Virus record (IMG/VR): IMGVR_UViG_3300046808_000165
Location: 1-52,956 of that record
DNA: 52,956 nucleotides
Direction: 5' to 3' (one strand)
Origin: a virus
The first letter of the stretch is position 1; each line of letters starts with the position of its first letter. The translations under genes were made by a program, and so were the position numbers. Below the pieces are notes generated by a model. That model saw nothing but the letters and a program-made list of their open reading frames with translations. It was not told the DNA's origin and searched no databases. Shown here piece by piece: positions 1-52,956 of the stretch.

Positions 1-2
1 CT

Positions 3-2996
3 ATCCCAACTTATGATTATCCAAGCGCATCAACTGCAAAGCAGTATTTCTTCAAGACCCCATCAAATCAGTGGGCTTCATTGGGTTCAGCAGAATGGTT
101 AGAAGCATGGCCTTGCATTCAGGGTACTGAATCAAATCCAACACTAACTCCTGGTGATACAATGACGTTCAACATCAGTGGTGGTGGTACAACAACAGTA
201 ACAGTTCAGTCTAGCCCTAACAACTTAGTTTCTGTTTTAGCAGCCGATATTAATGCATTAGGCTTTACATATCTTTCAGCCGCAGTTAGCGGTGGTAAAT
301 TGCAAGTATTCTCAGCACAAACAGGTGGTGATCCAGCACAAACAGTTAAGTATCTAACTGTTTCAGGTACAGGTACATTGCTCAGTGATTTGGGTATTAC
401 GCCAGCAAGATACAATCAGTTAGGTTTCACATTAGGTACATCAAGCAGTCAGCCATTATGGCAGACAGGTCAGACAAACCCAAGACCAACAGGTTCAACA
501 TGGATCAAGATTGGTTCAGCAGGTAACGGTTTCGTGCCAGTTATCTCTTCATGGGACGATTTGAATGCAGTTTGGGTTCCTAAGACTGTAAGCAGTGCAA
601 CAAGCGACTGGGCCGCAATTGGTTCACTAGATTCAACTGGTGGTAAGGCAATTCCAGCAGGTACAGTATATGCTCAGTACAAGTATGACAATGAATATAA
701 CAACGGTCCAATGTATTATTGGGAGCGTTCAGCAGTAGGTGCAACAGTAGTTACTGGTAGCAACACTACTCCTAACTTTGCTTCAGGTCCATATACATTC
801 ACTGTACAAGTTTCATTGCCAGGTAGTTCATCACTAAGTTCTGTTTACACAGTATCATTAGCAGATAACACTGATGCAACTGACTTTGTAACTGCATGGT
901 CAGCGGCTGGTATTCCATTCACAACAGCAGTTGTACTAGACAGTGGTGCAATTCAGTTGTCACACACTGAAGGTGGTGTAATTGTAATGGATGACTATAA
1001 TACATCAACAGGCTTCAGTAATGGTGTATTAGCAGAAGCAGGCTTCATTGCTAATTCAACAACTGGTGTTAAGTATGGCCCATTTGCATCAACAGCATTT
1101 ACTCCTTCACAGGATTCAACAACTGGTGTAGGTACAGGCTTGCAGCCTACAATTTCAACATCATATGGTGTATATGATGTTGATCCTAGCACATTTGCAA
1201 ACTCTGGTTCAGGCTATGCAGTCGGTGACGAAGTTACATTCTTAGGCACAGACTTAGGTGGCGCAACTCCTGCTAATGACTTAACAATTATTGTTGGTTC
1301 AGTCGGTGGCGGCGGCGCAGTAACATCAGTATCATTTGTTTCAGGTGATGCCGCTCAATCATATTCTGTTCAATTGTCAAATTGGGTAGAGTTTGATATG
1401 ACTGCAAACGAAGGTGCACCAGTAAGTGCCCCAGCAAATAACACTAACTGGTTCTATTCAGTAGTTGATCAGGTTGATATCATGGTAAACACTGCTAGTG
1501 GTTGGGTTGGTTATAAGAACACTAACTACGACAGCAACGGTTTCCCAATCATTACTGGTAGTAACGCAACTGATCCTAACGGACCAATCGTAAGTGCAAG
1601 TGAACCAACACTACAAAGTGACGGTACTGCACTAGTTTACGGTGACTTGTGGATCGATACTAGTGATTTAGAAAACTATCCATTAATCAATCGTTGGCAG
1701 TTAGTCGACGGTACTGCTAAGTGGGTACGTATCGACAATTCAAACGGCACTGATTCAAACGGTATCATCTTCCAAGATGCACGTTGGGCCCCTAACGGCA
1801 CAACTAACCCAGCAAACGATCCTATCCCAACAATCGTAAGTTTGTTGACAAGTGATTATTTGGATCTAGATGCTCCAAGCAATACATTATATCCAGTAGG
1901 TATGATGTTGTTTAACACACGCCGTTCAGGTTACAACGTTAAGCAGTATCGTGTAAACTACTTTAATAATGATAGATTCCCAGATGAAACTCTTCCAAAT
2001 CAGAAGGATGCATGGGTATCATCAAGTGGTCTACAATCAAACGGTGCTCCTTATATGGGTCGTAAGGCTCAGAGAGCAATGGTTGTTCAGGCAATGAGAG
2101 CCGTAATTGACACTAACACTGCAATTCGTGATGAAGATAACTTCTTCAACTTAATGGCTACACCAAACTATCCTGAACTACAGCCTAACATGGTAACTCT
2201 CAACGCAGACCGCGGTGAAACAGGATTTATTATCGGTGACACACCATTACGTCTCCCGGATGACGCAACTGCAATTCAAGCATGGGCAACTAATGCCGCA
2301 GGTGCAACATCAACAGGCGAAGATGGTCTAGTAACACGTAGTACTTACATGGGTCTATTCTACCCAAGCGGTATTGCTCCAGACTTGTCAGGTAACTTAG
2401 TTGCTGTTCCAGCATCACACATGATGATTAGAACATTCCTAAGAAACGACACTGTTGCTTATCCTTGGTTAGCACCAGCAGGTACACGCCGCGGTATCAT
2501 TGATAACGCAACTAATATTGGTTACGTTAACGGTGAAACAGGTGAGTTCATTACTATTAAGACACGTATCGGTATCCGTGATGTATTGTATACAAATCAG
2601 ATTAACCCAATGGTGTTCTTCACTGGTAACGGATTACTCAACTACGGTAACAAGTCAAGTTTCAACTCATTGTCTGCACTTGATAGAATTAACGTAGCAC
2701 GACTAGTTGCTTATATCCGTCGTCAATTGACAATCGCGGCTCGTCCGTTCGTATTTGAACCAAATGATGCGTATACAAGACAGCAGATTAGCGGTGTTGT
2801 AGAAACATTGCTTGTTGACTTGGTAGCAAAACGAGGCGTCTATGACTACTTGGTTGTATGTGATGAGTCAAACAACACACCTGCAAGAATTGATAGAAAT
2901 GAACTATGGATTGACGTTGCAATCGAGCCTGTTAAGGCAGTCGAATTCATCTATGTCCCAGTACGTATCTTCAACACAGGTGAACTAAGCAGTTAA
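3..2996 (+). CDS. 18: Contractile tail sheath protein (gp18-like), 5' end cut by window
   Basis: This is the sheath subunit that contracts during injection. The frame is open from base 3, and the TTG at 81 is an internal Leu codon, so the true start lies upstream. At least 997 residues are visible, against about 659 for T4 gp18. The C-terminal third has the conserved sheath core, with stretches such as RGETGFIIGDTPLRL, PAGTRRGIIDNA, ARLVAYIRRQL and FEPNDAYTRQQI. The N-terminal half is a Gly/Ser/Thr-rich beta region absent from T4 and likely surface-exposed. A terminator and a late-type promoter follow, then the tube gene, the order seen in T4-like phages. The family call is firm; the role of the insertion is unknown. 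Confidence 0.9.
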   Translation: MPTYDYPSASTAKQYFFKTPSNQWASLGSAEWLEAWPCIQGTESNPTLTPGDTMTFNISGGGTTTVTVQSSPNNLVSVLAADINALGFTYLSAAVSGGKLQVFSAQTGGDPAQTVKYLTVSGTGTLLSDLGITPARYNQLGFTLGTSSSQPLWQTGQTNPRPTGSTWIKIGSAGNGFVPVISSWDDLNAVWVPKTVSSATSDWAAIGSLDSTGGKAIPAGTVYAQYKYDNEYNNGPMYYWERSAVGATVVTGSNTTPNFASGPYTFTVQVSLPGSSSLSSVYTVSLADNTDATDFVTAWSAAGIPFTTAVVLDSGAIQLSHTEGGVIVMDDYNTSTGFSNGVLAEAGFIANSTTGVKYGPFASTAFTPSQDSTTGVGTGLQPTISTSYGVYDVDPSTFANSGSGYAVGDEVTFLGTDLGGATPANDLTIIVGSVGGGGAVTSVSFVSGDAAQSYSVQLSNWVEFDMTANEGAPVSAPANNTNWFYSVVDQVDIMVNTASGWVGYKNTNYDSNGFPIITGSNATDPNGPIVSASEPTLQSDGTALVYGDLWIDTSDLENYPLINRWQLVDGTAKWVRIDNSNGTDSNGIIFQDARWAPNGTTNPANDPIPTIVSLLTSDYLDLDAPSNTLYPVGMMLFNTRRSGYNVKQYRVNYFNNDRFPDETLPNQKDAWVSSSGLQSNGAPYMGRKAQRAMVVQAMRAVIDTNTAIRDEDNFFNLMATPNYPELQPNMVTLNADRGETGFIIGDTPLRLPDDATAIQAWATNAAGATSTGEDGLVTRSTYMGLFYPSGIAPDLSGNLVAVPASHMMIRTFLRNDTVAYPWLAPAGTRRGIIDNATNIGYVNGETGEFITIKTRIGIRDVLYTNQINPMVFFTGNGLLNYGNKSSFNSLSALDRINVARLVAYIRRQLTIAARPFVFEPNDAYTRQQISGVVETLLVDLVAKRGVYDYLVVCDESNNTPARIDRNELWIDVAIEPVKAVEFIYVPVRIFNTGELSS

Positions 2997-3006
2997 TGAA
3001 ATATAA

Positions 3007-3035
3007 AGTGAGTGTCTTTCGAGGCACTCACTTTT
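3007..3035 (+). terminator. Rho-independent terminator with TTCG tetraloop
   Basis: AGTGAGTGTCT pairs with AGGCACTCACT (11 bp, one T-G wobble) around a TTCG loop, followed directly by a short T run. It lies just after the sheath stop codon and just before a late-type promoter, so sheath and tube are separately transcribed units. Confidence 0.85.
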
Positions 3036-3038
3036 AAT

Positions 3039-3046
3039 GATAAATA
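3039..3046 (+). promoter_or_regulatory. Late-type promoter GATAAATA (tail tube)
   Basis: GATAAATA differs by one base from the T4 late promoter TATAAATA. It sits 20 bp before the tube start, with a Shine-Dalgarno (caggaga) in between. The same octamer recurs before many structural genes of this window. Confidence 0.75.
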
Positions 3047-3066
3047 CATATAACAGGAGAATTTAA

Positions 3067-3711
3067 ATGGCAACAGCCTCACAATCATTGTTTAACATGA
3101 CCGTAGCATCAGATAATGCTGGCGGCAATCAAGGTCTGTTAATGCCTAAGTTGCAATTCCGTTTCAGAGTTAACTTTTTGAATTTCGGTGTTGACGCTAC
3201 AGGCGGACTAAGCCTCACTAAGCAGGTTATCGATTGCTCACGTCCAAACTTATCATTTGCTGAAATCCCACTACAAGTGTACAACTCAACTTTAAAAATT
3301 GCAGGTAAGCACACTTGGGCAGATATGACAGTTAACATCCGTGACGATGCTTCTGGCAGCGTTTCAAAGGCTGTTGGTCAGCAACTACAGAAGCAAATGG
3401 ACTTTGTTGAGCAGGCATCTGCGGCAACAGGTCAGGACTATAAGTTCCAAACAAACATCGAAATTCTAGACGGTGGTAACGGTGCTCTTGCTCCAACTGT
3501 CTTAGAAACATGGGAACTATATGGTTGCTTCTTAAAGTCAGCAAACTATAACGCATTGAACTATGGTACATCAGAAGCAGTAACTATTGCTTTGACTATC
3601 GCTTATGATAACGCAGTACAATCACCACTCTCAAGCGGTGTTGGCGCAAGCGTAGGTCGTGCATTGTCTGGTTCTACTGGTATCGCTACAGGTATCGGCG
3701 GACAGACTTAA
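3067..3711 (+). CDS. 19: Tail tube protein (gp19-like)
   Basis: This 214-residue protein is the expected subunit of the inner tail tube, through which DNA passes. Length and position directly after the sheath match T4 gp19 (about 163 aa), with a longer Gly/Ser/Ala-rich C-terminus from about residue 188. Typical tube-fold segments are LQFRFRVNFLNFG, IPLQVYNSTLKIAGKHTW and WELYGCFLKSANY. It has its own late-type promoter and a good ribosome binding site. The start is set by the binding site at 3054-3060. The next gene appears to be a diverged relative with the same general fold. Confidence 0.85.
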   Translation: MATASQSLFNMTVASDNAGGNQGLLMPKLQFRFRVNFLNFGVDATGGLSLTKQVIDCSRPNLSFAEIPLQVYNSTLKIAGKHTWADMTVNIRDDASGSVSKAVGQQLQKQMDFVEQASAATGQDYKFQTNIEILDGGNGALAPTVLETWELYGCFLKSANYNALNYGTSEAVTIALTIAYDNAVQSPLSSGVGASVGRALSGSTGIATGIGGQT

Positions 3712-3733
3712 TAGTATAAGGTTCTGAGGTCAC

Positions 3734-4975
3734 ATGGCTGGCTTTGTACAGAATCTATTACAGGACGCTGCCGGAGCATTCTTCGGCAGCGATTACCTAA
3801 GGGATTATACCCACGCCTCAAAAACGTTTAGGACGAATAATTATCAAAACGCTCCTAAACTTAAATTCCTATATCACACATACTTTGAGATTAATCCTGA
3901 AGCCTTCGTTGGATTTAACAGTGAAGGCGTAGGGCCTGTCAATGCTGGTACTAATTTTGGCTTGTTGGTCAAAGAAATTAAACTACCAACATATTCTTTT
4001 AATACTGTACAATTAAATCAGTACAATCGTAAAAGAATTATTCAAACTAAAATTAAGTATGATCCAATTGATGTTACTTTTCACGATGATAATGGTGATC
4101 AAGTAAATCAATTATGGCAAGCGTACTATACCTATTACTATAACGATGGGGCAAAGCCTAACGTTCAGTTTGGTGGTAGTAGAGGTGCTCAAGGTCAAGG
4201 TCCTAATAATTATAACGAACGTAACATTTATAATGACTCAATCACCGGCGATGATGATTGGGGTTACAATCCTCAGTCCTCATACGGAAATGATCCTGTA
4301 AAAGTTCCGTTCTTCAAAAGTATTACTGTATTTGGATTTAATCAACATAATTTTACCGCATACACATTAATTAATCCTCTTATTACTAGTTTTTCACATG
4401 ATACCTATAATTATAGTGAAGGCAATGGTGTTATGAGTAATAGAATGTCTATTGACTATGAAACTGTTGTTTATAATTATGGTAAATTAGATGGACGTGA
4501 TCCAGGAAATATCGTAACTGGATTTGGTGATCAGGCAACATATGATAGAACTGAAAGTCCAATCAGTAAACCAGGCGCTAATGGTACAATTCTTGGTCAA
4601 GGTGGATTAGTTGACGCTGCCGGCGGCACATTGGCTGCATTACAACGTGGTGATTTGTTAGGTGCTGTTAAAACTGCAGGTACTGCATACAACACATTTA
4701 AGAATACAAATATTAAACAAGTTGCCGCAGCCGAATTAACTGCTATGTTGCGCAACTCAGTTACTAACACACCCAATACACGCAACACATTGTTTGACTT
4801 CCCAGCGGCTGGATCAACTCCTGGACCATTAGGAACAGCAGGCGCCCCACCAATAGGCACACAAAACGCAGGAAATGGTTCATCTCAGCCTATTATTAGT
4901 AATGAACCTATAGCAGGTACACAGTTTAATGGCGGTGACCTAACAACTGGTCCTCGTGTAGATACTGGCGGCTAA
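3734..4975 (+). CDS. Tail tube-like / baseplate tube-initiation protein (gp54/gp48-like?)
   Basis: This 413-residue protein follows the tube gene by 22 bp. Residues 40-230 look like a second tube fold, with segments such as LPTYSFNTVQLNQYNRKRI and IDVTFHDDNGDQVNQLWQAYY. These resemble tube-related proteins that start tube assembly on the baseplate (T4 gp48/gp54) or cap it. The C-terminal 160 residues are Gly/Ala/Thr-rich and low in predicted secondary structure. I infer a tube-associated virion role from fold resemblance and context; the exact T4 counterpart is uncertain. Confidence 0.55.
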   Translation: MAGFVQNLLQDAAGAFFGSDYLRDYTHASKTFRTNNYQNAPKLKFLYHTYFEINPEAFVGFNSEGVGPVNAGTNFGLLVKEIKLPTYSFNTVQLNQYNRKRIIQTKIKYDPIDVTFHDDNGDQVNQLWQAYYTYYYNDGAKPNVQFGGSRGAQGQGPNNYNERNIYNDSITGDDDWGYNPQSSYGNDPVKVPFFKSITVFGFNQHNFTAYTLINPLITSFSHDTYNYSEGNGVMSNRMSIDYETVVYNYGKLDGRDPGNIVTGFGDQATYDRTESPISKPGANGTILGQGGLVDAAGGTLAALQRGDLLGAVKTAGTAYNTFKNTNIKQVAAAELTAMLRNSVTNTPNTRNTLFDFPAAGSTPGPLGTAGAPPIGTQNAGNGSSQPIISNEPIAGTQFNGGDLTTGPRVDTGG

Positions 4976-4995
4976 TTTTATTCTGTTTTTAGTTG

Positions 4996-5003
4996 CATAA
5001 ATA
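4996..5003 (+). promoter_or_regulatory. Late-type promoter CATAAATA, likely leaderless start
   Basis: CATAAATA ends only 5 bp before the ATG at 5009. With T4 late geometry, transcription would begin at or next to that ATG. No Shine-Dalgarno is present upstream. Confidence 0.6.
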
Positions 5004-5008
5004 GTATT

Positions 5009-5368
5009 ATGGCAACTATATCTAATCGCAACACACTTGATCAAACTGTAAGAATTTTCGACAATTTCTATAATACGAAACTTGTCGTTAATGCCGCTGA
5101 CTTTGATGTGGTATATTCTTACTTCAAAGGCGCATCACAGAACACTAAAATTGCGGCTAACTTTACTGCACTCTTATTCAGAATAGCACAAGAAAGCGGC
5201 GTCAATGTTATAGAATTATTAGAGATTATTAAGGGTCAACCTAATAAACTACAAATGAATAAAGTAATTTGTTATTATCTTAATAGTTTTAAGAGTAAAG
5301 CATCACTATACGGTATCGGTAATATTCCTAAGCCAAACGAAGCAGTACAAAGAAACGTAGTGTTATGA
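5009..5368 (+). CDS. Conserved phage protein of unknown function
   Basis: This 119-residue, mostly alpha-helical protein has no motif that I can assign. It lies between the tail tube genes and the gp4-like gene, so a role in virion assembly is plausible but unproven. Its start has no Shine-Dalgarno and sits immediately after a late-type promoter octamer, which suggests a leaderless mRNA. Its stop codon is followed one base later by the next ATG (ATGATATG junction), suggesting translational coupling to the gp4-like gene. Confidence 0.6.
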   Translation: MATISNRNTLDQTVRIFDNFYNTKLVVNAADFDVVYSYFKGASQNTKIAANFTALLFRIAQESGVNVIELLEIIKGQPNKLQMNKVICYYLNSFKSKASLYGIGNIPKPNEAVQRNVVL

Positions 5369-5369
5369 T

Positions 5370-5810
5370 ATGGCTAAGTATGCACAAGGTATCTATACCC
5401 CTAAGAATCCTCAAAAATACATAGGAAAACATAAGCCTAAATATAGGTCAGGATGGGAACTAACATTCATGACCTTTTGCGATTCAAATGACAACGTGCT
5501 TTACTGGGCCAGTGAAGCCATGACTATCCCATATAAACATCCAGTAACGGGTAAACCTACAAACTATATCCCTGATTTTTTCGTAGTATATGAAAACAAA
5601 TACGGAAAGAAAATGGCAGAAGTAGTTGAGATTAAACCTAAAAAACAAAGTCTTATCGAAAGTAAAGCCGCTAGTGCCAAAGATAGAATGATTGTAGCAA
5701 TCAATCATGCTAAATGGGCAAGTGCTATGGCATATTGTAAAAGTCAAGGCTTTTCATTCCGTGTAATTACTGAGGACGATTTGTTTTACAATGGAAGAAA
5801 AGGGAAATAA
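5370..5810 (+). CDS. 4: Head completion protein (gp4-like)
   Basis: This 146-residue protein matches T4 gp4 in length (about 150 aa). In T4, gp4 (also numbered gp50/gp65 in older maps) finishes the packaged head before tail joining. Visible hallmarks are TPKNPQKYIGKHKPKYRS near the N-terminus, the central WASEAMTIPY, YIPDFFV and the acidic-Lys motif VVEIKPKKQS. The last two form the PD...ExK pattern of a TnsA-like nuclease fold (D68 region, E88 region). It lies upstream of the small terminase, fitting a head-maturation set. No unusual features were seen. Confidence 0.8.
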   Translation: MAKYAQGIYTPKNPQKYIGKHKPKYRSGWELTFMTFCDSNDNVLYWASEAMTIPYKHPVTGKPTNYIPDFFVVYENKYGKKMAEVVEIKPKKQSLIESKAASAKDRMIVAINHAKWASAMAYCKSQGFSFRVITEDDLFYNGRKGK

Positions 5811-5813
5811 ATA
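5806..5813 (+). promoter_or_regulatory. Late-type promoter AATAAATA, likely leaderless start
   Basis: AATAAATA overlaps the stop codon of the gp4-like gene and ends 5 bp before the next ATG (5819). This is the same spacing as at 4996, and no good Shine-Dalgarno lies in between. Confidence 0.5.
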
Positions 5814-5818
5814 CTTGC

Positions 5819-6307
5819 ATGACACGTAAGTTAGAAGAACTATTTGATATGGCAACTAATGAATCTCCCAATGGAGATATCACTGATCCCTTGCCTGAAC
5901 AGACCGCAGAAGTAACTGAAACTGCACTTGAAAATTTAGATAAGATTGAACAAGCACTACCACAAGTCAGAGGCTTAGAAGCAGCCGATAATGAAATGGA
6001 TGAACTTGCATCACTTGCAACATCAAGTTATAAAGATTTGATGGATTTAGGTATGCAAGTAGATAGTAGATTTAGTAGTGAGATATTTGGTGTAGCAAGT
6101 AGCCTATTAGGGCATGCTATTACTGCTAAGACTGCTAAATTGAATAAGAAATTAAAGATGATTGACCTTCAATTAAAGAAGGCACAGTTAGATCAGAAAC
6201 TCGCCGCTAAGACAGAACAAGTAGAAAATACCCCCTTAGGCGAGGGACAAGCATTAGATCGCAATGAGTTGCTTAAGGCCCTCATCGCAAAAACTGAGAA
6301 TAAATGA
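5819..6307 (+). CDS. 16: Terminase small subunit (gp16-like)
   Basis: This 162-residue helical protein fits T4 gp16 (164 aa), which recognises DNA and regulates the packaging motor. The N-terminal MTRKLEELFDM, the central acidic helix around LPQVRGLEAADNEMDEL and the long helix ending in HAITAKTAKLNKKLKMIDLQ are features that I associate with small terminases of marine T4-like phages. The basic C-terminal helix (about residues 100-140) is predicted to form a coiled coil. No large terminase (gp17) is in the window. The family call rests on recalled resemblance and context. Confidence 0.7.
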   Translation: MTRKLEELFDMATNESPNGDITDPLPEQTAEVTETALENLDKIEQALPQVRGLEAADNEMDELASLATSSYKDLMDLGMQVDSRFSSEIFGVASSLLGHAITAKTAKLNKKLKMIDLQLKKAQLDQKLAAKTEQVENTPLGEGQALDRNELLKALIAKTENK

Positions 6308-6313
6308 TAAATA
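6306..6313 (+). promoter_or_regulatory. Late-type promoter GATAAATA
   Basis: GATAAATA overlaps the stop of the small terminase and lies 19 bp before the ATG at 6333. It fits the recurring late promoter consensus of the window. Confidence 0.65.
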
Positions 6314-6332
6314 TCAGATACGGGAATTGAAT

Positions 6333-6956
6333 ATGAAAAGCCTAAAACAATACATTTTTGAGAGTGTGCATACTTATAATTGCACTATTAAAATCGCCGG
6401 TGAGGTCGATAAGAACTTCCTAGACCTATTTACATATAATCTTAAGAAGTTCGATCCTATCGAAATCTCATCTCCAACTACTACACCCATTCAAAAAGAC
6501 CCATATGGGTTTCCCAATCTAGCAAATGTACCAGTGACTATCATTAAAGGTAAGTTTCGCTATCCAGCGACAGAGCCAATGGTTCAACAAATGGCACAGT
6601 TACTAGGTTACAACGTTGATATGGTTCGTGTAGTTAATACTAACTATGATGATAGTATTAATGTTGAAAATGAAGAATACGAAAATCAAATGAAAGAAAG
6701 CCCACTACTAACTCATGAAGAAATGGGTTCAGCAGCCGGTGCAGAACAAGCAAATAAAGATTACAGCAATTCATATTTGAACAGTATTAAAGATCAAACT
6801 AAATCTGATAAAATTGGTATCCCTTATGCAGGTAAAGAAACACCTAATGCGTTTGACCCGTTCAAGCCATACTTAGATGATAAGCAGTTAGGTGATAAGA
6901 GTCCAATGAGTAAGATTAGTAGACCACCGAAGCCTAAGACTGGTGCGATGGTATAA
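6333..6956 (+). CDS. Conserved phage protein, possible prohead-core/capsid-targeted protein
   Basis: This 207-residue protein starts MKSLKQYIFES, which resembles T4 capsid-targeting sequences (for example MKTYQEFIAE in the internal proteins). Those are cut after a hydrophobic-x-Glu by the prohead protease; here the cut would follow IFE at residue 10. An alpha/beta domain follows (residues 12-100), with a Pro/Lys-rich tail. I chose the ATG at 6333 over an upstream in-frame start inside the terminase because the late promoter lies between them. It sits among head genes, so it is likely in the prohead core. The molecular function is unknown. Confidence 0.6.
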   Translation: MKSLKQYIFESVHTYNCTIKIAGEVDKNFLDLFTYNLKKFDPIEISSPTTTPIQKDPYGFPNLANVPVTIIKGKFRYPATEPMVQQMAQLLGYNVDMVRVVNTNYDDSINVENEEYENQMKESPLLTHEEMGSAAGAEQANKDYSNSYLNSIKDQTKSDKIGIPYAGKETPNAFDPFKPYLDDKQLGDKSPMSKISRPPKPKTGAMV

Positions 6957-6974
6957 CATTTAGAGGATATAAAA

Positions 6975-9323
6975 ATGAATTTCAAAGACATGTTAGAAAC
7001 ATTAGGCCAATTGTCAGAGGCTACTGAAAAAACAAAGACAGGTGTTAAGCACACTGCGGATGCAGGCGGCTATGGTCGTAAGTTTGACACCGATGAAGAA
7101 GGTGATGAGAAAAAGAAGGACGCGGCGCCAGCGGCAAAGCGTGGTAGAGGCCGTCCTGCTAAGGGCAGTGATGAAACAGGCAATGTCAAGAAGTATGATG
7201 ACAAAGCACTAGGTTCTGTATTCGGCGGTGGTAAGAAGCCAAAGAAAGAAGTAGGCACTGTTTCTAAAAAGCACACTCTTAAAGATTGGTTCGAGCGTGT
7301 TGACGCTGAATTTATTGCTGAAGCAGAGCAAGTCACAATGGAGCCTGCAAAGCAGAACACTCAAGTTATCAAGCAAGGTAATAAGACATTAGGTACAGTT
7401 TCAAATCCACAGTTGGCAGCACAAATCAAGCAGTCAATTGGTAAAGGTGAAATGAGTCTTGCGGGCGGCCAATTAGGTGAAGAGTCTGACGAATATAGTG
7501 CTACAAAGGCACGTGCTGGCAAAGACATTGGTAAGCCAGGTAAGAACTTTGCTAAGATTGCAAAGAGTGCAGCCGCAAAGTACGGCTCTAAAGAAAAAGG
7601 CGAGAAGGTAGCAGGTGCAGTACTTGCTAAACTCCGTTCAAAAACTAACGAAGTTGAACAACCTACTATGGATAATATGACTGCTATGGGTGCAAACTTA
7701 GGTGCAGGTCGTAGTCAGACAACACTAGAAGGCAAAAAGCCAGACTTCTTAGATTTGGACAAAGACGGTAACAAGAAAGAATCAATGAAGAAAGCCGCAG
7801 CCGATAAGAAGAAGGTAAAAGAAGGTATGAATCATAAATTACAAGCGGCCCGTCTAGAGGGTAAATCACATGGTCTAAAAGGTCATTCACACTGTGGTAA
7901 AAACTACCAAGACATGGAAGAAGCACGTATGTATCACGAAGGCTACAAAGAAGGCCTCGATGAGTGCTATGGTATGAAGCCAATTCAAGGCATGGTAGAT
8001 GAGATGGATGCTCCAGCAACTCCGCCAGCAACAGTAGGTGGTATGGCTGATCAGGCTATGGAAATGGCTGCTATGGAAGCAGAAATGGACGAAGGCAATG
8101 CATTTACTGCCGCACTAGCAAAAACACCAAAAGGTGGTAAGTTCTCAGTAGGTGGTAAGACATTTACTGATCGTAGCGATTATAGTTCAAAGATTGATGA
8201 ATTTGCATTCGAATCATTAGATCGTGAACTACAAAAGTTATTAACTGAAGGTGACGAAAAGATTGAAGAAGGCATGACTGTTTCAATCAGCAAAGGTCAG
8301 CAAGGTGCTCCTGATTCAGTATCAGTGTCAGCACAAGACGGCGAAGCCGATCAGTTGTTATCATTGATTAAATCAGCAGGTTTAGGCTTGTTTGGTGGTG
8401 AAGAGCAACACAGTGACTACGGGGCACCAGCAGATGGTGCCGATCATGGTGGCATTAAGGTAATTGATGACCATGATGGCATGCTTGCTCTTATGAAGAA
8501 AATGTCAGGTGGCGATGAACACGGTTCAGAAGATTACGCTGACGAAGAAGGTCATGATCACGATGACGAAATGTGCAACGAATGTGGCACAATGATGACT
8601 GCCGAAGGTGGTTGTGGTTGTGATGAAGGCAAAGAAATGGTCGATGAAGTAGAATCAGAAGACCAAATGGAATTTGAAGTTGCAGAAGATAATGCTCCAG
8701 ATTCAGAAGAAGCAGAACACACTGCCGATGAAGAATCAGAAGCACAAGAAGATATGGCACTTGCTAAAGCCGCACAACAAAACAAGACAACTACTTTCAA
8801 CGAAGGTGGCGATGGTCCAGAAGCCAGTGAAGAAGGCGCAGAAGATATGTCTGCAACTGGTGACGAAGATGGTGAAGAAGTATCAGAATCATTTAGTTTC
8901 ACAGACTTATACAAGAAACTAGTATTCATGGAAGAATCAACCGCTGAGAAGGACGATAAGGCTGAGAAGGCTGGTAAGAAAGTCGCTAAAGATATCGAAT
9001 ATGATGAAGGTCATAAGGGCAAAGACGATGACAAGGCAGAACGTGCCGGTAAGAAAGTTGCTAAAGATATCGAATACGATGACAAGAAAGACAAGAAAGA
9101 AAAGGTTGATGAGTGGGCAAATCAAGCAGGTCCAGGACCCGGTAAAGGTACTGACGCAAGTTTTGAACAAGACATTGACTTTATGACTAAGGTAATCGCA
9201 GGTGGTTTGAACAAGCCTAAGTCAACTGGTCAGACAACTATCCCTGTTGTTGCAAGTCAACTTGATAGATTGCATGACAATCCAAATGATTGGGCAACAC
9301 TTGCAGGTATCAGAAAGAAATAA
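6975..9323 (+). CDS. Large acidic/Lys-rich modular virion protein, unknown function
   Basis: This 782-residue protein is highly charged and mostly disordered. It starts MNFKDMLETLGQLSE, again like a capsid-targeting peptide. Modules in order are: a basic AT-hook-like RGRGRPAKGS near residue 55; KPDFLDLDKDGNKKESMKK near 255, an EF-hand-like Asp-rich loop seen in many T4-like phage proteins; a His/Glu-rich segment near 280-330; an acidic His-rich stretch with CNECGTMM...GGCGCDEG near 533-552, a possible metal site; and two KAGKKVAKDIEYD-type repeats near 665-705. I infer an internal head or scaffold role. A strong terminator follows. Confidence 0.6.
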   Translation: MNFKDMLETLGQLSEATEKTKTGVKHTADAGGYGRKFDTDEEGDEKKKDAAPAAKRGRGRPAKGSDETGNVKKYDDKALGSVFGGGKKPKKEVGTVSKKHTLKDWFERVDAEFIAEAEQVTMEPAKQNTQVIKQGNKTLGTVSNPQLAAQIKQSIGKGEMSLAGGQLGEESDEYSATKARAGKDIGKPGKNFAKIAKSAAAKYGSKEKGEKVAGAVLAKLRSKTNEVEQPTMDNMTAMGANLGAGRSQTTLEGKKPDFLDLDKDGNKKESMKKAAADKKKVKEGMNHKLQAARLEGKSHGLKGHSHCGKNYQDMEEARMYHEGYKEGLDECYGMKPIQGMVDEMDAPATPPATVGGMADQAMEMAAMEAEMDEGNAFTAALAKTPKGGKFSVGGKTFTDRSDYSSKIDEFAFESLDRELQKLLTEGDEKIEEGMTVSISKGQQGAPDSVSVSAQDGEADQLLSLIKSAGLGLFGGEEQHSDYGAPADGADHGGIKVIDDHDGMLALMKKMSGGDEHGSEDYADEEGHDHDDEMCNECGTMMTAEGGCGCDEGKEMVDEVESEDQMEFEVAEDNAPDSEEAEHTADEESEAQEDMALAKAAQQNKTTTFNEGGDGPEASEEGAEDMSATGDEDGEEVSESFSFTDLYKKLVFMEESTAEKDDKAEKAGKKVAKDIEYDEGHKGKDDDKAERAGKKVAKDIEYDDKKDKKEKVDEWANQAGPGPGKGTDASFEQDIDFMTKVIAGGLNKPKSTGQTTIPVVASQLDRLHDNPNDWATLAGIRKK
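8952..9085 (+). repeat. Two tandem copies of a Lys/Glu-rich coding repeat
   Basis: The peptide DKAEKAGKKVAKDIEYD and its near copy DKAERAGKKVAKDIEYD are encoded about 75 bp apart, with synonymous differences. This indicates an older in-frame duplication inside the large charged protein. Confidence 0.8.
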
Positions 9324-9344
9324 TACTTCTTTCTATAATAGAAT

Positions 9345-9374
9345 AAAATAGCCGGGTCTCCCGGCTATTTTTTT
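9345..9374 (+). terminator. Strong rho-independent terminator
   Basis: AAAATAGCCGGG pairs with CCCGGCTATTTT around a TCT loop, and the right arm continues into a T run (9368-9374). It ends the head-gene block just before the fibre gene promoter. Confidence 0.92.
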
Positions 9375-9398
9375 GGATACGACACTTTAAACAAAAAC

Positions 9399-9406
9399 GA
9401 TAAATA
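9399..9406 (+). promoter_or_regulatory. Late-type promoter GATAAATA (long fibre)
   Basis: GATAAATA lies between the terminator and the fibre gene, 22 bp before the ATG at 9429, with aaggtg as Shine-Dalgarno in between. Confidence 0.75.
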
Positions 9407-9428
9407 CAAACATAAGGTGATTATTAAC

Positions 9429-12400
9429 ATGGCGCAACGTAACATTGACTTTGGTACATTCCCAGACGATCCAGATGCAGATGCTATCAGAACTGCGTTC
9501 CAGAAAACACAAGAGAACTTTACAGAGTTATTTGGTGGACTTCAGGACCAAGCAGTAATTTCTGTTAACAGAACTGCGGGCGCGGGTATTACTGTAAACT
9601 CTCCAACAGGTAACGTAATTGTTACCGCTAATATTGCATGTGTGCAAGTATCTTCAAACACATTAGGTGTAAGTAGAGACTCTGCAAGTTATACAGCAGG
9701 TGGCAACGCAACTATTACAAGTTCTTCACAGACACTTGTAATTGAATTGCCAAACGATATTGCTAACGTAGACAATATTGCATTAGATGCTAACTTAACT
9801 GCTAACGTAGTTAAGGCTAACCTTAATGTTTTAGTTGGTTCTAACGCAATTGTACTTGCAAATACTGGTAATGCTACTATTGGAAATGTTAGTGTTTCAG
9901 GTATTATTAATGTCACTGGCAATGCTACAGTAGGTAATATTAGTACTGTTAATGGCACATTCTCTAATTCTATCACAGTTACAACTGCGGCAAACGTAGG
10001 TGCATTGAATGCTACAACCGGAGCCTTTGTCGGTACTGTAACTGCTAATAATGCAAACGTAACTAATAATGTTGCAGCCAATATAATCACTGCTAATTTC
10101 TTTTATGGAGATGGTAGTAACATCTCTAACGTTACTTCTCTGCCCAATGACAAGATTAGTAATGGAACAAGTCAAGTTTATGTCACATTAAATGGCAATG
10201 TAACTTCTACTGTTGCAGGCTATGACACATTAGTAGTCACTGCTACTGGTGCAAATATTACTGGTACACTCAATGCTACAGGCAATTTAACTGCCGTAGA
10301 TGCTAATTTAGGTAATAGCGTAACTGCAAACTATTTTGTTGGTAACTTATATGGCGCAGCCAATACAGCAACAAGTGCAACTACTGCTGGTACTGTAACA
10401 ACTAATGCTCAACCCAACATCACTAGTGTCGGTACATTAACATCATTAAGTGTTACTGGAAATGCTGACTCAGGTAACGTAAATGCAACCGGCGGTGTGT
10501 TTACATATGTTAACGGCAATGGTGCAAACTTAACATCATTGACAGGCGCTAATGTTACTGGTTCCGTAGCAAATGCAACCTATGCAAACGGAGTAGCAGG
10601 CGCTAACGTATCAGGTGAAGTAAGTTATGCCGCAACTGCAAACAGTGTTGCTGGCGGAAACGTAGTGGGAACCGTAGCGAATGCTATGCATGCATCAACT
10701 GCTAACACGGTGGTAGACGCTACACAATCAAATATTACAAGCGTAGGTACATTGACTGGGTTAAATGTCAATGGTACAATTACAGCCGTAAGTATCACTG
10801 CAAATACAGGAACATTCACTGGTAATGGTAGTGGACTAGCAAACTTAGCAGGTGCCAACGTAACTGGTACAGTTGCTAATGCAACTTATGCATTAAGTGC
10901 AGGATCAGCAACTACAGCGGGTACTGTAACAACATTCGCACAACCAAATATCACTAGTGTAGGTACATTAACAAGTTTAGATGTTGCTGGAAATGTAACA
11001 GCAAGTAATGTGTATGCTAACTCAGGTACTATCGGCGCACAAACATTAAAGGGCGAAGGCGGCAACATTAGCAATATTCAAGGTGCTAATGTTAGCGGTA
11101 CTGTATCAAGTGCTACAACTGCATCAACAGCAGGTACTGTAACAACTAATGCACAACCAAATATCACCTCAGTAGGTTCATTAACAAGTCTTACAGTTAG
11201 CGGAAACATCAATGCTGGTAATGTAAATCTAGCATCAGGTATCTTTAGTGGCAACGGTAGTGGATTAAGTCAATTGACTGGTGCTAACGTAACTGGTACA
11301 GTAGCAAATGCTACTTATGCATTGGATGCGGGTAACGCTACTAACGCAACATCAGCAACAAGTGCAACTACTGCGGCTACAGTAACAACGAATGCTCAGC
11401 CAAATATCACATCAGTTGGTACACTAAGTTCATTATCAGTAACCGGTAACGTAGACGCCGGAAACTTTACAGGTGCTAATGCAGTTGTTGCAAACTATTT
11501 CATTGGTAGCGGTAATAACCTATCAAACATTCAAGGTGCTAACGTTACGGGTGCAGTCGCTACTGCAACAAGCGCAACTACAGCAGGCACAGTAACTACA
11601 GCAAGCCAACCAAATATTACTTCAGTTGGAACATTAAGTTCATTAAGTGTAACTGGTAATATAACATCGGGTAACATTTATTCTAACTCAGGCACAATTG
11701 GTGCTCTGTATCTATCAGGTGATGGCAGCAACATTACTAACATCAGCGTTGGTGCAGGTAGTTATATTGAAAACGGAAATTCAGAAGTACGTGCAGACGC
11801 TAATAGTAACGTAAGAGTTACTGTAGCCGGTAATGCGAACGTAGTGGTCGTCACTGGAACTGGCGCCAACATTGCCGGTTACGCAAACATTACTGGTAAT
11901 GTATCCGCAGGCAATGTTACTGCTACACTACTCACAGGCACATTAACAACAGCAAGTCAGCCTAACGTAACAAATGTGGGCACATTAACTGGGTTAAATG
12001 TTAACGGTACTAGTAATTTAGGACCAAATAGCAACGTCATCATTACAGGTGGCGCGGCAAACGCATTCTTAAAGACTGATGGTAGTGGTGCATTATCATG
12101 GGATACTGCTACATTAGTTCCTGCACAAGGATCAAATACACAAGTCATCTTTAATGACGGTGGCTCAACATATGCAGGTAATGCTAATTTAACATTCAAC
12201 AAGACTAATGCCACATTTACTGTAGGAAATAGTGTTGTTGCAGGCAACGTATACGCTAACTCAGGTACGGTACGTGGCTCATTATTGACAGGCACATTAA
12301 CAACAGCCGCACAACCAAACGTTACAAGTGTAGGTACGTTAACTGGACTAAATGTTAACGGAACTGTAACGGCTGTAGCATTTACTGCTAATACTGGTAT

Positions 12401-13949
12401 CTTTACTGGTAATGGTGCAGGGTTGACAAATCTCGCTGGTGCTAATGTCACTGGTACAGTTCCAAGCGCAACAAGTGCTACAACAGCAGGTACTGTAACA
12501 ACTGCGGCCCAGCCAAATATCACAAGTACTGGTACACTATCATCATTGATCGTATCAGGAAATATTAATGCAGGTAACTTGAATACTACTGGAGTATTCA
12601 GTGGTAGTGGCTCATCATTAACAAACATTCCAGGTGGTAACGTAACTGGTACAGTTGCTAATGCAACTTATGCGACAAGCGCAGGTAGTGCAACTACAGC
12701 AGGTACAGTAACAACTGCGGCTCAACCAAACATTACAAGTGTTGGTACATTAAGTGCATTAGACGTAACAGCAGGCATTGTTGCCGGTAATGTGTATGCA
12801 AATAGTGGAACTGTTCGCGGTAATCTATTAACCGGTACATTAACAACAGCCGCACAACCAAATATTACCAGTGTTGGTTCATTGACTTCATTGATTGTAA
12901 ATGGTAATATCAATGCCGCTAATTTGACAGTTGGCTTAGGCACGGTTACTGCTAATATATTCAGTGGTAATGCAAGTAATTTAACAAATATTCCCGGTGC
13001 AAACGTAACTGGCACTGTTGCTAATGCAACATTTGCATTAAGTGCATCAAGTGCTACTACTGCTGGTACCGTAACAACAAATGCTCAACCTAACATTACA
13101 TCAGTCGGTACATTAACAACTTTAGATGTAAATGGCACTGTAACTGCGGTTAACTTTACTGCTAATACAGGTATCTTTACCGGCAATGGTAGTGGATTGA
13201 CAGCACTGAATGCAAGTAATATTTCAACCGGTACTCTTGCTCAAGCAAGACTTGCTAATAGTTCATTAACAGTTAATGGAACTAGTATTTCATTAGGTGG
13301 TTCAGGAACGATCACTGCTGTTAATCCAAATGCATTGACATTGGGAACTTATTTGACAGGTACAAGTTACGATGGTAGCACAGCCGTAACTGCCGCAGTA
13401 GATGCAACTACAACTAATACAGCAAGTAAAGTAGTAGCACGTGATAGTAATGGTAGTTTTAGTGCAAACATTATTACAGCAACATTAAGTGGTTCAGCAA
13501 CAAGTGCTACAAGTGCTACAACAGCAGGTACAGTAACAACAGCCGCACAACCTAACATCACAAGTGTTGGCACACTAACATCACTAACATCTTCTGGTAA
13601 TATCAGTGGTGCTAATCTTGTCGCAACCGCATATACGATTTCGTCTGTGGCTACAGGTATTAGTGCTGCCGGATCAACACAAGGTACAGCAACAGCACTA
13701 ACTAAAGATGTGAATGTTGTTTCAACTGTGAGTGCTGGACAAGGTGTTGTATTACCAACTGCTGTTGGTGGTATGCGTATAACAGTTATGAATACTTCAC
13801 CTACTGCATTGAATGTTTATCCAGCAACAGGTGCCGGAATCAACAATAACGGCGCAAACGTGGCCTTTGCATTACCAGGAAATGGTAGATTAGATTTCTT
13901 AGCGGTTACTAGTACACAATGGTATACTCTAACTGCAACTTATGCCTAA
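9429..13949 (+). CDS. Long repetitive tail fibre protein
   Basis: This is a 1,506-residue fibre-type protein. The N-terminal 40 residues (MAQRNIDFGTFPDDPDADAI then AFQKTQENFTELF) form a short attachment-like helix. The rest is a Gly/Asn/Thr/Ala-rich beta repeat with about 13 copies of a unit containing QPNITSVGTL...SVTGN and GANVTGTVANATYA, roughly 60-90 residues each. A distinct C-terminal domain (from about TALTKDVNVVSTVSAGQG to the last residues QWYTLTATYA) may be the tip or a trimerisation domain. I set the start at the ATG at 9429 because aaggtg lies about 10 bp upstream; an in-frame GTG at 9417 overlaps that site. Host binding is inferred from architecture. Confidence 0.8.
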   Translation: MAQRNIDFGTFPDDPDADAIRTAFQKTQENFTELFGGLQDQAVISVNRTAGAGITVNSPTGNVIVTANIACVQVSSNTLGVSRDSASYTAGGNATITSSSQTLVIELPNDIANVDNIALDANLTANVVKANLNVLVGSNAIVLANTGNATIGNVSVSGIINVTGNATVGNISTVNGTFSNSITVTTAANVGALNATTGAFVGTVTANNANVTNNVAANIITANFFYGDGSNISNVTSLPNDKISNGTSQVYVTLNGNVTSTVAGYDTLVVTATGANITGTLNATGNLTAVDANLGNSVTANYFVGNLYGAANTATSATTAGTVTTNAQPNITSVGTLTSLSVTGNADSGNVNATGGVFTYVNGNGANLTSLTGANVTGSVANATYANGVAGANVSGEVSYAATANSVAGGNVVGTVANAMHASTANTVVDATQSNITSVGTLTGLNVNGTITAVSITANTGTFTGNGSGLANLAGANVTGTVANATYALSAGSATTAGTVTTFAQPNITSVGTLTSLDVAGNVTASNVYANSGTIGAQTLKGEGGNISNIQGANVSGTVSSATTASTAGTVTTNAQPNITSVGSLTSLTVSGNINAGNVNLASGIFSGNGSGLSQLTGANVTGTVANATYALDAGNATNATSATSATTAATVTTNAQPNITSVGTLSSLSVTGNVDAGNFTGANAVVANYFIGSGNNLSNIQGANVTGAVATATSATTAGTVTTASQPNITSVGTLSSLSVTGNITSGNIYSNSGTIGALYLSGDGSNITNISVGAGSYIENGNSEVRADANSNVRVTVAGNANVVVVTGTGANIAGYANITGNVSAGNVTATLLTGTLTTASQPNVTNVGTLTGLNVNGTSNLGPNSNVIITGGAANAFLKTDGSGALSWDTATLVPAQGSNTQVIFNDGGSTYAGNANLTFNKTNATFTVGNSVVAGNVYANSGTVRGSLLTGTLTTAAQPNVTSVGTLTGLNVNGTVTAVAFTANTGIFTGNGAGLTNLAGANVTGTVPSATSATTAGTVTTAAQPNITSTGTLSSLIVSGNINAGNLNTTGVFSGSGSSLTNIPGGNVTGTVANATYATSAGSATTAGTVTTAAQPNITSVGTLSALDVTAGIVAGNVYANSGTVRGNLLTGTLTTAAQPNITSVGSLTSLIVNGNINAANLTVGLGTVTANIFSGNASNLTNIPGANVTGTVANATFALSASSATTAGTVTTNAQPNITSVGTLTTLDVNGTVTAVNFTANTGIFTGNGSGLTALNASNISTGTLAQARLANSSLTVNGTSISLGGSGTITAVNPNALTLGTYLTGTSYDGSTAVTAAVDATTTNTASKVVARDSNGSFSANIITATLSGSATSATSATTAGTVTTAAQPNITSVGTLTSLTSSGNISGANLVATAYTISSVATGISAAGSTQGTATALTKDVNVVSTVSAGQGVVLPTAVGGMRITVMNTSPTALNVYPATGAGINNNGANVAFALPGNGRLDFLAVTSTQWYTLTATYA
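10400..13590 (+). repeat. Thirteen-copy coding repeat in the tail fibre
   Basis: The unit contains (N/A)(A/S)QPN(I/V)TSVGTL(T/S)(S/G)L followed by NGSGL...GANVTGTVANATYA. Copies differ by synonymous and conservative changes, indicating expansion and recombination within the gene. Confidence 0.85.
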
Positions 13950-13966
13950 AGAGAAGGAACAAATTA

Positions 13967-14140
13967 ATGGCTAAAATAAAGAGTGGAAGTGGTTCAAATA
14001 AAGGAATGAAAGTTTCTTTTACGAGTCAGCAAAAAGGAAAGACTACAATCGGTGGTAATCCTAGTAGTATTAAGTTTTCTACAATGAATAAAAATAAACG
14101 TGCAAATTATAAACCGTCACGCGGACAAGGCAGACCATAA
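13967..14140 (+). CDS. Small very basic protein, unknown function
   Basis: This 57-residue protein is rich in Lys, Arg, Gly and Ser (MAKIKSGSGSNKGMKV... to ...KPSRGQGRP) and has almost no acidic residues. The ATG at 13967 is chosen because gaaggaac stands just upstream and it follows the fibre stop. The composition suggests nucleic-acid or cell-wall binding, but this is inference. It sits between the fibre and the endolysin and is probably transcribed with both. I do not recognise a family. Confidence 0.6.
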   Translation: MAKIKSGSGSNKGMKVSFTSQQKGKTTIGGNPSSIKFSTMNKNKRANYKPSRGQGRP

Positions 14141-14158
14141 AAAGAAGGATAAGAAAGT

Positions 14159-14782
14159 ATGTCAAAAGTCACATTAGAATTATTAAAAGAAATTTGTCCT
14201 AAGACTAAATCAACAGTCTTAGCAAAATATGTTGAACCGTTGAATGAAGTGGGTGAACACTTTGGATTGTTTGAAAATCCAAAGCGTATGGCTGCATTCT
14301 TAGCACAAGTTGCACACGAATCAGGTGGTTTTAACTTTGTCAAAGAAGGACTAAGTTATTCAGCGGCTTCATTGAATAAAGTTTTCAAAAAGTATTTCCC
14401 AACACTAGAATCAGCAAAAGCATATGAACGTCAACCTGCAAAGATTGCAAACAAAGTTTATGCAAATCGTATGGGCAATGGTCCAGAGAGTTCAGGTGAT
14501 GGTTACAAGTATTGCGGGCGTGGGTTGATTCAATTGACCGGTAAAGATAACTACACCCGTTTTGCCAAAGCAATTGGTAAAACATTAGATGAAGCAGTTG
14601 CGTATTTAGAAACTTCAGAAGGCGCTGTAGCAAGTGCAGGATGGTTTTGGGACGCAAACAAATTAAGTGTTTATGCAGATAAAGGCGATTTCGTGGGTCT
14701 AACAAGACGTATCAATGGCGGTACAATTGGTCTTGCAGATAGACAACATCACTATGATATTGCACTTAAAGCATTAGCATAA
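14159..14782 (+). CDS. GH19 endolysin (chitinase-like muramidase)
   Basis: This 207-residue single-domain glycoside hydrolase family 19 enzyme is expected to cut peptidoglycan at lysis. The catalytic Glu is E54 in AQVAHESGGFNF, and the substrate-binding signature YCGRGLIQLTGKDNY is at about 118-132. Length is typical of phage GH19 lysins. There is no signal peptide, so release to the wall should need a holin; a holin-like gene lies at 25848. The start has a clear AAGGA upstream. A second, different GH19 enzyme with a targeting-like N-terminus lies at 37128. Confidence 0.88.
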   Translation: MSKVTLELLKEICPKTKSTVLAKYVEPLNEVGEHFGLFENPKRMAAFLAQVAHESGGFNFVKEGLSYSAASLNKVFKKYFPTLESAKAYERQPAKIANKVYANRMGNGPESSGDGYKYCGRGLIQLTGKDNYTRFAKAIGKTLDEAVAYLETSEGAVASAGWFWDANKLSVYADKGDFVGLTRRINGGTIGLADRQHHYDIALKALA

Positions 14783-14794
14783 TTAAGGATTAAC

Positions 14795-17590
14795 ATGGCA
14801 CTACCCGTTTGGCAAACACAACCTAATTTAGGATCATACATCAGTAATCAGTCGATGAGTATCCAATTGGTTGCAATTCCTATTTTACCTGCAACTAGTG
14901 TAACATATACACTTGCGGGAGGTTCATTACCAAATGGGGTAGTGCTGTCGTCCAATGGAAATATACAAGGAACACCTATCGTTTTTAATAACGCAGTGTT
15001 CACATTTACTGTTAGGGCAACAGATAATTTAGGTAATAATAGAACACAAACATTTTACTTTAGTGTAAGTTATTCATTACCTCAGCCAAATTGGAATACA
15101 CCTGCAGGATCAATAGGTAGTTACCCATCAACTGTACCTATGGTATTTCAATTAAGTGCTACTCCTGTGTTGCCGGCAGTTACAGTAACATATCAAATTA
15201 TTAGCGGCAGTTTACCAAATGGATTAAGTCTAAATGAAGATGGTTTGATTTCAGGTACGCCAATATTAGTAACGTCTGATATATCATCTACATTTGTGGT
15301 ACGTGCAACAGATAACTATCAGAACATCAGAGATAGAACATTCTCTATCACAGTGTCTGGCTCTGCTATTCCACAATTTACAACTCCTACTGGAACATTA
15401 ACAAACACATTAGACAGCACATGGATTGAAATTCCTATTGAATATTCTAATCCAATCGAAACTAATCCAGTATCAATTAGAGTTATTCAAGGTCAATTGC
15501 CACCTGGAATTGAAATCAATGAAAGTGGATTGATCAGAGGTTATGCGGAACCCCCAATCTTAAGTTTAAATTTACCACTAGTAACAACTAACATTGTAGC
15601 AACAAGTTCAAATACTATTGTTTGCGTTAGTACAAGTGGATTTAGAGTGGGAAGACCTATTGTATTCACTGGAACTGAATTTGGTGGCATCACAGCAAAT
15701 CAAACATATTATGTTGACAGTATTATCGATGATACTACATTTACTATTAGCACCACTGTTAATGGTTCAGCATATACACTAAGTGATGCAGTAGGATTTA
15801 TGACTGCAACATTGCCTACAATTTCTATTGGACAGCCTACAATTCAAACATATTCATTTACTTTGAAACTTGAAAGTCCGTTAGGTAGTGACATTGAATC
15901 TTACTTTATTACAGTAATTAATCAGAATGCTTCATCAAGTGACGGTGGCCCTGGTTATCCACCAAACACACGCATTCCTACAATTTATAATACTAGACCT
16001 GAAACATATAACATTTATCAAAATGAACAAAACTATGGTTATTACGTATTGCCACCAAACTCAAATGGCGTAACATATCAGCCATATGAATTAGCATATA
16101 TTGGCAAGATCACTAGTGACAACTATTTCTCATTTAGAATCTTAGGTCATGATTTTGATGGTAGTCCATTAGAATATGTATTTGCTGATTTACCCTTAGG
16201 ATTAACAGGCAACTCATCTACTGGATGGATCAATGGTTACCCTGTTATTTCAGATAACAGTATCAGCGATTTCACATTCAGTGTTGCAGTTAGAAAAGCA
16301 ATTAATCCTACGATTTCAACACCTTTCTTTAACTTTGGTTTCAGAATTAGAAATGATATTGTAGGGGATGTAACTTGGATTACACCGGCATCATTAGGTA
16401 CTGTAGATAACGGTACTGTTAGTATCTCTAAGGTTCAAGCAACGAGTGATGTTCTATTACAATATAGAATTGTAGATGGAGAGTTGCCACCTAACTTAAC
16501 ACTATTAGACAACGGGGAAATCTCAGGAGTTGTAGCATATCAACCTACTGATACATTCTTAGCGCCTAACGAAACTACAGATTTTACCTTTACTATTCAA
16601 GCATATTCGCCTCAATTCCCTATCGTGCAATCATCACGTACATTTACATTGAGCGTTTATCAAGAATATGGTCAACCAACTGATACATTATATATTAAAT
16701 GTACACCTAGCATTAGTGACAGATATCTATTGGCAAGTCTACTTGATAATAGTTCACTGATTCCAAATGAATACCTGTATAGACCTAATGATCCTTATTT
16801 TGGTAAAGCAAATGCAATCATTTATGAACACGCATATGGCATCTATGCAAGTAGTTTTGAAGAATATGTTGCGGCAATTACAAAGAACCACTATTGGAGA
16901 CAGATTACTTTAGGTGAACTTAAAACTGCCGTAGCACGTAATGATGCAGGCGAGATTATATATGAAGTGGTTTACAGTCAGGTTGTTGACAATTTAGTAA
17001 ACCCAGAAGGACAAAGTATTAGTGAAGAAATCTTTTGGCCAAGATTTATTCCACTAGAACTAGGACCTTGGTACACAAGTGAAACTGACATTTTCACTAG
17101 TTATGTAGAAGCACCAAACGGTCAAGAGTTTTACACTAGTTTAACCCCCGGATTTGCTAGAATATTGTATCCGAACAGTTTAGTTAATATGCGTCAGCGA
17201 GTAGGTCAAGAATTAGGACAAGAATATAACTTTAGATTATTGCCTAAGTGGATGACTAGTCAGCAACTTAATGGTAGTACATTAGGTTATACTCCTGCTT
17301 GGGTCATTGCGTATACACTACCCGGATACGCAGAAACTATCAAAAACAATATCAATAATAATTGGAAAGATCCTGTATTGAATACACCTTATACACTTAA
17401 TACTATCAACTTTAAGATTGATAGATTCACAGTAGATAAGAGTACAACATTCAATTATGATAAGAACGTTAGCCCACCCGCTTGGACAGGGTTACCAAGC
17501 GCAAGCCCAACACCTGATCCACTTGATAGTAAAGACTTTTATGTACTGTTCCCTAGAGAAACTATTTTACCCGACAGAACGCAGTACTAA
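14795..17590 (+). CDS. Large virion protein with Ig-like repeats
   Basis: This 931-residue protein begins with repeated putative Ig domains of the He_PIG type. The recurring motif is SLPNG(V/L)xLxxxGxIxGTP, at about residues 46-70, 141-165 and 230-250, and again near 460 and 570. Between about 265 and 345 is a beta module (VFTGTEFGGITANQTYYVD...) that is also found in the next gene. The C-terminal 300 residues are non-repetitive (Tyr/Trp-rich, for example NHYWRQITLGELKTAVARND). Architecture and position suggest a baseplate or fibre-associated structural protein. I do not recognise a T4 counterpart. Confidence 0.65.
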   Translation: MALPVWQTQPNLGSYISNQSMSIQLVAIPILPATSVTYTLAGGSLPNGVVLSSNGNIQGTPIVFNNAVFTFTVRATDNLGNNRTQTFYFSVSYSLPQPNWNTPAGSIGSYPSTVPMVFQLSATPVLPAVTVTYQIISGSLPNGLSLNEDGLISGTPILVTSDISSTFVVRATDNYQNIRDRTFSITVSGSAIPQFTTPTGTLTNTLDSTWIEIPIEYSNPIETNPVSIRVIQGQLPPGIEINESGLIRGYAEPPILSLNLPLVTTNIVATSSNTIVCVSTSGFRVGRPIVFTGTEFGGITANQTYYVDSIIDDTTFTISTTVNGSAYTLSDAVGFMTATLPTISIGQPTIQTYSFTLKLESPLGSDIESYFITVINQNASSSDGGPGYPPNTRIPTIYNTRPETYNIYQNEQNYGYYVLPPNSNGVTYQPYELAYIGKITSDNYFSFRILGHDFDGSPLEYVFADLPLGLTGNSSTGWINGYPVISDNSISDFTFSVAVRKAINPTISTPFFNFGFRIRNDIVGDVTWITPASLGTVDNGTVSISKVQATSDVLLQYRIVDGELPPNLTLLDNGEISGVVAYQPTDTFLAPNETTDFTFTIQAYSPQFPIVQSSRTFTLSVYQEYGQPTDTLYIKCTPSISDRYLLASLLDNSSLIPNEYLYRPNDPYFGKANAIIYEHAYGIYASSFEEYVAAITKNHYWRQITLGELKTAVARNDAGEIIYEVVYSQVVDNLVNPEGQSISEEIFWPRFIPLELGPWYTSETDIFTSYVEAPNGQEFYTSLTPGFARILYPNSLVNMRQRVGQELGQEYNFRLLPKWMTSQQLNGSTLGYTPAWVIAYTLPGYAETIKNNINNNWKDPVLNTPYTLNTINFKIDRFTVDKSTTFNYDKNVSPPAWTGLPSASPTPDPLDSKDFYVLFPRETILPDRTQY

Positions 17591-17593
17591 ATA
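17586..17593 (+). promoter_or_regulatory. Possible late-type promoter ACTAAATA
   Basis: The TAAATA core overlaps the stop of the Ig-repeat gene and lies 20 bp before the next start, with a ggaatagaga Shine-Dalgarno in between. It matches the consensus less well than GATAAATA. Confidence 0.4.
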
Positions 17594-17613
17594 CATTTAC
17601 GGAATAGAGACAT

Positions 17614-18918
17614 ATGAGCCAAATTAACACAAACGGAATCGACACAAATTATCCAGTACCGGGACAGAACAATAGTTCTCAGGGTTTTAGGGATAACTTT
17701 GCCCAAATTAGAAACAACTTAAACACTGCCGCCAATGAAATCACTGATTTGCAGACCAAGGTAGTATTAAAGCAAGCATTGACTGATGCGGTGCTTAACA
17801 ATGACATGGCTAATACATTGATCAGTAATGCATCAATGAGAAGTTTCCGTCACACTACATATAATTTAGGTAACGCATTATCAGGTACTGTATTGGTTGA
17901 TGCAAGCCGTGCAGACGTTCAATATGGTGCGCTTTCTGGTAACACAACATTACAGTTTGGCGGCTGGGCCCCTACTAATACAGAACAAACAATTACCTTA
18001 CGATTAACGATTCCTAATGCTAGCGTAGCAACATCAGTTATTTCATTACCTAATGCATGTATTTCTACTAATAACAACTATGGTACTACATTAATAGAAA
18101 ACTATGCTCAAGTAGGTAACATTGCAACTATTACTGCTCCAGCAAACGTAGGAATTATTGAACTTGATTTGACTACTACTGATTGCGGAAACACAATCAG
18201 CATCATGCCGACAAACAGACCATTCCAGTCAACACAAATTATCACACGTGATGTACCTCCTACAGGCTTGCAAGGTGATACACCTGGTGCTGTTGCTGTA
18301 GGCCCATCCGTAGGACAGGTAGAAGTATCTAATACTATTGCTACTGGAAACTATATTATTGTAGATAGTACTAGTAATTTTTACTTAGATATGCCTATCG
18401 TGTTTACCGGAAACACTGATAGTTCTAATAGTAACATTGTTGCTGGCACAACATATTATGTAAACGAAATTTCTAATGCTACTGCATTTACTGTGTCTAC
18501 TACTGCCGGTGGTAGTGATTTTGATGTGGGTTCTAGCAACGTAACATTTTACGGCAATCCAGCATCATATATGTATGTTTGTGTAGACACATATGATTCT
18601 ACTACATATACAAGAGAAGTAACTGATACTTACGATGACGGCAACATCACACTCGACACAACAACCAGTGTTGTTGCTAATGCTCCTATTATCTTTACTG
18701 GTAACGTAGACAATGCTAATAGCAATCTAATCGCAAATACTGTTTACTATGTAAAAACAACGGATGGAAATACTCCTGGAAACATTACAGTGAGCAGAAC
18801 AAGAGTTAATGGCATTGCAGGCACAGCCGCAACGTTAGGCAATGCAACTCCTACTGCTAATGCAATCGTATATGTTGGTTCTGATATTTGGAGAAGAATC
18901 AACTTGAGTTCTTGGTAA
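17614..18918 (+). CDS. Virion structural protein with duplicated beta module
   Basis: This 434-residue protein has an N-terminal helical segment (SQGFRDNFAQIRNNLNTA, then NEITDLQTKVVL) resembling the attachment end of the long fibre. A beta-rich body follows. Two copies of a roughly 75-residue module are visible in the C-terminal half (FTGNTDSSNSNIVAGTTYYV and FTGNVDNANSNLIANTVYYV), and the same module occurs once in the preceding protein. This suggests a fibre or baseplate accessory protein. The exact role is not known. Its start follows a ribosome binding site and a possible late promoter. Confidence 0.6.
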   Translation: MSQINTNGIDTNYPVPGQNNSSQGFRDNFAQIRNNLNTAANEITDLQTKVVLKQALTDAVLNNDMANTLISNASMRSFRHTTYNLGNALSGTVLVDASRADVQYGALSGNTTLQFGGWAPTNTEQTITLRLTIPNASVATSVISLPNACISTNNNYGTTLIENYAQVGNIATITAPANVGIIELDLTTTDCGNTISIMPTNRPFQSTQIITRDVPPTGLQGDTPGAVAVGPSVGQVEVSNTIATGNYIIVDSTSNFYLDMPIVFTGNTDSSNSNIVAGTTYYVNEISNATAFTVSTTAGGSDFDVGSSNVTFYGNPASYMYVCVDTYDSTTYTREVTDTYDDGNITLDTTTSVVANAPIIFTGNVDNANSNLIANTVYYVKTTDGNTPGNITVSRTRVNGIAGTAATLGNATPTANAIVYVGSDIWRRINLSSW

Positions 18919-18929
18919 TTGGATAGTTA

Positions 18930-19160
18930 ATGGAACACCCATTCATCAATGATTTGTCTGACAAAACACTAGAGGAATTGCAAGAGTCAATCACTAGTCT
19001 AAATAATAAGTTAACGTTTGCATTTAGAACTGGCAATGGTCCTTTGATACATCAATTACAAATGGCAATTGAAAGTTATAGAAATCAACATAGAAAAAAG
19101 ATGGATGAAATCTTTTCTAAACAAAAACTTAACAATCAAATTAATATTGAGAAGCAATGA
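18930..19160 (+). CDS. Small conserved phage protein, coiled coil
   Basis: This 76-residue, highly helical protein (MEHPFINDLSDKTLEELQE...) is predicted to form a coiled coil over about residues 12-65. I recall similar proteins in marine T4-like phages, none with a known function. It overlaps the next gene by 4 bp (ATGA), so the two are probably translationally coupled. It follows the structural gene by 11 bp and is probably in the same transcript. Confidence 0.65.
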   Translation: MEHPFINDLSDKTLEELQESITSLNNKLTFAFRTGNGPLIHQLQMAIESYRNQHRKKMDEIFSKQKLNNQINIEKQ

Positions 19161-19714
19161 CAACTAGAATCGAAAAAGATTTTTATTTTCAAACTGGGGT
19201 ACACTTTGAAAATAAATTCTATGTAAATTCATACGATGTTACCCTTTCTTTGCTTGTTGAAACAGACAGCATTAGAGAGCAGAATGTTGCTATGGATAGA
19301 GCAACACACTTCCTCACATCTGTACTACAAAATTCTTTGTTGATCAACAGTAAAGAAACAGAAGCTATAGAAAAATATAAAAATGCAGGATTAAAAATCT
19401 GCATACTTCCGGAAGATCCATATGATCAAATACTAAGTATGGTGTTATTGCAGAAGTTAAATGCAGTAATGGAAGGCAGACTGCGCATTACTGACTTAGT
19501 AATAGGTTCTACCTTAAGTGAAGGCGTAAGATTTACTATGGTATCTGAAGTAGCCGAAAATGTACTAGACGGAAATTATTGGTGGAATAAACCAACCATT
19601 TGTCTAAACAACGAAGAGGCATGCCCAACTAACAAAACCAATATCGTCAAATTATTTGATGACAGCCATTGGGTAGATTTAGGGCTATCTTGGAAAGAAA
19701 AAGGTAAAAAATAA
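19157..19714 (+). CDS. Conserved phage protein of unknown function, possible T-fold
   Basis: This 185-residue protein starts at an ATG overlapping the previous stop. The arrangement of segments (DFYFQTGVHF, YDVTLSLLVET, MDRATHFLTSVLQNSLL, DPYDQILSMVLLQKL, RLRITDLVIGST) loosely recalls the beta-alpha T-fold of QueD/6-pyruvoyl-tetrahydropterin synthases. The zinc-binding His residues of those enzymes are not evident, so I do not assign an activity. The thought is of interest only because a TGT/DpdA-like enzyme that would need 7-deazaguanine precursors lies at 51198. A sigma70-like promoter for the next unit follows its stop. Confidence 0.55.
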   Translation: MTTRIEKDFYFQTGVHFENKFYVNSYDVTLSLLVETDSIREQNVAMDRATHFLTSVLQNSLLINSKETEAIEKYKNAGLKICILPEDPYDQILSMVLLQKLNAVMEGRLRITDLVIGSTLSEGVRFTMVSEVAENVLDGNYWWNKPTICLNNEEACPTNKTNIVKLFDDSHWVDLGLSWKEKGKK

Positions 19715-19726
19715 TTACCTTTATCG

Positions 19727-19754
19727 TTGACTTTTCTGTTAGTTGTGTTATCAT
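19727..19754 (+). promoter_or_regulatory. Sigma70-like early promoter, leaderless geometry
   Basis: TTGACT, 16 bp, TATCAT. Only 6 bp separate the -10 element from the ATG at 19761, so transcription should begin at the start codon. No Shine-Dalgarno is present. Confidence 0.65.
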
Positions 19755-19760
19755 ACAACT

Positions 19761-20267
19761 ATGATTACAGACAAGTATGGTCAACAAATATTCACTGAGC
19801 AGGACTTATGCGACCTGTACATGTCTGATCCTGAAAGAAAATTATCAAACGTATTAATTAACGAGCCCGTTAATTTTAACCCAAACTTAGAAATCAACGA
19901 CATTCCAAAACTTGTCGAATATACACTAAGTGACAAATCAATTGAAGAGTTCGACAATGAATGTCACAATAATTGGTTCTTGCCCACCGAGTACAAAAAT
20001 TTCGATATTGCACAATATGTATTAGAGCAATGTAAAAATGACGCTGAATTGCAACGTGCGGGTGAAGAACTATTATTGTATCAAGAACGTGACATGTTCA
20101 TACTCTTACAATATCTAAAATATCTAGTTGACACGATGCGACAACATAACATTGTTTGGGGTGTAGGTCGTGGATCAAGTGTCAGTAGTTTCGTTTTATA
20201 TTTGATAGGGATCCACAGAATAAATAGTCTATATTATGATTTATCAATCGATGAATTCTTGAAATAG
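19761..20267 (+). CDS. DNA polymerase III alpha (DnaE)-like fragment
   Basis: This 168-residue protein matches only a short part of bacterial DnaE. The C-terminal IVWGVGRGSSVSSFVLYLIG followed by IHRINSLYYDLSIDEFLK parallels the DnaE palm segment GxGRGSxxGSLVAYxLGIT...L.Y.L.FERFLN. The preceding helix (YQERDMFILLQYLKYLVDTM) also fits. It stops just before the region that would hold the catalytic Asp residues, so it cannot be a polymerase on its own. The phage has a separate family B polymerase (46689). Other small proteins of this type exist in marine phages, to my recollection. The in-frame TTG at 19743 is rejected because it precedes the -10 element. Confidence 0.7.
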   Translation: MITDKYGQQIFTEQDLCDLYMSDPERKLSNVLINEPVNFNPNLEINDIPKLVEYTLSDKSIEEFDNECHNNWFLPTEYKNFDIAQYVLEQCKNDAELQRAGEELLLYQERDMFILLQYLKYLVDTMRQHNIVWGVGRGSSVSSFVLYLIGIHRINSLYYDLSIDEFLK

Positions 20268-20276
20268 GAGAAATAC

Positions 20277-20630
20277 ATGGCAAAATATAGAACTGCGATG
20301 GGAAAAGTTGTTGACATGGCCGCACTAGCCGCAAGGAATGAAAAGGTACGTGCTGTGGGTAACATGAATGTCAATGCACGTGGAGACACAATTGACGCGG
20401 CGGGTAGAGTTGTTACACCCGTGACAAAGAAAGTTGGCGATCAGTATCAAAGAACTGTTACTAATCGTGCAGCCAATATTGTTAAAAAGAGACAGGAAGC
20501 ACTACGTCCAGTAGAATCAGCACCAAAGCCAGAACACAAAGTTGACTTGACTGCTGAGGAATTGGAACTAGAAGATTCCTTAGATGATGATTTAGAAATT
20601 GAAAAACTTAAAGCAAAAGACAACAAATAA
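20277..20630 (+). CDS. Conserved phage protein, unknown function
   Basis: This 117-residue protein has a basic N-terminal half (MAKYRTAMGKVVDMAALAAR, VNARGDTIDAAGRVV) and a strongly acidic C-terminus (EELELEDSLDDDLEIEKL). I recall similar proteins in T4-like cyanophages and pelagiphages without an assigned role. A good ribosome binding site (taggagaa) precedes the ATG. An AATAAATA late-type octamer lies 51 bp upstream, inside the DnaE-like gene (20219-20226), so late expression is possible. Confidence 0.6.
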   Translation: MAKYRTAMGKVVDMAALAARNEKVRAVGNMNVNARGDTIDAAGRVVTPVTKKVGDQYQRTVTNRAANIVKKRQEALRPVESAPKPEHKVDLTAEELELEDSLDDDLEIEKLKAKDNK

Positions 20631-20636
20631 TCTATT

Positions 20637-20993
20637 ATGGCAACCATCAATAAAGTTAAAGTACAGAAACTTATACCTTTGAATGATACCATTATTGTAT
20701 CTGATATGGAATTTGCAGAACGTATCAGCAATGGCGGTATCATTCTTATGAATGATGATATGAAGAGCGCAGGTATCAGACCTCGTTGGGGTAAGGTATA
20801 TGCAATTGGACCAAAAGTAAAAGACATTGAAGTAGGTCAATATATTATGATAGCACACGGCCGCTGGACACGTGGTATCACTATTGATACTCCCGAAGGC
20901 GAGAAAGTAATCCGTAAAGTAGATAACAACGATATTTTATTAGTTAGCGATGAGAAGCCAAACGATCAAACAATGAGTGATAAAGTATATTAA
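20637..20993 (+). CDS. GroES/gp31-like co-chaperonin
   Basis: This 118-residue protein has the Cpn10 layout. The N-terminal strand is VQKLIPLNDTIIVSDME. The mobile-loop region is followed by ISNGGIILMNDDM, matching the GroES motif (S/A)xGGIVL. Then come RPRWGKVYAIGPKV, matching xxxGxVxAVG, and VGQYIMIAHG. In T4, gp31 replaces GroES so that host GroEL can fold the capsid protein; the same role is inferred here. Length is near GroES (97) and gp31 (111). It is followed by a hairpin and the Bax-inhibitor gene. DnaJ- and ClpA-like genes lie at 26.4-29.5 kb, so this phage carries several chaperone functions. Confidence 0.72.
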   Translation: MATINKVKVQKLIPLNDTIIVSDMEFAERISNGGIILMNDDMKSAGIRPRWGKVYAIGPKVKDIEVGQYIMIAHGRWTRGITIDTPEGEKVIRKVDNNDILLVSDEKPNDQTMSDKVY

Positions 20994-21003
20994 TTATCAA
21001 AGG

Positions 21004-21027
21004 GTATGGGGGCGTTAGTCCCCATAC
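21004..21027 (+). terminator. Intergenic hairpin, possible weak terminator
   Basis: GTATGGGG pairs with CCCCATAC around an 8-base loop, between the co-chaperonin and Bax-inhibitor genes. There is no T run after it, so it may protect or process mRNA rather than terminate. Confidence 0.4.
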
Positions 21028-21054
21028 TATCCATTCATATTCAGAAAGTAAATT

Positions 21055-21741
21055 ATGTTTAGTAACACACAAATCGGTTATAAATCAGCATCAGAAATCA
21101 ATAGTTCTATGGTACGTGTATACAATCACATGACATTAGCAGTGATTGTTAGCATGTTAGTATCATGGTATGTAGGCACCAGTCCTGAACTTGTAGAATT
21201 TTTCTTTACAGGTATCACTAAGTGGGTAGTAATGTTTGCTCCACTAGTTTTCATTTTCTTAACTCCCATTTTGTTTAATGCTGGTATTGGGCGAACAGGC
21301 GCACAACTAGTGTTGCATGGCTTTGCGGCATTAATGGGACTTAGTTTTGCAATTATCTTTGCAGTATATAATATGGGATCAATCGTATCAGCATTCATGG
21401 GTGCTGGTATCTTATTTGGAGTAATGAGTTTTTATGGATACTTTACTAAGAGTAGCCTTGATAGTGTTGGTAAGTTTATGTTTGTTGGCCTTATTGCCAT
21501 TATTATTGCAAGTATTGTTAACATTTTTATTGGTAGTACTGTCTTTGCTATGGTTATTAGTGCTTTGGCCATTATTATTTTTCTTGGGCTAACAGCATAC
21601 GACACACAGCGAATTCGTGAAGACCTCAGCGTTTCGGGCGATAATTATCTCGCAGAAGTCCAAGGGGCATTGACATTGTACCTAGATTTTATTAATATCT
21701 TTTTATCGCTACTAAATCTCTTTGGTGAAAAGAAGGACTAA
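21055..21741 (+). CDS. Bax inhibitor-1 / YccA-like membrane protein
   Basis: This 228-residue polytopic membrane protein has about seven hydrophobic segments (residues 24-42, 55-75, 84-100, 107-125, 134-150, 155-178 and the C-terminal one). The conserved BI-1 C-terminus is clear: GLTAYDTQRIRE followed by LYLDFINIFLSLLNLFG. In bacteria, YccA of this family is a substrate and modulator of the FtsH protease, and BI-1 homologues act as pH-dependent calcium leak channels. In a phage it could protect membrane proteins or delay lysis; that is inference. The start has aaagtaa upstream, a weak ribosome binding site. Confidence 0.8.
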   Translation: MFSNTQIGYKSASEINSSMVRVYNHMTLAVIVSMLVSWYVGTSPELVEFFFTGITKWVVMFAPLVFIFLTPILFNAGIGRTGAQLVLHGFAALMGLSFAIIFAVYNMGSIVSAFMGAGILFGVMSFYGYFTKSSLDSVGKFMFVGLIAIIIASIVNIFIGSTVFAMVISALAIIIFLGLTAYDTQRIREDLSVSGDNYLAEVQGALTLYLDFINIFLSLLNLFGEKKD

Positions 21742-21745
21742 CACA

Positions 21746-21922
21746 TTGAAAGACAGTTTAAAACATAAGATCGGAACTGCATTGCCTTACGTAGCAATAT
21801 TCGGTATCAGCGCCGTGGCAGCATATGCAGTTTCAAAGATTTACAAGACAGTAAAAGATATCGATTTCCCATTGGATTTCGGTAATGACATTAATCTCAA
21901 CAACTTTCGTAATAAAGACTAA
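21746..21922 (+). CDS. Small single-pass membrane protein, TTG start
   Basis: This 58-residue protein has one transmembrane segment (about residues 11-30, ALPYVAIFGISAVAAYAVS) between a basic N-terminus and an acidic, Asn-rich tail. I use the TTG at 21746 because agaagga lies 8 bp upstream, within the end of the Bax-inhibitor gene. An in-frame start at 21722 would place that binding site inside the coding region. It follows the BI-1 gene by 4 bp and may work with it. The function is unknown. Confidence 0.55.
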   Translation: MKDSLKHKIGTALPYVAIFGISAVAAYAVSKIYKTVKDIDFPLDFGNDINLNNFRNKD

Positions 21923-21924
21923 CT

Positions 21925-22848
21925 ATGAAAAATCAACTTTGGGTTGAAAAGTATCGCCCCAACACCGTCAGTGATTATGTATTCGTTGACGAAAAACAAA
22001 AGAATCAAGTAGAGAGTTGGATTCGTGATGGAAGTTTCCCTCATCTATTATTGAGTGGTGATCCAGGCACAGGTAAGACTACTCTTGCTAAAGTTCTAAT
22101 TCATGAACTTGGCGTAGAAGAATATGATGTATTAGAGATTAATGCTTCACGTGAGAACGGTATCGACTTCTTACGTGAAAAGATTAACGGGTTTGTGCAG
22201 ACTATGCCTTTTGGCAAGTTCAAAGTAGTGCTGTTAGACGAGGCTGATTATCTTACACAGCCATCGCAAGCCGCTTTGAGAAATGATATGGAGGCGTATC
22301 ACATGACTGTACGCTATATCCTTACTTGTAACTATCAACACAAGATCATTCCTGCACTAAAGTCACGCTGTCACGAATTTCATATCGCAAAGCCCGATAT
22401 GACTGAATTCACAGCACGTGCGGCAACTGTTCTAGTAAGTGAAGGTATTGAATTTGACCTAGACGTACTAGACACATTTGTTCGTGGTACATATCCAGAC
22501 TTACGTAAATGTCTGAATCAGTTGCAGAATAACAGTGTTAACGGTAAGTTAACTCCTGTACAGTCAGGTGGAACTAGTGAAGATAGCATCTTGTTACAGG
22601 CAACTGAATTATTCAAGAGTGGTAAGATTCTTGAAGGTCGCCAGCAATTGATGCAATATATCTCTATGTATCCAACACGTATTGAAGATACATATCGCTG
22701 GATGTATGACAATCTTGATTTATGGGGTAAGGATCAAGAGCGCAAGGATGCGGCAATCATTACAATTCGTAACGGGCTAGCAAATCTACCTCTTGTAGGA
22801 ATCCCTGAGATCAGTTTGGCAGCAACATTAGTAGAGTTGACAGGGTGA
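21925..22848 (+). CDS. 44: Sliding clamp loader large subunit (gp44-like AAA+ ATPase)
   Basis: This 307-residue AAA+ protein loads the gp45 clamp onto primed DNA. It opens with the RFC/gp44 signature LWVEKYRPNTVSDYV. The Walker A motif is GDPGTGKTT (45-53), the Walker B DEAD-box sequence LLDEADYL is near 107, sensor 1 is ILTCNYQHKI, and the arginine-finger SRC motif is in LKSRCHEF. Length matches T4 gp44 (319). I see no gp62-like small subunit in the window. The clamp itself lies at 49487. The next gene overlaps its stop by 4 bp. Confidence 0.9.
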   Translation: MKNQLWVEKYRPNTVSDYVFVDEKQKNQVESWIRDGSFPHLLLSGDPGTGKTTLAKVLIHELGVEEYDVLEINASRENGIDFLREKINGFVQTMPFGKFKVVLLDEADYLTQPSQAALRNDMEAYHMTVRYILTCNYQHKIIPALKSRCHEFHIAKPDMTEFTARAATVLVSEGIEFDLDVLDTFVRGTYPDLRKCLNQLQNNSVNGKLTPVQSGGTSEDSILLQATELFKSGKILEGRQQLMQYISMYPTRIEDTYRWMYDNLDLWGKDQERKDAAIITIRNGLANLPLVGIPEISLAATLVELTG

Positions 22849-23027
22849 AAAAGTACAGTAGTCATCAACAGGTATTGGTTTGGCGTAACGGAAAGTTATG
22901 TTGGCGTATTCGTCAAGTATATTATGAGCCTATCAAAAAGCCATGGTATAAATTTTGGCAAATTTCAGATGTTGAGATTACGTACGGGGAACCAAAATAC
23001 ATTGAAGTTCCTGAGGACACACTATAA
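22845..23027 (+). CDS. Small hypothetical protein, GTG start
   Basis: This 60-residue, Trp/Tyr/Lys-rich protein (MKKYSSHQQVLVWRNGKLCW...) begins at a GTG that overlaps the clamp-loader stop, which suggests coupled translation. Composition is unlike a shadow frame, with six Trp and a sensible beta pattern. I do not recognise a family. No gene lies on the opposite strand here. Confidence 0.5.
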   Translation: MKKYSSHQQVLVWRNGKLCWRIRQVYYEPIKKPWYKFWQISDVEITYGEPKYIEVPEDTL

Positions 23028-23046
23028 TTTATATGACCTTCTTTCT

Positions 23047-23054
23047 TTATTAAA
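23047..23054 (+). promoter_or_regulatory. Possible late-type promoter ATTAAATA
   Basis: A TAAATA core lies 21 bp before the ATG at 23076, with a strong caggagaa Shine-Dalgarno between them. The two leading bases differ from the common GATAAATA form. Confidence 0.4.
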
Positions 23055-23075
23055 TAGAATACAGGAGAATACAGT

Positions 23076-23456
23076 ATGTCATGGCAAGCAACACTAACAA
23101 TCAACAATAACACAGATTATAACATCACAGTAACACACAATACTACTGGTGACTTAACTACAATCAGTCCCGGACAGAATTGGTCAAATACTACTAGTGA
23201 TCCAAACAATACTAACGCATTGAAGTTTTGGCAACAGCCTAATGTTTGGTTTATGCAAGGGTCATGCAGTTTTGGTCCTGATGCTGGTGTGTGGGTAGAT
23301 CGTGGTTGGATGGACCCTAATGCACAGACTATTAAGATGAGTGCTAGAGCAAACGGCTCTGCATTTCTACAGACACTAAACGGTGGTACAGAATTACTTG
23401 CTTGGAATGAGTTTGAGCAGGGCGGCACTATTGAGTTGACATTTGACAAACAATGA
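23076..23456 (+). CDS. Hypothetical beta-rich protein
   Basis: This 126-residue protein is rich in Asn, Thr, Gly and Trp (TLTINNNTDYNITVTHNTTG at the N-terminus) and is predicted to be a small beta-sandwich. There is no signal peptide or membrane segment. The general look (an N-terminal strand followed by 'NNT' turns and several Trp) recalls aegerolysin-like or lectin-like folds, but similarity is too weak to assign. It overlaps the next gene by 4 bp (ATGA). A late-type promoter core and a good ribosome binding site precede it. Confidence 0.55.
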   Translation: MSWQATLTINNNTDYNITVTHNTTGDLTTISPGQNWSNTTSDPNNTNALKFWQQPNVWFMQGSCSFGPDAGVWVDRGWMDPNAQTIKMSARANGSAFLQTLNGGTELLAWNEFEQGGTIELTFDKQ

Positions 23457-23725
23457 GATATTTTTTAATTAGTTTTTTCCGCAAAGTTGGCGGGCAGATT
23501 GATGAGGCTGTTTCTGTAAGCAAGCGCATTCGCACCTCAGATACCATGAATGCAAATATCATCATGGATTTTGCAGAAAAGAAGGTAGTCAAATGTGTTA
23601 TCGAGGGTAAAGTGCATGACACTACCTTCGAACTAATGCGTGATTACTATGCAAAAATCTACCCCAATCTGATTAATCAGTTGGAAAAAGAAGCACCTAT
23701 CACTGCTAAACAAAAGACAAAATAA
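23453..23725 (+). CDS. Small conserved phage protein, unknown function
   Basis: This 90-residue protein (MRYFLISFFRKVGGQIDEAV...) has an N-terminal beta-hairpin-like half and a C-terminal helix ending in a Lys-rich tail. I recall relatives in marine T4-like phages with the same length and the segment CxIEGKxxDTxxExMxxYYxxIYPxLIxQLE, without a known role. It overlaps the previous gene by 4 bp. A bidirectional hairpin terminator separates it from the convergent PhoH gene. Confidence 0.65.
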   Translation: MRYFLISFFRKVGGQIDEAVSVSKRIRTSDTMNANIIMDFAEKKVVKCVIEGKVHDTTFELMRDYYAKIYPNLINQLEKEAPITAKQKTK

Positions 23726-23746
23726 ATGGGGCATAAGCCCCATTTA
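23723..23746. terminator. Bidirectional terminator between convergent genes
   Basis: TAAATGGGGC pairs with GCCCCATTTA around ATAA (10 bp stem). T-rich bases follow in both directions. It lies exactly between the plus-strand 90-residue gene and the end of the minus-strand PhoH gene. Confidence 0.75.
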
Positions 23747-23748
23747 CT

Positions 23749-24534
23749 TTAAGAGTACATCTTGAGGATGTGTTCAATAATCTTATGTCGTCTAATATCC
23801 CTCATATCAAATTCACAGGCTGTCATACCAGGAACTTTGTTTAGTTGAATTTTCTGCTTAAGATCCAACAAGCCATTTTCAGGAGTTCTTCTATCAGTCT
23901 GTTCAACGTCACCAGTGATGACAATCTTACTTCCTTCGCTAATTCTAGTCATTAACATTTTTAACTGACTAGGAGTAGCATTTTGTGCTTCATCTAAGAT
24001 GATCCAAGCATGCTTGAAGTTACGTCCGCGGCAGAATGCCAATGGGGTAATTTCAACAATTTGTTCATCTAACATATATTTGATTTCTTTTACGCTATAA
24101 TACTCCCTTAAAATATCGAAAAGTGGTCTGACCCAAGGTTCCATTTTTTGATTCAAATCGCCGGGTAAGAACCCGTGTTTCTCATCATCTACTGCAACTG
24201 CGGGTCTGGTCAAGATAATTCTATCGCACTCGCCCGCTCTCATGGCCTTAATCGCTGCCAACATAGCAAGATAAGTTTTACCAGTTCCAGCCGGGCCACT
24301 CACCATAACGATATCTGTTTCAGGGTCAGTCAATGCTATAATATATTTTTCCTGATTTATACTCTGTGGTACTAGATCGATGGGTTTTCGTGGCTTTCTT
24401 TGCTGTTGCTGGGCTTGAGAGAAGTCGATTGTTTTAGATTCATTCATGTAGAATGTTTTGCTTTCATCAATGTGCCTTTTATTTGCGTAACGTGTGTCTT
24501 TCTGTCTGAGTGCGCTAGTCTTTCTTTTACTCAA
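23749..24534 (-). CDS. phoH: PhoH-like ATPase, TTG start
   Basis: This is a 261-residue PhoH-family P-loop ATPase and the only minus-strand gene of the window. The Walker A motif is SGPAGTGKTYLA (80-91), Walker B is IILDEAQN (178-185), and further PhoH motifs are TRPAVAVDDEKHGFLPGD and VITGDVEQTD. PhoH-like genes are common in marine phages; an RNA-related helicase or nuclease role is suspected but not settled. I place the start at the TTG whose first base is 24534 because GGAGAA stands just upstream. A longer in-frame start at 24681 would add 49 residues that look like translated promoter DNA. The first 55 residues are basic and Gln-rich. Confidence 0.88.
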   Translation of the reverse strand: MSKRKTSALRQKDTRYANKRHIDESKTFYMNESKTIDFSQAQQQQRKPRKPIDLVPQSINQEKYIIALTDPETDIVMVSGPAGTGKTYLAMLAAIKAMRAGECDRIILTRPAVAVDDEKHGFLPGDLNQKMEPWVRPLFDILREYYSVKEIKYMLDEQIVEITPLAFCRGRNFKHAWIILDEAQNATPSQLKMLMTRISEGSKIVITGDVEQTDRRTPENGLLDLKQKIQLNKVPGMTACEFDMRDIRRHKIIEHILKMYS

Positions 24535-24593
24535 AGTGTTTCTCCTATGATTTGATACACTATACTCTTGAAGAACAACTTGTCCTTCGTAAG

Positions 24594-24601
24594 TATTTAA
24601 G
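24594..24601 (-). promoter_or_regulatory. Possible late-type promoter CTTAAATA on minus strand
   Basis: CTTAAATA reads toward the PhoH gene, about 60 bp before its TTG start. The same octamer precedes the outer-membrane protein gene at 43244. I found no convincing sigma70 promoter for PhoH. Confidence 0.35.
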
Positions 24602-24648
24602 GTGTATGATTCAGTAAACAGTGCAGTTGTTAAAGTTGTTGTTCCTAT

Positions 24649-24656
24649 GATAAATA
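24649..24656 (+). promoter_or_regulatory. Second GATAAATA late-type motif in divergent region
   Basis: GATAAATA reads rightward, 69 bp before the ATG at 24725. It may be a second late promoter for the 24725 operon. Confidence 0.45.
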
Positions 24657-24712
24657 TTATACTAACCCCAGTAGGACACAAAGTCCTGTATTCTATAATA
24701 GGGCTTTAAAAA

Positions 24713-24720
24713 GATAAATA
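24713..24720 (+). promoter_or_regulatory. Late-type promoter GATAAATA, likely leaderless start
   Basis: GATAAATA ends 4 bp before the ATG at 24725. No Shine-Dalgarno lies between the motif and the start, nor just upstream of it. Confidence 0.65.
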
Positions 24721-24724
24721 CAAC

Positions 24725-25318
24725 ATGAAAAGTTTACCAGCAGACCAATTTTTTAATGACATTGACTTTGTTAGTATCGTGGATACTATCAGGGGCGTAT
24801 ATATGTCAGACGGTGCCATGTCTACATTGCTCGATTTTGAGCGTGTTTTAGATGAGGCCGATGTTTATGCATTTAAGAACTGGATTATCGGGGAATTAGT
24901 ACAAGGTCCAGTAATCGGTAGATATAGTGCAAAATGTACATTCATGTGGCCTTATAAGTTGATGCCCGATCCTAGAGCCGCATTAAGATTAATGAATATT
25001 GGATGCAAAGTAGCATACGCTAAATCAAGCATCAAAGTTCCAGTAGAAGTTCAAGATTACGAAGATTTTGTTCCTGGAACACGTTATCCTAAAATGACTA
25101 AAAAGAGTATTTGGTTTGTTCAAATCGAAGTACCATTTGAATTAATGGATGATATCAAAGAAGGTTCTATCGACCTTGCAGATGCAACTATTGACTTGTC
25201 TGATCTTGAGGACGCATATGATGAGGACCTTGACACAGATATGAACGAAGAAGGCACTGCACAACAGCAAGATGCTGAACAAGATCAGGGTCAGCCTGCT
25301 ATGGCGGCAGGAGTATAA
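24725..25318 (+). CDS. Conserved T4-like phage protein, unknown function
   Basis: This 197-residue protein has a well-ordered centre (FKNWIIGELVQGPVIGRY, CTFMWPYKLMPDPRAALRL, KSIWFVQIEVPFELMDDI) and an acidic, Gln-rich tail. I recall this family from marine T4-like phages, always next to a homologue of the following gene, but with no assigned role. It begins right after a late-type promoter without a Shine-Dalgarno. It is the first gene of a three-gene unit ending with a holin-like protein. A virion or assembly role is inferred from late expression only. Confidence 0.65.
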   Translation: MKSLPADQFFNDIDFVSIVDTIRGVYMSDGAMSTLLDFERVLDEADVYAFKNWIIGELVQGPVIGRYSAKCTFMWPYKLMPDPRAALRLMNIGCKVAYAKSSIKVPVEVQDYEDFVPGTRYPKMTKKSIWFVQIEVPFELMDDIKEGSIDLADATIDLSDLEDAYDEDLDTDMNEEGTAQQQDAEQDQGQPAMAAGV

Positions 25319-25319
25319 T

Positions 25320-25844
25320 ATGAGCCTAGACTATATGGACATGGAAGGCCAATTATCTAACCGCATTACGGTAGATGAATATTCTGCTAAAATGGGCAAA
25401 GACAAAGATGTTGTCACAGTAACATTTAAAGTTAACAGTAAACTAGCAGGAGATGACCTTGTTAGTTGGTTTGAACGTGGATATGATTTTGTATTGGATG
25501 CTAGTGTTAGCGATGGTGAAATTGAGCCAGGCAAATACTTAGTATTCTTAGAAATGGACCGCAGACGTAAGGTCCCAGAAAGAATTATTCAGTTATTATC
25601 AGACCTTGAAACCTTAACCGGTTTCAAATTAAAAGATTGGACAGTAGAAGTCGAAGGTGATGACTACGATGCCGATGAAGAAGTAATTCGTCAAGTTATG
25701 ATTCTCAACCCTAACGAGTACAAAATGGAAAGGGAGAAAGATGAGAAACTTAACGAATTCAGAAACCTTGCAGGCCTTGATTCAAAAACATTGCATCAAG
25801 ATGACGCCTACATAAAAACAATAAAAACCATGGCGGGGATGTAA
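25320..25844 (+). CDS. Conserved T4-like phage protein, unknown function
   Basis: This 174-residue acidic protein (MSLDYMDMEGQLSNRITVDE...) has an alpha/beta N-terminal domain containing VVTVTFKVNSKLAGDDLVSW, then LKDWTVEVEGDDYDADEEV and a charged helical tail. The ATG at 25320 is preceded by ggcaggag; an in-frame start at 25272 lies within the preceding gene and is rejected. It follows that gene by one base and is coupled with it. The pair is conserved in other T4-like phages to my recollection. No motif identifies an activity. Confidence 0.6.
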   Translation: MSLDYMDMEGQLSNRITVDEYSAKMGKDKDVVTVTFKVNSKLAGDDLVSWFERGYDFVLDASVSDGEIEPGKYLVFLEMDRRRKVPERIIQLLSDLETLTGFKLKDWTVEVEGDDYDADEEVIRQVMILNPNEYKMEREKDEKLNEFRNLAGLDSKTLHQDDAYIKTIKTMAGM

Positions 25845-25847
25845 TTT

Positions 25848-26372
25848 ATGGGTACAATTTTAACACGTAGATACGAAGAAGAAGAGATGCAACTCATTGC
25901 AAAGAATGACGAGCATCATGCCTCTATGGTCGAAGATAAGGAGTTTTACAAGCAAATGGAACAACGAAATCAACAGGCCAATCAGATGCTTAATCTGACA
26001 CAAGCAGGTAACAATGCCGCACAGAACGCAGAAGTTCTTGTAAAGCACAGTAAAGAAAGTGAAGACTGGATCAATAAAAAGTGGAGACCAGCAATGGGTT
26101 GGATGTACATGACTGTATGTATTACAGACTTTGTACTATTCCCAATTCTATGGTCAGTACTACAGGCAATTGGTGCCGGTCAAGTAACAAGTCAATGGCA
26201 ACCAGTAACTCTAATGGGTGCTGGTCTATTCCACATCTCAATGGGTGCTGTTCTTGGTATTGCGGCTTATGGTCGTACTAAGGAAAAGATTGAAGGTGCA
26301 TCTAACAATGACACTTCAGTTGGTGCGTCAAACCCACCAGCAACACCATCTTTGGGTGGAATCTTAAAATAA
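25848..26372 (+). CDS. Holin-like protein (three-transmembrane type)
   Basis: This 174-residue protein has a long charged N-terminal helix (residues 1-75), then WINKKWRPAMGWMYM and hydrophobic segments at about 83-105 and 120-145. The last ends in GIAAYGRTKEKIEG. This layout, with W-x-RP-x-x-G-W before the first membrane segment and an R-x-x-EK after the last, fits the 'holin of 3TMs' family. It would open the inner membrane so that the GH19 endolysin at 14159 can reach the wall. The distance between the two lysis genes (11 kb) is unusual for many phages but not for T4-like ones. The sigma70-like promoter of DnaJ begins right after its stop. Confidence 0.65.
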   Translation: MGTILTRRYEEEEMQLIAKNDEHHASMVEDKEFYKQMEQRNQQANQMLNLTQAGNNAAQNAEVLVKHSKESEDWINKKWRPAMGWMYMTVCITDFVLFPILWSVLQAIGAGQVTSQWQPVTLMGAGLFHISMGAVLGIAAYGRTKEKIEGASNNDTSVGASNPPATPSLGGILK

Positions 26373-26375
26373 CAC

Positions 26376-26404
26376 TTGACAAATAATCCCCGGTGTGCTA
26401 ATAT
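26376..26404 (+). promoter_or_regulatory. Sigma70-like early promoter, leaderless geometry (dnaJ)
   Basis: A perfect TTGACA, 17 bp, TAATAT. Six bases separate the -10 element from the ATG at 26411, the same distance as at 19754-19761. No Shine-Dalgarno is present. Confidence 0.75.
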
Positions 26405-26410
26405 CTAACA

Positions 26411-27208
26411 ATGGATCATTATAGTACACTGGGGATTCCACGTACGGCTTCTCCCGAAGAAATCAAAAAAGCATATCGTAAACTTGCGATGGAACACCAT
26501 CCTGATCGGGGCGGTGATAATGCTAAATTTCAAGAAATTAGTGTAGCATATAATACGTTAAGTGACCCAAACAAAAAAGCCGCTTACGATAATCCTCAAA
26601 CACAATTCAATCACCCCGGCGGATTTGATTTTGGATCAAATGGATTTGACTTAAATGACATTTTCAGTCATGTGTTTGGTCAGGGACAAGGTAATCCGTT
26701 TGGACAAAGAACTCATCAACAACCTATATACCGAACCCGTGTTACTGTGTCATTAGTAGATGCATATAATGGCGTTGAACAGGTATTGAAATTAAGCACT
26801 CCTCAAGGTACTAAGGTAATCAATATCAAGTTACCACGTGGTGTAAAAACGGGCGACAATTTCAGATATACTAATGTTATGGATGATGCTATTTTGTTAG
26901 TAGAGTTTGTTATTTTACCCCATTTACAATTTGAAAGAAAAGGTGATGACCTGTATGCAAATTTACCCGTTTCAGTATTAGATTTGATTACTGGAACTAA
27001 AATACAGTTTACAACAATTAGTAACAAAACATTAGAGGTTACTATACGTCCGCAAACACAGCCGTGGATGCAACTTAAAATCAACGGTGAAGGTATGCCC
27101 ACTGCATCGGGTAATTTTGGAGACCAAATACTCTTGATTAAACCCTTCATACCTGATACTATAGATACTGATATTATTGAGAGTATCAAGCGTAGTCAAA
27201 ATAAATAG
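26411..27208 (+). CDS. dnaJ: DnaJ/CbpA-like co-chaperone
   Basis: This 265-residue J-protein has an N-terminal J domain (1-65) with the essential HPD motif at 30-32, in YRKLAMEHHPDRGGD. A short Gly/Phe region follows (75-105), then two beta substrate-binding domains (about 110-185 and 186-255). The Cys-rich zinc finger of classic DnaJ is missing, so it resembles CbpA. It should stimulate host DnaK. It appears to be transcribed from its own early promoter as a leaderless mRNA, followed by a ClpA-like gene 21 bp downstream. A phage DnaJ next to a ClpA is notable. Confidence 0.9.
   Translation: MDHYSTLGIPRTASPEEIKKAYRKLAMEHHPDRGGDNAKFQEISVAYNTLSDPNKKAAYDNPQTQFNHPGGFDFGSNGFDLNDIFSHVFGQGQGNPFGQRTHQQPIYRTRVTVSLVDAYNGVEQVLKLSTPQGTKVINIKLPRGVKTGDNFRYTNVMDDAILLVEFVILPHLQFERKGDDLYANLPVSVLDLITGTKIQFTTISNKTLEVTIRPQTQPWMQLKINGEGMPTASGNFGDQILLIKPFIPDTIDTDIIESIKRSQNK
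27200..27207 (+). promoter_or_regulatory. Possible late-type promoter AATAAATA (clpA)
   Basis: AATAAATA overlaps the stop of dnaJ and lies 22 bp before the TTG start of the ClpA-like gene. It could add late expression to a gene otherwise read from the early dnaJ promoter. Confidence 0.4.
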
Positions 27209-27229
27209 TTTTACATAAGGAAAAAGAAA

Positions 27230-29512
27230 TTGCAACAATCACCAGAAATTGAAAACATCATTGAACGTGCAATCGAAGCCGCAAAGCAACGACAGCATGC
27301 ATATGTGACTGTGGAACATTTACTGCTATCATTGATTACGCACCCCCCGTTTAAGAAGTGCCTAAGTCAATTTAATGTTGATACCGATCTAATGGTATCA
27401 GAAGTAGAAGCATATATCAATGGATTACATGCCATTGAATCTAAAGAACCAAATACTCAGCCTAAGCGAACAAACACACTAGAACGTGTGATGAATCGTA
27501 GCGTCACGCAGGTTCTATTTACGGGTCGCAGGCAAGTAACTACAATTGACTTGTATTTGAGTATTGCCGCAGAAGCCAATAGTCATGCTCATTATTTTCT
27601 ATTGAAGTATGGCGTAAGCAAGAATGATTTTCTAGCACACTGGCAGAAGAATTACAAGGGCGGTGATTTCACTAATAGTCTAACTGATAATCAGGCTGAT
27701 GAAATCCTAGAAGAATACACTACAAATCTTACTGACCTAGCACGTAAGGGTAAACTAGAACCTGTTATTGGTCGTAGTAAGGAAATTGATGATATTATCA
27801 ATGTTCTTGCAAAGCGTTTCAAGTCAAACGTATTGATGGTCGGTGATCCGGGCGTCGGTAAGACTGCAATCGCAGAAGGCATTGCTAATGCTATCGTCAA
27901 TGGTGAGATTCCTGAATTCTTAAATGATCACGAATTGTTCTCACTAGAAGTAGGTAGTCTACTTGCAGGTAGTCGCTATCGTGGTGACTTTGAAGAAAAG
28001 GTAAAGATGGTATTAGATGCACTTAATACCAAAAAGAAGTCAATTCTCTTTATTGATGAAGCACACACTATGCAGGGTGCAGGTGGTTCTACTAATGGAT
28101 CAGTTGACTTTGCAAACATGATTAAGCCTGCAATCACTAAGGGTACACTCAAGGTAATTGCAAGTACTACATGGGAAGAGTTCTACGAGAGTTTCGAAAA
28201 GGATCGTGCATTAATGCGCAGGTTCTATAAGGTATCAGTAGATGAGCCTTCACATGACACTACTGTACGAATCCTTTCAGGTCTTTCAGAACGTCTCGGT
28301 GAATTCCACAAGGTAAACATTACACAGGAAGCAATTTCTGCGGCAGTGGATGCGGCAGCACGTTATATCCATGATCGTAAGAATCCTGATAAGAGTATTG
28401 ACTTGCTAGATGCGGCATGTGCAAAGCAAAAGGTTTTAGGCAATGCAGATGCAGTTATCACTAAGGAACTTATCCATGAACAAGTAGAAAAGTATACAGG
28501 TGTTCCTGCTGATAAGTTGTCAGGTGACAATTTTGATCGTATTCAAAATCTAGACCTAAACGTAAAGAATAAACTCTATGGGCAAGATGAGACTGTAGAT
28601 AAGGTTCTTGAGCGTGTATATGTTTCATTTGCTGGTATTGGTAATGAAACAAAACCAACAGCAAGTTTCTTGTTCTTGGGCCCAACAGGCACGGGTAAAA
28701 CAGAATTGGCTAAACTACTGTCTAAGAATTTAGATATGCCACTTCTCAAGTACGACATGAGTGAGTATGGTGAGAAACATAGCGTAAGTAGTTTGATTGG
28801 ACCTCCCCCGGGCTACGTAGGCTTTGGTGATTCACAAGTACAAGGTGGACGCCTAATTTCAGACTTGAGCAAGAATCCTCACTCAATTCTATTGTTTGAC
28901 GAAGTTGAAAAGGCACATCCTGATATCTTCAATATTTTCTTGCAGATTCTTGATGAAGGTCGTATCACTGGATCAAATGGTAAGGAAGTCAGTTGTAAGA
29001 ATACTATCATTATTCTAACAAGTAATCTTGGCAGTGCAGATGGTGAGAAGAACAACATCGGCTTCGGTAGTCAGGAAAAGACTGGTGAAGATGACAAGGC
29101 ACTAAAGCAATTCTTTAAGCCTGAGTTCCGCAATCGTCTAGACCTCGTTTGTAAGTTTAACAAGTTAGATACATTGTCTATTAAGAAGATTGTTGTTAAG
29201 TTCACTGAGGATCTTAAAAAGAGCCTACTTGAAAAGCACAACATTACTCTTAACTTGAGTGAACCTGTTATTGACTATTTGGCTGAACAGGGTTACGATA
29301 GTAAGATGGGCGCACGTCCTCTAGCACGTAAGATTGATGAACTAGTACGTGTACCGCTGTCAAAGAAGATTCTATTTGAACGAGTATCAAATGCTAACGT
29401 AATGGCAGTAATTAAGGACAATGAAATTGCATTTAACATCACAAACAAACAGTCTGCAAGGGTCGGCGATGATGGTATCATCCAAGTTGAAAATGAACCA
29501 GGTAGACCGTGA
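27230..29512 (+). CDS. clpA: ClpA-like AAA+ unfoldase, TTG start
   Basis: This 760-residue, two-ring AAA+ protein has the size of E. coli ClpA (758). It has an N-terminal Clp_N domain (1-145, with AYVTVEHLLLSLI), Walker A motifs GDPGVGKT (205-212) and GPTGTGKT (484-491), Walker B motifs LFIDEAH and LLFDEVEKAHP, and the C-terminal sensor 2 GARPLARKID. The second ring keeps an IGF loop at 610-612, where ClpA has IGL, so it could dock on ClpP. No ClpB-type middle domain is seen. The start is a TTG with ataagga upstream; it aligns with the ClpA N-terminus and no ATG does. Its 3' end overlaps the next gene by 20 bp. Confidence 0.9.
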   Translation: MQQSPEIENIIERAIEAAKQRQHAYVTVEHLLLSLITHPPFKKCLSQFNVDTDLMVSEVEAYINGLHAIESKEPNTQPKRTNTLERVMNRSVTQVLFTGRRQVTTIDLYLSIAAEANSHAHYFLLKYGVSKNDFLAHWQKNYKGGDFTNSLTDNQADEILEEYTTNLTDLARKGKLEPVIGRSKEIDDIINVLAKRFKSNVLMVGDPGVGKTAIAEGIANAIVNGEIPEFLNDHELFSLEVGSLLAGSRYRGDFEEKVKMVLDALNTKKKSILFIDEAHTMQGAGGSTNGSVDFANMIKPAITKGTLKVIASTTWEEFYESFEKDRALMRRFYKVSVDEPSHDTTVRILSGLSERLGEFHKVNITQEAISAAVDAAARYIHDRKNPDKSIDLLDAACAKQKVLGNADAVITKELIHEQVEKYTGVPADKLSGDNFDRIQNLDLNVKNKLYGQDETVDKVLERVYVSFAGIGNETKPTASFLFLGPTGTGKTELAKLLSKNLDMPLLKYDMSEYGEKHSVSSLIGPPPGYVGFGDSQVQGGRLISDLSKNPHSILLFDEVEKAHPDIFNIFLQILDEGRITGSNGKEVSCKNTIIILTSNLGSADGEKNNIGFGSQEKTGEDDKALKQFFKPEFRNRLDLVCKFNKLDTLSIKKIVVKFTEDLKKSLLEKHNITLNLSEPVIDYLAEQGYDSKMGARPLARKIDELVRVPLSKKILFERVSNANVMAVIKDNEIAFNITNKQSARVGDDGIIQVENEPGRP

Positions 29513-30140
29513 AAAACTGTACTTTAACAAGTACACTTATCGAGGCATATTCAAAACTAGACATTTGTACTGGGCACACCGTGCCCGTACAATACTAGAT
29601 TTTGAGAATATTGTCAAAGATGTAATTTTTGAAGATCGTTCATGGCGGGGGAAGATTAAACTAGAGGATATCGACTTTTTAGAAGTTGAGAAAATCATCC
29701 AGTTTAAGAACTTGCATAGTTCTAATTGCATGTATAGGCACGAAGGTGATAAACTAGCAGTATTCACCAATGACATTTCTATTTTACAGGAAATGTTAAC
29801 TATTCAGCCAGATGCAGAATTAACAGAACTATTGCTTTCCCCCGCCGGAGTTAAGTACTTTAAAACTGAGCCTCCTTCAAAATACAGAGTCTATCTTAAA
29901 TCTAGACGTATTACGGCTGATGACCGTGATAGTTTGTTGTCATTTTTAGACAGAACCGATATTGTTGAAGGTAGTGCTGGTCTGAAAAGAAACTTACTGA
30001 GTACTAGTAATTACAGAAATTCTTGGATACATACTGGACAATTCATTGGATACAACGAAGAAAGTACATTGACTTACTTTAGCATTATGTTTCCTGAGAT
30101 AGTTGGAAAATCCTACAAATTAGAAAAGAAAACGGACTAA
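29493..30140 (+). CDS. Conserved phage protein, unknown function
   Basis: This 215-residue protein begins MNQVDREKLYFNKYTYRGIF. I use the ATG at 29493, inside the end of clpA, because this N-terminus recalls marine phage homologues that start a few residues before REKLYFNKY; an earlier in-frame start would lie deeper in clpA. The protein is alpha/beta, basic at the N-terminus and has no membrane segment. It shares the DnaJ-ClpA transcript and is immediately followed by a late promoter. No function can be assigned. Confidence 0.6.
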   Translation: MNQVDREKLYFNKYTYRGIFKTRHLYWAHRARTILDFENIVKDVIFEDRSWRGKIKLEDIDFLEVEKIIQFKNLHSSNCMYRHEGDKLAVFTNDISILQEMLTIQPDAELTELLLSPAGVKYFKTEPPSKYRVYLKSRRITADDRDSLLSFLDRTDIVEGSAGLKRNLLSTSNYRNSWIHTGQFIGYNEESTLTYFSIMFPEIVGKSYKLEKKTD

Positions 30141-30148
30141 GATAAATA
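30141..30148 (+). promoter_or_regulatory. Late-type promoter GATAAATA
   Basis: GATAAATA starts at the first base after the stop of the preceding gene and lies 23 bp before the small gene at 30172. A GGAG sequence follows, as Shine-Dalgarno. Confidence 0.7.
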
Positions 30149-30171
30149 CTCTAATACAATGGAGTATTTTC

Positions 30172-30336
30172 ATGGCAAAATTAGTCGAAGATGTAGTAGT
30201 AATCAAGTTATCAAAACTTATCAAGGATAACGATCCAGCAGATGTAATCGTTACCGAAGAAGTACAAACTGCATTAGAACAAGTAGCACAAGAACTAGCC
30301 GGCAACGGGGTCTTAGTAGAGGTAACGAGAGCGTAA
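30172..30336 (+). CDS. Small acidic phage protein (54 aa)
   Basis: This 54-residue protein (MAKLVEDVVVIKLSKLIKDN...) has an alternating Val/Ile strand, then an acidic helix (EEVQTALEQVAQELAG) and a final strand. It resembles a tiny alpha/beta domain rather than random translation. It has its own late promoter and ribosome binding site and is followed, one base after its stop, by the next ATG. I do not recognise a family, though similar small proteins precede structural genes in other marine T4-like phages. Confidence 0.65.
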   Translation: MAKLVEDVVVIKLSKLIKDNDPADVIVTEEVQTALEQVAQELAGNGVLVEVTRA

Positions 30337-30337
30337 T

Positions 30338-30724
30338 ATGTCTCAAGCCACTACTCTGATCCTGTTTCCGCAGACAGCCTATATTAATCCTGGTAACGGT
30401 GCACCATACACAGTTACCGGAAACAGTCAGCCAGCGGCAGCATACTATCTAGGCAATCAAGATTTACAAACAGTAACATATGGATTGTCTAACTGTACTG
30501 GCAATATCGTTATTGAAGCAACATTAGCATCAACTCCTAGCAATAGTGATTGGTTCAGAGTATATGAACTAGAAGCAAATGCTAATGCCGCTAGCAATTC
30601 AGCACCAGAGATTGCAAGTAATGCAACAGCATATACCAATATTGAAGGCAACTTTGTTTATATCAGAGCAAAGATTGAGGACTTTCAAGGTGGTGTCGTT
30701 AATTTTGTCAAGGTAAGTTATTAA
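30338..30724 (+). CDS. Probable virion beta-domain protein
   Basis: This 128-residue, Ala/Asn/Thr-rich beta protein (MSQATTLILFPQTAYINPGN...) contains CTGNIVIEATLASTPSNSDW and ends NFVYIRAKIEDFQGGVVNFVKVSY, given here in part. I recall the ending '(W/Y)IRAxIxDFxxGxVNxVKVSY' from fibre- or decoration-type domains of marine T4-like phages. It is in a late transcript with the small 54-residue gene. A structural role is therefore likely, but which virion part is unknown. Confidence 0.6.
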   Translation: MSQATTLILFPQTAYINPGNGAPYTVTGNSQPAAAYYLGNQDLQTVTYGLSNCTGNIVIEATLASTPSNSDWFRVYELEANANAASNSAPEIASNATAYTNIEGNFVYIRAKIEDFQGGVVNFVKVSY

Positions 30725-30725
30725 A

Positions 30726-31424
30726 ATGAGTACAGTAGTCATTATGCCCGGCGGGTTTCATCCATTTCATGCAGGCCATATGGCACTGTATAATTCTGCA
30801 CGTGAAGCATTTCCCGGTGCAGAGGTTTATGTAGCCGCTAGTAATGACACTAAGACAAGACCTTTTCCCTTTGAGTTAAAAGAAAAACTAGCAAAGGTTG
30901 CGGGAGTACAACCAGGACATTTCGTACAAGTAAAGAGTCCATTTCAACCTAAAGAAATTACACAAAACTATGATCCAGAAAAAGATGTAGTCATCTTTGT
31001 TCGTAGTCAAAAGGACATGAAAGAAAGTCCTATTCCAGGCGGTGTTAAAAAGAATGGTGAGCCTGCATATTTTCAACCATTTAAGCGTGGCGAACTAGAA
31101 CCATTTGGTAAGCATGCATATATGGCTTATCTACCAACAGTAGAGTTTGGTCCCGGTATCACTAGTGCTACTGAAATTCGCAATGCATGGCCTAATCTTA
31201 ATGACAAGCAAAAGACTGCTATGGTCATGAGTTTATATCCTGCAACACAAAAGAATTTGAAACTAGCACAGAACGTAGTTAAGATGCTAGATGTTGGTAT
31301 GAGTGGAGAAGTCTCTGAGGCTTCTAGTCCTGCACAGCAGGCTGCTATTGCTATTAACATGCAGAAGCAAAATAAAACACCCAAACATATCGATGAAAGT
31401 CTAGATTATCTAGAGGAAAAATAA
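30726..31424 (+). CDS. Cytidylyltransferase-like nucleotidyltransferase
   Basis: This 232-residue protein has an N-terminal HIGH-type nucleotidyltransferase fold. The signature GGFHPFHAGH (9-18) and the second motif ITSATEIRNAWPN (about 148-160, the ISSTxIR equivalent) are intact. Such enzymes join a nucleotide to phosphopantetheine, NMN or sugar/alcohol phosphates; the substrate here is not evident. The C-terminal 60 residues are Gln/Lys-rich and end ESLDYLEEK. T4-like phages often carry members of this superfamily. It follows the preceding gene by one base. Confidence 0.72.
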   Translation: MSTVVIMPGGFHPFHAGHMALYNSAREAFPGAEVYVAASNDTKTRPFPFELKEKLAKVAGVQPGHFVQVKSPFQPKEITQNYDPEKDVVIFVRSQKDMKESPIPGGVKKNGEPAYFQPFKRGELEPFGKHAYMAYLPTVEFGPGITSATEIRNAWPNLNDKQKTAMVMSLYPATQKNLKLAQNVVKMLDVGMSGEVSEASSPAQQAAIAINMQKQNKTPKHIDESLDYLEEK

Positions 31425-31443
31425 TTCCACACCCCTCTCAGGA

Positions 31444-31451
31444 CGTAAATA
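31444..31451 (+). promoter_or_regulatory. Possible late-type promoter CGTAAATA
   Basis: A TAAATA core lies 28 bp before the glycosyltransferase start, with agaggac as Shine-Dalgarno. It differs from GATAAATA in two bases. Confidence 0.35.
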
Positions 31452-31479
31452 TTAGTACGTTTCAACAAGAGAGGACTTC

Positions 31480-32418
31480 ATGGCAAAGAAACCAAATTCA
31501 CCAAAGGCAGCCGCGGCAGCACAGACTGGCGCAGAACCAAAGACAGTACCAGTAGAAAAGGTACATGAGATTGCAGAGCAGGCTGCAGCCGAGCAACAAA
31601 ACGCACAAGCCCAACAGGGTCAAGTGCAAGTCAACGTTGATTTCTTACGTACAACACGTGTACACATTGCAATGCCCTGCTATGGCGGCATGCTAACAGA
31701 ATCAACATTTATGAGTTTCATCAAGTGGGCTAATACAGCCCGACAGTTAGGCATTGACTGGACACTAGAAACAATGGTTAATGAATCACTTATTAGCCGC
31801 GCACGTAATACACTTACTGCTAAGTTTTTAGATATGCCCGATGCAACACACTTATTCTTTGTGGACGCCGATATTGGTTGGGAGCCCTGGCATTTGCTAG
31901 TCCTCTTGAACAGGGATGTTGACGTTATCGGTGGTCTTTATCCAATGAAGACTATGCCAATTAAGTGGGTTGTTAACGGATTCGAAGGTGCTGAAGAAGG
32001 TCCGGATGGACTTCAGGAAGTATCAAAGGCAGGCACTGGCTTCTTACTAATGAAGAAGCATGTATTTGAAAAGATGAATAGTCACCCTGCTGTGAAGCAG
32101 TATAAGAACGATATCGGACTTGACCCTAAGTACGATCAGTATCTAAAGACGTACTTTGATACAGCAGTTCGTCAGAATCGCTACTACAGCGAAGATTGGA
32201 CATTCTGTGAAAACTGGCGTGACTTAGGTGGAAGAATCTGGGTCGATAAGCGTGTCTTACTACGACATTCAGGTAGTTATGTTTTCTGTATGGAAAACCA
32301 GCAACATCTAATGAACACTATTGGACCTATGTATGCTCAGGAACAGGCTGCTAAGGCAGCGGCTGCTCAGGCTGCACCAAAGCCCGACGGTGATGGTAAC
32401 ATTACATTAAACACTTAA
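31480..32418 (+). CDS. Glycosyltransferase (GT-A type)
   Basis: This 312-residue protein has an Ala/Gln/Lys-rich disordered N-terminus (1-50) and C-terminus (from about 285) around a GT-A domain. Visible features are VHIAMPCYGGMLTE (nucleotide-sugar binding strand), SLISRARNTL, the metal-binding VDADIGW (128-134) as DxD, and SEDWTFCENWRDLGGRIWVDKR, a typical acceptor-side acidic motif. It may modify virion proteins, cell surface or hypermodified DNA bases; the sequence does not say which. A strong terminator follows. Confidence 0.75.
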   Translation: MAKKPNSPKAAAAAQTGAEPKTVPVEKVHEIAEQAAAEQQNAQAQQGQVQVNVDFLRTTRVHIAMPCYGGMLTESTFMSFIKWANTARQLGIDWTLETMVNESLISRARNTLTAKFLDMPDATHLFFVDADIGWEPWHLLVLLNRDVDVIGGLYPMKTMPIKWVVNGFEGAEEGPDGLQEVSKAGTGFLLMKKHVFEKMNSHPAVKQYKNDIGLDPKYDQYLKTYFDTAVRQNRYYSEDWTFCENWRDLGGRIWVDKRVLLRHSGSYVFCMENQQHLMNTIGPMYAQEQAAKAAAAQAAPKPDGDGNITLNT

Positions 32419-32438
32419 GATAGTCTTAAATGTTAACG

Positions 32439-32466
32439 AAAAGGCCCCTTTATTGGGGCCTTTTTT
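32439..32466 (+). terminator. Strong rho-independent terminator
   Basis: AAAAGGCCCC pairs with GGGGCCTTTT around TTTATT, and the right arm runs on into a T tract (32461-32466). It ends the glycosyltransferase transcript. Confidence 0.92.
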
Positions 32467-32490
32467 ATTAGTTCCAAATCTACAGAACGT

Positions 32491-32498
32491 GATAAATA
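32491..32498 (+). promoter_or_regulatory. Late-type promoter GATAAATA
   Basis: GATAAATA lies after the terminator and 24 bp before the ATG at 32523. It would drive the block of targeting-motif genes. Confidence 0.7.
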
Positions 32499-32522
32499 CA
32501 CTATAAAACGGATTATTGAACT

Positions 32523-33230
32523 ATGAAAATCTCTGACATTTACGAATCAACTACAGCAGGCTCAGTAGCAACTGTTGCAACCCCAATGGGAGGCACACAG
32601 ACTCGTGGTAAGGGCGTATACCCTAACCAAAAGGGCGGTAACTTATTAACTGGTAAAAAGACTAATAAGAAGTTTGCTAACTCAATTAAAGAAAGTGCTA
32701 CAGTAAGCGAAGCAGAATTAAGCGAACAAGACTTAATTGTTATTCCTGGACAAGGCATGAAACGTAAATCTGGCTTTGTACCACATGGTGCAAGTCGTAT
32801 TGACCATGAAGTTGAAATGGCACGTAGTGACTTATTTCAATCAGTCAAAAATGCTAGAGCAGTTCATGAACTTATCAAAGATCGTAGCGAAGAAGAAGGT
32901 CTTGAAGGTTGGGTACAAGAAAAGATTATCAAAGCAAATGACTATCTAAACACAGTACGTGAATACCTAGAAGGTAAGAGTGTACATGAAATGACTGCAG
33001 GTACACTTGCAGGCGGTGTTGCCGCAGAATCAGTAGTCAGAGAAAAGGCTGTAAGCAAAGCACAGCAAAAGTTTTTTGGCATGGCACATGCTATGCAAAA
33101 AGGTGAAAAGATTAAAGGCGCTAGCAAAGATTTAAAAGATGTTGCTAAGTCAATGACAAAAGGTGACGTTAAAGACTTTGCTAAGACAAAGCATAAGGGT
33201 TTGCCACAACACGTATCTAAGAAGGACTAA
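32523..33230 (+). CDS. Capsid-targeted-type protein with DUF3008-like C-terminus
   Basis: This 235-residue protein starts MKISDIYESTTAGSVATVAT; IYE at 6-8 could be a prohead-protease site. The middle (HEVEMARSDLFQSVKNARAV, then EEEGLEGWVQEKIIKANDYL) is a helical domain that I recall from many T4-like marine phages. The C-terminus (SKAQQKFFGMAHAMQKGEK to VKDFAKTKHKGLPQHV) matches the small basic DUF3008 domain, found alone in bacteria. The function of neither domain is known. I infer a packaged internal protein from the N-terminus and from its neighbours. Confidence 0.65.
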   Translation: MKISDIYESTTAGSVATVATPMGGTQTRGKGVYPNQKGGNLLTGKKTNKKFANSIKESATVSEAELSEQDLIVIPGQGMKRKSGFVPHGASRIDHEVEMARSDLFQSVKNARAVHELIKDRSEEEGLEGWVQEKIIKANDYLNTVREYLEGKSVHEMTAGTLAGGVAAESVVREKAVSKAQQKFFGMAHAMQKGEKIKGASKDLKDVAKSMTKGDVKDFAKTKHKGLPQHVSKKD

Positions 33231-33233
33231 ACA

Positions 33234-34574
33234 ATGAGTAGCATCATGAAGGGTCTAGTGACCGAAAAGAAAAAGAAACCAAAGCCAACAAGTCCTGAAA
33301 AATGGGCTAGAGCAAAAGCAAAAGCCCGTAGCAAGTTTGATGTATATCCAAGTGCATATGCTAACGCCTATGCAAGCAAAGAATATAAAAAGATGGGCGG
33401 CGGCTGGCGTATGGGTGAGAGCATTGTAGACTTAGATGAAAACATGCTATCTACATATGCTGACATGTTTGACTTAGACGAAGCCGGTTATGATCCAATT
33501 GAACAATCAAAGCGTAATTTCAAACGCCGTGAACATGAAGCCGAATGGGAACGTGAACAAGAATTAGACCGTCAGCGTAAAGAGCAAGAAGGTGGTACCT
33601 GGTACATTCGTATTAATGGCAAAATCTTTAAAGACCGCAATGGCGACCCTGTTATGTTTAACGGCAAGAAGCATGCCAATGCAGTTGCAGTTAAGATGAT
33701 GCAGAAATCATTTAACGTTGGTAAAGAGTTCATGCTAACTACTAAACCTGAAGATACACAGCAAGGTGTATCAGAAGGTCACGCAGACCAACAACGCAAA
33801 ATCTTTAAGAAGAATGGCAAGCCAGTGGGCGAAGTTGGTATTGACCGTGAATCAAGTCCAGGTGTTGGACAATGGTACATGAAGTGCTACGAATTTGATA
33901 TTGACAATAGTGGCTATGACTCATACGAAGAAGCAGTGGCAGAACTAAAATATTGTCTAAAGCAAAGTGTAGCGGAAGCACAAGGTGACATATTACATGA
34001 TCCGGAATATTCATTGCCGGAAGCACGTAAGATTACTAAAGCAATTAAGTATGACGATACGGTAGGTGAAATCATTACTCAAATTCAAATGCTTGCAGAA
34101 CGTACAGAAGGTATTGACAGCAAAACATTAGAATATAGTATCGATGGCGTATTGTCTGCAAAGAATGCATTAGAATCAGCCGTATATGATTTAGAAGAAG
34201 CATTTGAAGATGCCGCACGTAATGCACAGTATAAGCGTGACGAAGAAGATTTAGACGAAGACTACACCGGTATATTTGCCGCAGAAAAGACTCCTGAAAC
34301 TAATCCATATGGTGGTTCAAAGGATCGCCAATTCAGAGGTGCTATCAGCGAGACACCAACTGATAATCCAACAGGCGCAAGTGGTGAAGGTGGCTGGAGA
34401 ACTTATCGTGCAAAGCCAGCAGGTCAGATTGATGAAGAAGAGCAACTTGATGAACTAAAATGCTGGCCAGGTTATACTAGAGTAAAAGGTGTACCTGCAG
34501 GCGCGCCCGGCAGTTGCAAAAAGAAAACAAAAGAATCATCTATTATGAAGGGCATCAGCCGTGAGAGCAAGTGA
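33234..34574 (+). CDS. Modular capsid-targeted-type protein with short phage motifs
   Basis: This 446-residue protein starts MSSIMKGLVTEKKKKPKP. Modules in order are: the phage motif KFDVYPSAYANAYASKEY...GGGWR (about 35-60); an alpha/beta domain TWYIRINGKIFKDRNGDPV (122-170); a related domain QRKIFKKNGKPVGEVGIDR (183-250); an acidic helical stretch; and CWPGYTRVKGVPAGAPGSC near 413-431. It ends ESSIMKGISRESK, so the SSIMKG peptide is present at both ends. Its last codons (GAG AGC AAG TGA) are the same DNA, in another frame, as the targeting cassette of the next gene. Activity is unknown. Confidence 0.65.
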   Translation: MSSIMKGLVTEKKKKPKPTSPEKWARAKAKARSKFDVYPSAYANAYASKEYKKMGGGWRMGESIVDLDENMLSTYADMFDLDEAGYDPIEQSKRNFKRREHEAEWEREQELDRQRKEQEGGTWYIRINGKIFKDRNGDPVMFNGKKHANAVAVKMMQKSFNVGKEFMLTTKPEDTQQGVSEGHADQQRKIFKKNGKPVGEVGIDRESSPGVGQWYMKCYEFDIDNSGYDSYEEAVAELKYCLKQSVAEAQGDILHDPEYSLPEARKITKAIKYDDTVGEIITQIQMLAERTEGIDSKTLEYSIDGVLSAKNALESAVYDLEEAFEDAARNAQYKRDEEDLDEDYTGIFAAEKTPETNPYGGSKDRQFRGAISETPTDNPTGASGEGGWRTYRAKPAGQIDEEEQLDELKCWPGYTRVKGVPAGAPGSCKKKTKESSIMKGISRESK

Positions 34575-34590
34575 GTTTATCATTGAAGGT
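34561..34590 (+). repeat. Targeting cassette copy 1 (MRASEFIIEG)
   Basis: The 30-bp start of the 34561 gene reads GTGAGAGCAAGTGAGTTTAT and onward. It is a near copy of the starts at 34860, 37128 and 37805. Confidence 0.8.
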
Positions 34591-34863
34591 TCTTACCAAG
34601 GTGGACTACGTAAGTGGTTTAAAGAGAAGTGGGTAAACCTCGCTAAAAAGAAAAAAGGTGGTGGGTATGAACAATGTGGTAGTTCAGGCGACTCTAAAGG
34701 ATATGCTAAGTGCGTGCCAGCAGCCAAGGCTGGCAGAATGTCCGACAAAGAAGAAAAGTCCGCAATCAATAGGAAGCGTTCAGCACAGCGCAAAGCAGGT
34801 AGACCCGGCAAAAGATCCGGGGGCAAAGGTAAAACACCGGTATTTGTAAAGACTGATAAATGA
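34561..34863 (+). CDS. Capsid-targeted-type DUF5872-like basic protein
   Basis: This 100-residue protein begins with MRASEFIIEG from a GTG codon and overlaps the previous gene by 14 bp. The rest is very basic, with GGLRKWFKEKWVNLAKKKKG, GGGYEQCGSSGDSKGYAKC (two conserved Cys) and a Lys/Arg-rich tail ending TPVFVKTDK. This layout matches the DUF5872 proteins that I recall from phages and giant viruses. Removal of the first 9 residues after IIE would leave a small DNA-binding-like peptide. It is coupled to the next gene by an ATGA overlap. Confidence 0.7.
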   Translation: MRASEFIIEGSYQGGLRKWFKEKWVNLAKKKKGGGYEQCGSSGDSKGYAKCVPAAKAGRMSDKEEKSAINRKRSAQRKAGRPGKRSGGKGKTPVFVKTDK

Positions 34864-34889
34864 GAGCAAGTGAATTCATTATAGAAGGT
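34860..34889 (+). repeat. Targeting cassette copy 2 (MRASEFIIEG)
   Basis: ATGAGAGCAAGTGAATTCAT followed by TATAGAAGGT. The first 21 bp are identical to copy 3 at 37128, and the ATG overlaps the previous stop as ATGA. Confidence 0.85.
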
Positions 34890-35990
34890 AACGATAAAGA
34901 GTTTCACACAGGTGGAGCCTTAGGATTACCTTTTCCTGGTAGTTACGAACAAGAATATAATATGTTCAAGCGTAAAGGTTCACGTAGAATCACTGCTATG
35001 ACTAATGAAGCACTTGACAGTTCATATGATTATGAAGGCAATGTTGTTGGGGGTAGATACTCTTTTGAAACCGAAGATGGTGTAGAATATAGAGTATATT
35101 TTAGTGGAAACAATTTAGTAGAAGTTTCATTTAATGCAAGTACTGACGGTGGCGATACTTGGAAGAGTACAATGATTGGTACCGGCGATGCGTATAAAGT
35201 ATTTGGTACTGTTATTAAGATTATTCAGGAATATGTAGAAGTGCATCAGCCACGTGCATTGTATTTCACCGCAGACAAAGACGAACGCGGACGTGTTAAT
35301 TTATATAAAACATTAGCCTCAAAAGTTGATAAAGTATTACCTAATTATATTGACGCAGGCCCAAATGATTTAGGTAGTGGTGTTGCGTTTATGGTAAAGC
35401 GTAAGGGTGACAAAATCAACTTTAGTGGTGAAGACGATCCTATCAATGAAGTTGCTGATAATCCATATGATTACATTCAGAACGTAAAGACACCCGACAA
35501 ACGTGCATATCGTTTTCAAACAGACGATGGCAATTTGTATAGAGTTCAAGTATTCAATCGCCGTAGTGACAACGAAAACAAATTAGAAATTCATTTTGAT
35601 CTTACAGATTTAAAAACAGGCAAACCTAATGCAGGCAAGACTGGTACGGGTGATAGTATTCGTGTGTTTGGCACTGTTGCTAATATCTTACAAAAAGAAG
35701 TACAAGACCAAAAGCCAACTGGAGTTATCATTGCTAGTAAAGCAGATGACGAAAGCAGACTTAAATTATATAGAACATTAGCACGTAGAGCAACTAAAAT
35801 AATGCCCGACTATGAAGTGGCAGGTGAGCGTACGGTTGCTGGTGGAGACGGTAATCAATATATCACAATCGAATTAAAGCGTAAAGAAAATGTAAATGAA
35901 AAGTGGAGTGAGAAGTATAAGCGTAGTATCAACTGCAATAACCCAAAAGGGTTTAGTCAACGTGCCCACTGTCAAGGACGTAAGAAATAA
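34860..35990 (+). CDS. Capsid-targeted-type protein with duplicated domain and Cys/His tail motif
   Basis: This 376-residue protein begins MRASEFIIEG. Two copies of an approximately 140-residue domain follow (about 62-185 and 208-340). Shared landmarks are YRVYFSGN...VEVSF / YRVQVFNR...LEIHF, GTGDAYKVFGTVIKIIQEYV / GTGDSIRVFGTVANILQKEV, and an acidic DKDERGRVNLYKTLA / ADDESRLKLYRTLA. The tail holds EKWSEKYKRSIN followed by CNNPKGFSQRAHCQGRK, a Cys/His phage motif that I recall from many T4-like proteins. The double domain is not one I can name. It is likely packaged with the DNA, by inference from the N-terminus. Confidence 0.65.
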   Translation: MRASEFIIEGNDKEFHTGGALGLPFPGSYEQEYNMFKRKGSRRITAMTNEALDSSYDYEGNVVGGRYSFETEDGVEYRVYFSGNNLVEVSFNASTDGGDTWKSTMIGTGDAYKVFGTVIKIIQEYVEVHQPRALYFTADKDERGRVNLYKTLASKVDKVLPNYIDAGPNDLGSGVAFMVKRKGDKINFSGEDDPINEVADNPYDYIQNVKTPDKRAYRFQTDDGNLYRVQVFNRRSDNENKLEIHFDLTDLKTGKPNAGKTGTGDSIRVFGTVANILQKEVQDQKPTGVIIASKADDESRLKLYRTLARRATKIMPDYEVAGERTVAGGDGNQYITIELKRKENVNEKWSEKYKRSINCNNPKGFSQRAHCQGRKK

Positions 35991-36002
35991 TAGAGATTGT
36001 CA

Positions 36003-36146
36003 ATGAGCCATTTAAATGATGTACAAATGACTTATTTTCAGCATTTACGCAGAGCATATAAGATTGCAGTAGTTCTATTAGTACATGGATTATTTCCAAA
36101 CGTTTGGAAAACTAAAGCACACGAATTACTTTGCGCACATAAATAA
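36003..36146 (+). CDS. Small membrane protein, DUF6356-like (47 aa)
   Basis: This 47-residue ORF (MSHLNDVQMTYFQHLRRAYK...) has one hydrophobic segment, IAVVLLVHGLFPNVW, followed by a short polar tail. The pattern YxxHxxxAxxxAxxLxVHGxFPxxW resembles DUF6356, a short membrane protein of bacteria and phages. It stands between the duplicated-domain gene and dps, after a modest ribosome binding site (agagattg). The late promoter of dps overlaps its stop codon. No function is known. Confidence 0.55.
   Translation: MSHLNDVQMTYFQHLRRAYKIAVVLLVHGLFPNVWKTKAHELLCAHK
36138..36145 (+). promoter_or_regulatory. Late-type promoter CATAAATA (dps)
   Basis: CATAAATA overlaps the stop of the 47-residue gene, 19 bp before the dps ATG, with caggaac as Shine-Dalgarno. 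Confidence 0.5.
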
Positions 36147-36164
36147 TATAAACAGGAACATAAC

Positions 36165-36608
36165 ATGTTAGCAGACGCACTTAAAACACTATTAGCAACT
36201 AGTTACGCATTCGTAATTAAAGCACAGAACTTTCATTGGAACGTAGAGGGTCCTAACTTCCCACAATACCATGAGTTTTTGGGTAACCTATATGAAGAAG
36301 TTTATGGCAATGCTATCGATCAAACTGCCGAACTAATTCGTCAATTGGATAGTTATACTCCAGGATCAATTACACGTTTCGCTGAATTGAGTCAGATTCC
36401 TGATCAAACTAAAATTCCACGTGCTGAACTAATGATTGCAGAATTGCAAGCAGACAATCAAAAGATTCTAGATATGTGGAAAGCCGCTTTCCCTATCGCC
36501 GAAGAAGAAAATGAGCAGGGTGTTGCAGACTTTATTGCAGGTCGCATTGATGCTCATGGTAAACATGGTTGGATGCTACGCAGTATCCTAAAGACGCAAC
36601 GTGCTTAA
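36165..36608 (+). CDS. dps: Dps-like ferritin
   Basis: This 147-residue protein belongs to the Dps/ferritin-like family that stores iron and protects DNA from oxidants. The ferroxidase signature is clear: NFHWNVEGPNFPQYHEFLGN (His and Trp of the dinuclear site at about 23-25, second His at 35), then LYEEVYGNAIDQTAELIRQL with the Asp/Glu ligands. The long DNA-binding N-terminal tail of E. coli Dps is missing. It would form a 12-mer. In a phage, it may limit host oxidative damage or accompany packaged DNA; both are inference. Its end overlaps the next gene by 8 bp. Confidence 0.85.
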   Translation: MLADALKTLLATSYAFVIKAQNFHWNVEGPNFPQYHEFLGNLYEEVYGNAIDQTAELIRQLDSYTPGSITRFAELSQIPDQTKIPRAELMIAELQADNQKILDMWKAAFPIAEEENEQGVADFIAGRIDAHGKHGWMLRSILKTQRA

Positions 36609-37131
36609 TGAAGCCAGCCCAGACAGTTTTCAAGGTAGCATGTCTGATGATCAAATCATCAGCAGGCTATGGATGGCCAAACGCCTAAAAAATACTAATA
36701 TCCCTATTAAAAAATGTGCTGTACTAGGTAGTTGGTACGGCATTTTGCCATATGTACTAAACAGAAACAATGATATTGAAGAGTTAGTAGCAATTGATAG
36801 TGAGCCGGGTTGCATAGAAGTTAGTAGAGAATTAAATCCTAATATAAAACATATTGTTAAAGATTGCAACGAACTAAAATATACTGGTGCAGACTGTGTT
36901 ATTAACCCTAGTGTTAATAACATTGAGGGTACTAAATGGTATGACAATATCCCTAAAGGTAAACTATGTTTGTTTCAAACAGAAGATATTGAAAACAGCG
37001 AAGGTTGTCCTAAAACTTTAGATGAGATGAAAAAGAAGTTCCCATTAACTAAATATCTATATCAAGGTACATTAAACACCACTGACAAAGATGGTGATTT
37101 TACTAGAAGTATGGTGATTGGATACAAATGA
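36601..37131 (+). CDS. SAM-dependent methyltransferase-like protein, GTG start
   Basis: This 176-residue protein has a Rossmann-type N-terminal half: [17 protein letters not shown] (motif I), [18 protein letters not shown] (acidic ribose-binding end of strand 2), and [20 protein letters not shown] (motif IV region). This is the layout of small class I methyltransferases of phages. The target is not evident. The GTG start overlaps the end of dps, and the N-terminus [18 protein letters not shown] agrees with similar phage proteins that I recall. The stop overlaps the ATG of the next gene as ATGA. Confidence 0.65.
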
Positions 37132-37157
37132 GAGCAAGTGAATTCATTGTTGAATAT
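37128..37157 (+). repeat. Targeting cassette copy 3 ([10 protein letters not shown])
   Basis: The first 21 bp are identical to copy 2 at 34860. The following bases GTTGAATATAAA match copy 4 at 37805 (GTTGAGTATAAA). Confidence 0.85.
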
Positions 37158-37808
37158 AAAGAAGTAGATGAAGGCTGGAAAGATGTTGCAGTCGGCTCTG
37201 CCTTAGCATTAGGTGCATTAGGTGGTGCATATGCAAAACTTCAACCAAACACACCTGCTACACAACAGCAAGTAGTACAACAAAAACAGTTTACTCCAAT
37301 CAGCAATAATCCACAAAACGAAATTCAATTATTAAAAACTGCTAAAGCCAATGGATTAAAGGGTGCTGAGTTAGCACAGTTCATGGCACAAACTAAACAT
37401 GAGAGTTGGGACTTTAACAGACTAAAAGAAAAGCCTCAACCAGGTGTTAAGGGTTATTTTAGTAAGAAGTATGATATTAAACATAGTCCTAAAACAGCAA
37501 AGATTCTTGGTAACAAGAAGGTAGGAGATGGCGAACGTTATCATGGTCGAGGATTTATTCAGTTGACAGGTCGTGACAATTATCGTATGGCAGGAGAAGC
37601 ATTAGGCCTTGACTTATTGAACAATCCTGAACTAGCGGCAAAGCCTGATGTTGCATCAAAAATCGCAATTTGGTATTGGAACAGTAGAGTTAAACCTAAC
37701 GTTCAAAACTTTAATGACACTAAAGCAGTTACTAGAAAGATCAATCCAGCAGTAAAAGGCCTCGAAGATAGAGAGTCTAATTTTAAAGATTACATGAGAA
37801 TGGTATGA
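37128..37808 (+). CDS. Capsid-targeted-type GH19 hydrolase
   Basis: This 226-residue protein fuses [10 protein letters not shown] and a hydrophobic stretch (about 19-35) to a GH19 domain (65-226). The catalytic Glu is E92 in [10 protein letters not shown], and the signature [16 protein letters not shown] is at 137-152. This differs from the endolysin at 14159, which lacks the leader. If the first 9 residues direct it into the prohead, it would be delivered with DNA and could act on the wall from inside or during entry. It is joined to its neighbours on both sides by ATGA overlaps. Confidence 0.78.
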
Positions 37809-37834
37809 GAGCAAACGAATTCATTGTTGAGTAT
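37805..37834 (+). repeat. Targeting cassette copy 4 ([10 protein letters not shown])
   Basis: ATGAGAGCAAACGAATTCAT differs from copy 3 by two bases in 20. It again starts within an ATGA overlap. Confidence 0.85.
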
Positions 37835-38269
37835 AAAGTAGACAACCGAAATGGACTAGGTGCAGTACCCTATAACCAAGACGTTGACTATTTTGGTATG
37901 CGTGTATTAATGAAGCCAAGTACATTTTTAAAATTAGCACTACCCTTAGATAAGCCAGTTAGTGTAGATCATATTGCACAACATCTTAAAGATGGCGGCA
38001 GTTTAGGTGCTCCCTTCTTAGATATTGCCATTCCTAAAGAATGGGAAGATGGCGATATGTCAGAACCTGCTAGAGTTTCAGGCCATGAAGGTAGAAATCG
38101 TATGCTAGCAATTCAGCAAGTACAAGGTGATGATCCAGTAGAAGTTCATATTTTCCCTAAAGGTGGGATGAGAGCAAGAGATTTAACACCTGAAATTAAA
38201 ACGGCATTACGTAATGGTATGGTGAATCAAGAACGAAATAGATTCATCAGTGGCGATTTATTTTCATAA
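37805..38269 (+). CDS. Capsid-targeted-type protein, possible ParB/Srx-like domain
   Basis: This 154-residue protein begins [17 protein letters not shown]. The remainder is alpha/beta, with [33 protein letters not shown] and [19 protein letters not shown] followed by [22 protein letters not shown] recalls the (D/E)GRHRxxA motif of ParB/sulfiredoxin-like domains, which occur in injected 'polyvalent' phage proteins. This is a weak comparison. The leader and position suggest that it is packaged cargo. A sigma70-like promoter for the next unit begins 6 bp after its stop. Confidence 0.6.
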
Positions 38270-38274
38270 AAAGG

Positions 38275-38303
38275 TTGACATTGGAATCCATTGATGCTAT
38301 TGT
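38275..38303 (+). promoter_or_regulatory. Sigma70-like promoter before the exported-protein region
   Basis: A perfect TTGACA, 17 bp, TATTGT. The next gene starts 58 bp further on, with a late-type GATAAATA in between, so this region may be read both early and late. Confidence 0.65.
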
Positions 38304-38334
38304 CAATTTACTGACTACATCTCATTCCAATCTA

Positions 38335-38342
38335 GATAAATA
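38335..38342 (+). promoter_or_regulatory. Late-type promoter GATAAATA
   Basis: GATAAATA lies 18 bp before the ATG at 38361, with aaagga as Shine-Dalgarno. Confidence 0.7.
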
Positions 38343-38360
38343 CATCAAAGGAATTATAAC

Positions 38361-38714
38361 ATGAAAATTCAAGATATTCTATTAGAAAGCAAGCATGACG
38401 ATTGGGATGATGATCGTGAAGAAATGCCAAGCGATCCTGATTCAGATAAGGTTCAGCATATTCTAATGCAGTTCAAAAAGGCTATGGACGTAGGTGGCAA
38501 CTATCCTATCACTTTCAAGAGCGGTGAAAAGACTAAAGTATCTCTTGATGACATTGAAAAGTTCGTAGAACGTTATGCTAGATCAAAGCCACTAGAGCGT
38601 GAACAAATGCAGACTAAGGCTATTCAAAGCATTGACGGATTAAAGGCTGTTCTTGCTGGTCCAGCCGGTCCTGCAGCCGAGAAGAGTTTATATCAACGTG
38701 GTGACTATGCGTAA
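38361..38714 (+). CDS. Capsid-targeted-type acidic protein, unknown function
   Basis: This 117-residue protein begins MKIQDILLESKHDD, with LLE at 7-9 as a possible prohead-protease site. The body is acidic and helical (DDWDDDREEMPSDPDSDK, VSLDDIEKFVERYARSKPL) and ends in an Ala/Gly-rich tail. I recall no family. It is preceded by both a sigma70-like and a late promoter, and its last 8 bp overlap the secreted nuclease gene, so it is the first gene of the unit leading into the exported cassette. Confidence 0.6.
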   Translation: MKIQDILLESKHDDWDDDREEMPSDPDSDKVQHILMQFKKAMDVGGNYPITFKSGEKTKVSLDDIEKFVERYARSKPLEREQMQTKAIQSIDGLKAVLAGPAGPAAEKSLYQRGDYA

Positions 38715-39153
38715 AGTCTTATTGTTAGCCACTGCTATTCTATTTGGTATTTCAGGAATTGCACATGCACAAAAGCCGGCAAATGGTGTAAGTTACGATG
38801 TGCAATTCACACGTGTAGTAGACGGTGACACAGTTGCATTCAAGGCAACTTTCTTACCTGCACCATTAAAGCAAGAACTTGCATTGCGTGTATACGGTGT
38901 TGATACTCCTGAAAAGGGTTTTCGTGCAAAATGTCCTAGCGAAGATGCACGTGGTAAAGCCGCTACTAAGTTTACTACAGATGCAATCAATGCAAGTAAA
39001 AGCCACAAGATTGTTCTAATGGATTGGGACAAGTATGGTGGTCGTGTACTAGGCGATATCGTATTAGATGGTCAAAGTTTACGTGCAATGCTAATTCAAA
39101 ACGGCTACGCAAGAGAATACTACGGAGAAGCAAAGACTTCTTGGTGTAACTAA
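38707..39153 (+). CDS. Secreted staphylococcal-nuclease-like endonuclease
   Basis: This 148-residue protein has a Sec signal peptide (1-21, cut after AHA) and an SNase domain. The calcium- and substrate-binding pattern is present: VVDGDTV (D39, D41), RVYGVDTPE (R61, D66, E69) and DKYGGRVLG (R113), equivalent to R35, D40, E43 and R87 of the S. aureus enzyme. Three Cys (C76, C147 and none near the active site) could form one disulfide in the periplasm. A phage enzyme exported to the periplasm could destroy incoming DNA of competitors or scavenge nucleotides. I chose the ATG at 38707 because the signal peptide begins there; an upstream in-frame start would break it. Confidence 0.85.
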   Translation: MRKVLLLATAILFGISGIAHAQKPANGVSYDVQFTRVVDGDTVAFKATFLPAPLKQELALRVYGVDTPEKGFRAKCPSEDARGKAATKFTTDAINASKSHKIVLMDWDKYGGRVLGDIVLDGQSLRAMLIQNGYAREYYGEAKTSWCN

Positions 39154-39236
39154 CATACCTCAGGACCGTTGAGTTATGTGCCCGGCTGCTGGGCTACAGA
39201 TGGATTCGCTACCCTAAATGTAAAAGTGAGCATTTA
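39153..39236 (+). ncRNA. Structured intergenic element (three hairpins)
   Basis: Hairpin 1 pairs ACATACCTCA with TGAGTTATGT (10 bp, one mismatch, loop GGACCGT). Hairpin 2 follows with no gap: GCCCG with TGGGC (loop GCTGC). Hairpin 3 pairs TAAATG with CATTTA. There is no T run, so it is not a simple terminator. It lies at the head of the exported-protein operon and may be a cis-acting RNA. The call is from pairing by eye; no known riboswitch family was recognised. Confidence 0.4.
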
Positions 39237-39270
39237 TAATCTATATACACTTATTATTACCCCGTAATAC

Positions 39271-39278
39271 ATTAAATA
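39271..39278 (+). promoter_or_regulatory. Possible late-type promoter ATTAAATA
   Basis: The motif ends 4 bp before an ATG at 39283, the leaderless geometry seen elsewhere, and 52 bp before the more likely start at 39331. Confidence 0.4.
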
Positions 39279-39330
39279 TATAATGTCCGAAAGTCAAAAA
39301 CTTTCTGGTATAACCTGGGGAATAATAATA

Positions 39331-40671
39331 ATGATAAAAAGAATCCTGGGATGTGCCGGTTTGTTGGCTTACCTGCTAACATCCACTGCGGCCATCGCTC
39401 AAACAACTAATACAAGTACACAGAGTACTACTGGTGGTACCACTACCAGCACAACTACTCCTATCAATCAAGGTGGTTACACAAGTACTTCATTGGTAGA
39501 TACTAATAGTACTAGCAATAGTACCAGCACTGTTACTACTAATAACAACACTACTACGAATAATACAAGTACAAGTACGTCAACTGTTAATAGTACTAAC
39601 ACTAATACTAATACTAGCACTTCGGTTAATACTAACAACAATATACAAAGTGGTACAGTTACTAATATTAACCAAAACACTAGTAATGGTACAATGACCT
39701 ATAACAATAATAACGTTAATAGCGGCACTGTTACTTACAACAATAATAATAACAACGTCAATTCAGGTACAGTAACTTATAACAATAACAACGTTAATAC
39801 TGGTACATTGAATTACAACAATAACAATGTCAATACGTCATCAAGTACTAGTACCAACGTGAACACAAATAATAATGTGAACACCGGTACAATGACCTAC
39901 AACAATAATAATGCTAGCACCTCAGTTAATACAAACAACAATATTAACAGCGGTACAATGACTTATAATAACAACAACGTAACGTCATCTAATAATGTTA
40001 ATACTAACAACAATATTAATAGCGGTACGATGACTTATAACAACAATAACGTCAGTACAAGCAATTCTAATAATGTTAACACCAATAATAATATTAACAG
40101 TGGTACAATGACTTATAATAACAATAATGTTAATGCTAGTACATCTACTGCTACTAACAATAACAATAATGTAAGTACAAGTACATCAGTTAATACCAAT
40201 GTAAATCAAAATACTAGTACTGCTACTAACAATAACAACAATGTTAATACTAATACGTCATCTAATACCAATGTGAATATTCAACAAGGTGAGATGACTA
40301 ACCGTAATATCAACGAAACAACAGTTACACAAAAAGTTATTCAGCCTCCTCCAACAGCAATTGCTCCCGCAATGATGAGTGTGGGTACTGATCTTTGCGT
40401 TACTGGTGTTAGTGGTGCGGCACAGACTCAGATTTTAGGTATCAGTGTCGGTACTACACAACGTGACAAGAATTGTGAACGATTAAAAATTAGTAAGACA
40501 TTATTCGATATGGGTATGAAAGTTGCAGCCGTTGCGGCAATGTGTCAAGACCGTCGTGTATTTGATGCTATGATGGCAGCAGGTACCCCTTGTCCATATG
40601 AAGGTATGATTGGTGAGCAGGCTAAAGTTGCATGGGCCGCAAATCCTAAAAAGATGCCTAAGGAAGACTAA
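39331..40671 (+). CDS. Secreted Asn/Thr/Ser-repeat protein
   Basis: This 446-residue protein has a Sec signal peptide (MIKRILGCAGLLAYLLTSTA..., cut near AIA-QTT at about residue 24). Residues 25-325 are almost only Asn, Thr, Ser, Val, Gly and Tyr, with eight copies of SGT(M/V)TYNNNNVN-type units that could form a beta-solenoid or adhesin-like stalk. The C-terminal domain (about 335-446) is globular with four Cys (DLCVTGV, NCERLKISKTLFDMGMKV, AAMCQDRRVF, TPCPYEG), suited to periplasmic disulfides; I recall it from other marine T4-like phages. I prefer the ATG at 39331 (GGGGA upstream) over 39283, which would add 16 residues. It overlaps the next gene by one base. Confidence 0.7.
   Translation: MIKRILGCAGLLAYLLTSTAAIAQTTNTSTQSTTGGTTTSTTTPINQGGYTSTSLVDTNSTSNSTSTVTTNNNTTTNNTSTSTSTVNSTNTNTNTSTSVNTNNNIQSGTVTNINQNTSNGTMTYNNNNVNSGTVTYNNNNNNVNSGTVTYNNNNVNTGTLNYNNNNVNTSSSTSTNVNTNNNVNTGTMTYNNNNASTSVNTNNNINSGTMTYNNNNVTSSNNVNTNNNINSGTMTYNNNNVSTSNSNNVNTNNNINSGTMTYNNNNVNASTSTATNNNNNVSTSTSVNTNVNQNTSTATNNNNNVNTNTSSNTNVNIQQGEMTNRNINETTVTQKVIQPPPTAIAPAMMSVGTDLCVTGVSGAAQTQILGISVGTTQRDKNCERLKISKTLFDMGMKVAAVAAMCQDRRVFDAMMAAGTPCPYEGMIGEQAKVAWAANPKKMPKED
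39685..40131 (+). repeat. Eight-copy Asn-rich coding repeat
   Basis: Copies of GT(M/V/L)(T/N)YNNNN(V/A) follow one another at intervals of about 36-75 bp, with VNTNNNIN spacers. Codons differ between copies. Confidence 0.85.
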
Positions 40672-42659
40672 TGCACTTCTTTAAGGGTGTAGTACTATCT
40701 TTATTAGTGCTAATGCCACATATCGCATTAGCACAAAATACTAGCGGTGATGTTGTTACTGCCGGTACTACCCAACCTGCCTTAGACCCCAATCAAATAT
40801 ATAATACAGGTAACATCGTTCAACCTACTGTAACAGGTACAGGAACAACACCATGGATCAATGGTGTATATCAAGATCAACTGACATGTTGGGCTCCTGG
40901 TCAACCCGGTAACTGTGGACCCAACCCAAGCGTTCGTCCCGGCGGCTATATCAACTTCAGTTATGGTACAACAGACTTGTATCAAGTACAAGCAATTAGC
41001 AGTGTACTTCCTAATTCTGGTACTGGACTACGAGTTAATGGATATAACTTTAGTTTTACTGCTAAGAATGGTAATGGCTGGGATGACGCTAGGGTAGATT
41101 ATTTAAATGCATATGTAAATTTTTCCGGCACTGATGGTAAGTCAGTACGATATGATTATTATGATTTGAATTATAAGTTTGATTGGACTTATTTTAACTA
41201 TGACAAAACATTTGACACTCCATTTGCAAGTAAAGACTTAAGTACAGTTCGTTATGGTTTTGTTGGACGTGATAATAACTTTTGGGCAGGTGCATATGGT
41301 CCTGAAGTTATGAATGTTAGTTTCAGTTTAAAGTACAGCGTTGACCCTTGCGCTACAAATGTATTGAGTAGTCCATCATGTCCGGGATACTTAGATGCAT
41401 TAGCAAAAATAATTACAATTGAAACTATAGCGCCAGCACCCACTACAACTACGGTAGTTTCCGAACCAACACCCACTACAACTACAACGGTTACTGCTAC
41501 CGTAACAGAAATAGTTGTTCCTACTCAAACTCAAACAACACAACCTACACAAACTGTTGCGACTACTAGCCCTGCAAACTCAAGTTCAGTTGTAGCAGTA
41601 CAACCAGTTGTTGCTCCTGTTGTCGCAAATCCAGTTGCATCTACCCAATCTAGCAGTTCTGATAAAACACAGTCAGGTCCAACGTTGAGTAATATATTGA
41701 GTACTATCAGAAACAATGAAAAGAAAGAGCAAGCAATTGTTCAGAACGCAGTAGACAATGCTAATGCGGTTGCACAGAGTGCGGTTGCACAAGCAGAACA
41801 AACTGCATTAAGTGTTGCCAGCGCATCAAATAGTAACAGTATTACAATTGCAAACGAGTCAGTGCAAACATCAACTACTAATAGGTCTAGTTCGCAATCT
41901 AGTGTTGCAATGTCAAGTGGACCTTCTAACACCACATTAAGTTCAACACAGGCAACTAGTAGTATGCAACAACTAACTTCACAAAATGCATCAACTATTT
42001 CTATTACTAACAATACACAAAATCAAGCAGTGGTTAGTACTAACATTGCAAATATGTTATTAATGCCTCAATCTGCTTTGCAACAAGTGCAACAATCTAG
42101 TAATAGTACAGGCACTTTATTACCTGTTAATAACAATCAATCACCTGCAACTAATACTACAGTTACCCCTACACTGGCAATAGAAACACCGGTCAATACA
42201 AATGCACAGACAACTACAGCAACAAACTCTCAACCAGTTGTAGTTGAGGGAGTAGTAGCATTATTAAAGCCAAACACATCAGAAGCAAAATTAGAAGGTG
42301 AACGCAATACTATACCACTAAGTGTTTTGACAAATCGTGCTGATCCAATGTTTGAATACTTTGAGAGAAATACACAGTTTCAATCAAATAATTCACTAGA
42401 AGCAAGACCTAGTAACGTTAATAAAAACGCAGAAAATAATGAGGTTGCAGGTGTCGTAACAGTTGAAAGAATGAATGTAGTGCCAGTAGGGTATTCAGTA
42501 TACACTAGTTTATTCTTACAAGATGTTGCATTTTATGCACCCAAAGAAATCTATAGAAACCAAAAGGTTATAGATAATCAAAGAGCAGTCAGAGTGTTGA
42601 ACTTTGCTAGCGAATTAAAACACCAAGAAATGGTGAATCAACAATATGGAGAAAAATAA
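40671..42659 (+). CDS. Large secreted protein, unknown function
   Basis: This 662-residue protein has a Sec signal peptide (residues 1-21, cut near ALA-QNT). A beta-rich N-terminal domain (30-240) with two Cys pairs (LTCWAPGQPGNCGPN and DPCATN...SPSCPG) is followed by a long Thr/Val/Gln/Ser-rich linker (245-535). A compact C-terminal domain (about 545-662) holds LKPNTSEAKLEGERNTIPLS and LFLQDVAFYAPKEIYRNQ. I recall such C-termini in other marine T4-like phages next to a repeat protein like the preceding one. It is translationally coupled on both sides, so the pair and the following membrane protein probably act together outside the cytoplasm. Confidence 0.65.
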   Translation: MHFFKGVVLSLLVLMPHIALAQNTSGDVVTAGTTQPALDPNQIYNTGNIVQPTVTGTGTTPWINGVYQDQLTCWAPGQPGNCGPNPSVRPGGYINFSYGTTDLYQVQAISSVLPNSGTGLRVNGYNFSFTAKNGNGWDDARVDYLNAYVNFSGTDGKSVRYDYYDLNYKFDWTYFNYDKTFDTPFASKDLSTVRYGFVGRDNNFWAGAYGPEVMNVSFSLKYSVDPCATNVLSSPSCPGYLDALAKIITIETIAPAPTTTTVVSEPTPTTTTTVTATVTEIVVPTQTQTTQPTQTVATTSPANSSSVVAVQPVVAPVVANPVASTQSSSSDKTQSGPTLSNILSTIRNNEKKEQAIVQNAVDNANAVAQSAVAQAEQTALSVASASNSNSITIANESVQTSTTNRSSSQSSVAMSSGPSNTTLSSTQATSSMQQLTSQNASTISITNNTQNQAVVSTNIANMLLMPQSALQQVQQSSNSTGTLLPVNNNQSPATNTTVTPTLAIETPVNTNAQTTTATNSQPVVVEGVVALLKPNTSEAKLEGERNTIPLSVLTNRADPMFEYFERNTQFQSNNSLEARPSNVNKNAENNEVAGVVTVERMNVVPVGYSVYTSLFLQDVAFYAPKEIYRNQKVIDNQRAVRVLNFASELKHQEMVNQQYGEK

Positions 42660-42661
42660 TA

Positions 42662-43219
42662 ATGAGTATTATTGACGAAAAATCAATTCAAGAAGCAAAG
42701 CCATACGAATTAAGTATTGCTGGTTTCAAACTAAAACTAAACAGCACTTTGTTTGCTGTGGCTATTCCTGTACTAACTACACTAGGTGGTGCGGCGTGGG
42801 GCGGCTTTCAGTTCTACACTGACTATATGAACATGAGAGCAAAGATTGAAAAGTATATTGCTCCTGACTTAACAACATTTGACAAGCGTTTGGCTGTCAT
42901 TGAAGAGAATAGTCAAAAGCAATTAGAATATACACGTGATATTAAGATTGACTTAAAGAATGATGTTCGCCGTTTAGATGACGTAGTATCCGATGTAGAA
43001 CGTACTGCTAAGACTAGCCAACGTGAAACTGACAATAGTGTTAGAGATTTACGTTCAGAGGTTCGTTCTATTCGCGGTGATATGGAAAGCACATTAAAAG
43101 CAAACAACAGAGAAGTACAATCAACTGTTAACGAACTAAAACGTGAGAACCAAAGTTTGGAACGTAGACTAGAAGGTAAGATCAAGCAGGCACTTGACAA
43201 TCCTTTGGCCAACAGATAA
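42662..43219 (+). CDS. Membrane-anchored coiled-coil protein
   Basis: This 185-residue protein has one transmembrane segment (about 31-50, LFAVAIPVLTTLGGAAWGGF) after a short cytoplasmic part. A long predicted coiled coil runs from about 75 to 178 (RLAVIEENSQ..., VRRLDDVVSDVERTAKTS, ELKRENQSLERRLEGK). With positive-inside logic, the coiled coil probably lies in the periplasm, but orientation is not certain. It is the third gene of the tightly spaced exported operon (2 bp after the preceding stop) and may tether the two secreted proteins to the inner membrane. I recall similar genes in marine T4-like phages. Confidence 0.65.
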   Translation: MSIIDEKSIQEAKPYELSIAGFKLKLNSTLFAVAIPVLTTLGGAAWGGFQFYTDYMNMRAKIEKYIAPDLTTFDKRLAVIEENSQKQLEYTRDIKIDLKNDVRRLDDVVSDVERTAKTSQRETDNSVRDLRSEVRSIRGDMESTLKANNREVQSTVNELKRENQSLERRLEGKIKQALDNPLANR

Positions 43220-43243
43220 AAAAATTTACACACAGAGACCTGA

Positions 43244-43251
43244 CTTAAATA
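43244..43251 (+). promoter_or_regulatory. Possible late-type promoter CTTAAATA
   Basis: A TAAATA core lies 45 bp before the outer-membrane protein gene. The same octamer occurs before PhoH on the minus strand. Confidence 0.35.
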
Positions 43252-43296
43252 TTAATATCGTAGACAATACGATTCTTTAAAAAGAGGAAAAACTAT

Positions 43297-43869
43297 ATGA
43301 AGAAACTTTTAACAGTAGCACTATTGGCAGTAGCCACACTACCCGCAACAGCATTTGCGGACTCATCATTAACCGGTGAAGTTCGTTTTTCTGATCCACG
43401 TGGTGGTAGGGCTGACAGCACTGAGTATCGTGTCGAAGCATGGAAAAAGGCTTTTGGCTCAGTACTAGTAGGTGCAGAACTTCAGGCTCGCCAGCCTGAA
43501 AATGAAGGCAAGTTGACTTCTAAGGTTTCAGTTAAGGCTGGAACTGAATTAAGTGAATTTGCTGGATTCAAGCCAGTAGCCTACACAGAAGTTGGTCAAC
43601 ATCTCGCTGATCATGTAAGTGGTGGAAACTTTAACTTTTGGGGTGCAGGCCTCAAGGTTAGTCGCCCACTAACAGCAGGTTTAACCCTCAACGCTGGCTA
43701 TCGCCATCGTGAAGGTTTTAGCGATGGTAATCTTAAGGAAGATCGTCTACATGGCGGCATTTCATATGCATTAACTAAGAAGACCAATGCAGGAGTTACT
43801 TATTATCGTACACGTAGTGGCGGTAATGACACTGATGCAATTGGCGTAGGACTTACAACAAAGTTCTAA
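43297..43869 (+). CDS. Outer-membrane beta-barrel protein
   Basis: This 190-residue protein has a classic signal peptide (residues 1-21, ending ATAFA) and a mature part of about eight to ten amphipathic strands with alternating hydrophobic residues (for example SVLVGAELQARQ, NFNFWGAGLKVSR, GLTLNAGYRHREGF, KTNAGVTYYRTRSG). It ends GVGLTTKF, the C-terminal Phe typical of proteins inserted by the Bam complex. Size fits a small OmpA/OmpW-like barrel. A phage-encoded barrel could mask or replace receptors and block superinfection; this is inference. It has a strong ribosome binding site (agaggaaa) and a terminator just after it. Confidence 0.72.
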   Translation: MKKLLTVALLAVATLPATAFADSSLTGEVRFSDPRGGRADSTEYRVEAWKKAFGSVLVGAELQARQPENEGKLTSKVSVKAGTELSEFAGFKPVAYTEVGQHLADHVSGGNFNFWGAGLKVSRPLTAGLTLNAGYRHREGFSDGNLKEDRLHGGISYALTKKTNAGVTYYRTRSGGNDTDAIGVGLTTKF

Positions 43870-43889
43870 TACATCTTAGATGTTTAAAG

Positions 43890-43920
43890 AGTAAGCCCGG
43901 GTTATCTCGGGCTTACTTTT
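43890..43920 (+). terminator. Rho-independent terminator
   Basis: AGTAAGCCCG pairs with CGGGCTTACT (10 bp) and is followed by a short T run. It ends the exported-protein block; a late promoter starts 3 bp later. Confidence 0.85.
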
Positions 43921-43922
43921 GG

Positions 43923-43930
43923 GATAAATA
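43923..43930 (+). promoter_or_regulatory. Late-type promoter GATAAATA, near-leaderless
   Basis: GATAAATA ends 7 bp before the ATG at 43938, and there is no Shine-Dalgarno. With T4 late geometry the leader would be only about two bases. Confidence 0.65.
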
Positions 43931-43937
43931 CTAGACT

Positions 43938-44642
43938 ATGAGAGCCACAGAATTTATTACAGAACGCAAGAATAAGAGAAAAAAATCCAAACTTAGGAAA
44001 TACTTCTTTCCTGGGTTCGCTTACTATGGCTTAGGTGGCAGTGAGTCAGGTGATGCCGGCGGGGACGCAGGTGGTGAGAGCATCCATGAAACAGCAGTAT
44101 CAGAATTAGCAAAAGAATTACCTTCATTGAAAAAGCACGATTATGATACAATTGATTTATTGATGAGAAAGATTTCTAAGAAACACCATATAACCGGTAA
44201 AGCATTGCATGATTTATTCGTAAAACAATATAAGGCAACTCCTGACAATTGGATCAAAGGTAAACTTGATGAAGTCGATAATGTAGATTGTGACTTAGAA
44301 CATGAAGTTGATAAGTTTACTCAATGGGCTTGTGAAAAACTTCATATTAAAGATACACCCAAAATTCAATTAAGTATGGACACCGAAGAAGCGCAAACAA
44401 ATCATCATACCGGTGGACATGTTATGGGTGACGATAAAGTTTGGGTATATACTGCAAACAGAAACTTAGTTGATATTTTGCGTACTGTATTCCATGAACT
44501 AGTTCATGTACGTCAGGGTGAATTGAATATGATTAAGCCGGGCGATAGTTATCCAGGCAGTCCTATTGAAGCAATGGCAGACATGCTTGCTGGAAAATAT
44601 ATTAAAATCTATGGTGAGAAAAACAGACATATATTTCAGTAA
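43938..44642 (+). CDS. Capsid-targeted-type zinc metallopeptidase
   Basis: This 234-residue protein begins MRATEFITERKNKRKKS, with ITE as a possible cleavage site. A helical domain follows (about 50-108, YDTIDLLMRKISKKHHITGK), which I recall from other phages. The C-terminal domain (115-234) has the zinc motif HELVH (186-190), in RTVFHELVHVRQGE, and a downstream E211 in PIEAMADMLAGK as a possible third ligand. It should be an active protease. If packaged, it would enter the cell with the DNA, a protein counterpart of T4 Alt. It has its own late promoter and ends one base into the next ATG. Confidence 0.75.
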   Translation: MRATEFITERKNKRKKSKLRKYFFPGFAYYGLGGSESGDAGGDAGGESIHETAVSELAKELPSLKKHDYDTIDLLMRKISKKHHITGKALHDLFVKQYKATPDNWIKGKLDEVDNVDCDLEHEVDKFTQWACEKLHIKDTPKIQLSMDTEEAQTNHHTGGHVMGDDKVWVYTANRNLVDILRTVFHELVHVRQGELNMIKPGDSYPGSPIEAMADMLAGKYIKIYGEKNRHIFQ

Positions 44643-45748
44643 TGCAGGAATATATCTTTCTTCATCTATCCCATTATTCATCTAAAAACTTCTATTGTCA
44701 TGTAGACATAGAAAATTTTTATTTGGATATCAAAGATATCAGCGAACATCACGGTGATAAAACTGTATTATTATTTCACATCTTTGAAAATTTAGAATTA
44801 AGCCAAATCAATGCATTTGGACTAGAAGCGTTTAGGAATATACTTGATCATTTTAAAGTAAAATACTATTTTGTGTTAGATGGACTTTATCAAGGTCAAC
44901 ACCAACTTATCAATTCACATAACATCATTACACTTAATTGGGGCATGTTATATGTGTATTATAATACCATGATAAAAAACCATGAAAGGATAGAAGCATA
45001 TAATCCTGTTACAGGTAAAGGATTGTTCTTTTGTGGTAAGGGCAATAAACCCCATAGAATTGGTTTATTAAAAAAGTTTTATGAAACTGATACTCTGCAC
45101 AATCTAACTTGGTCATACATCAATACAGACGTAGAAAAACAACAAATAAAAAATGAATTCTTTTCTGAATACACTGATGAAGACTATATCCACTTTACAC
45201 AACAATGTGAAAGAGTACTAGATTACACTCCTGAATATGATGAAAACTCATGGACCTTTTCGCACTTTGGATACCCATGCGATCTTAATTTATACAAGAA
45301 CACAGGATTTAGTATCATCAGTGAAACTTGGGTAAATTTCGGTACACATTTAATGACTGAAAAAACTTGGAGAGTGATTTCAAATAAGCACCCATTCATT
45401 ATGGTTGGATCACCTTATAATGTTATTAAACTTAAACAGTTAGGATTCAAAACGTTTAATGAATATCTTACTATTCCCGATTATGATACCATTGACCATT
45501 TAGACGATAGGCTTGATGCGGTTGTCACTAATGCATCCAATTTAAGAACATTGCTTGAGAAAAAAGAACCCGAACTAATGGAACAACTAAAAATCGATAC
45601 GGAATATAATTGTGCTAGATTTAACCAATTAGCACGTGACGATATCAATAATTTCCTTTCTGCTTTACAAGCAGACGAAAGTTTATTAGAATCAATTGTT
45701 GAATTTCATCATCACCAACTAAAATTTATACGCAATCAAAACGGTTAA
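44642..45748 (+). CDS. Glycosyltransferase-like protein
   Basis: This 368-residue protein has no leader. The C-terminal half has FSIISETWVNFGTHLMTEKT followed by WRVISNKHPFIMVGSP, YNVIKLKQLGFKTFNEY and DYDTIDHLDDRLDAVV. TEKTW...HPF(I)xxG with GFKTF resembles GT-B transferases such as fucosyltransferase family 10, where this region binds the sugar nucleotide. I recall similar phage genes annotated only as hypothetical. The N-terminal half is less conserved. The substrate is unknown. It follows the metallopeptidase with a one-base overlap. Confidence 0.5.
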   Translation: MQEYIFLHLSHYSSKNFYCHVDIENFYLDIKDISEHHGDKTVLLFHIFENLELSQINAFGLEAFRNILDHFKVKYYFVLDGLYQGQHQLINSHNIITLNWGMLYVYYNTMIKNHERIEAYNPVTGKGLFFCGKGNKPHRIGLLKKFYETDTLHNLTWSYINTDVEKQQIKNEFFSEYTDEDYIHFTQQCERVLDYTPEYDENSWTFSHFGYPCDLNLYKNTGFSIISETWVNFGTHLMTEKTWRVISNKHPFIMVGSPYNVIKLKQLGFKTFNEYLTIPDYDTIDHLDDRLDAVVTNASNLRTLLEKKEPELMEQLKIDTEYNCARFNQLARDDINNFLSALQADESLLESIVEFHHHQLKFIRNQNG

Positions 45749-45756
45749 ATTAGATA

Positions 45757-45785
45757 TTGACTATCTACAGTTAATCGTATATACT
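45757..45785 (+). promoter_or_regulatory. Sigma70-like early promoter (dsbA-DNA polymerase operon)
   Basis: TTGACT, 17 bp, TATACT, followed by a 29-bp leader with caggag as Shine-Dalgarno before the ATG at 45815. It would drive the DsbA-like, SGNH and polymerase genes. Confidence 0.75.
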
Positions 45786-45814
45786 TACAAAGTCACAATA
45801 CAGGAGTAACCTAC

Positions 45815-46075
45815 ATGACCACACGTACATTTAATAATGAAGCAAAGATCAAACTCACCCAACTAGTTAACGAGGGTATGAGTGTTCTACACGAAGTTGA
45901 TACTCTTAACGAAGGTCTTAACGATACTATTAAGGCAATCGCAGAAGAACTAGAAATCAAGCCCTCTATTCTTAAGAAGGCTATTAAGGTTGCACACAAA
46001 GCACGTTTGGGTGAGACTAACAAAGAAAATGAAGAACTTAACACAATCTTGGAGACTGTTGGTAAGACTTTATAA
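45815..46075 (+). CDS. dsbA: DsbA-like double-stranded DNA-binding protein
   Basis: This 86-residue, fully helical protein (MTTRTFNNEAKIKLTQLVNE...) has the two-helix core IKAIAEELEIKPSILKKAIK, a helix-turn-helix-like segment. Size and this core match the T4 DsbA family (89 aa), a dsDNA-binding protein linked to late gene expression, not the thiol oxidase of the same name. Position at the head of the DNA polymerase operon agrees. It overlaps the next gene by one base. No Cys is present. Confidence 0.72.
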   Translation: MTTRTFNNEAKIKLTQLVNEGMSVLHEVDTLNEGLNDTIKAIAEELEIKPSILKKAIKVAHKARLGETNKENEELNTILETVGKTL

Positions 46076-46692
46076 TGAGTAGACTAATAGCGTTTGGCTG
46101 TTCGTTTACGCATGGCGTCGGCCTAGTAGACATATATCCAAGCATTTCAAGGTCTAGTCGTTTTGCATGGCCCGAAATATTAGGAAATAAACTTTCCCGA
46201 AGCGTAGTGAATAAGGGAAAACCGGGCATTGGCAATTTAGAAATTTTGAATAACGTACTTACTACAAAGTTTCAGCCTTCTGATATAGTAGTAATTATGT
46301 GGTCTGAATTTAGCCGCCATGATTTTTTTAGGTACAAGGCTATACCAATTGGCGGCAGGTTGATTGGGGGCGAATCAGAATTTCTAAAATATAATCCCAT
46401 CGAAGAAGATTGGTGGATAAACAATAATAGGGCACGTAATTGGTTGACTATTCATCATTGTAGCGTATACTTACAAAGTCTGAATATTCCTTTCGTAAGT
46501 CTTTTGGGAATAATTGGAAATGATACACTACCTTATCCTTCACTTAAAATCCCCAATTTAATTGAGGATATTAAACCAAATGACTGGATAATAGATAAGG
46601 CAATGGATGCAAATGACGAAGGCGGTAGTCATCCCGGTTTGGAAAGTCACAAGTTGATTGCTAATTTAATTTATGATAAGATAAAACAATGA
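46075..46692 (+). CDS. SGNH/GDSL-type hydrolase
   Basis: This 205-residue protein has an SGNH layout: catalytic Ser in FGCSFTHG (S10), a Gly/Asn block KGKPGIGNLEI (about 49-59), SDIVVIMWSEFSRHD, and the C-terminal His in GGSHPGLESH (about 186-195). Such enzymes remove acyl groups from sugars, lipids or peptidoglycan. There is no signal peptide, so the substrate is cytoplasmic or on nascent surface precursors. The gene lies between DsbA and DNA polymerase, overlapping both; the reason for this linkage is unknown. Confidence 0.68.
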   Translation: MSRLIAFGCSFTHGVGLVDIYPSISRSSRFAWPEILGNKLSRSVVNKGKPGIGNLEILNNVLTTKFQPSDIVVIMWSEFSRHDFFRYKAIPIGGRLIGGESEFLKYNPIEEDWWINNNRARNWLTIHHCSVYLQSLNIPFVSLLGIIGNDTLPYPSLKIPNLIEDIKPNDWIIDKAMDANDEGGSHPGLESHKLIANLIYDKIKQ

Positions 46693-49406
46693 GTTATATT
46701 GACGCAATTCACGATAATAATGGTGACCGCATTTATGTGGTAGAGCGTACGCCGGAAGGCAAGCGCACGTATAAAGAGTTCCCTACAAATTATACATTTT
46801 ACTATAGTGATCCTAAGGGTAAACATCGCAGTATCTATAATGATCCTGTGAGCAGGTTCAGTACACGTAAGCGTAGTGAATTTGAAAAAGAACGAAGGAT
46901 CCACAGTGGTAAGAAACTTTTCGAAAGTGATATCAATGTAGTATTTCGCTGCCTCAGCGAAAACTATCTCGGTGTGGAGCCTCCAAAACTTCACACTGTT
47001 TTCTTTGACATTGAGGTAGACTTTGATCCTGACAAGGGTTTTAGTCCTACTAGTGATCCATTCAATCCTGTTACAGCAATTAGTCTTTACTTAGATTGGC
47101 TTGATCAACTAGTAACACTTTGCATTCCTCCCCGTCATATGTCTGACGAGACTGCGAAAGAAATTGCAAGCCAGTTTGAAAACTGTATTATCTTTGATAA
47201 TGAAACAGAAATGTTTGAGACATTCTTTCAACTTATTGAAGATGCAGATGTATTGACTGGTTGGAACTCAGAAGGATACGATATTCCATACATGGTTAAT
47301 CGTGTCACACGTGTAATGAGTAAAGATGATACACGCAAGTTCTGCTTAATGGGTCAACTTCCAAAGCCTAGAACATATGAACGTTTCGGTAAAGAAGAAA
47401 CAACGTATGATCTAGTTGGCCGTATTCACATGGACTATTTGCAGTTGTACAAGAAGTACAACTATGAAAGTCGTCACAGTTATAAACTAGACTTCATTGG
47501 TGAAATGGAAGTCGGTGAGAACAAAACACAGTATGAAGGCACACTTGATCAATTGTATAACAAGGACTGGCTCAAGTTCTTAGAATACAATCGTCAGGAT
47601 ACAATGTTGTTGGTTAAGATCCACAACAAACTAAAATTCCTTGATCTAGCAAATGCGCTAGCACATGAGAATACAGTGTTGTTACCCACTGTCATGGGTT
47701 CTGTTGCTATGATTGAAATGGCAATTATGAACGAAGCACATGAAAGAGGTTTAGTAGTTCCCGACAAGAAAAGGAAGAATGAAAATGCAGATGAAGTCCA
47801 GCAAGCGGCAGGTGCCTATGTTGCTACTCCCAAAAGGGGCATCCACGAATGGGTCGGAGCAGTTGACATTAACTCACTGTACCCATCAGCAATCCGCGCT
47901 CTTAACATGGCACCGGAAACCATCATTGCTCAAGTCAGACAAACACTCACTGACCAGTACATGCTTGATAAGGGACTTAAACTAGCACGTGAGAAGAAGC
48001 GTCACAAAGAAGGTGATGATGCTGTAACAGGCAGTATTCTATGGGAAGGCTTGTTTGGCTCACTTGAGTATACTGCAATCATGAGCCAAGAACGTGGCAC
48101 AATTCTTACTGTTGATTATGAAGATGGTCGCAGTGTAGAAATGAGTGCCGCAGAGATTTGGAAGATGGTCTTTGATAGTCATAGACCTTGGATGATCAGT
48201 GCGAACGGTACAATCTTTACATATGAGAAAGAGGGTGTGATTCCCGGACTGCTTACACGTTGGTATACAGAACGTAAATCAATTCAAAAGCAGGCTAAGG
48301 AAGCATACGGTACTGATATGTATGAGTATTATGACAAGCGACAACTTGTTCGTAAGATTTTGCTTAACTCAGCATATGGTGCATTGTTGAACGAGCATTG
48401 TCGTTTCTATGATAAGCGTATCGGTCAGAGTGTAACATTAAGTGGTCGTCAGATTGTTAAGCATATGATGAGTACTATCAACGAAACTGTTGAAGGTATC
48501 TATTCACATGAAGGCAATGCAATCGTATATGGTGATACTGACAGTTGTTACTTCACTGCATATACGACACTAAAGCCACAGATTGATAAGGGTGAACTTG
48601 ATTGGAATAAAGAAGTTTGCATTGGACTATATGATGGCATTGCTGATACTGCGAATGAGAGTTTCCCAGCATTCATGGAAAAAGCATTTCATGCTCCTCG
48701 CAAGAACGGTGCAATCATTAAGGCTGGTCGAGAACTAATCGGTGATCGTGCTATCTTTATCACTAAAAAGCGTTATGCTATCAATATCTTTGATAAAGAA
48801 GGCAAGCGTAAAGATACTGATGGCAAGTTGGGTGATATCAAGGCTATGGGTCTTGATCTTAAGAGAGCAGATACTCCTAAGTATGTTCAAGAATTCTTAA
48901 TGAATGTATTGAGCATGGTTATTCAACAAGGTAAAGGTCGTGATGAGATCATCGAAGCAGTTAAGAATTTCAAGATTGAATTAGGAAAGCAAGACAGTTG
49001 GACTAAGGGTAGCCCTAAGAGTGCCAACAAGATGACTTACTATGAAGAACTTGAAAAGAAAAGCACAACAGGCAAGGCTAATATGCCAGGTCACGTTCGT
49101 GCATCATTGAATTGGAACTACTTGCGCCGTGTAAACAGCGACAATTATTCAATGAAGATGGTCGATGGTATGAAAGTAATCGTGTGCAAACTAAAGGCAA
49201 ATCCATTAGGGTTTACTAGTATTGCATATCCAACTGATGAGTTAAGATTGCCCGAATGGTTCAAAGAACTTCCATTTGATGACAGTGAAATGGAACGCAC
49301 TCTAGTAGATGAAAAAATTGAAAACCTATTGGGTGTGTTAGATTGGGACTTACGTGCAAACACTGACACTAATTCAACGTTTGATGACTTATTCAGTTTC
49401 GGTTAA
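46689..49406 (+). CDS. 43: Family B DNA polymerase (gp43-like)
   Basis: This 905-residue replicative polymerase is close to T4 gp43 (898). The 3'-5' exonuclease motif I is FFDIEVDFD (D107, E109); the exonuclease domain continues to about 330. Polymerase motif A is DINSLYPSAIRALNM (D393), motif B is KILLNSAYGALLNEH (from 556) and motif C is YGDTDSCYFT (D616, D618). All catalytic residues are present. The C-terminus ends FDDLFSFG, a likely clamp-binding peptide as in gp43. It is the last gene of the early DsbA operon, and the sliding clamp gene follows with its own promoter. Confidence 0.95.
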   Translation: MSYIDAIHDNNGDRIYVVERTPEGKRTYKEFPTNYTFYYSDPKGKHRSIYNDPVSRFSTRKRSEFEKERRIHSGKKLFESDINVVFRCLSENYLGVEPPKLHTVFFDIEVDFDPDKGFSPTSDPFNPVTAISLYLDWLDQLVTLCIPPRHMSDETAKEIASQFENCIIFDNETEMFETFFQLIEDADVLTGWNSEGYDIPYMVNRVTRVMSKDDTRKFCLMGQLPKPRTYERFGKEETTYDLVGRIHMDYLQLYKKYNYESRHSYKLDFIGEMEVGENKTQYEGTLDQLYNKDWLKFLEYNRQDTMLLVKIHNKLKFLDLANALAHENTVLLPTVMGSVAMIEMAIMNEAHERGLVVPDKKRKNENADEVQQAAGAYVATPKRGIHEWVGAVDINSLYPSAIRALNMAPETIIAQVRQTLTDQYMLDKGLKLAREKKRHKEGDDAVTGSILWEGLFGSLEYTAIMSQERGTILTVDYEDGRSVEMSAAEIWKMVFDSHRPWMISANGTIFTYEKEGVIPGLLTRWYTERKSIQKQAKEAYGTDMYEYYDKRQLVRKILLNSAYGALLNEHCRFYDKRIGQSVTLSGRQIVKHMMSTINETVEGIYSHEGNAIVYGDTDSCYFTAYTTLKPQIDKGELDWNKEVCIGLYDGIADTANESFPAFMEKAFHAPRKNGAIIKAGRELIGDRAIFITKKRYAINIFDKEGKRKDTDGKLGDIKAMGLDLKRADTPKYVQEFLMNVLSMVIQQGKGRDEIIEAVKNFKIELGKQDSWTKGSPKSANKMTYYEELEKKSTTGKANMPGHVRASLNWNYLRRVNSDNYSMKMVDGMKVIVCKLKANPLGFTSIAYPTDELRLPEWFKELPFDDSEMERTLVDEKIENLLGVLDWDLRANTDTNSTFDDLFSFG

Positions 49407-49414
49407 ACAAGTCA

Positions 49415-49443
49415 TTGACAAACGTAATAAAAACCACTATTAT
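49415..49443 (+). promoter_or_regulatory. Sigma70-like early promoter (sliding clamp)
   Basis: A perfect TTGACA, 17 bp, TATTAT, with a leader of about 36 bases and aaaggaaa as Shine-Dalgarno before the ATG at 49487. Confidence 0.82.
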
Positions 49444-49457
49444 ACATACTGTAATTG

Positions 49458-49465
49458 CCTAAATA
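49458..49465 (+). promoter_or_regulatory. Possible late-type motif CCTAAATA
   Basis: A TAAATA core lies 21 bp before the clamp ATG. It could give late expression of the clamp, which itself is a late transcription factor in T4. Confidence 0.35.
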
Positions 49466-49486
49466 TTATTAACAAAGGAAACACAC

Positions 49487-50218
49487 ATGAAAGATAATTT
49501 ACAAGACTTAATTCAGCACACACATGGTCTAGGTGTGATTGATCTAATCAAGGTCGTAGGTACCGATCAAGAAACTCAAATCGCGGCAATCGCAGAAGAT
49601 AAGAGTGTTATTGTCACTGGTACTTTCAAGACTCCATTAGCAGATTTCATTGGCACATTCGGTATGCCAAATCTAGTTAAGTTAAAGACTATTCTAGGCT
49701 TTGATGACTATGATGACAAGGCAACAATCAATGTCACACGTGTCAACAAAGATGGTGTAGATACTCCAACTGCTATTCACTTTGAAACTTCAACTGGCGA
49801 TTTCGTAAACGATTATCGTCTAATGTCAAAGACAATCATTGAAGAAAAGGTGCGCAATGTTACATTCAAGGGTGCTACTTGGAACGTTGAGTTTGAGCCT
49901 ACTGTTGCTGGTATCATGCGTCTTAAGAAGCAGGCTAGTGCTAACAGCGAAGAAAACAACTTCACTACTAAGACTGACAACGGTGATCTAAAGATTTACT
50001 TTGGTGACCCCTCAACTCACAGTGGTAACTTTGTATTTCACACAGGTGTGTCAGGTACATTAAGCCGTCAATGGATGTGGCCTGTTAAGGTATTCCAGTC
50101 AATCATGGATCTTCCAGGTGACAAGACTGTTCGTATCAGTGATGCTGGTGCCGCAGAAATTGTGGTAGATTCAGGATTAGCAACATATCGTTATCTACTT
50201 CCTGCACAGGCAAAATGA
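49487..50218 (+). CDS. 45: Sliding clamp (gp45-like)
   Basis: This 243-residue protein is the DNA polymerase processivity clamp; in T4 gp45 also activates late promoters through gp33 and gp55. Landmarks are VIVTGTFKTPLADFIGTFGM near the N-terminus, LKTILGFDDYD, DYRLMSKTIIEEKV and the C-terminal TYRYLLPAQAK. Length is close to T4 gp45 (228). It lies right after the polymerase but is under its own early promoter. Its presence supports the reading of GATAAATA as clamp-dependent late promoters. It overlaps the next gene by 4 bp. Confidence 0.85.
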   Translation: MKDNLQDLIQHTHGLGVIDLIKVVGTDQETQIAAIAEDKSVIVTGTFKTPLADFIGTFGMPNLVKLKTILGFDDYDDKATINVTRVNKDGVDTPTAIHFETSTGDFVNDYRLMSKTIIEEKVRNVTFKGATWNVEFEPTVAGIMRLKKQASANSEENNFTTKTDNGDLKIYFGDPSTHSGNFVFHTGVSGTLSRQWMWPVKVFQSIMDLPGDKTVRISDAGAAEIVVDSGLATYRYLLPAQAK

Positions 50219-50604
50219 TCAAGAGCATTACTTCAACAGGTAGATATATGCATGTCACCGGTAATCCCGGAAACACGTATGTTAATAACTACAGCGGTGC
50301 CTTAAATGTAGGTAATATCCGTTATAATACTACTAATCAAAACTTAGAAGTCTATGACGGTTCTACTTGGATTCAGATTCAATCAGGATATGCTAGTGTT
50401 GGACTAAATGCCGAAGCAGAATCATTACTTGATTGGGCCCGGCAAAAACGTGATGAAGAATTGCAAATACAAGCATTAGCAAAATCTAATGTTGCTATTA
50501 AAGATTTATTAGAGCAACGTAAAACTATTGATGATCAAATTTCAATGGTTAAGACCCTAGTCAATTCATACAGTGACGGTGACGAAGTACAGACAAGCCC
50601 GTAA
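50215..50604 (+). CDS. Conserved phage protein with coiled-coil tail
   Basis: This 129-residue protein has a beta-rich N-terminal part (TSTGRYMHVTGNPGNTYVNN, VGNIRYNTTNQNLEVYDGST) resembling short fibre or adhesin turns. A helical C-terminal part (about 65-118, LLDWARQKRDEELQIQALAK) likely forms a coiled coil. The NIRYNTTNQNxEVxDGSxW segment recurs in phage fibre-like proteins. I recall homologues in marine T4-like phages, often near the clamp gene, without a proven role. It is coupled to the clamp gene by an ATGA overlap. Confidence 0.6.
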   Translation: MIKSITSTGRYMHVTGNPGNTYVNNYSGALNVGNIRYNTTNQNLEVYDGSTWIQIQSGYASVGLNAEAESLLDWARQKRDEELQIQALAKSNVAIKDLLEQRKTIDDQISMVKTLVNSYSDGDEVQTSP

Positions 50605-50605
50605 C

Positions 50606-51211
50606 ATGAAAGCAGTAATTACTAATACAGTTTATTCTAGGGACGATGTTGATTTCGTTTATATTCCTGTAACTAGGTGCGGAAGTACCTGGTTACGTCA
50701 TGTGTTCGAACATAACAACTTTAAAGAATATAATATTATTGAGAATTTAACATCTGTTAATGATATCCCTGATATCAAAGATAAAATTAAACTTATTGTA
50801 TTACGTGATCCTTTAGAAAGAATAATTTCAGGAATGTATGCTCCTGAGGATTTTGATTTAGATACTATCTATAGCAGAGAAAAAATCTTTACAAACTTCC
50901 CCACAGACATACATACTACTCCTCAAATTGAATTTTTAAAGGGTATCTCGTTAGATAACGCAATATTCATTGAATATAAAAATTCACCAAATTGGGGACC
51001 TAACTTTATTAAATTGTTAATTAAAATAGTTCCCAATTTTAAAAAGAGTCCCATCAGATGGGAGGCTCGGGTCAATGGTTCTAGCCCTAAAGAACTATTA
51101 GATATTGCAAAAAGCAATAATGTGATATACAATAATATGATGGATTATCTAAAGGAAGATCAATTGTTTTTTGAACAAGTTAACTGGCATAAATGGTATG
51201 GAACAAATTAA
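50606..51211 (+). CDS. Sulfotransferase-like protein
   Basis: This 201-residue protein has the two PAPS-binding elements of sulfotransferases: the 5'-phosphosulfate loop IPVTRCGSTWLRHVF (about 20-34) and the 3'-phosphate element LIVLRDPLERIISGMY (about 74-89, with Arg and Ser). The rest of the domain is short compared with typical sulfotransferases (250-300 aa). The acceptor is unknown. I start at the ATG at 50606, just after the previous stop; an upstream in-frame GTG would run into the preceding gene. It overlaps the DpdA-like gene by 14 bp. Confidence 0.65.
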   Translation: MKAVITNTVYSRDDVDFVYIPVTRCGSTWLRHVFEHNNFKEYNIIENLTSVNDIPDIKDKIKLIVLRDPLERIISGMYAPEDFDLDTIYSREKIFTNFPTDIHTTPQIEFLKGISLDNAIFIEYKNSPNWGPNFIKLLIKIVPNFKKSPIRWEARVNGSSPKELLDIAKSNNVIYNNMMDYLKEDQLFFEQVNWHKWYGTN

Positions 51212-52748
51212 TTTATCTAACTCACACAATCCTGATTGGGCATTATTTTTGCCCGCAGTAAGTTCATTCTTCATTGCTGGTTTAGGCAAGCAACGTGAAG
51301 GTGAGAACTACTTTGATGCCGCACGTATCCCTGCAGGATTTAACGGTGACGTTGAATGTTTGAACTTCCTTAATAGCAAGCAAGGCTTATACACTTATAA
51401 GTGGGGCTTGTATTCTGCTGGTCATGCGAATCTTGATATTACTAAGGATGACCATAATGAATCTATTATCCGCAAAAGAGAAGAAGGCACATTCCTTCTA
51501 GGAGACTCAGGTGGGTTTCAGATTCTTAAGTGTCAATGGCCGGCAGATTGGAAGGACCCTAACTGTCCTCGTGCAATGAAGAAAAGGACAGAAGTTCTTA
51601 AGTGGATGGATGAGTACATGGATTATGGCATGTGTCTTGATATTCCTTCACAGAGTTTGACAACTTATCACATCAAGGATAAAAAGACCGGAACTTCTGC
51701 ACATGGCATTAGCACGATTGAAGAAGCAATTACTGCTACACATATCAATAATGAATACTTCATTAAGAACCGCGATGGTCGTTGCAAGTTCTTAAACGTA
51801 TTACAAGGTCGTAATCACACGCAAAGTGATGACTGGTATAATGAAATGAAGAAGTATTGCGACACTAATATCTATGGTGATCGTGCATTCAATGGTTGGG
51901 CATTTGGTGGTCAAAACAAGATTGACATTCACTTAATGCTTAAGCGTCTTGTGCATATTATTCATGACGGGTTTTTAGAAGAAGGTAAACAAGACCTTAT
52001 TCACTGTCTCGGTACTAGCATTATGGAATACGCAGTATTGTTTACTGATATTCAAAAGGCTATTCGTAAGTATCACAATCCAAAACTACAAATCACGTTT
52101 GATTGTGCAAGCCCATTCTTTGCGGCTGCTAAGGGTCTTGCGTATAATAACAATACATTTGAACATGATACTAAGTGGTCTTATTCAATGGAAAAGACTG
52201 CTGAAAATAAAAAGTATGCTACAGACAATCGTAAGTATAGTGATGGTGTATTGCAAGACGGCATTCACAAATTATTCACAGATAGTCCTGTAACTGATAA
52301 ATTAGTAATGAAAGATATCTGCTATCGTGGTCATGGTTTCTTAGGTCAACACGGTAAAGAAACAAAAACAAGTTGGGATACTCTTTCATATACACTATTA
52401 CAAGCACATAATGTCTATCAGCATATGATTGCAGTTCAAGAAGCCAATCGTAGATATGAACAAGGTATCAAACCTAAAATGGTTATGGATCCTTTAGGCA
52501 ATCTTAATTTCAGTGATATCGTTGATGAGATTTTCTCACTCAAGGATCGTGAAAAGAGTTTGGCTATGATTGATCAGTATGACAAGTTTTGGCAACAACT
52601 AAAGGCTGGTCAAGGCTTTAGTGGTAAGAAAACTGTCAATGCACACACAATGTTTGATCAACTATTCAGTGTTGAGGATAACAACGACCCTGAGGTTGAT
52701 GAAGTCATCGAAGATAGTGATGATATTATGGCAGAAATTGTCGATTAA
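51198..52748 (+). CDS. dpdA: TGT-family base transglycosylase, DpdA-like
   Basis: This 516-residue protein keeps the active-site layout of tRNA-guanine transglycosylase. DSGGFQ is at 103-108 (first Asp), MCLDIPS holds D148, NVLQG has Q203, WAFGGQ matches the TGT GG loop (about 234-239), and ITFDCASP carries D302 where TGT has its nucleophile in FDCxxPT. The CxCxxC...H zinc site of tRNA TGTs is not visible. A TGT paralogue without that site in a phage fits DpdA, which swaps guanine in DNA for a 7-deazaguanine and protects against restriction. Q-precursor genes are not seen in this window. The start at 51198 has the conserved N-terminus; an in-frame start at 51171 lies further inside the sulfotransferase gene. 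Confidence 0.78.
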   Translation: MEQINLSNSHNPDWALFLPAVSSFFIAGLGKQREGENYFDAARIPAGFNGDVECLNFLNSKQGLYTYKWGLYSAGHANLDITKDDHNESIIRKREEGTFLLGDSGGFQILKCQWPADWKDPNCPRAMKKRTEVLKWMDEYMDYGMCLDIPSQSLTTYHIKDKKTGTSAHGISTIEEAITATHINNEYFIKNRDGRCKFLNVLQGRNHTQSDDWYNEMKKYCDTNIYGDRAFNGWAFGGQNKIDIHLMLKRLVHIIHDGFLEEGKQDLIHCLGTSIMEYAVLFTDIQKAIRKYHNPKLQITFDCASPFFAAAKGLAYNNNTFEHDTKWSYSMEKTAENKKYATDNRKYSDGVLQDGIHKLFTDSPVTDKLVMKDICYRGHGFLGQHGKETKTSWDTLSYTLLQAHNVYQHMIAVQEANRRYEQGIKPKMVMDPLGNLNFSDIVDEIFSLKDREKSLAMIDQYDKFWQQLKAGQGFSGKKTVNAHTMFDQLFSVEDNNDPEVDEVIEDSDDIMAEIVD

Positions 52749-52761
52749 TTATCCATAATAG

Positions 52762-52790
52762 TTGCATCCAACGATAAATTTTAATATACT
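52762..52790 (+). promoter_or_regulatory. Possible sigma70-like promoter
   Basis: TTGCAT, 17 bp, TATACT. The -10 element is good and the -35 weak. It lies before the truncated gene at 52823, which has taagga as Shine-Dalgarno. Confidence 0.45.
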
Positions 52791-52822
52791 ACTTACATAT
52801 TCAGTTGCTTTAAGGATTCAAA

Positions 52823-52956
52823 ATGTATTCCAGTCAAATTAAAACACTAGAAAATAAGTTCAATGAAATTTCTTCTATGCTAGATGAAATGCGAAAGAAT
52901 GGCGAAGAATCTGGCGAGAAGGTTGATAGTCTTAACAAAAAGCGCATGAGTGTCTT
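52823..52956 (+). CDS. Hypothetical coiled-coil protein, 3' end cut by window
   Basis: At least 44 residues are visible (MYSSQIKTLENKFNEISSML...), all predicted helical with heptad-like spacing. The right window edge cuts the gene. A promoter-like element and a Shine-Dalgarno precede it, so it is likely to be real. The family cannot be told from this fragment. Confidence 0.55.
   Translation, partial: MYSSQIKTLENKFNEISSMLDEMRKNGEESGEKVDSLNKKRMSV

What the first reader, a model, noticed from the sequence alone, without database searches (positions are those of the whole stretch)
32523..44642. A family of putative head-packaged proteins sharing one N-terminal targeting cassette
Five genes start with nearly the same peptide: MRASEFIIEG (34561, 34860), [10 protein letters not shown] (37128), [10 protein letters not shown] (37805) and MRATEFITER (43938). 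Looser versions begin 6333 (MKSLKQYIFES), 32523 (MKISDIYES), 38361 (MKIQDILLES) and perhaps 6975. In T4, internal head proteins carry MKTYQEFIAE, cut after hydrophobic-x-Glu by the gp21 protease; each peptide here has such a site. The proteins behind the leader are unrelated: a GH19 hydrolase, an HELVH metallopeptidase, a DUF5872-like peptide, a duplicated-domain protein and a ParB/Srx-like protein. This looks like a swappable cargo system for delivering enzymes with phage DNA.
Basis: partly seen in the sequence, partly recalled or inferred. Interest (0 to 1): 0.88.

Follow-up and report, generated by a model that had tools for sequence, protein, structure and literature searches.

The report
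Phage head-packaging tags on swappable enzymes
A group of uncultured giant T4-like phages puts one nine-residue N-terminal tag, ending in a protease cut site, on dozens of unrelated proteins; it is most likely the label that loads them into the virus head for delivery with the DNA, and in some cell-wall enzymes a bacterial export signal sits directly behind the cut site.

Summary
Five window genes begin (M/V)RAxEFIxE with unrelated sequence behind it. In IMG/VR the tag sits at ORF starts in 120 of 125 matches. Together with the window, 201 tagged proteins fall into 45 cargo clusters. (1) A five-residue profile (EFIxE) built only from uncultured-phage tags, scanned over 252 T4 ORFs, ranks IPIII, IPII and Alt 1-2-3; these are T4's head-packaged, injected proteins. 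(2) Tagged phages carry the T4 block core-protease(S77/gp21)-scaffold-capsid protein, and the capsid propeptide has the same L-x-E site. (3) Orthologs of the window's metallopeptidase have over 20 different tags, nearly all ending (I/L)-x-E at the same junction. (4) Tagged genes lie in T4-type late-promoter units. T4 'capsid targeting sequences' are known, so this is a new variant, not a new kind. Unexpected and, as far as I found, undescribed: in about 20 phage proteins (GH19, SLT/LysM, M48 peptidase) the tag is followed immediately by a Tat signal peptide whose match starts at the predicted cut. This suggests nested address labels: first the capsid, then export in the next host. Packaging, cleavage and delivery remain untested.

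The parts
34561..34863 (+). Leader (GTG) VRASEFIIE|G + small basic DUF5872-like protein
   Evidence: sequence; Pfam DUF5872 E 7.9e-5 below cut-off, PHROG 23735 E 1.2e-15
34860..35990 (+). Leader MRASEFIIE|G + duplicated DUF6934 domain
   Evidence: leader PSSM score 17.9
37128..37808 (+). Leader [10 protein letters not shown] + hydrophobic Sec-like segment (residues 20-36) + GH19 hydrolase
   Evidence: Pfam GH19 E 7.5e-17; orthologs L235/L236 keep leader; ortholog L392 (66% identity) has a Tat signal at this place
37805..38269 (+). Leader [10 protein letters not shown] + ParB/Srx-like domain
   Evidence: AlphaFold pLDDT 92, residues 1-10 low (59); Foldseek BFVD 'ParB/Sulfiredoxin' E 8e-20; most orthologs keep a leader
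43938..44642 (+). Leader MRATEFITE|R + basic/Gly linker ending SIHE|T + HELVH zinc-peptidase domain
32523..33230 (+). Looser leader MKISDIYE|S + DUF3008-ending protein
   Evidence: late promoter upstream; clusters it with L071, which has the MRASEFIAE leader
33246..34574 (+). Candidate looser leader MKGLVTE|K (internal ATG of the 33234 ORF)
   Evidence: weak
38361..38714 (+). Looser leader MKIQDILLE|S, unknown cargo
   Evidence: late promoter upstream
6333..6956 (+). Looser leader MKSLKQYIFE|S, unknown cargo
   Evidence: late promoter upstream
32492..32498 (+). T4-type late promoter element ATAAATA before the 32523-35990 unit
   Evidence: 14 on + strand, 0 on - strand in the window
36139..36145 (+). 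Late promoter element before the 36165-38269 unit (Dps-like, unknown, GH19, ParB/Srx-like)
38336..38342 (+). Late promoter element before 38361
43924..43930 (+). Late promoter element before 43938
14159..14782 (+). Second GH19 hydrolase of the same phage, without leader (internal contrast; probable ordinary endolysin)
   Evidence: Pfam GH19 E 4e-7; 31% identity to 37128 over the domain
6975..9323 (+). 782-aa protein, weak N-terminal L-S-E|A and an internal EFIAE|A (7308-7322), the same motif as the T4 IPII/IPIII cut site; possible processed head-core protein

Best explanation
The nine-residue leader MRAxEF(I/L)xE is a T4-type capsid-targeting propeptide. Proteins made from late promoters carry it at their N-terminus. 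It binds the prohead core during head assembly (inferred from T4). The phage's S77/gp21-type prohead protease then cuts after (I/L)-x-E (inferred from site conservation), leaving the mature cargo inside the DNA-filled head, and the cargo is ejected with the DNA into the next host (inferred from T4 IPs and Alt). Because only the leader is recognised, unrelated genes can be recruited behind it. Shown: the leader, its site conservation, the breadth of cargo, the T4 head block with the same cut motif in the capsid protein, and late promoters. Inferred: packaging, cleavage, injection and the roles of the cargo.
For: Leader at ORF starts in 120 of 125 viral matches; in cellular genomes only 27 hits, mostly not ORF starts. 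201 tagged proteins, 179 non-redundant, 45 cargo clusters. Peptide-level selection: MRATEFITE occurs 20 times with 18 different DNA spellings. Without selecting for it, position 7 is I/L in 61/73 (V 9) and position 9 is E in 66/73; position 8 varies and conservation drops after 9. The EFIxE PSSM ranks T4 ipIII, ipII and alt 1-2-3 of 252 ORFs. S77 protease in 11 of 24 leader-bearing contigs in one set and 4 of 16 in a second, mostly the largest; gene order core-S77-gp22-gp23 and capsid propeptides LLAE/LLKE/YLKE/LQE/LSE. Metallopeptidase orthologs: about two dozen short leaders as different as MISKNFIAE, MRFNEILSE, MKLQTIINE, MLGDEIILE, nearly all (I/L)-x-E before the same mature start. ATAAATA within 60 bp upstream of 16/195 leader genes against about 1.8 expected, 0 antisense. 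T4 gp21 cuts at L/I-X-E and 10 residues suffice for targeting (PMC9026906). Cultured relative Atu_ph07: tandem array gp054-gp063 with leader M(R/K)xxQLxE, inside CDS 31-76, of which 29 were found in virions (PMC6102473).
Against: No virion proteomics exists for these uncultured phages. The window has no protease or capsid gene (it is a fragment). RaK2 and Phosso, related by DNA polymerase, have S77 but no recognisable leader family, so the leader is not universal in the group. About 10% of MRAxEF starts lack E9. The most frequent cargo (101 of 201, about 125 aa) is of unknown function and could be a head-core protein rather than a delivered effector.
Confidence: 0.87

Rival explanations
1. The leader is a head-core or scaffold signal only: tagged proteins are prohead components, mostly degraded or lost during maturation, and are not delivered enzymes.
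For: Half of the tagged proteins belong to one unknown ~125-aa family often in tandem copies; T4 core proteins are also cut at L/I-x-E (PMC9026906).
Against: Cargo includes many enzyme or effector-like domains (GH19, SLT, M48, GNAT, NT5C-like, ART-PolyVal) that make little sense as scaffold; the best T4 matches are the injected IPIII, IPII and Alt.
Confidence: 0.15
2. The shared N-terminus is a by-product of recombination: a mobile 5' module (ribosome-binding site plus first codons) copied from gene to gene, with no function in the protein.
For: Two window copies (34860, 37128) share the first 21 nt exactly; tagged genes occur in tandem arrays.
Against: The peptide is conserved through synonymous variation, upstream sequences differ, the I/L-x-E end is kept when the rest of the leader is replaced, and T4 IPs match.
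Confidence: 0.05
3. The leader targets something other than the head (membrane, replication compartment, or a regulated host-protease site), and the likeness to T4 internal proteins is convergent.
For: Some tagged proteins continue directly into a Tat or hydrophobic export-type segment.
Against: Most cargo has no such segment (7 of 207 had any hydrophobic stretch); the same cut motif is in the capsid protein of the same phages; expression is of the late type.
Confidence: 0.08

Closest known systems
T4 capsid targeting sequence (CTS) of internal proteins IPI/IPII/IPIII and Alt, cut by gp21
   Same: Short N-terminal propeptide with EF(I)xE end, cut motif L/I-x-E, shared by unrelated proteins, late genes, same head-gene block in related phages (PMC9026906)
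   Different: Leader core is MRA not MKTYQ; far more cargo families, many of them enzymes; tandem arrays of tagged genes; some with an export signal behind the cut site; packaging not shown experimentally
T-even internal-protein polymorphism (Repoila 1994; Ip1-Ip3 inhibit GmrSD restriction, PMC12373910)
   Same: Same signal on variable, exchangeable accessory proteins
   Different: T-even Ips are small inhibitors (at least 10 known); here enzymes such as GH19, GNAT, M48 and ART, in uncultured jumbo-type phages
Agrobacterium phage Atu_ph07 gp054-gp063 array
   Same: Tandem late array, leader M(R/K)xxQLxE before a YRG-bearing domain, within a cluster rich in virion proteins
   Different: Paralogous cargo (possible ADP-ribosyltransferases by motif only) and another leader consensus; individual virion detection not checked
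Giant phage ejection (E) proteins with propeptides (SPN3US, phiKZ)
   Same: Head proteins with N-terminal propeptide cut by a prohead protease and ejected (PMC7411985)
   Different: Propeptides of about 110-130 residues and A-x-E motif; phiKZ-like, not gp23-type heads
Polyvalent proteins of phages (PMC5512222)
   Same: Overlapping domain types (ART-PolyVal, metallopeptidase, ParB/Srx-like) predicted to be packaged in heads
   Different: Those are large multidomain proteins; here mostly single-domain cargo, each with its own address label

Membership tests
T4-type capsid-targeting sequence / gp21-processed internal head proteins | Short N-terminal propeptide ending in L/I-x-E | tested here: met
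   I/L at position 7 in 61/73 and E at position 9 in 66/73 where not selected; ortholog junctions
T4-type capsid-targeting sequence / gp21-processed internal head proteins | Same propeptide on non-homologous proteins | tested here: met
   45 cargo clusters; negative cargo scores in the pair test
T4-type capsid-targeting sequence / gp21-processed internal head proteins | Sequence likeness to T4 IPIII/IPII/Alt leaders | tested here: met
   Top three of 252 T4 ORFs with a PSSM built without T4
T4-type capsid-targeting sequence / gp21-processed internal head proteins | S77 (gp21) protease encoded by the same phage | tested here: inconclusive
   Absent from the 53-kb window fragment; present in 11 of 24 leader-bearing contigs of one set and in G049, which also carries a leader-Tat GH19
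T4-type capsid-targeting sequence / gp21-processed internal head proteins | Major capsid protein cut at the same motif | tested here: met
   gp23-like propeptides end LLAE/LLKE/YLKE/LQE/LSE in related contigs; cut inferred, not observed
T4-type capsid-targeting sequence / gp21-processed internal head proteins | Late expression | tested here: met
   ATAAATA late-promoter elements upstream of leader units; promoter activity not tested
T4-type capsid-targeting sequence / gp21-processed internal head proteins | Protein is inside virions, leader removed, ejected into host | not testable with these tools
   No proteomics for these uncultured phages
Tat signal peptide (in leader-Tat proteins outside the window) | Twin-arginine motif, h-region, A-x-A end | tested here: met
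   Pfam TAT_signal in 10/10 sampled, starting at residue 9 or 10, though only 2 of these 10 exceed Pfam's own cut-off; NCBIfam TIGR01409 above its cut-off in 7 of 10
Tat signal peptide (in leader-Tat proteins outside the window) | Export by the Tat system | not testable with these tools
   -
Tat signal peptide (window GH19 37128) | Twin arginine | tested here: not met
   Hydrophobic Sec-like segment without RR in the window copy and its close orthologs
Polyvalent proteins | Several effector domains in one long polypeptide | tested here: not met
   Window cargo is short and mostly single-domain

The most novel reading that the evidence does not exclude
Nested address labels: in a subset of these phages, cell-envelope enzymes (GH19 hydrolases, LysM+SLT transglycosylase, M48 peptidases) carry the capsid-targeting leader directly followed by a Tat signal peptide (MRASEFITE|DMSRRGFLGALGAGAMAASGVAQA|...). 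The prohead protease would cut the first label inside the head and expose the second, so that the enzyme, once injected, is exported by the new host's Tat system and reaches the peptidoglycan from the inside. I found this in about 20 distinct proteins of at least five cargo types. Of 21 plausible Tat-like N-termini found in 2.1 Mb of held phage DNA, 17 have a standard leader and three more (L338, L377, L409) keep an (I/L/V)-x-E just before the Tat region, although much of that DNA had been fetched by searching for leader+RR. The window's GH19 is an ortholog (66% to L392) in which a Sec-like hydrophobic segment takes the place of the Tat signal.
Probability: 0.5. Interest if true: 0.88.

Novelty: new variant of a known kind. 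Interest (0 to 1): 0.74.

Why it matters
If right, a ten-residue signature lets one list, from sequence alone, which proteins of uncultured T4-like and jumbo phages go into the head and enter the host first. That is the class from which T4 Alt and the anti-restriction Ips come, and functions are known for very few of them. It turns 'what do phages inject?' into a searchable question and gives 45 cargo clusters to test. The leader-Tat tandem, if real, is a new logic of protein addressing: two compartments in two successive host cells written one behind the other and switched by the prohead protease.

Tried and rejected
Megablast of the region against cultured phages found nothing. Looking for the MRAxEF leader family in the related isolates RaK2, CBB and Phosso failed; Atu_ph07 has a different leader. 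Rejected: chance or simple recombination of the 5' end (synonymous variation); a general bacterial motif (cellular genomes at chance level). PHROGs does not know the commonest ~125-aa cargo, no cultured phage has it, and its AlphaFold model was weak (pLDDT 72), so its function stays open. Pfam did not recognise the YRG proteins of Atu_ph07 nor most YHxT proteins; calling them ADP-ribosyltransferases is motif-based only, except L107 (ART-PolyVal E 4.7e-14). The PDB fold search of 37805 gave only sub-threshold ParB/Srx matches.
Full report
OBSERVATION. The window is one IMG/VR record of 52,956 bases, a fragment of a T4-like myovirus. Nearest cultured relatives by DNA polymerase are the jumbo phages Phosso (48%) and Atu_ph07 (45%), then CBB and RaK2. 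All five stated leaders exist at the stated positions. An unbiased comparison of every pair of ORF N-termini in the window gives six pairs above threshold, all between leader genes; the internal control gives none, and the segments behind the leaders score negative. In the 367-kb contig G007 the same test again finds the leader family, while RaK2 and Phosso show none.

EXTENT. 120 of 125 usable matches start substantial ORFs, and residue 2 is always Arg although the pattern allowed Ser. In 257 Gb of cellular genomes the same pattern occurs 27 times, mostly inside or out of frame of genes, with Ser at position 2 in 9. I judge this to be near chance by simple base arithmetic. A looser pattern finds the leader in 25 of 25 IMG/VR records tested, with no match of the reversed control in any of them, and in none of the four cultured relatives. 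Up to seven copies occur in one contig, in tandem arrays.

CARGO. Together with the window, 201 tagged proteins (179 at 90% identity) fall into 45 clusters; two clusters hold 145 of them. Domains include GH19, SLT, LysM, GNAT, NUDIX, DUF6934, DUF6321, HTH, ART-PolyVal and NT5C-like. In the window: GH19, duplicated DUF6934, DUF5872-like, HELVH peptidase, and a ParB/Srx-like fold predicted with pLDDT 92, in which the leader is the low-confidence part. The same phage has a second GH19 without leader at 14159.

SITE. To avoid circularity I looked at MRAxEF starts that had not been selected for the rest of the motif. Of 73, position 7 is I (41), L (20) or V (9); position 9 is E in 66; position 8 is free; position 10 onward is variable. 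Identical leader peptides are spelled with different codons: 20 copies of MRATEFITE have 18 DNA sequences. The metallopeptidase family (537 relatives among the candidates) is the clearest test. About two dozen short leaders with little in common (MISKNFIAE, MLSVDIINE, MRFNEILSE, MKLQTIINE, MLGDEIILE, MRSTELYE) nearly all end in (I/L)-x-E immediately before the same mature start, S/T-A-A/V-x-x-L-A-x-x-L-P-S-L; one has V. Long-leader versions have a second hydrophobic-x-E (SMYE, SIHE) at that junction, after a basic and glycine-rich linker. This is what selection for a protease with gp21 specificity would leave.

LINK TO T4. [quoted passage not shown] A profile of the five residues EFIxE built only from uncultured-phage leaders was scanned over 252 T4 ORFs. 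Ranks 1-3 are ipIII, ipII and alt, confirmed from the annotation. S77 protease is found in 11 of 24 leader-bearing contigs in the first set and 4 of 16 in a second set; mostly the largest contigs have it, so absence in short ones is expected. Around it lies the T4 order core - S77 - scaffold - capsid protein, and the capsid propeptides end LLAE, LLKE, YLKE, LQE or LSE. The element ATAAATA (T4-type late promoter) occurs 14 times on the coding strand of the window and never on the other; it precedes 32523, 36165, 38361, 43938 and 6333. It lies within 60 bp of 16 of 195 leader genes against about 1.8 expected, with none antisense.

CULTURED RELATIVE. Atu_ph07 gp054-gp063 is a tandem array whose members begin M(R/K)WxQL(T/N/I)E (gp063: MRLFQLLE), followed in most by a YRG motif. 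It lies in CDS 31-76, of which 29 products were found in purified virions (PMC6102473); numbering agrees with the record (gp204 protease, gp215 capsid). I could not check the individual proteins. The cyanophage B23 homolog of the peptidase begins MNYKQFLRE|S.

NESTED LABELS. L036:413-1294 has the leader, then a Pfam TAT_signal match at residues 10-30, then LysM and SLT. A scan for leader plus RRxF gave 35 stretches; 17 of the 27 different proteins printed are leader + Tat signal, with RR two to four residues after the E. Pfam TAT_signal matches begin at residue 9 or 10 in all ten sampled (only two exceed Pfam's cut-off), and NCBIfam TIGR01409 exceeds its cut-off in seven of ten. Cargo: GH19 mostly, M48 peptidases (L384, L389, L395), SLT/LysM, a GNAT protein (L376), and unknowns. 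Over 2.1 Mb of held phage loci I found 22 Tat-like N-termini; one is an antisense artefact; 17 have a leader and three more (MKITE|IDRR, MDLGE|DISRR, KVLE|DLSRR) keep hydrophobic-x-E. This set is biased, because many loci were fetched with the leader+RR pattern; two (L035, L375) were not matched by that pattern themselves. G049, a 374-kb contig, has both a leader-Tat GH19 and S77. The window GH19 is 66% identical to the Tat-bearing L392 but has a hydrophobic, Sec-like stretch instead. My reading, inferred and untested: capsid label first, export label second, acting in successive hosts. A rival is that these enzymes are exported in the producing cell and the leader only diverts a share into heads.

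VERDICT. The mechanism is that of T4 capsid-targeting sequences by every test I could run; packaging, cleavage and delivery need experiment. The kind is known; breadth, enzyme cargo and the leader-Tat tandem are new to my knowledge and to the papers searched.

Noticed in passing
window 38704-43869: Four apparently exported proteins in a row between leader genes: SNase with signal peptide (38704), Asn/Thr-repeat protein (39331), 662-aa protein with signal peptide (40671), and a small protein with signal peptide resembling an outer-membrane barrel (43297).
   Followed up: no
L004-L123, alignment A2: Commonest tagged cargo: a ~125-aa family (101 of 201 proteins) ending SPVxxFKGYKK, often in tandem copies, unknown to PHROGs and absent from cultured phages; weak AlphaFold model.
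   Followed up: partly
window 7308-7322 (in 6975-9323): Internal EFIAE|A in a 782-aa late protein, the same motif as the T4 IPII/IPIII cut site; perhaps a processed core protein.
   Followed up: no
Atu_ph07 NC_042013 41844-50592: Ten-gene tandem array gp054-gp063 with a common leader M(R/K)xxQLxE and, in most, a YRG motif; next to it gp053 has a zeta-toxin-type kinase domain.
   Followed up: partly
L007, L036, L067, L075, L107: Several unrelated tagged proteins with a YHxT/FHYT/WHGT motif shortly behind the leader or its linker, possibly ADP-ribosyltransferase folds like T4 Alt; only L107 confirmed by Pfam.
   Followed up: partly
window 19743-20267: Short protein with GRGSSVSS motif reminiscent of the C-family DNA polymerase III alpha subunit, standing alone; a similar ORF in G007 near 280.5 kb.
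   Followed up: no
window 23725-24725: About 1 kb without a plausible + strand gene in an otherwise dense + strand map; holds a 310-aa open frame on the minus strand and a late-promoter element at 24650.
   Followed up: no
L407/L408: Tat signal placed inside a longer open frame behind a basic Ala/Lys-rich domain, where it could work only after proteolysis (or from an internal start).
   Followed up: no
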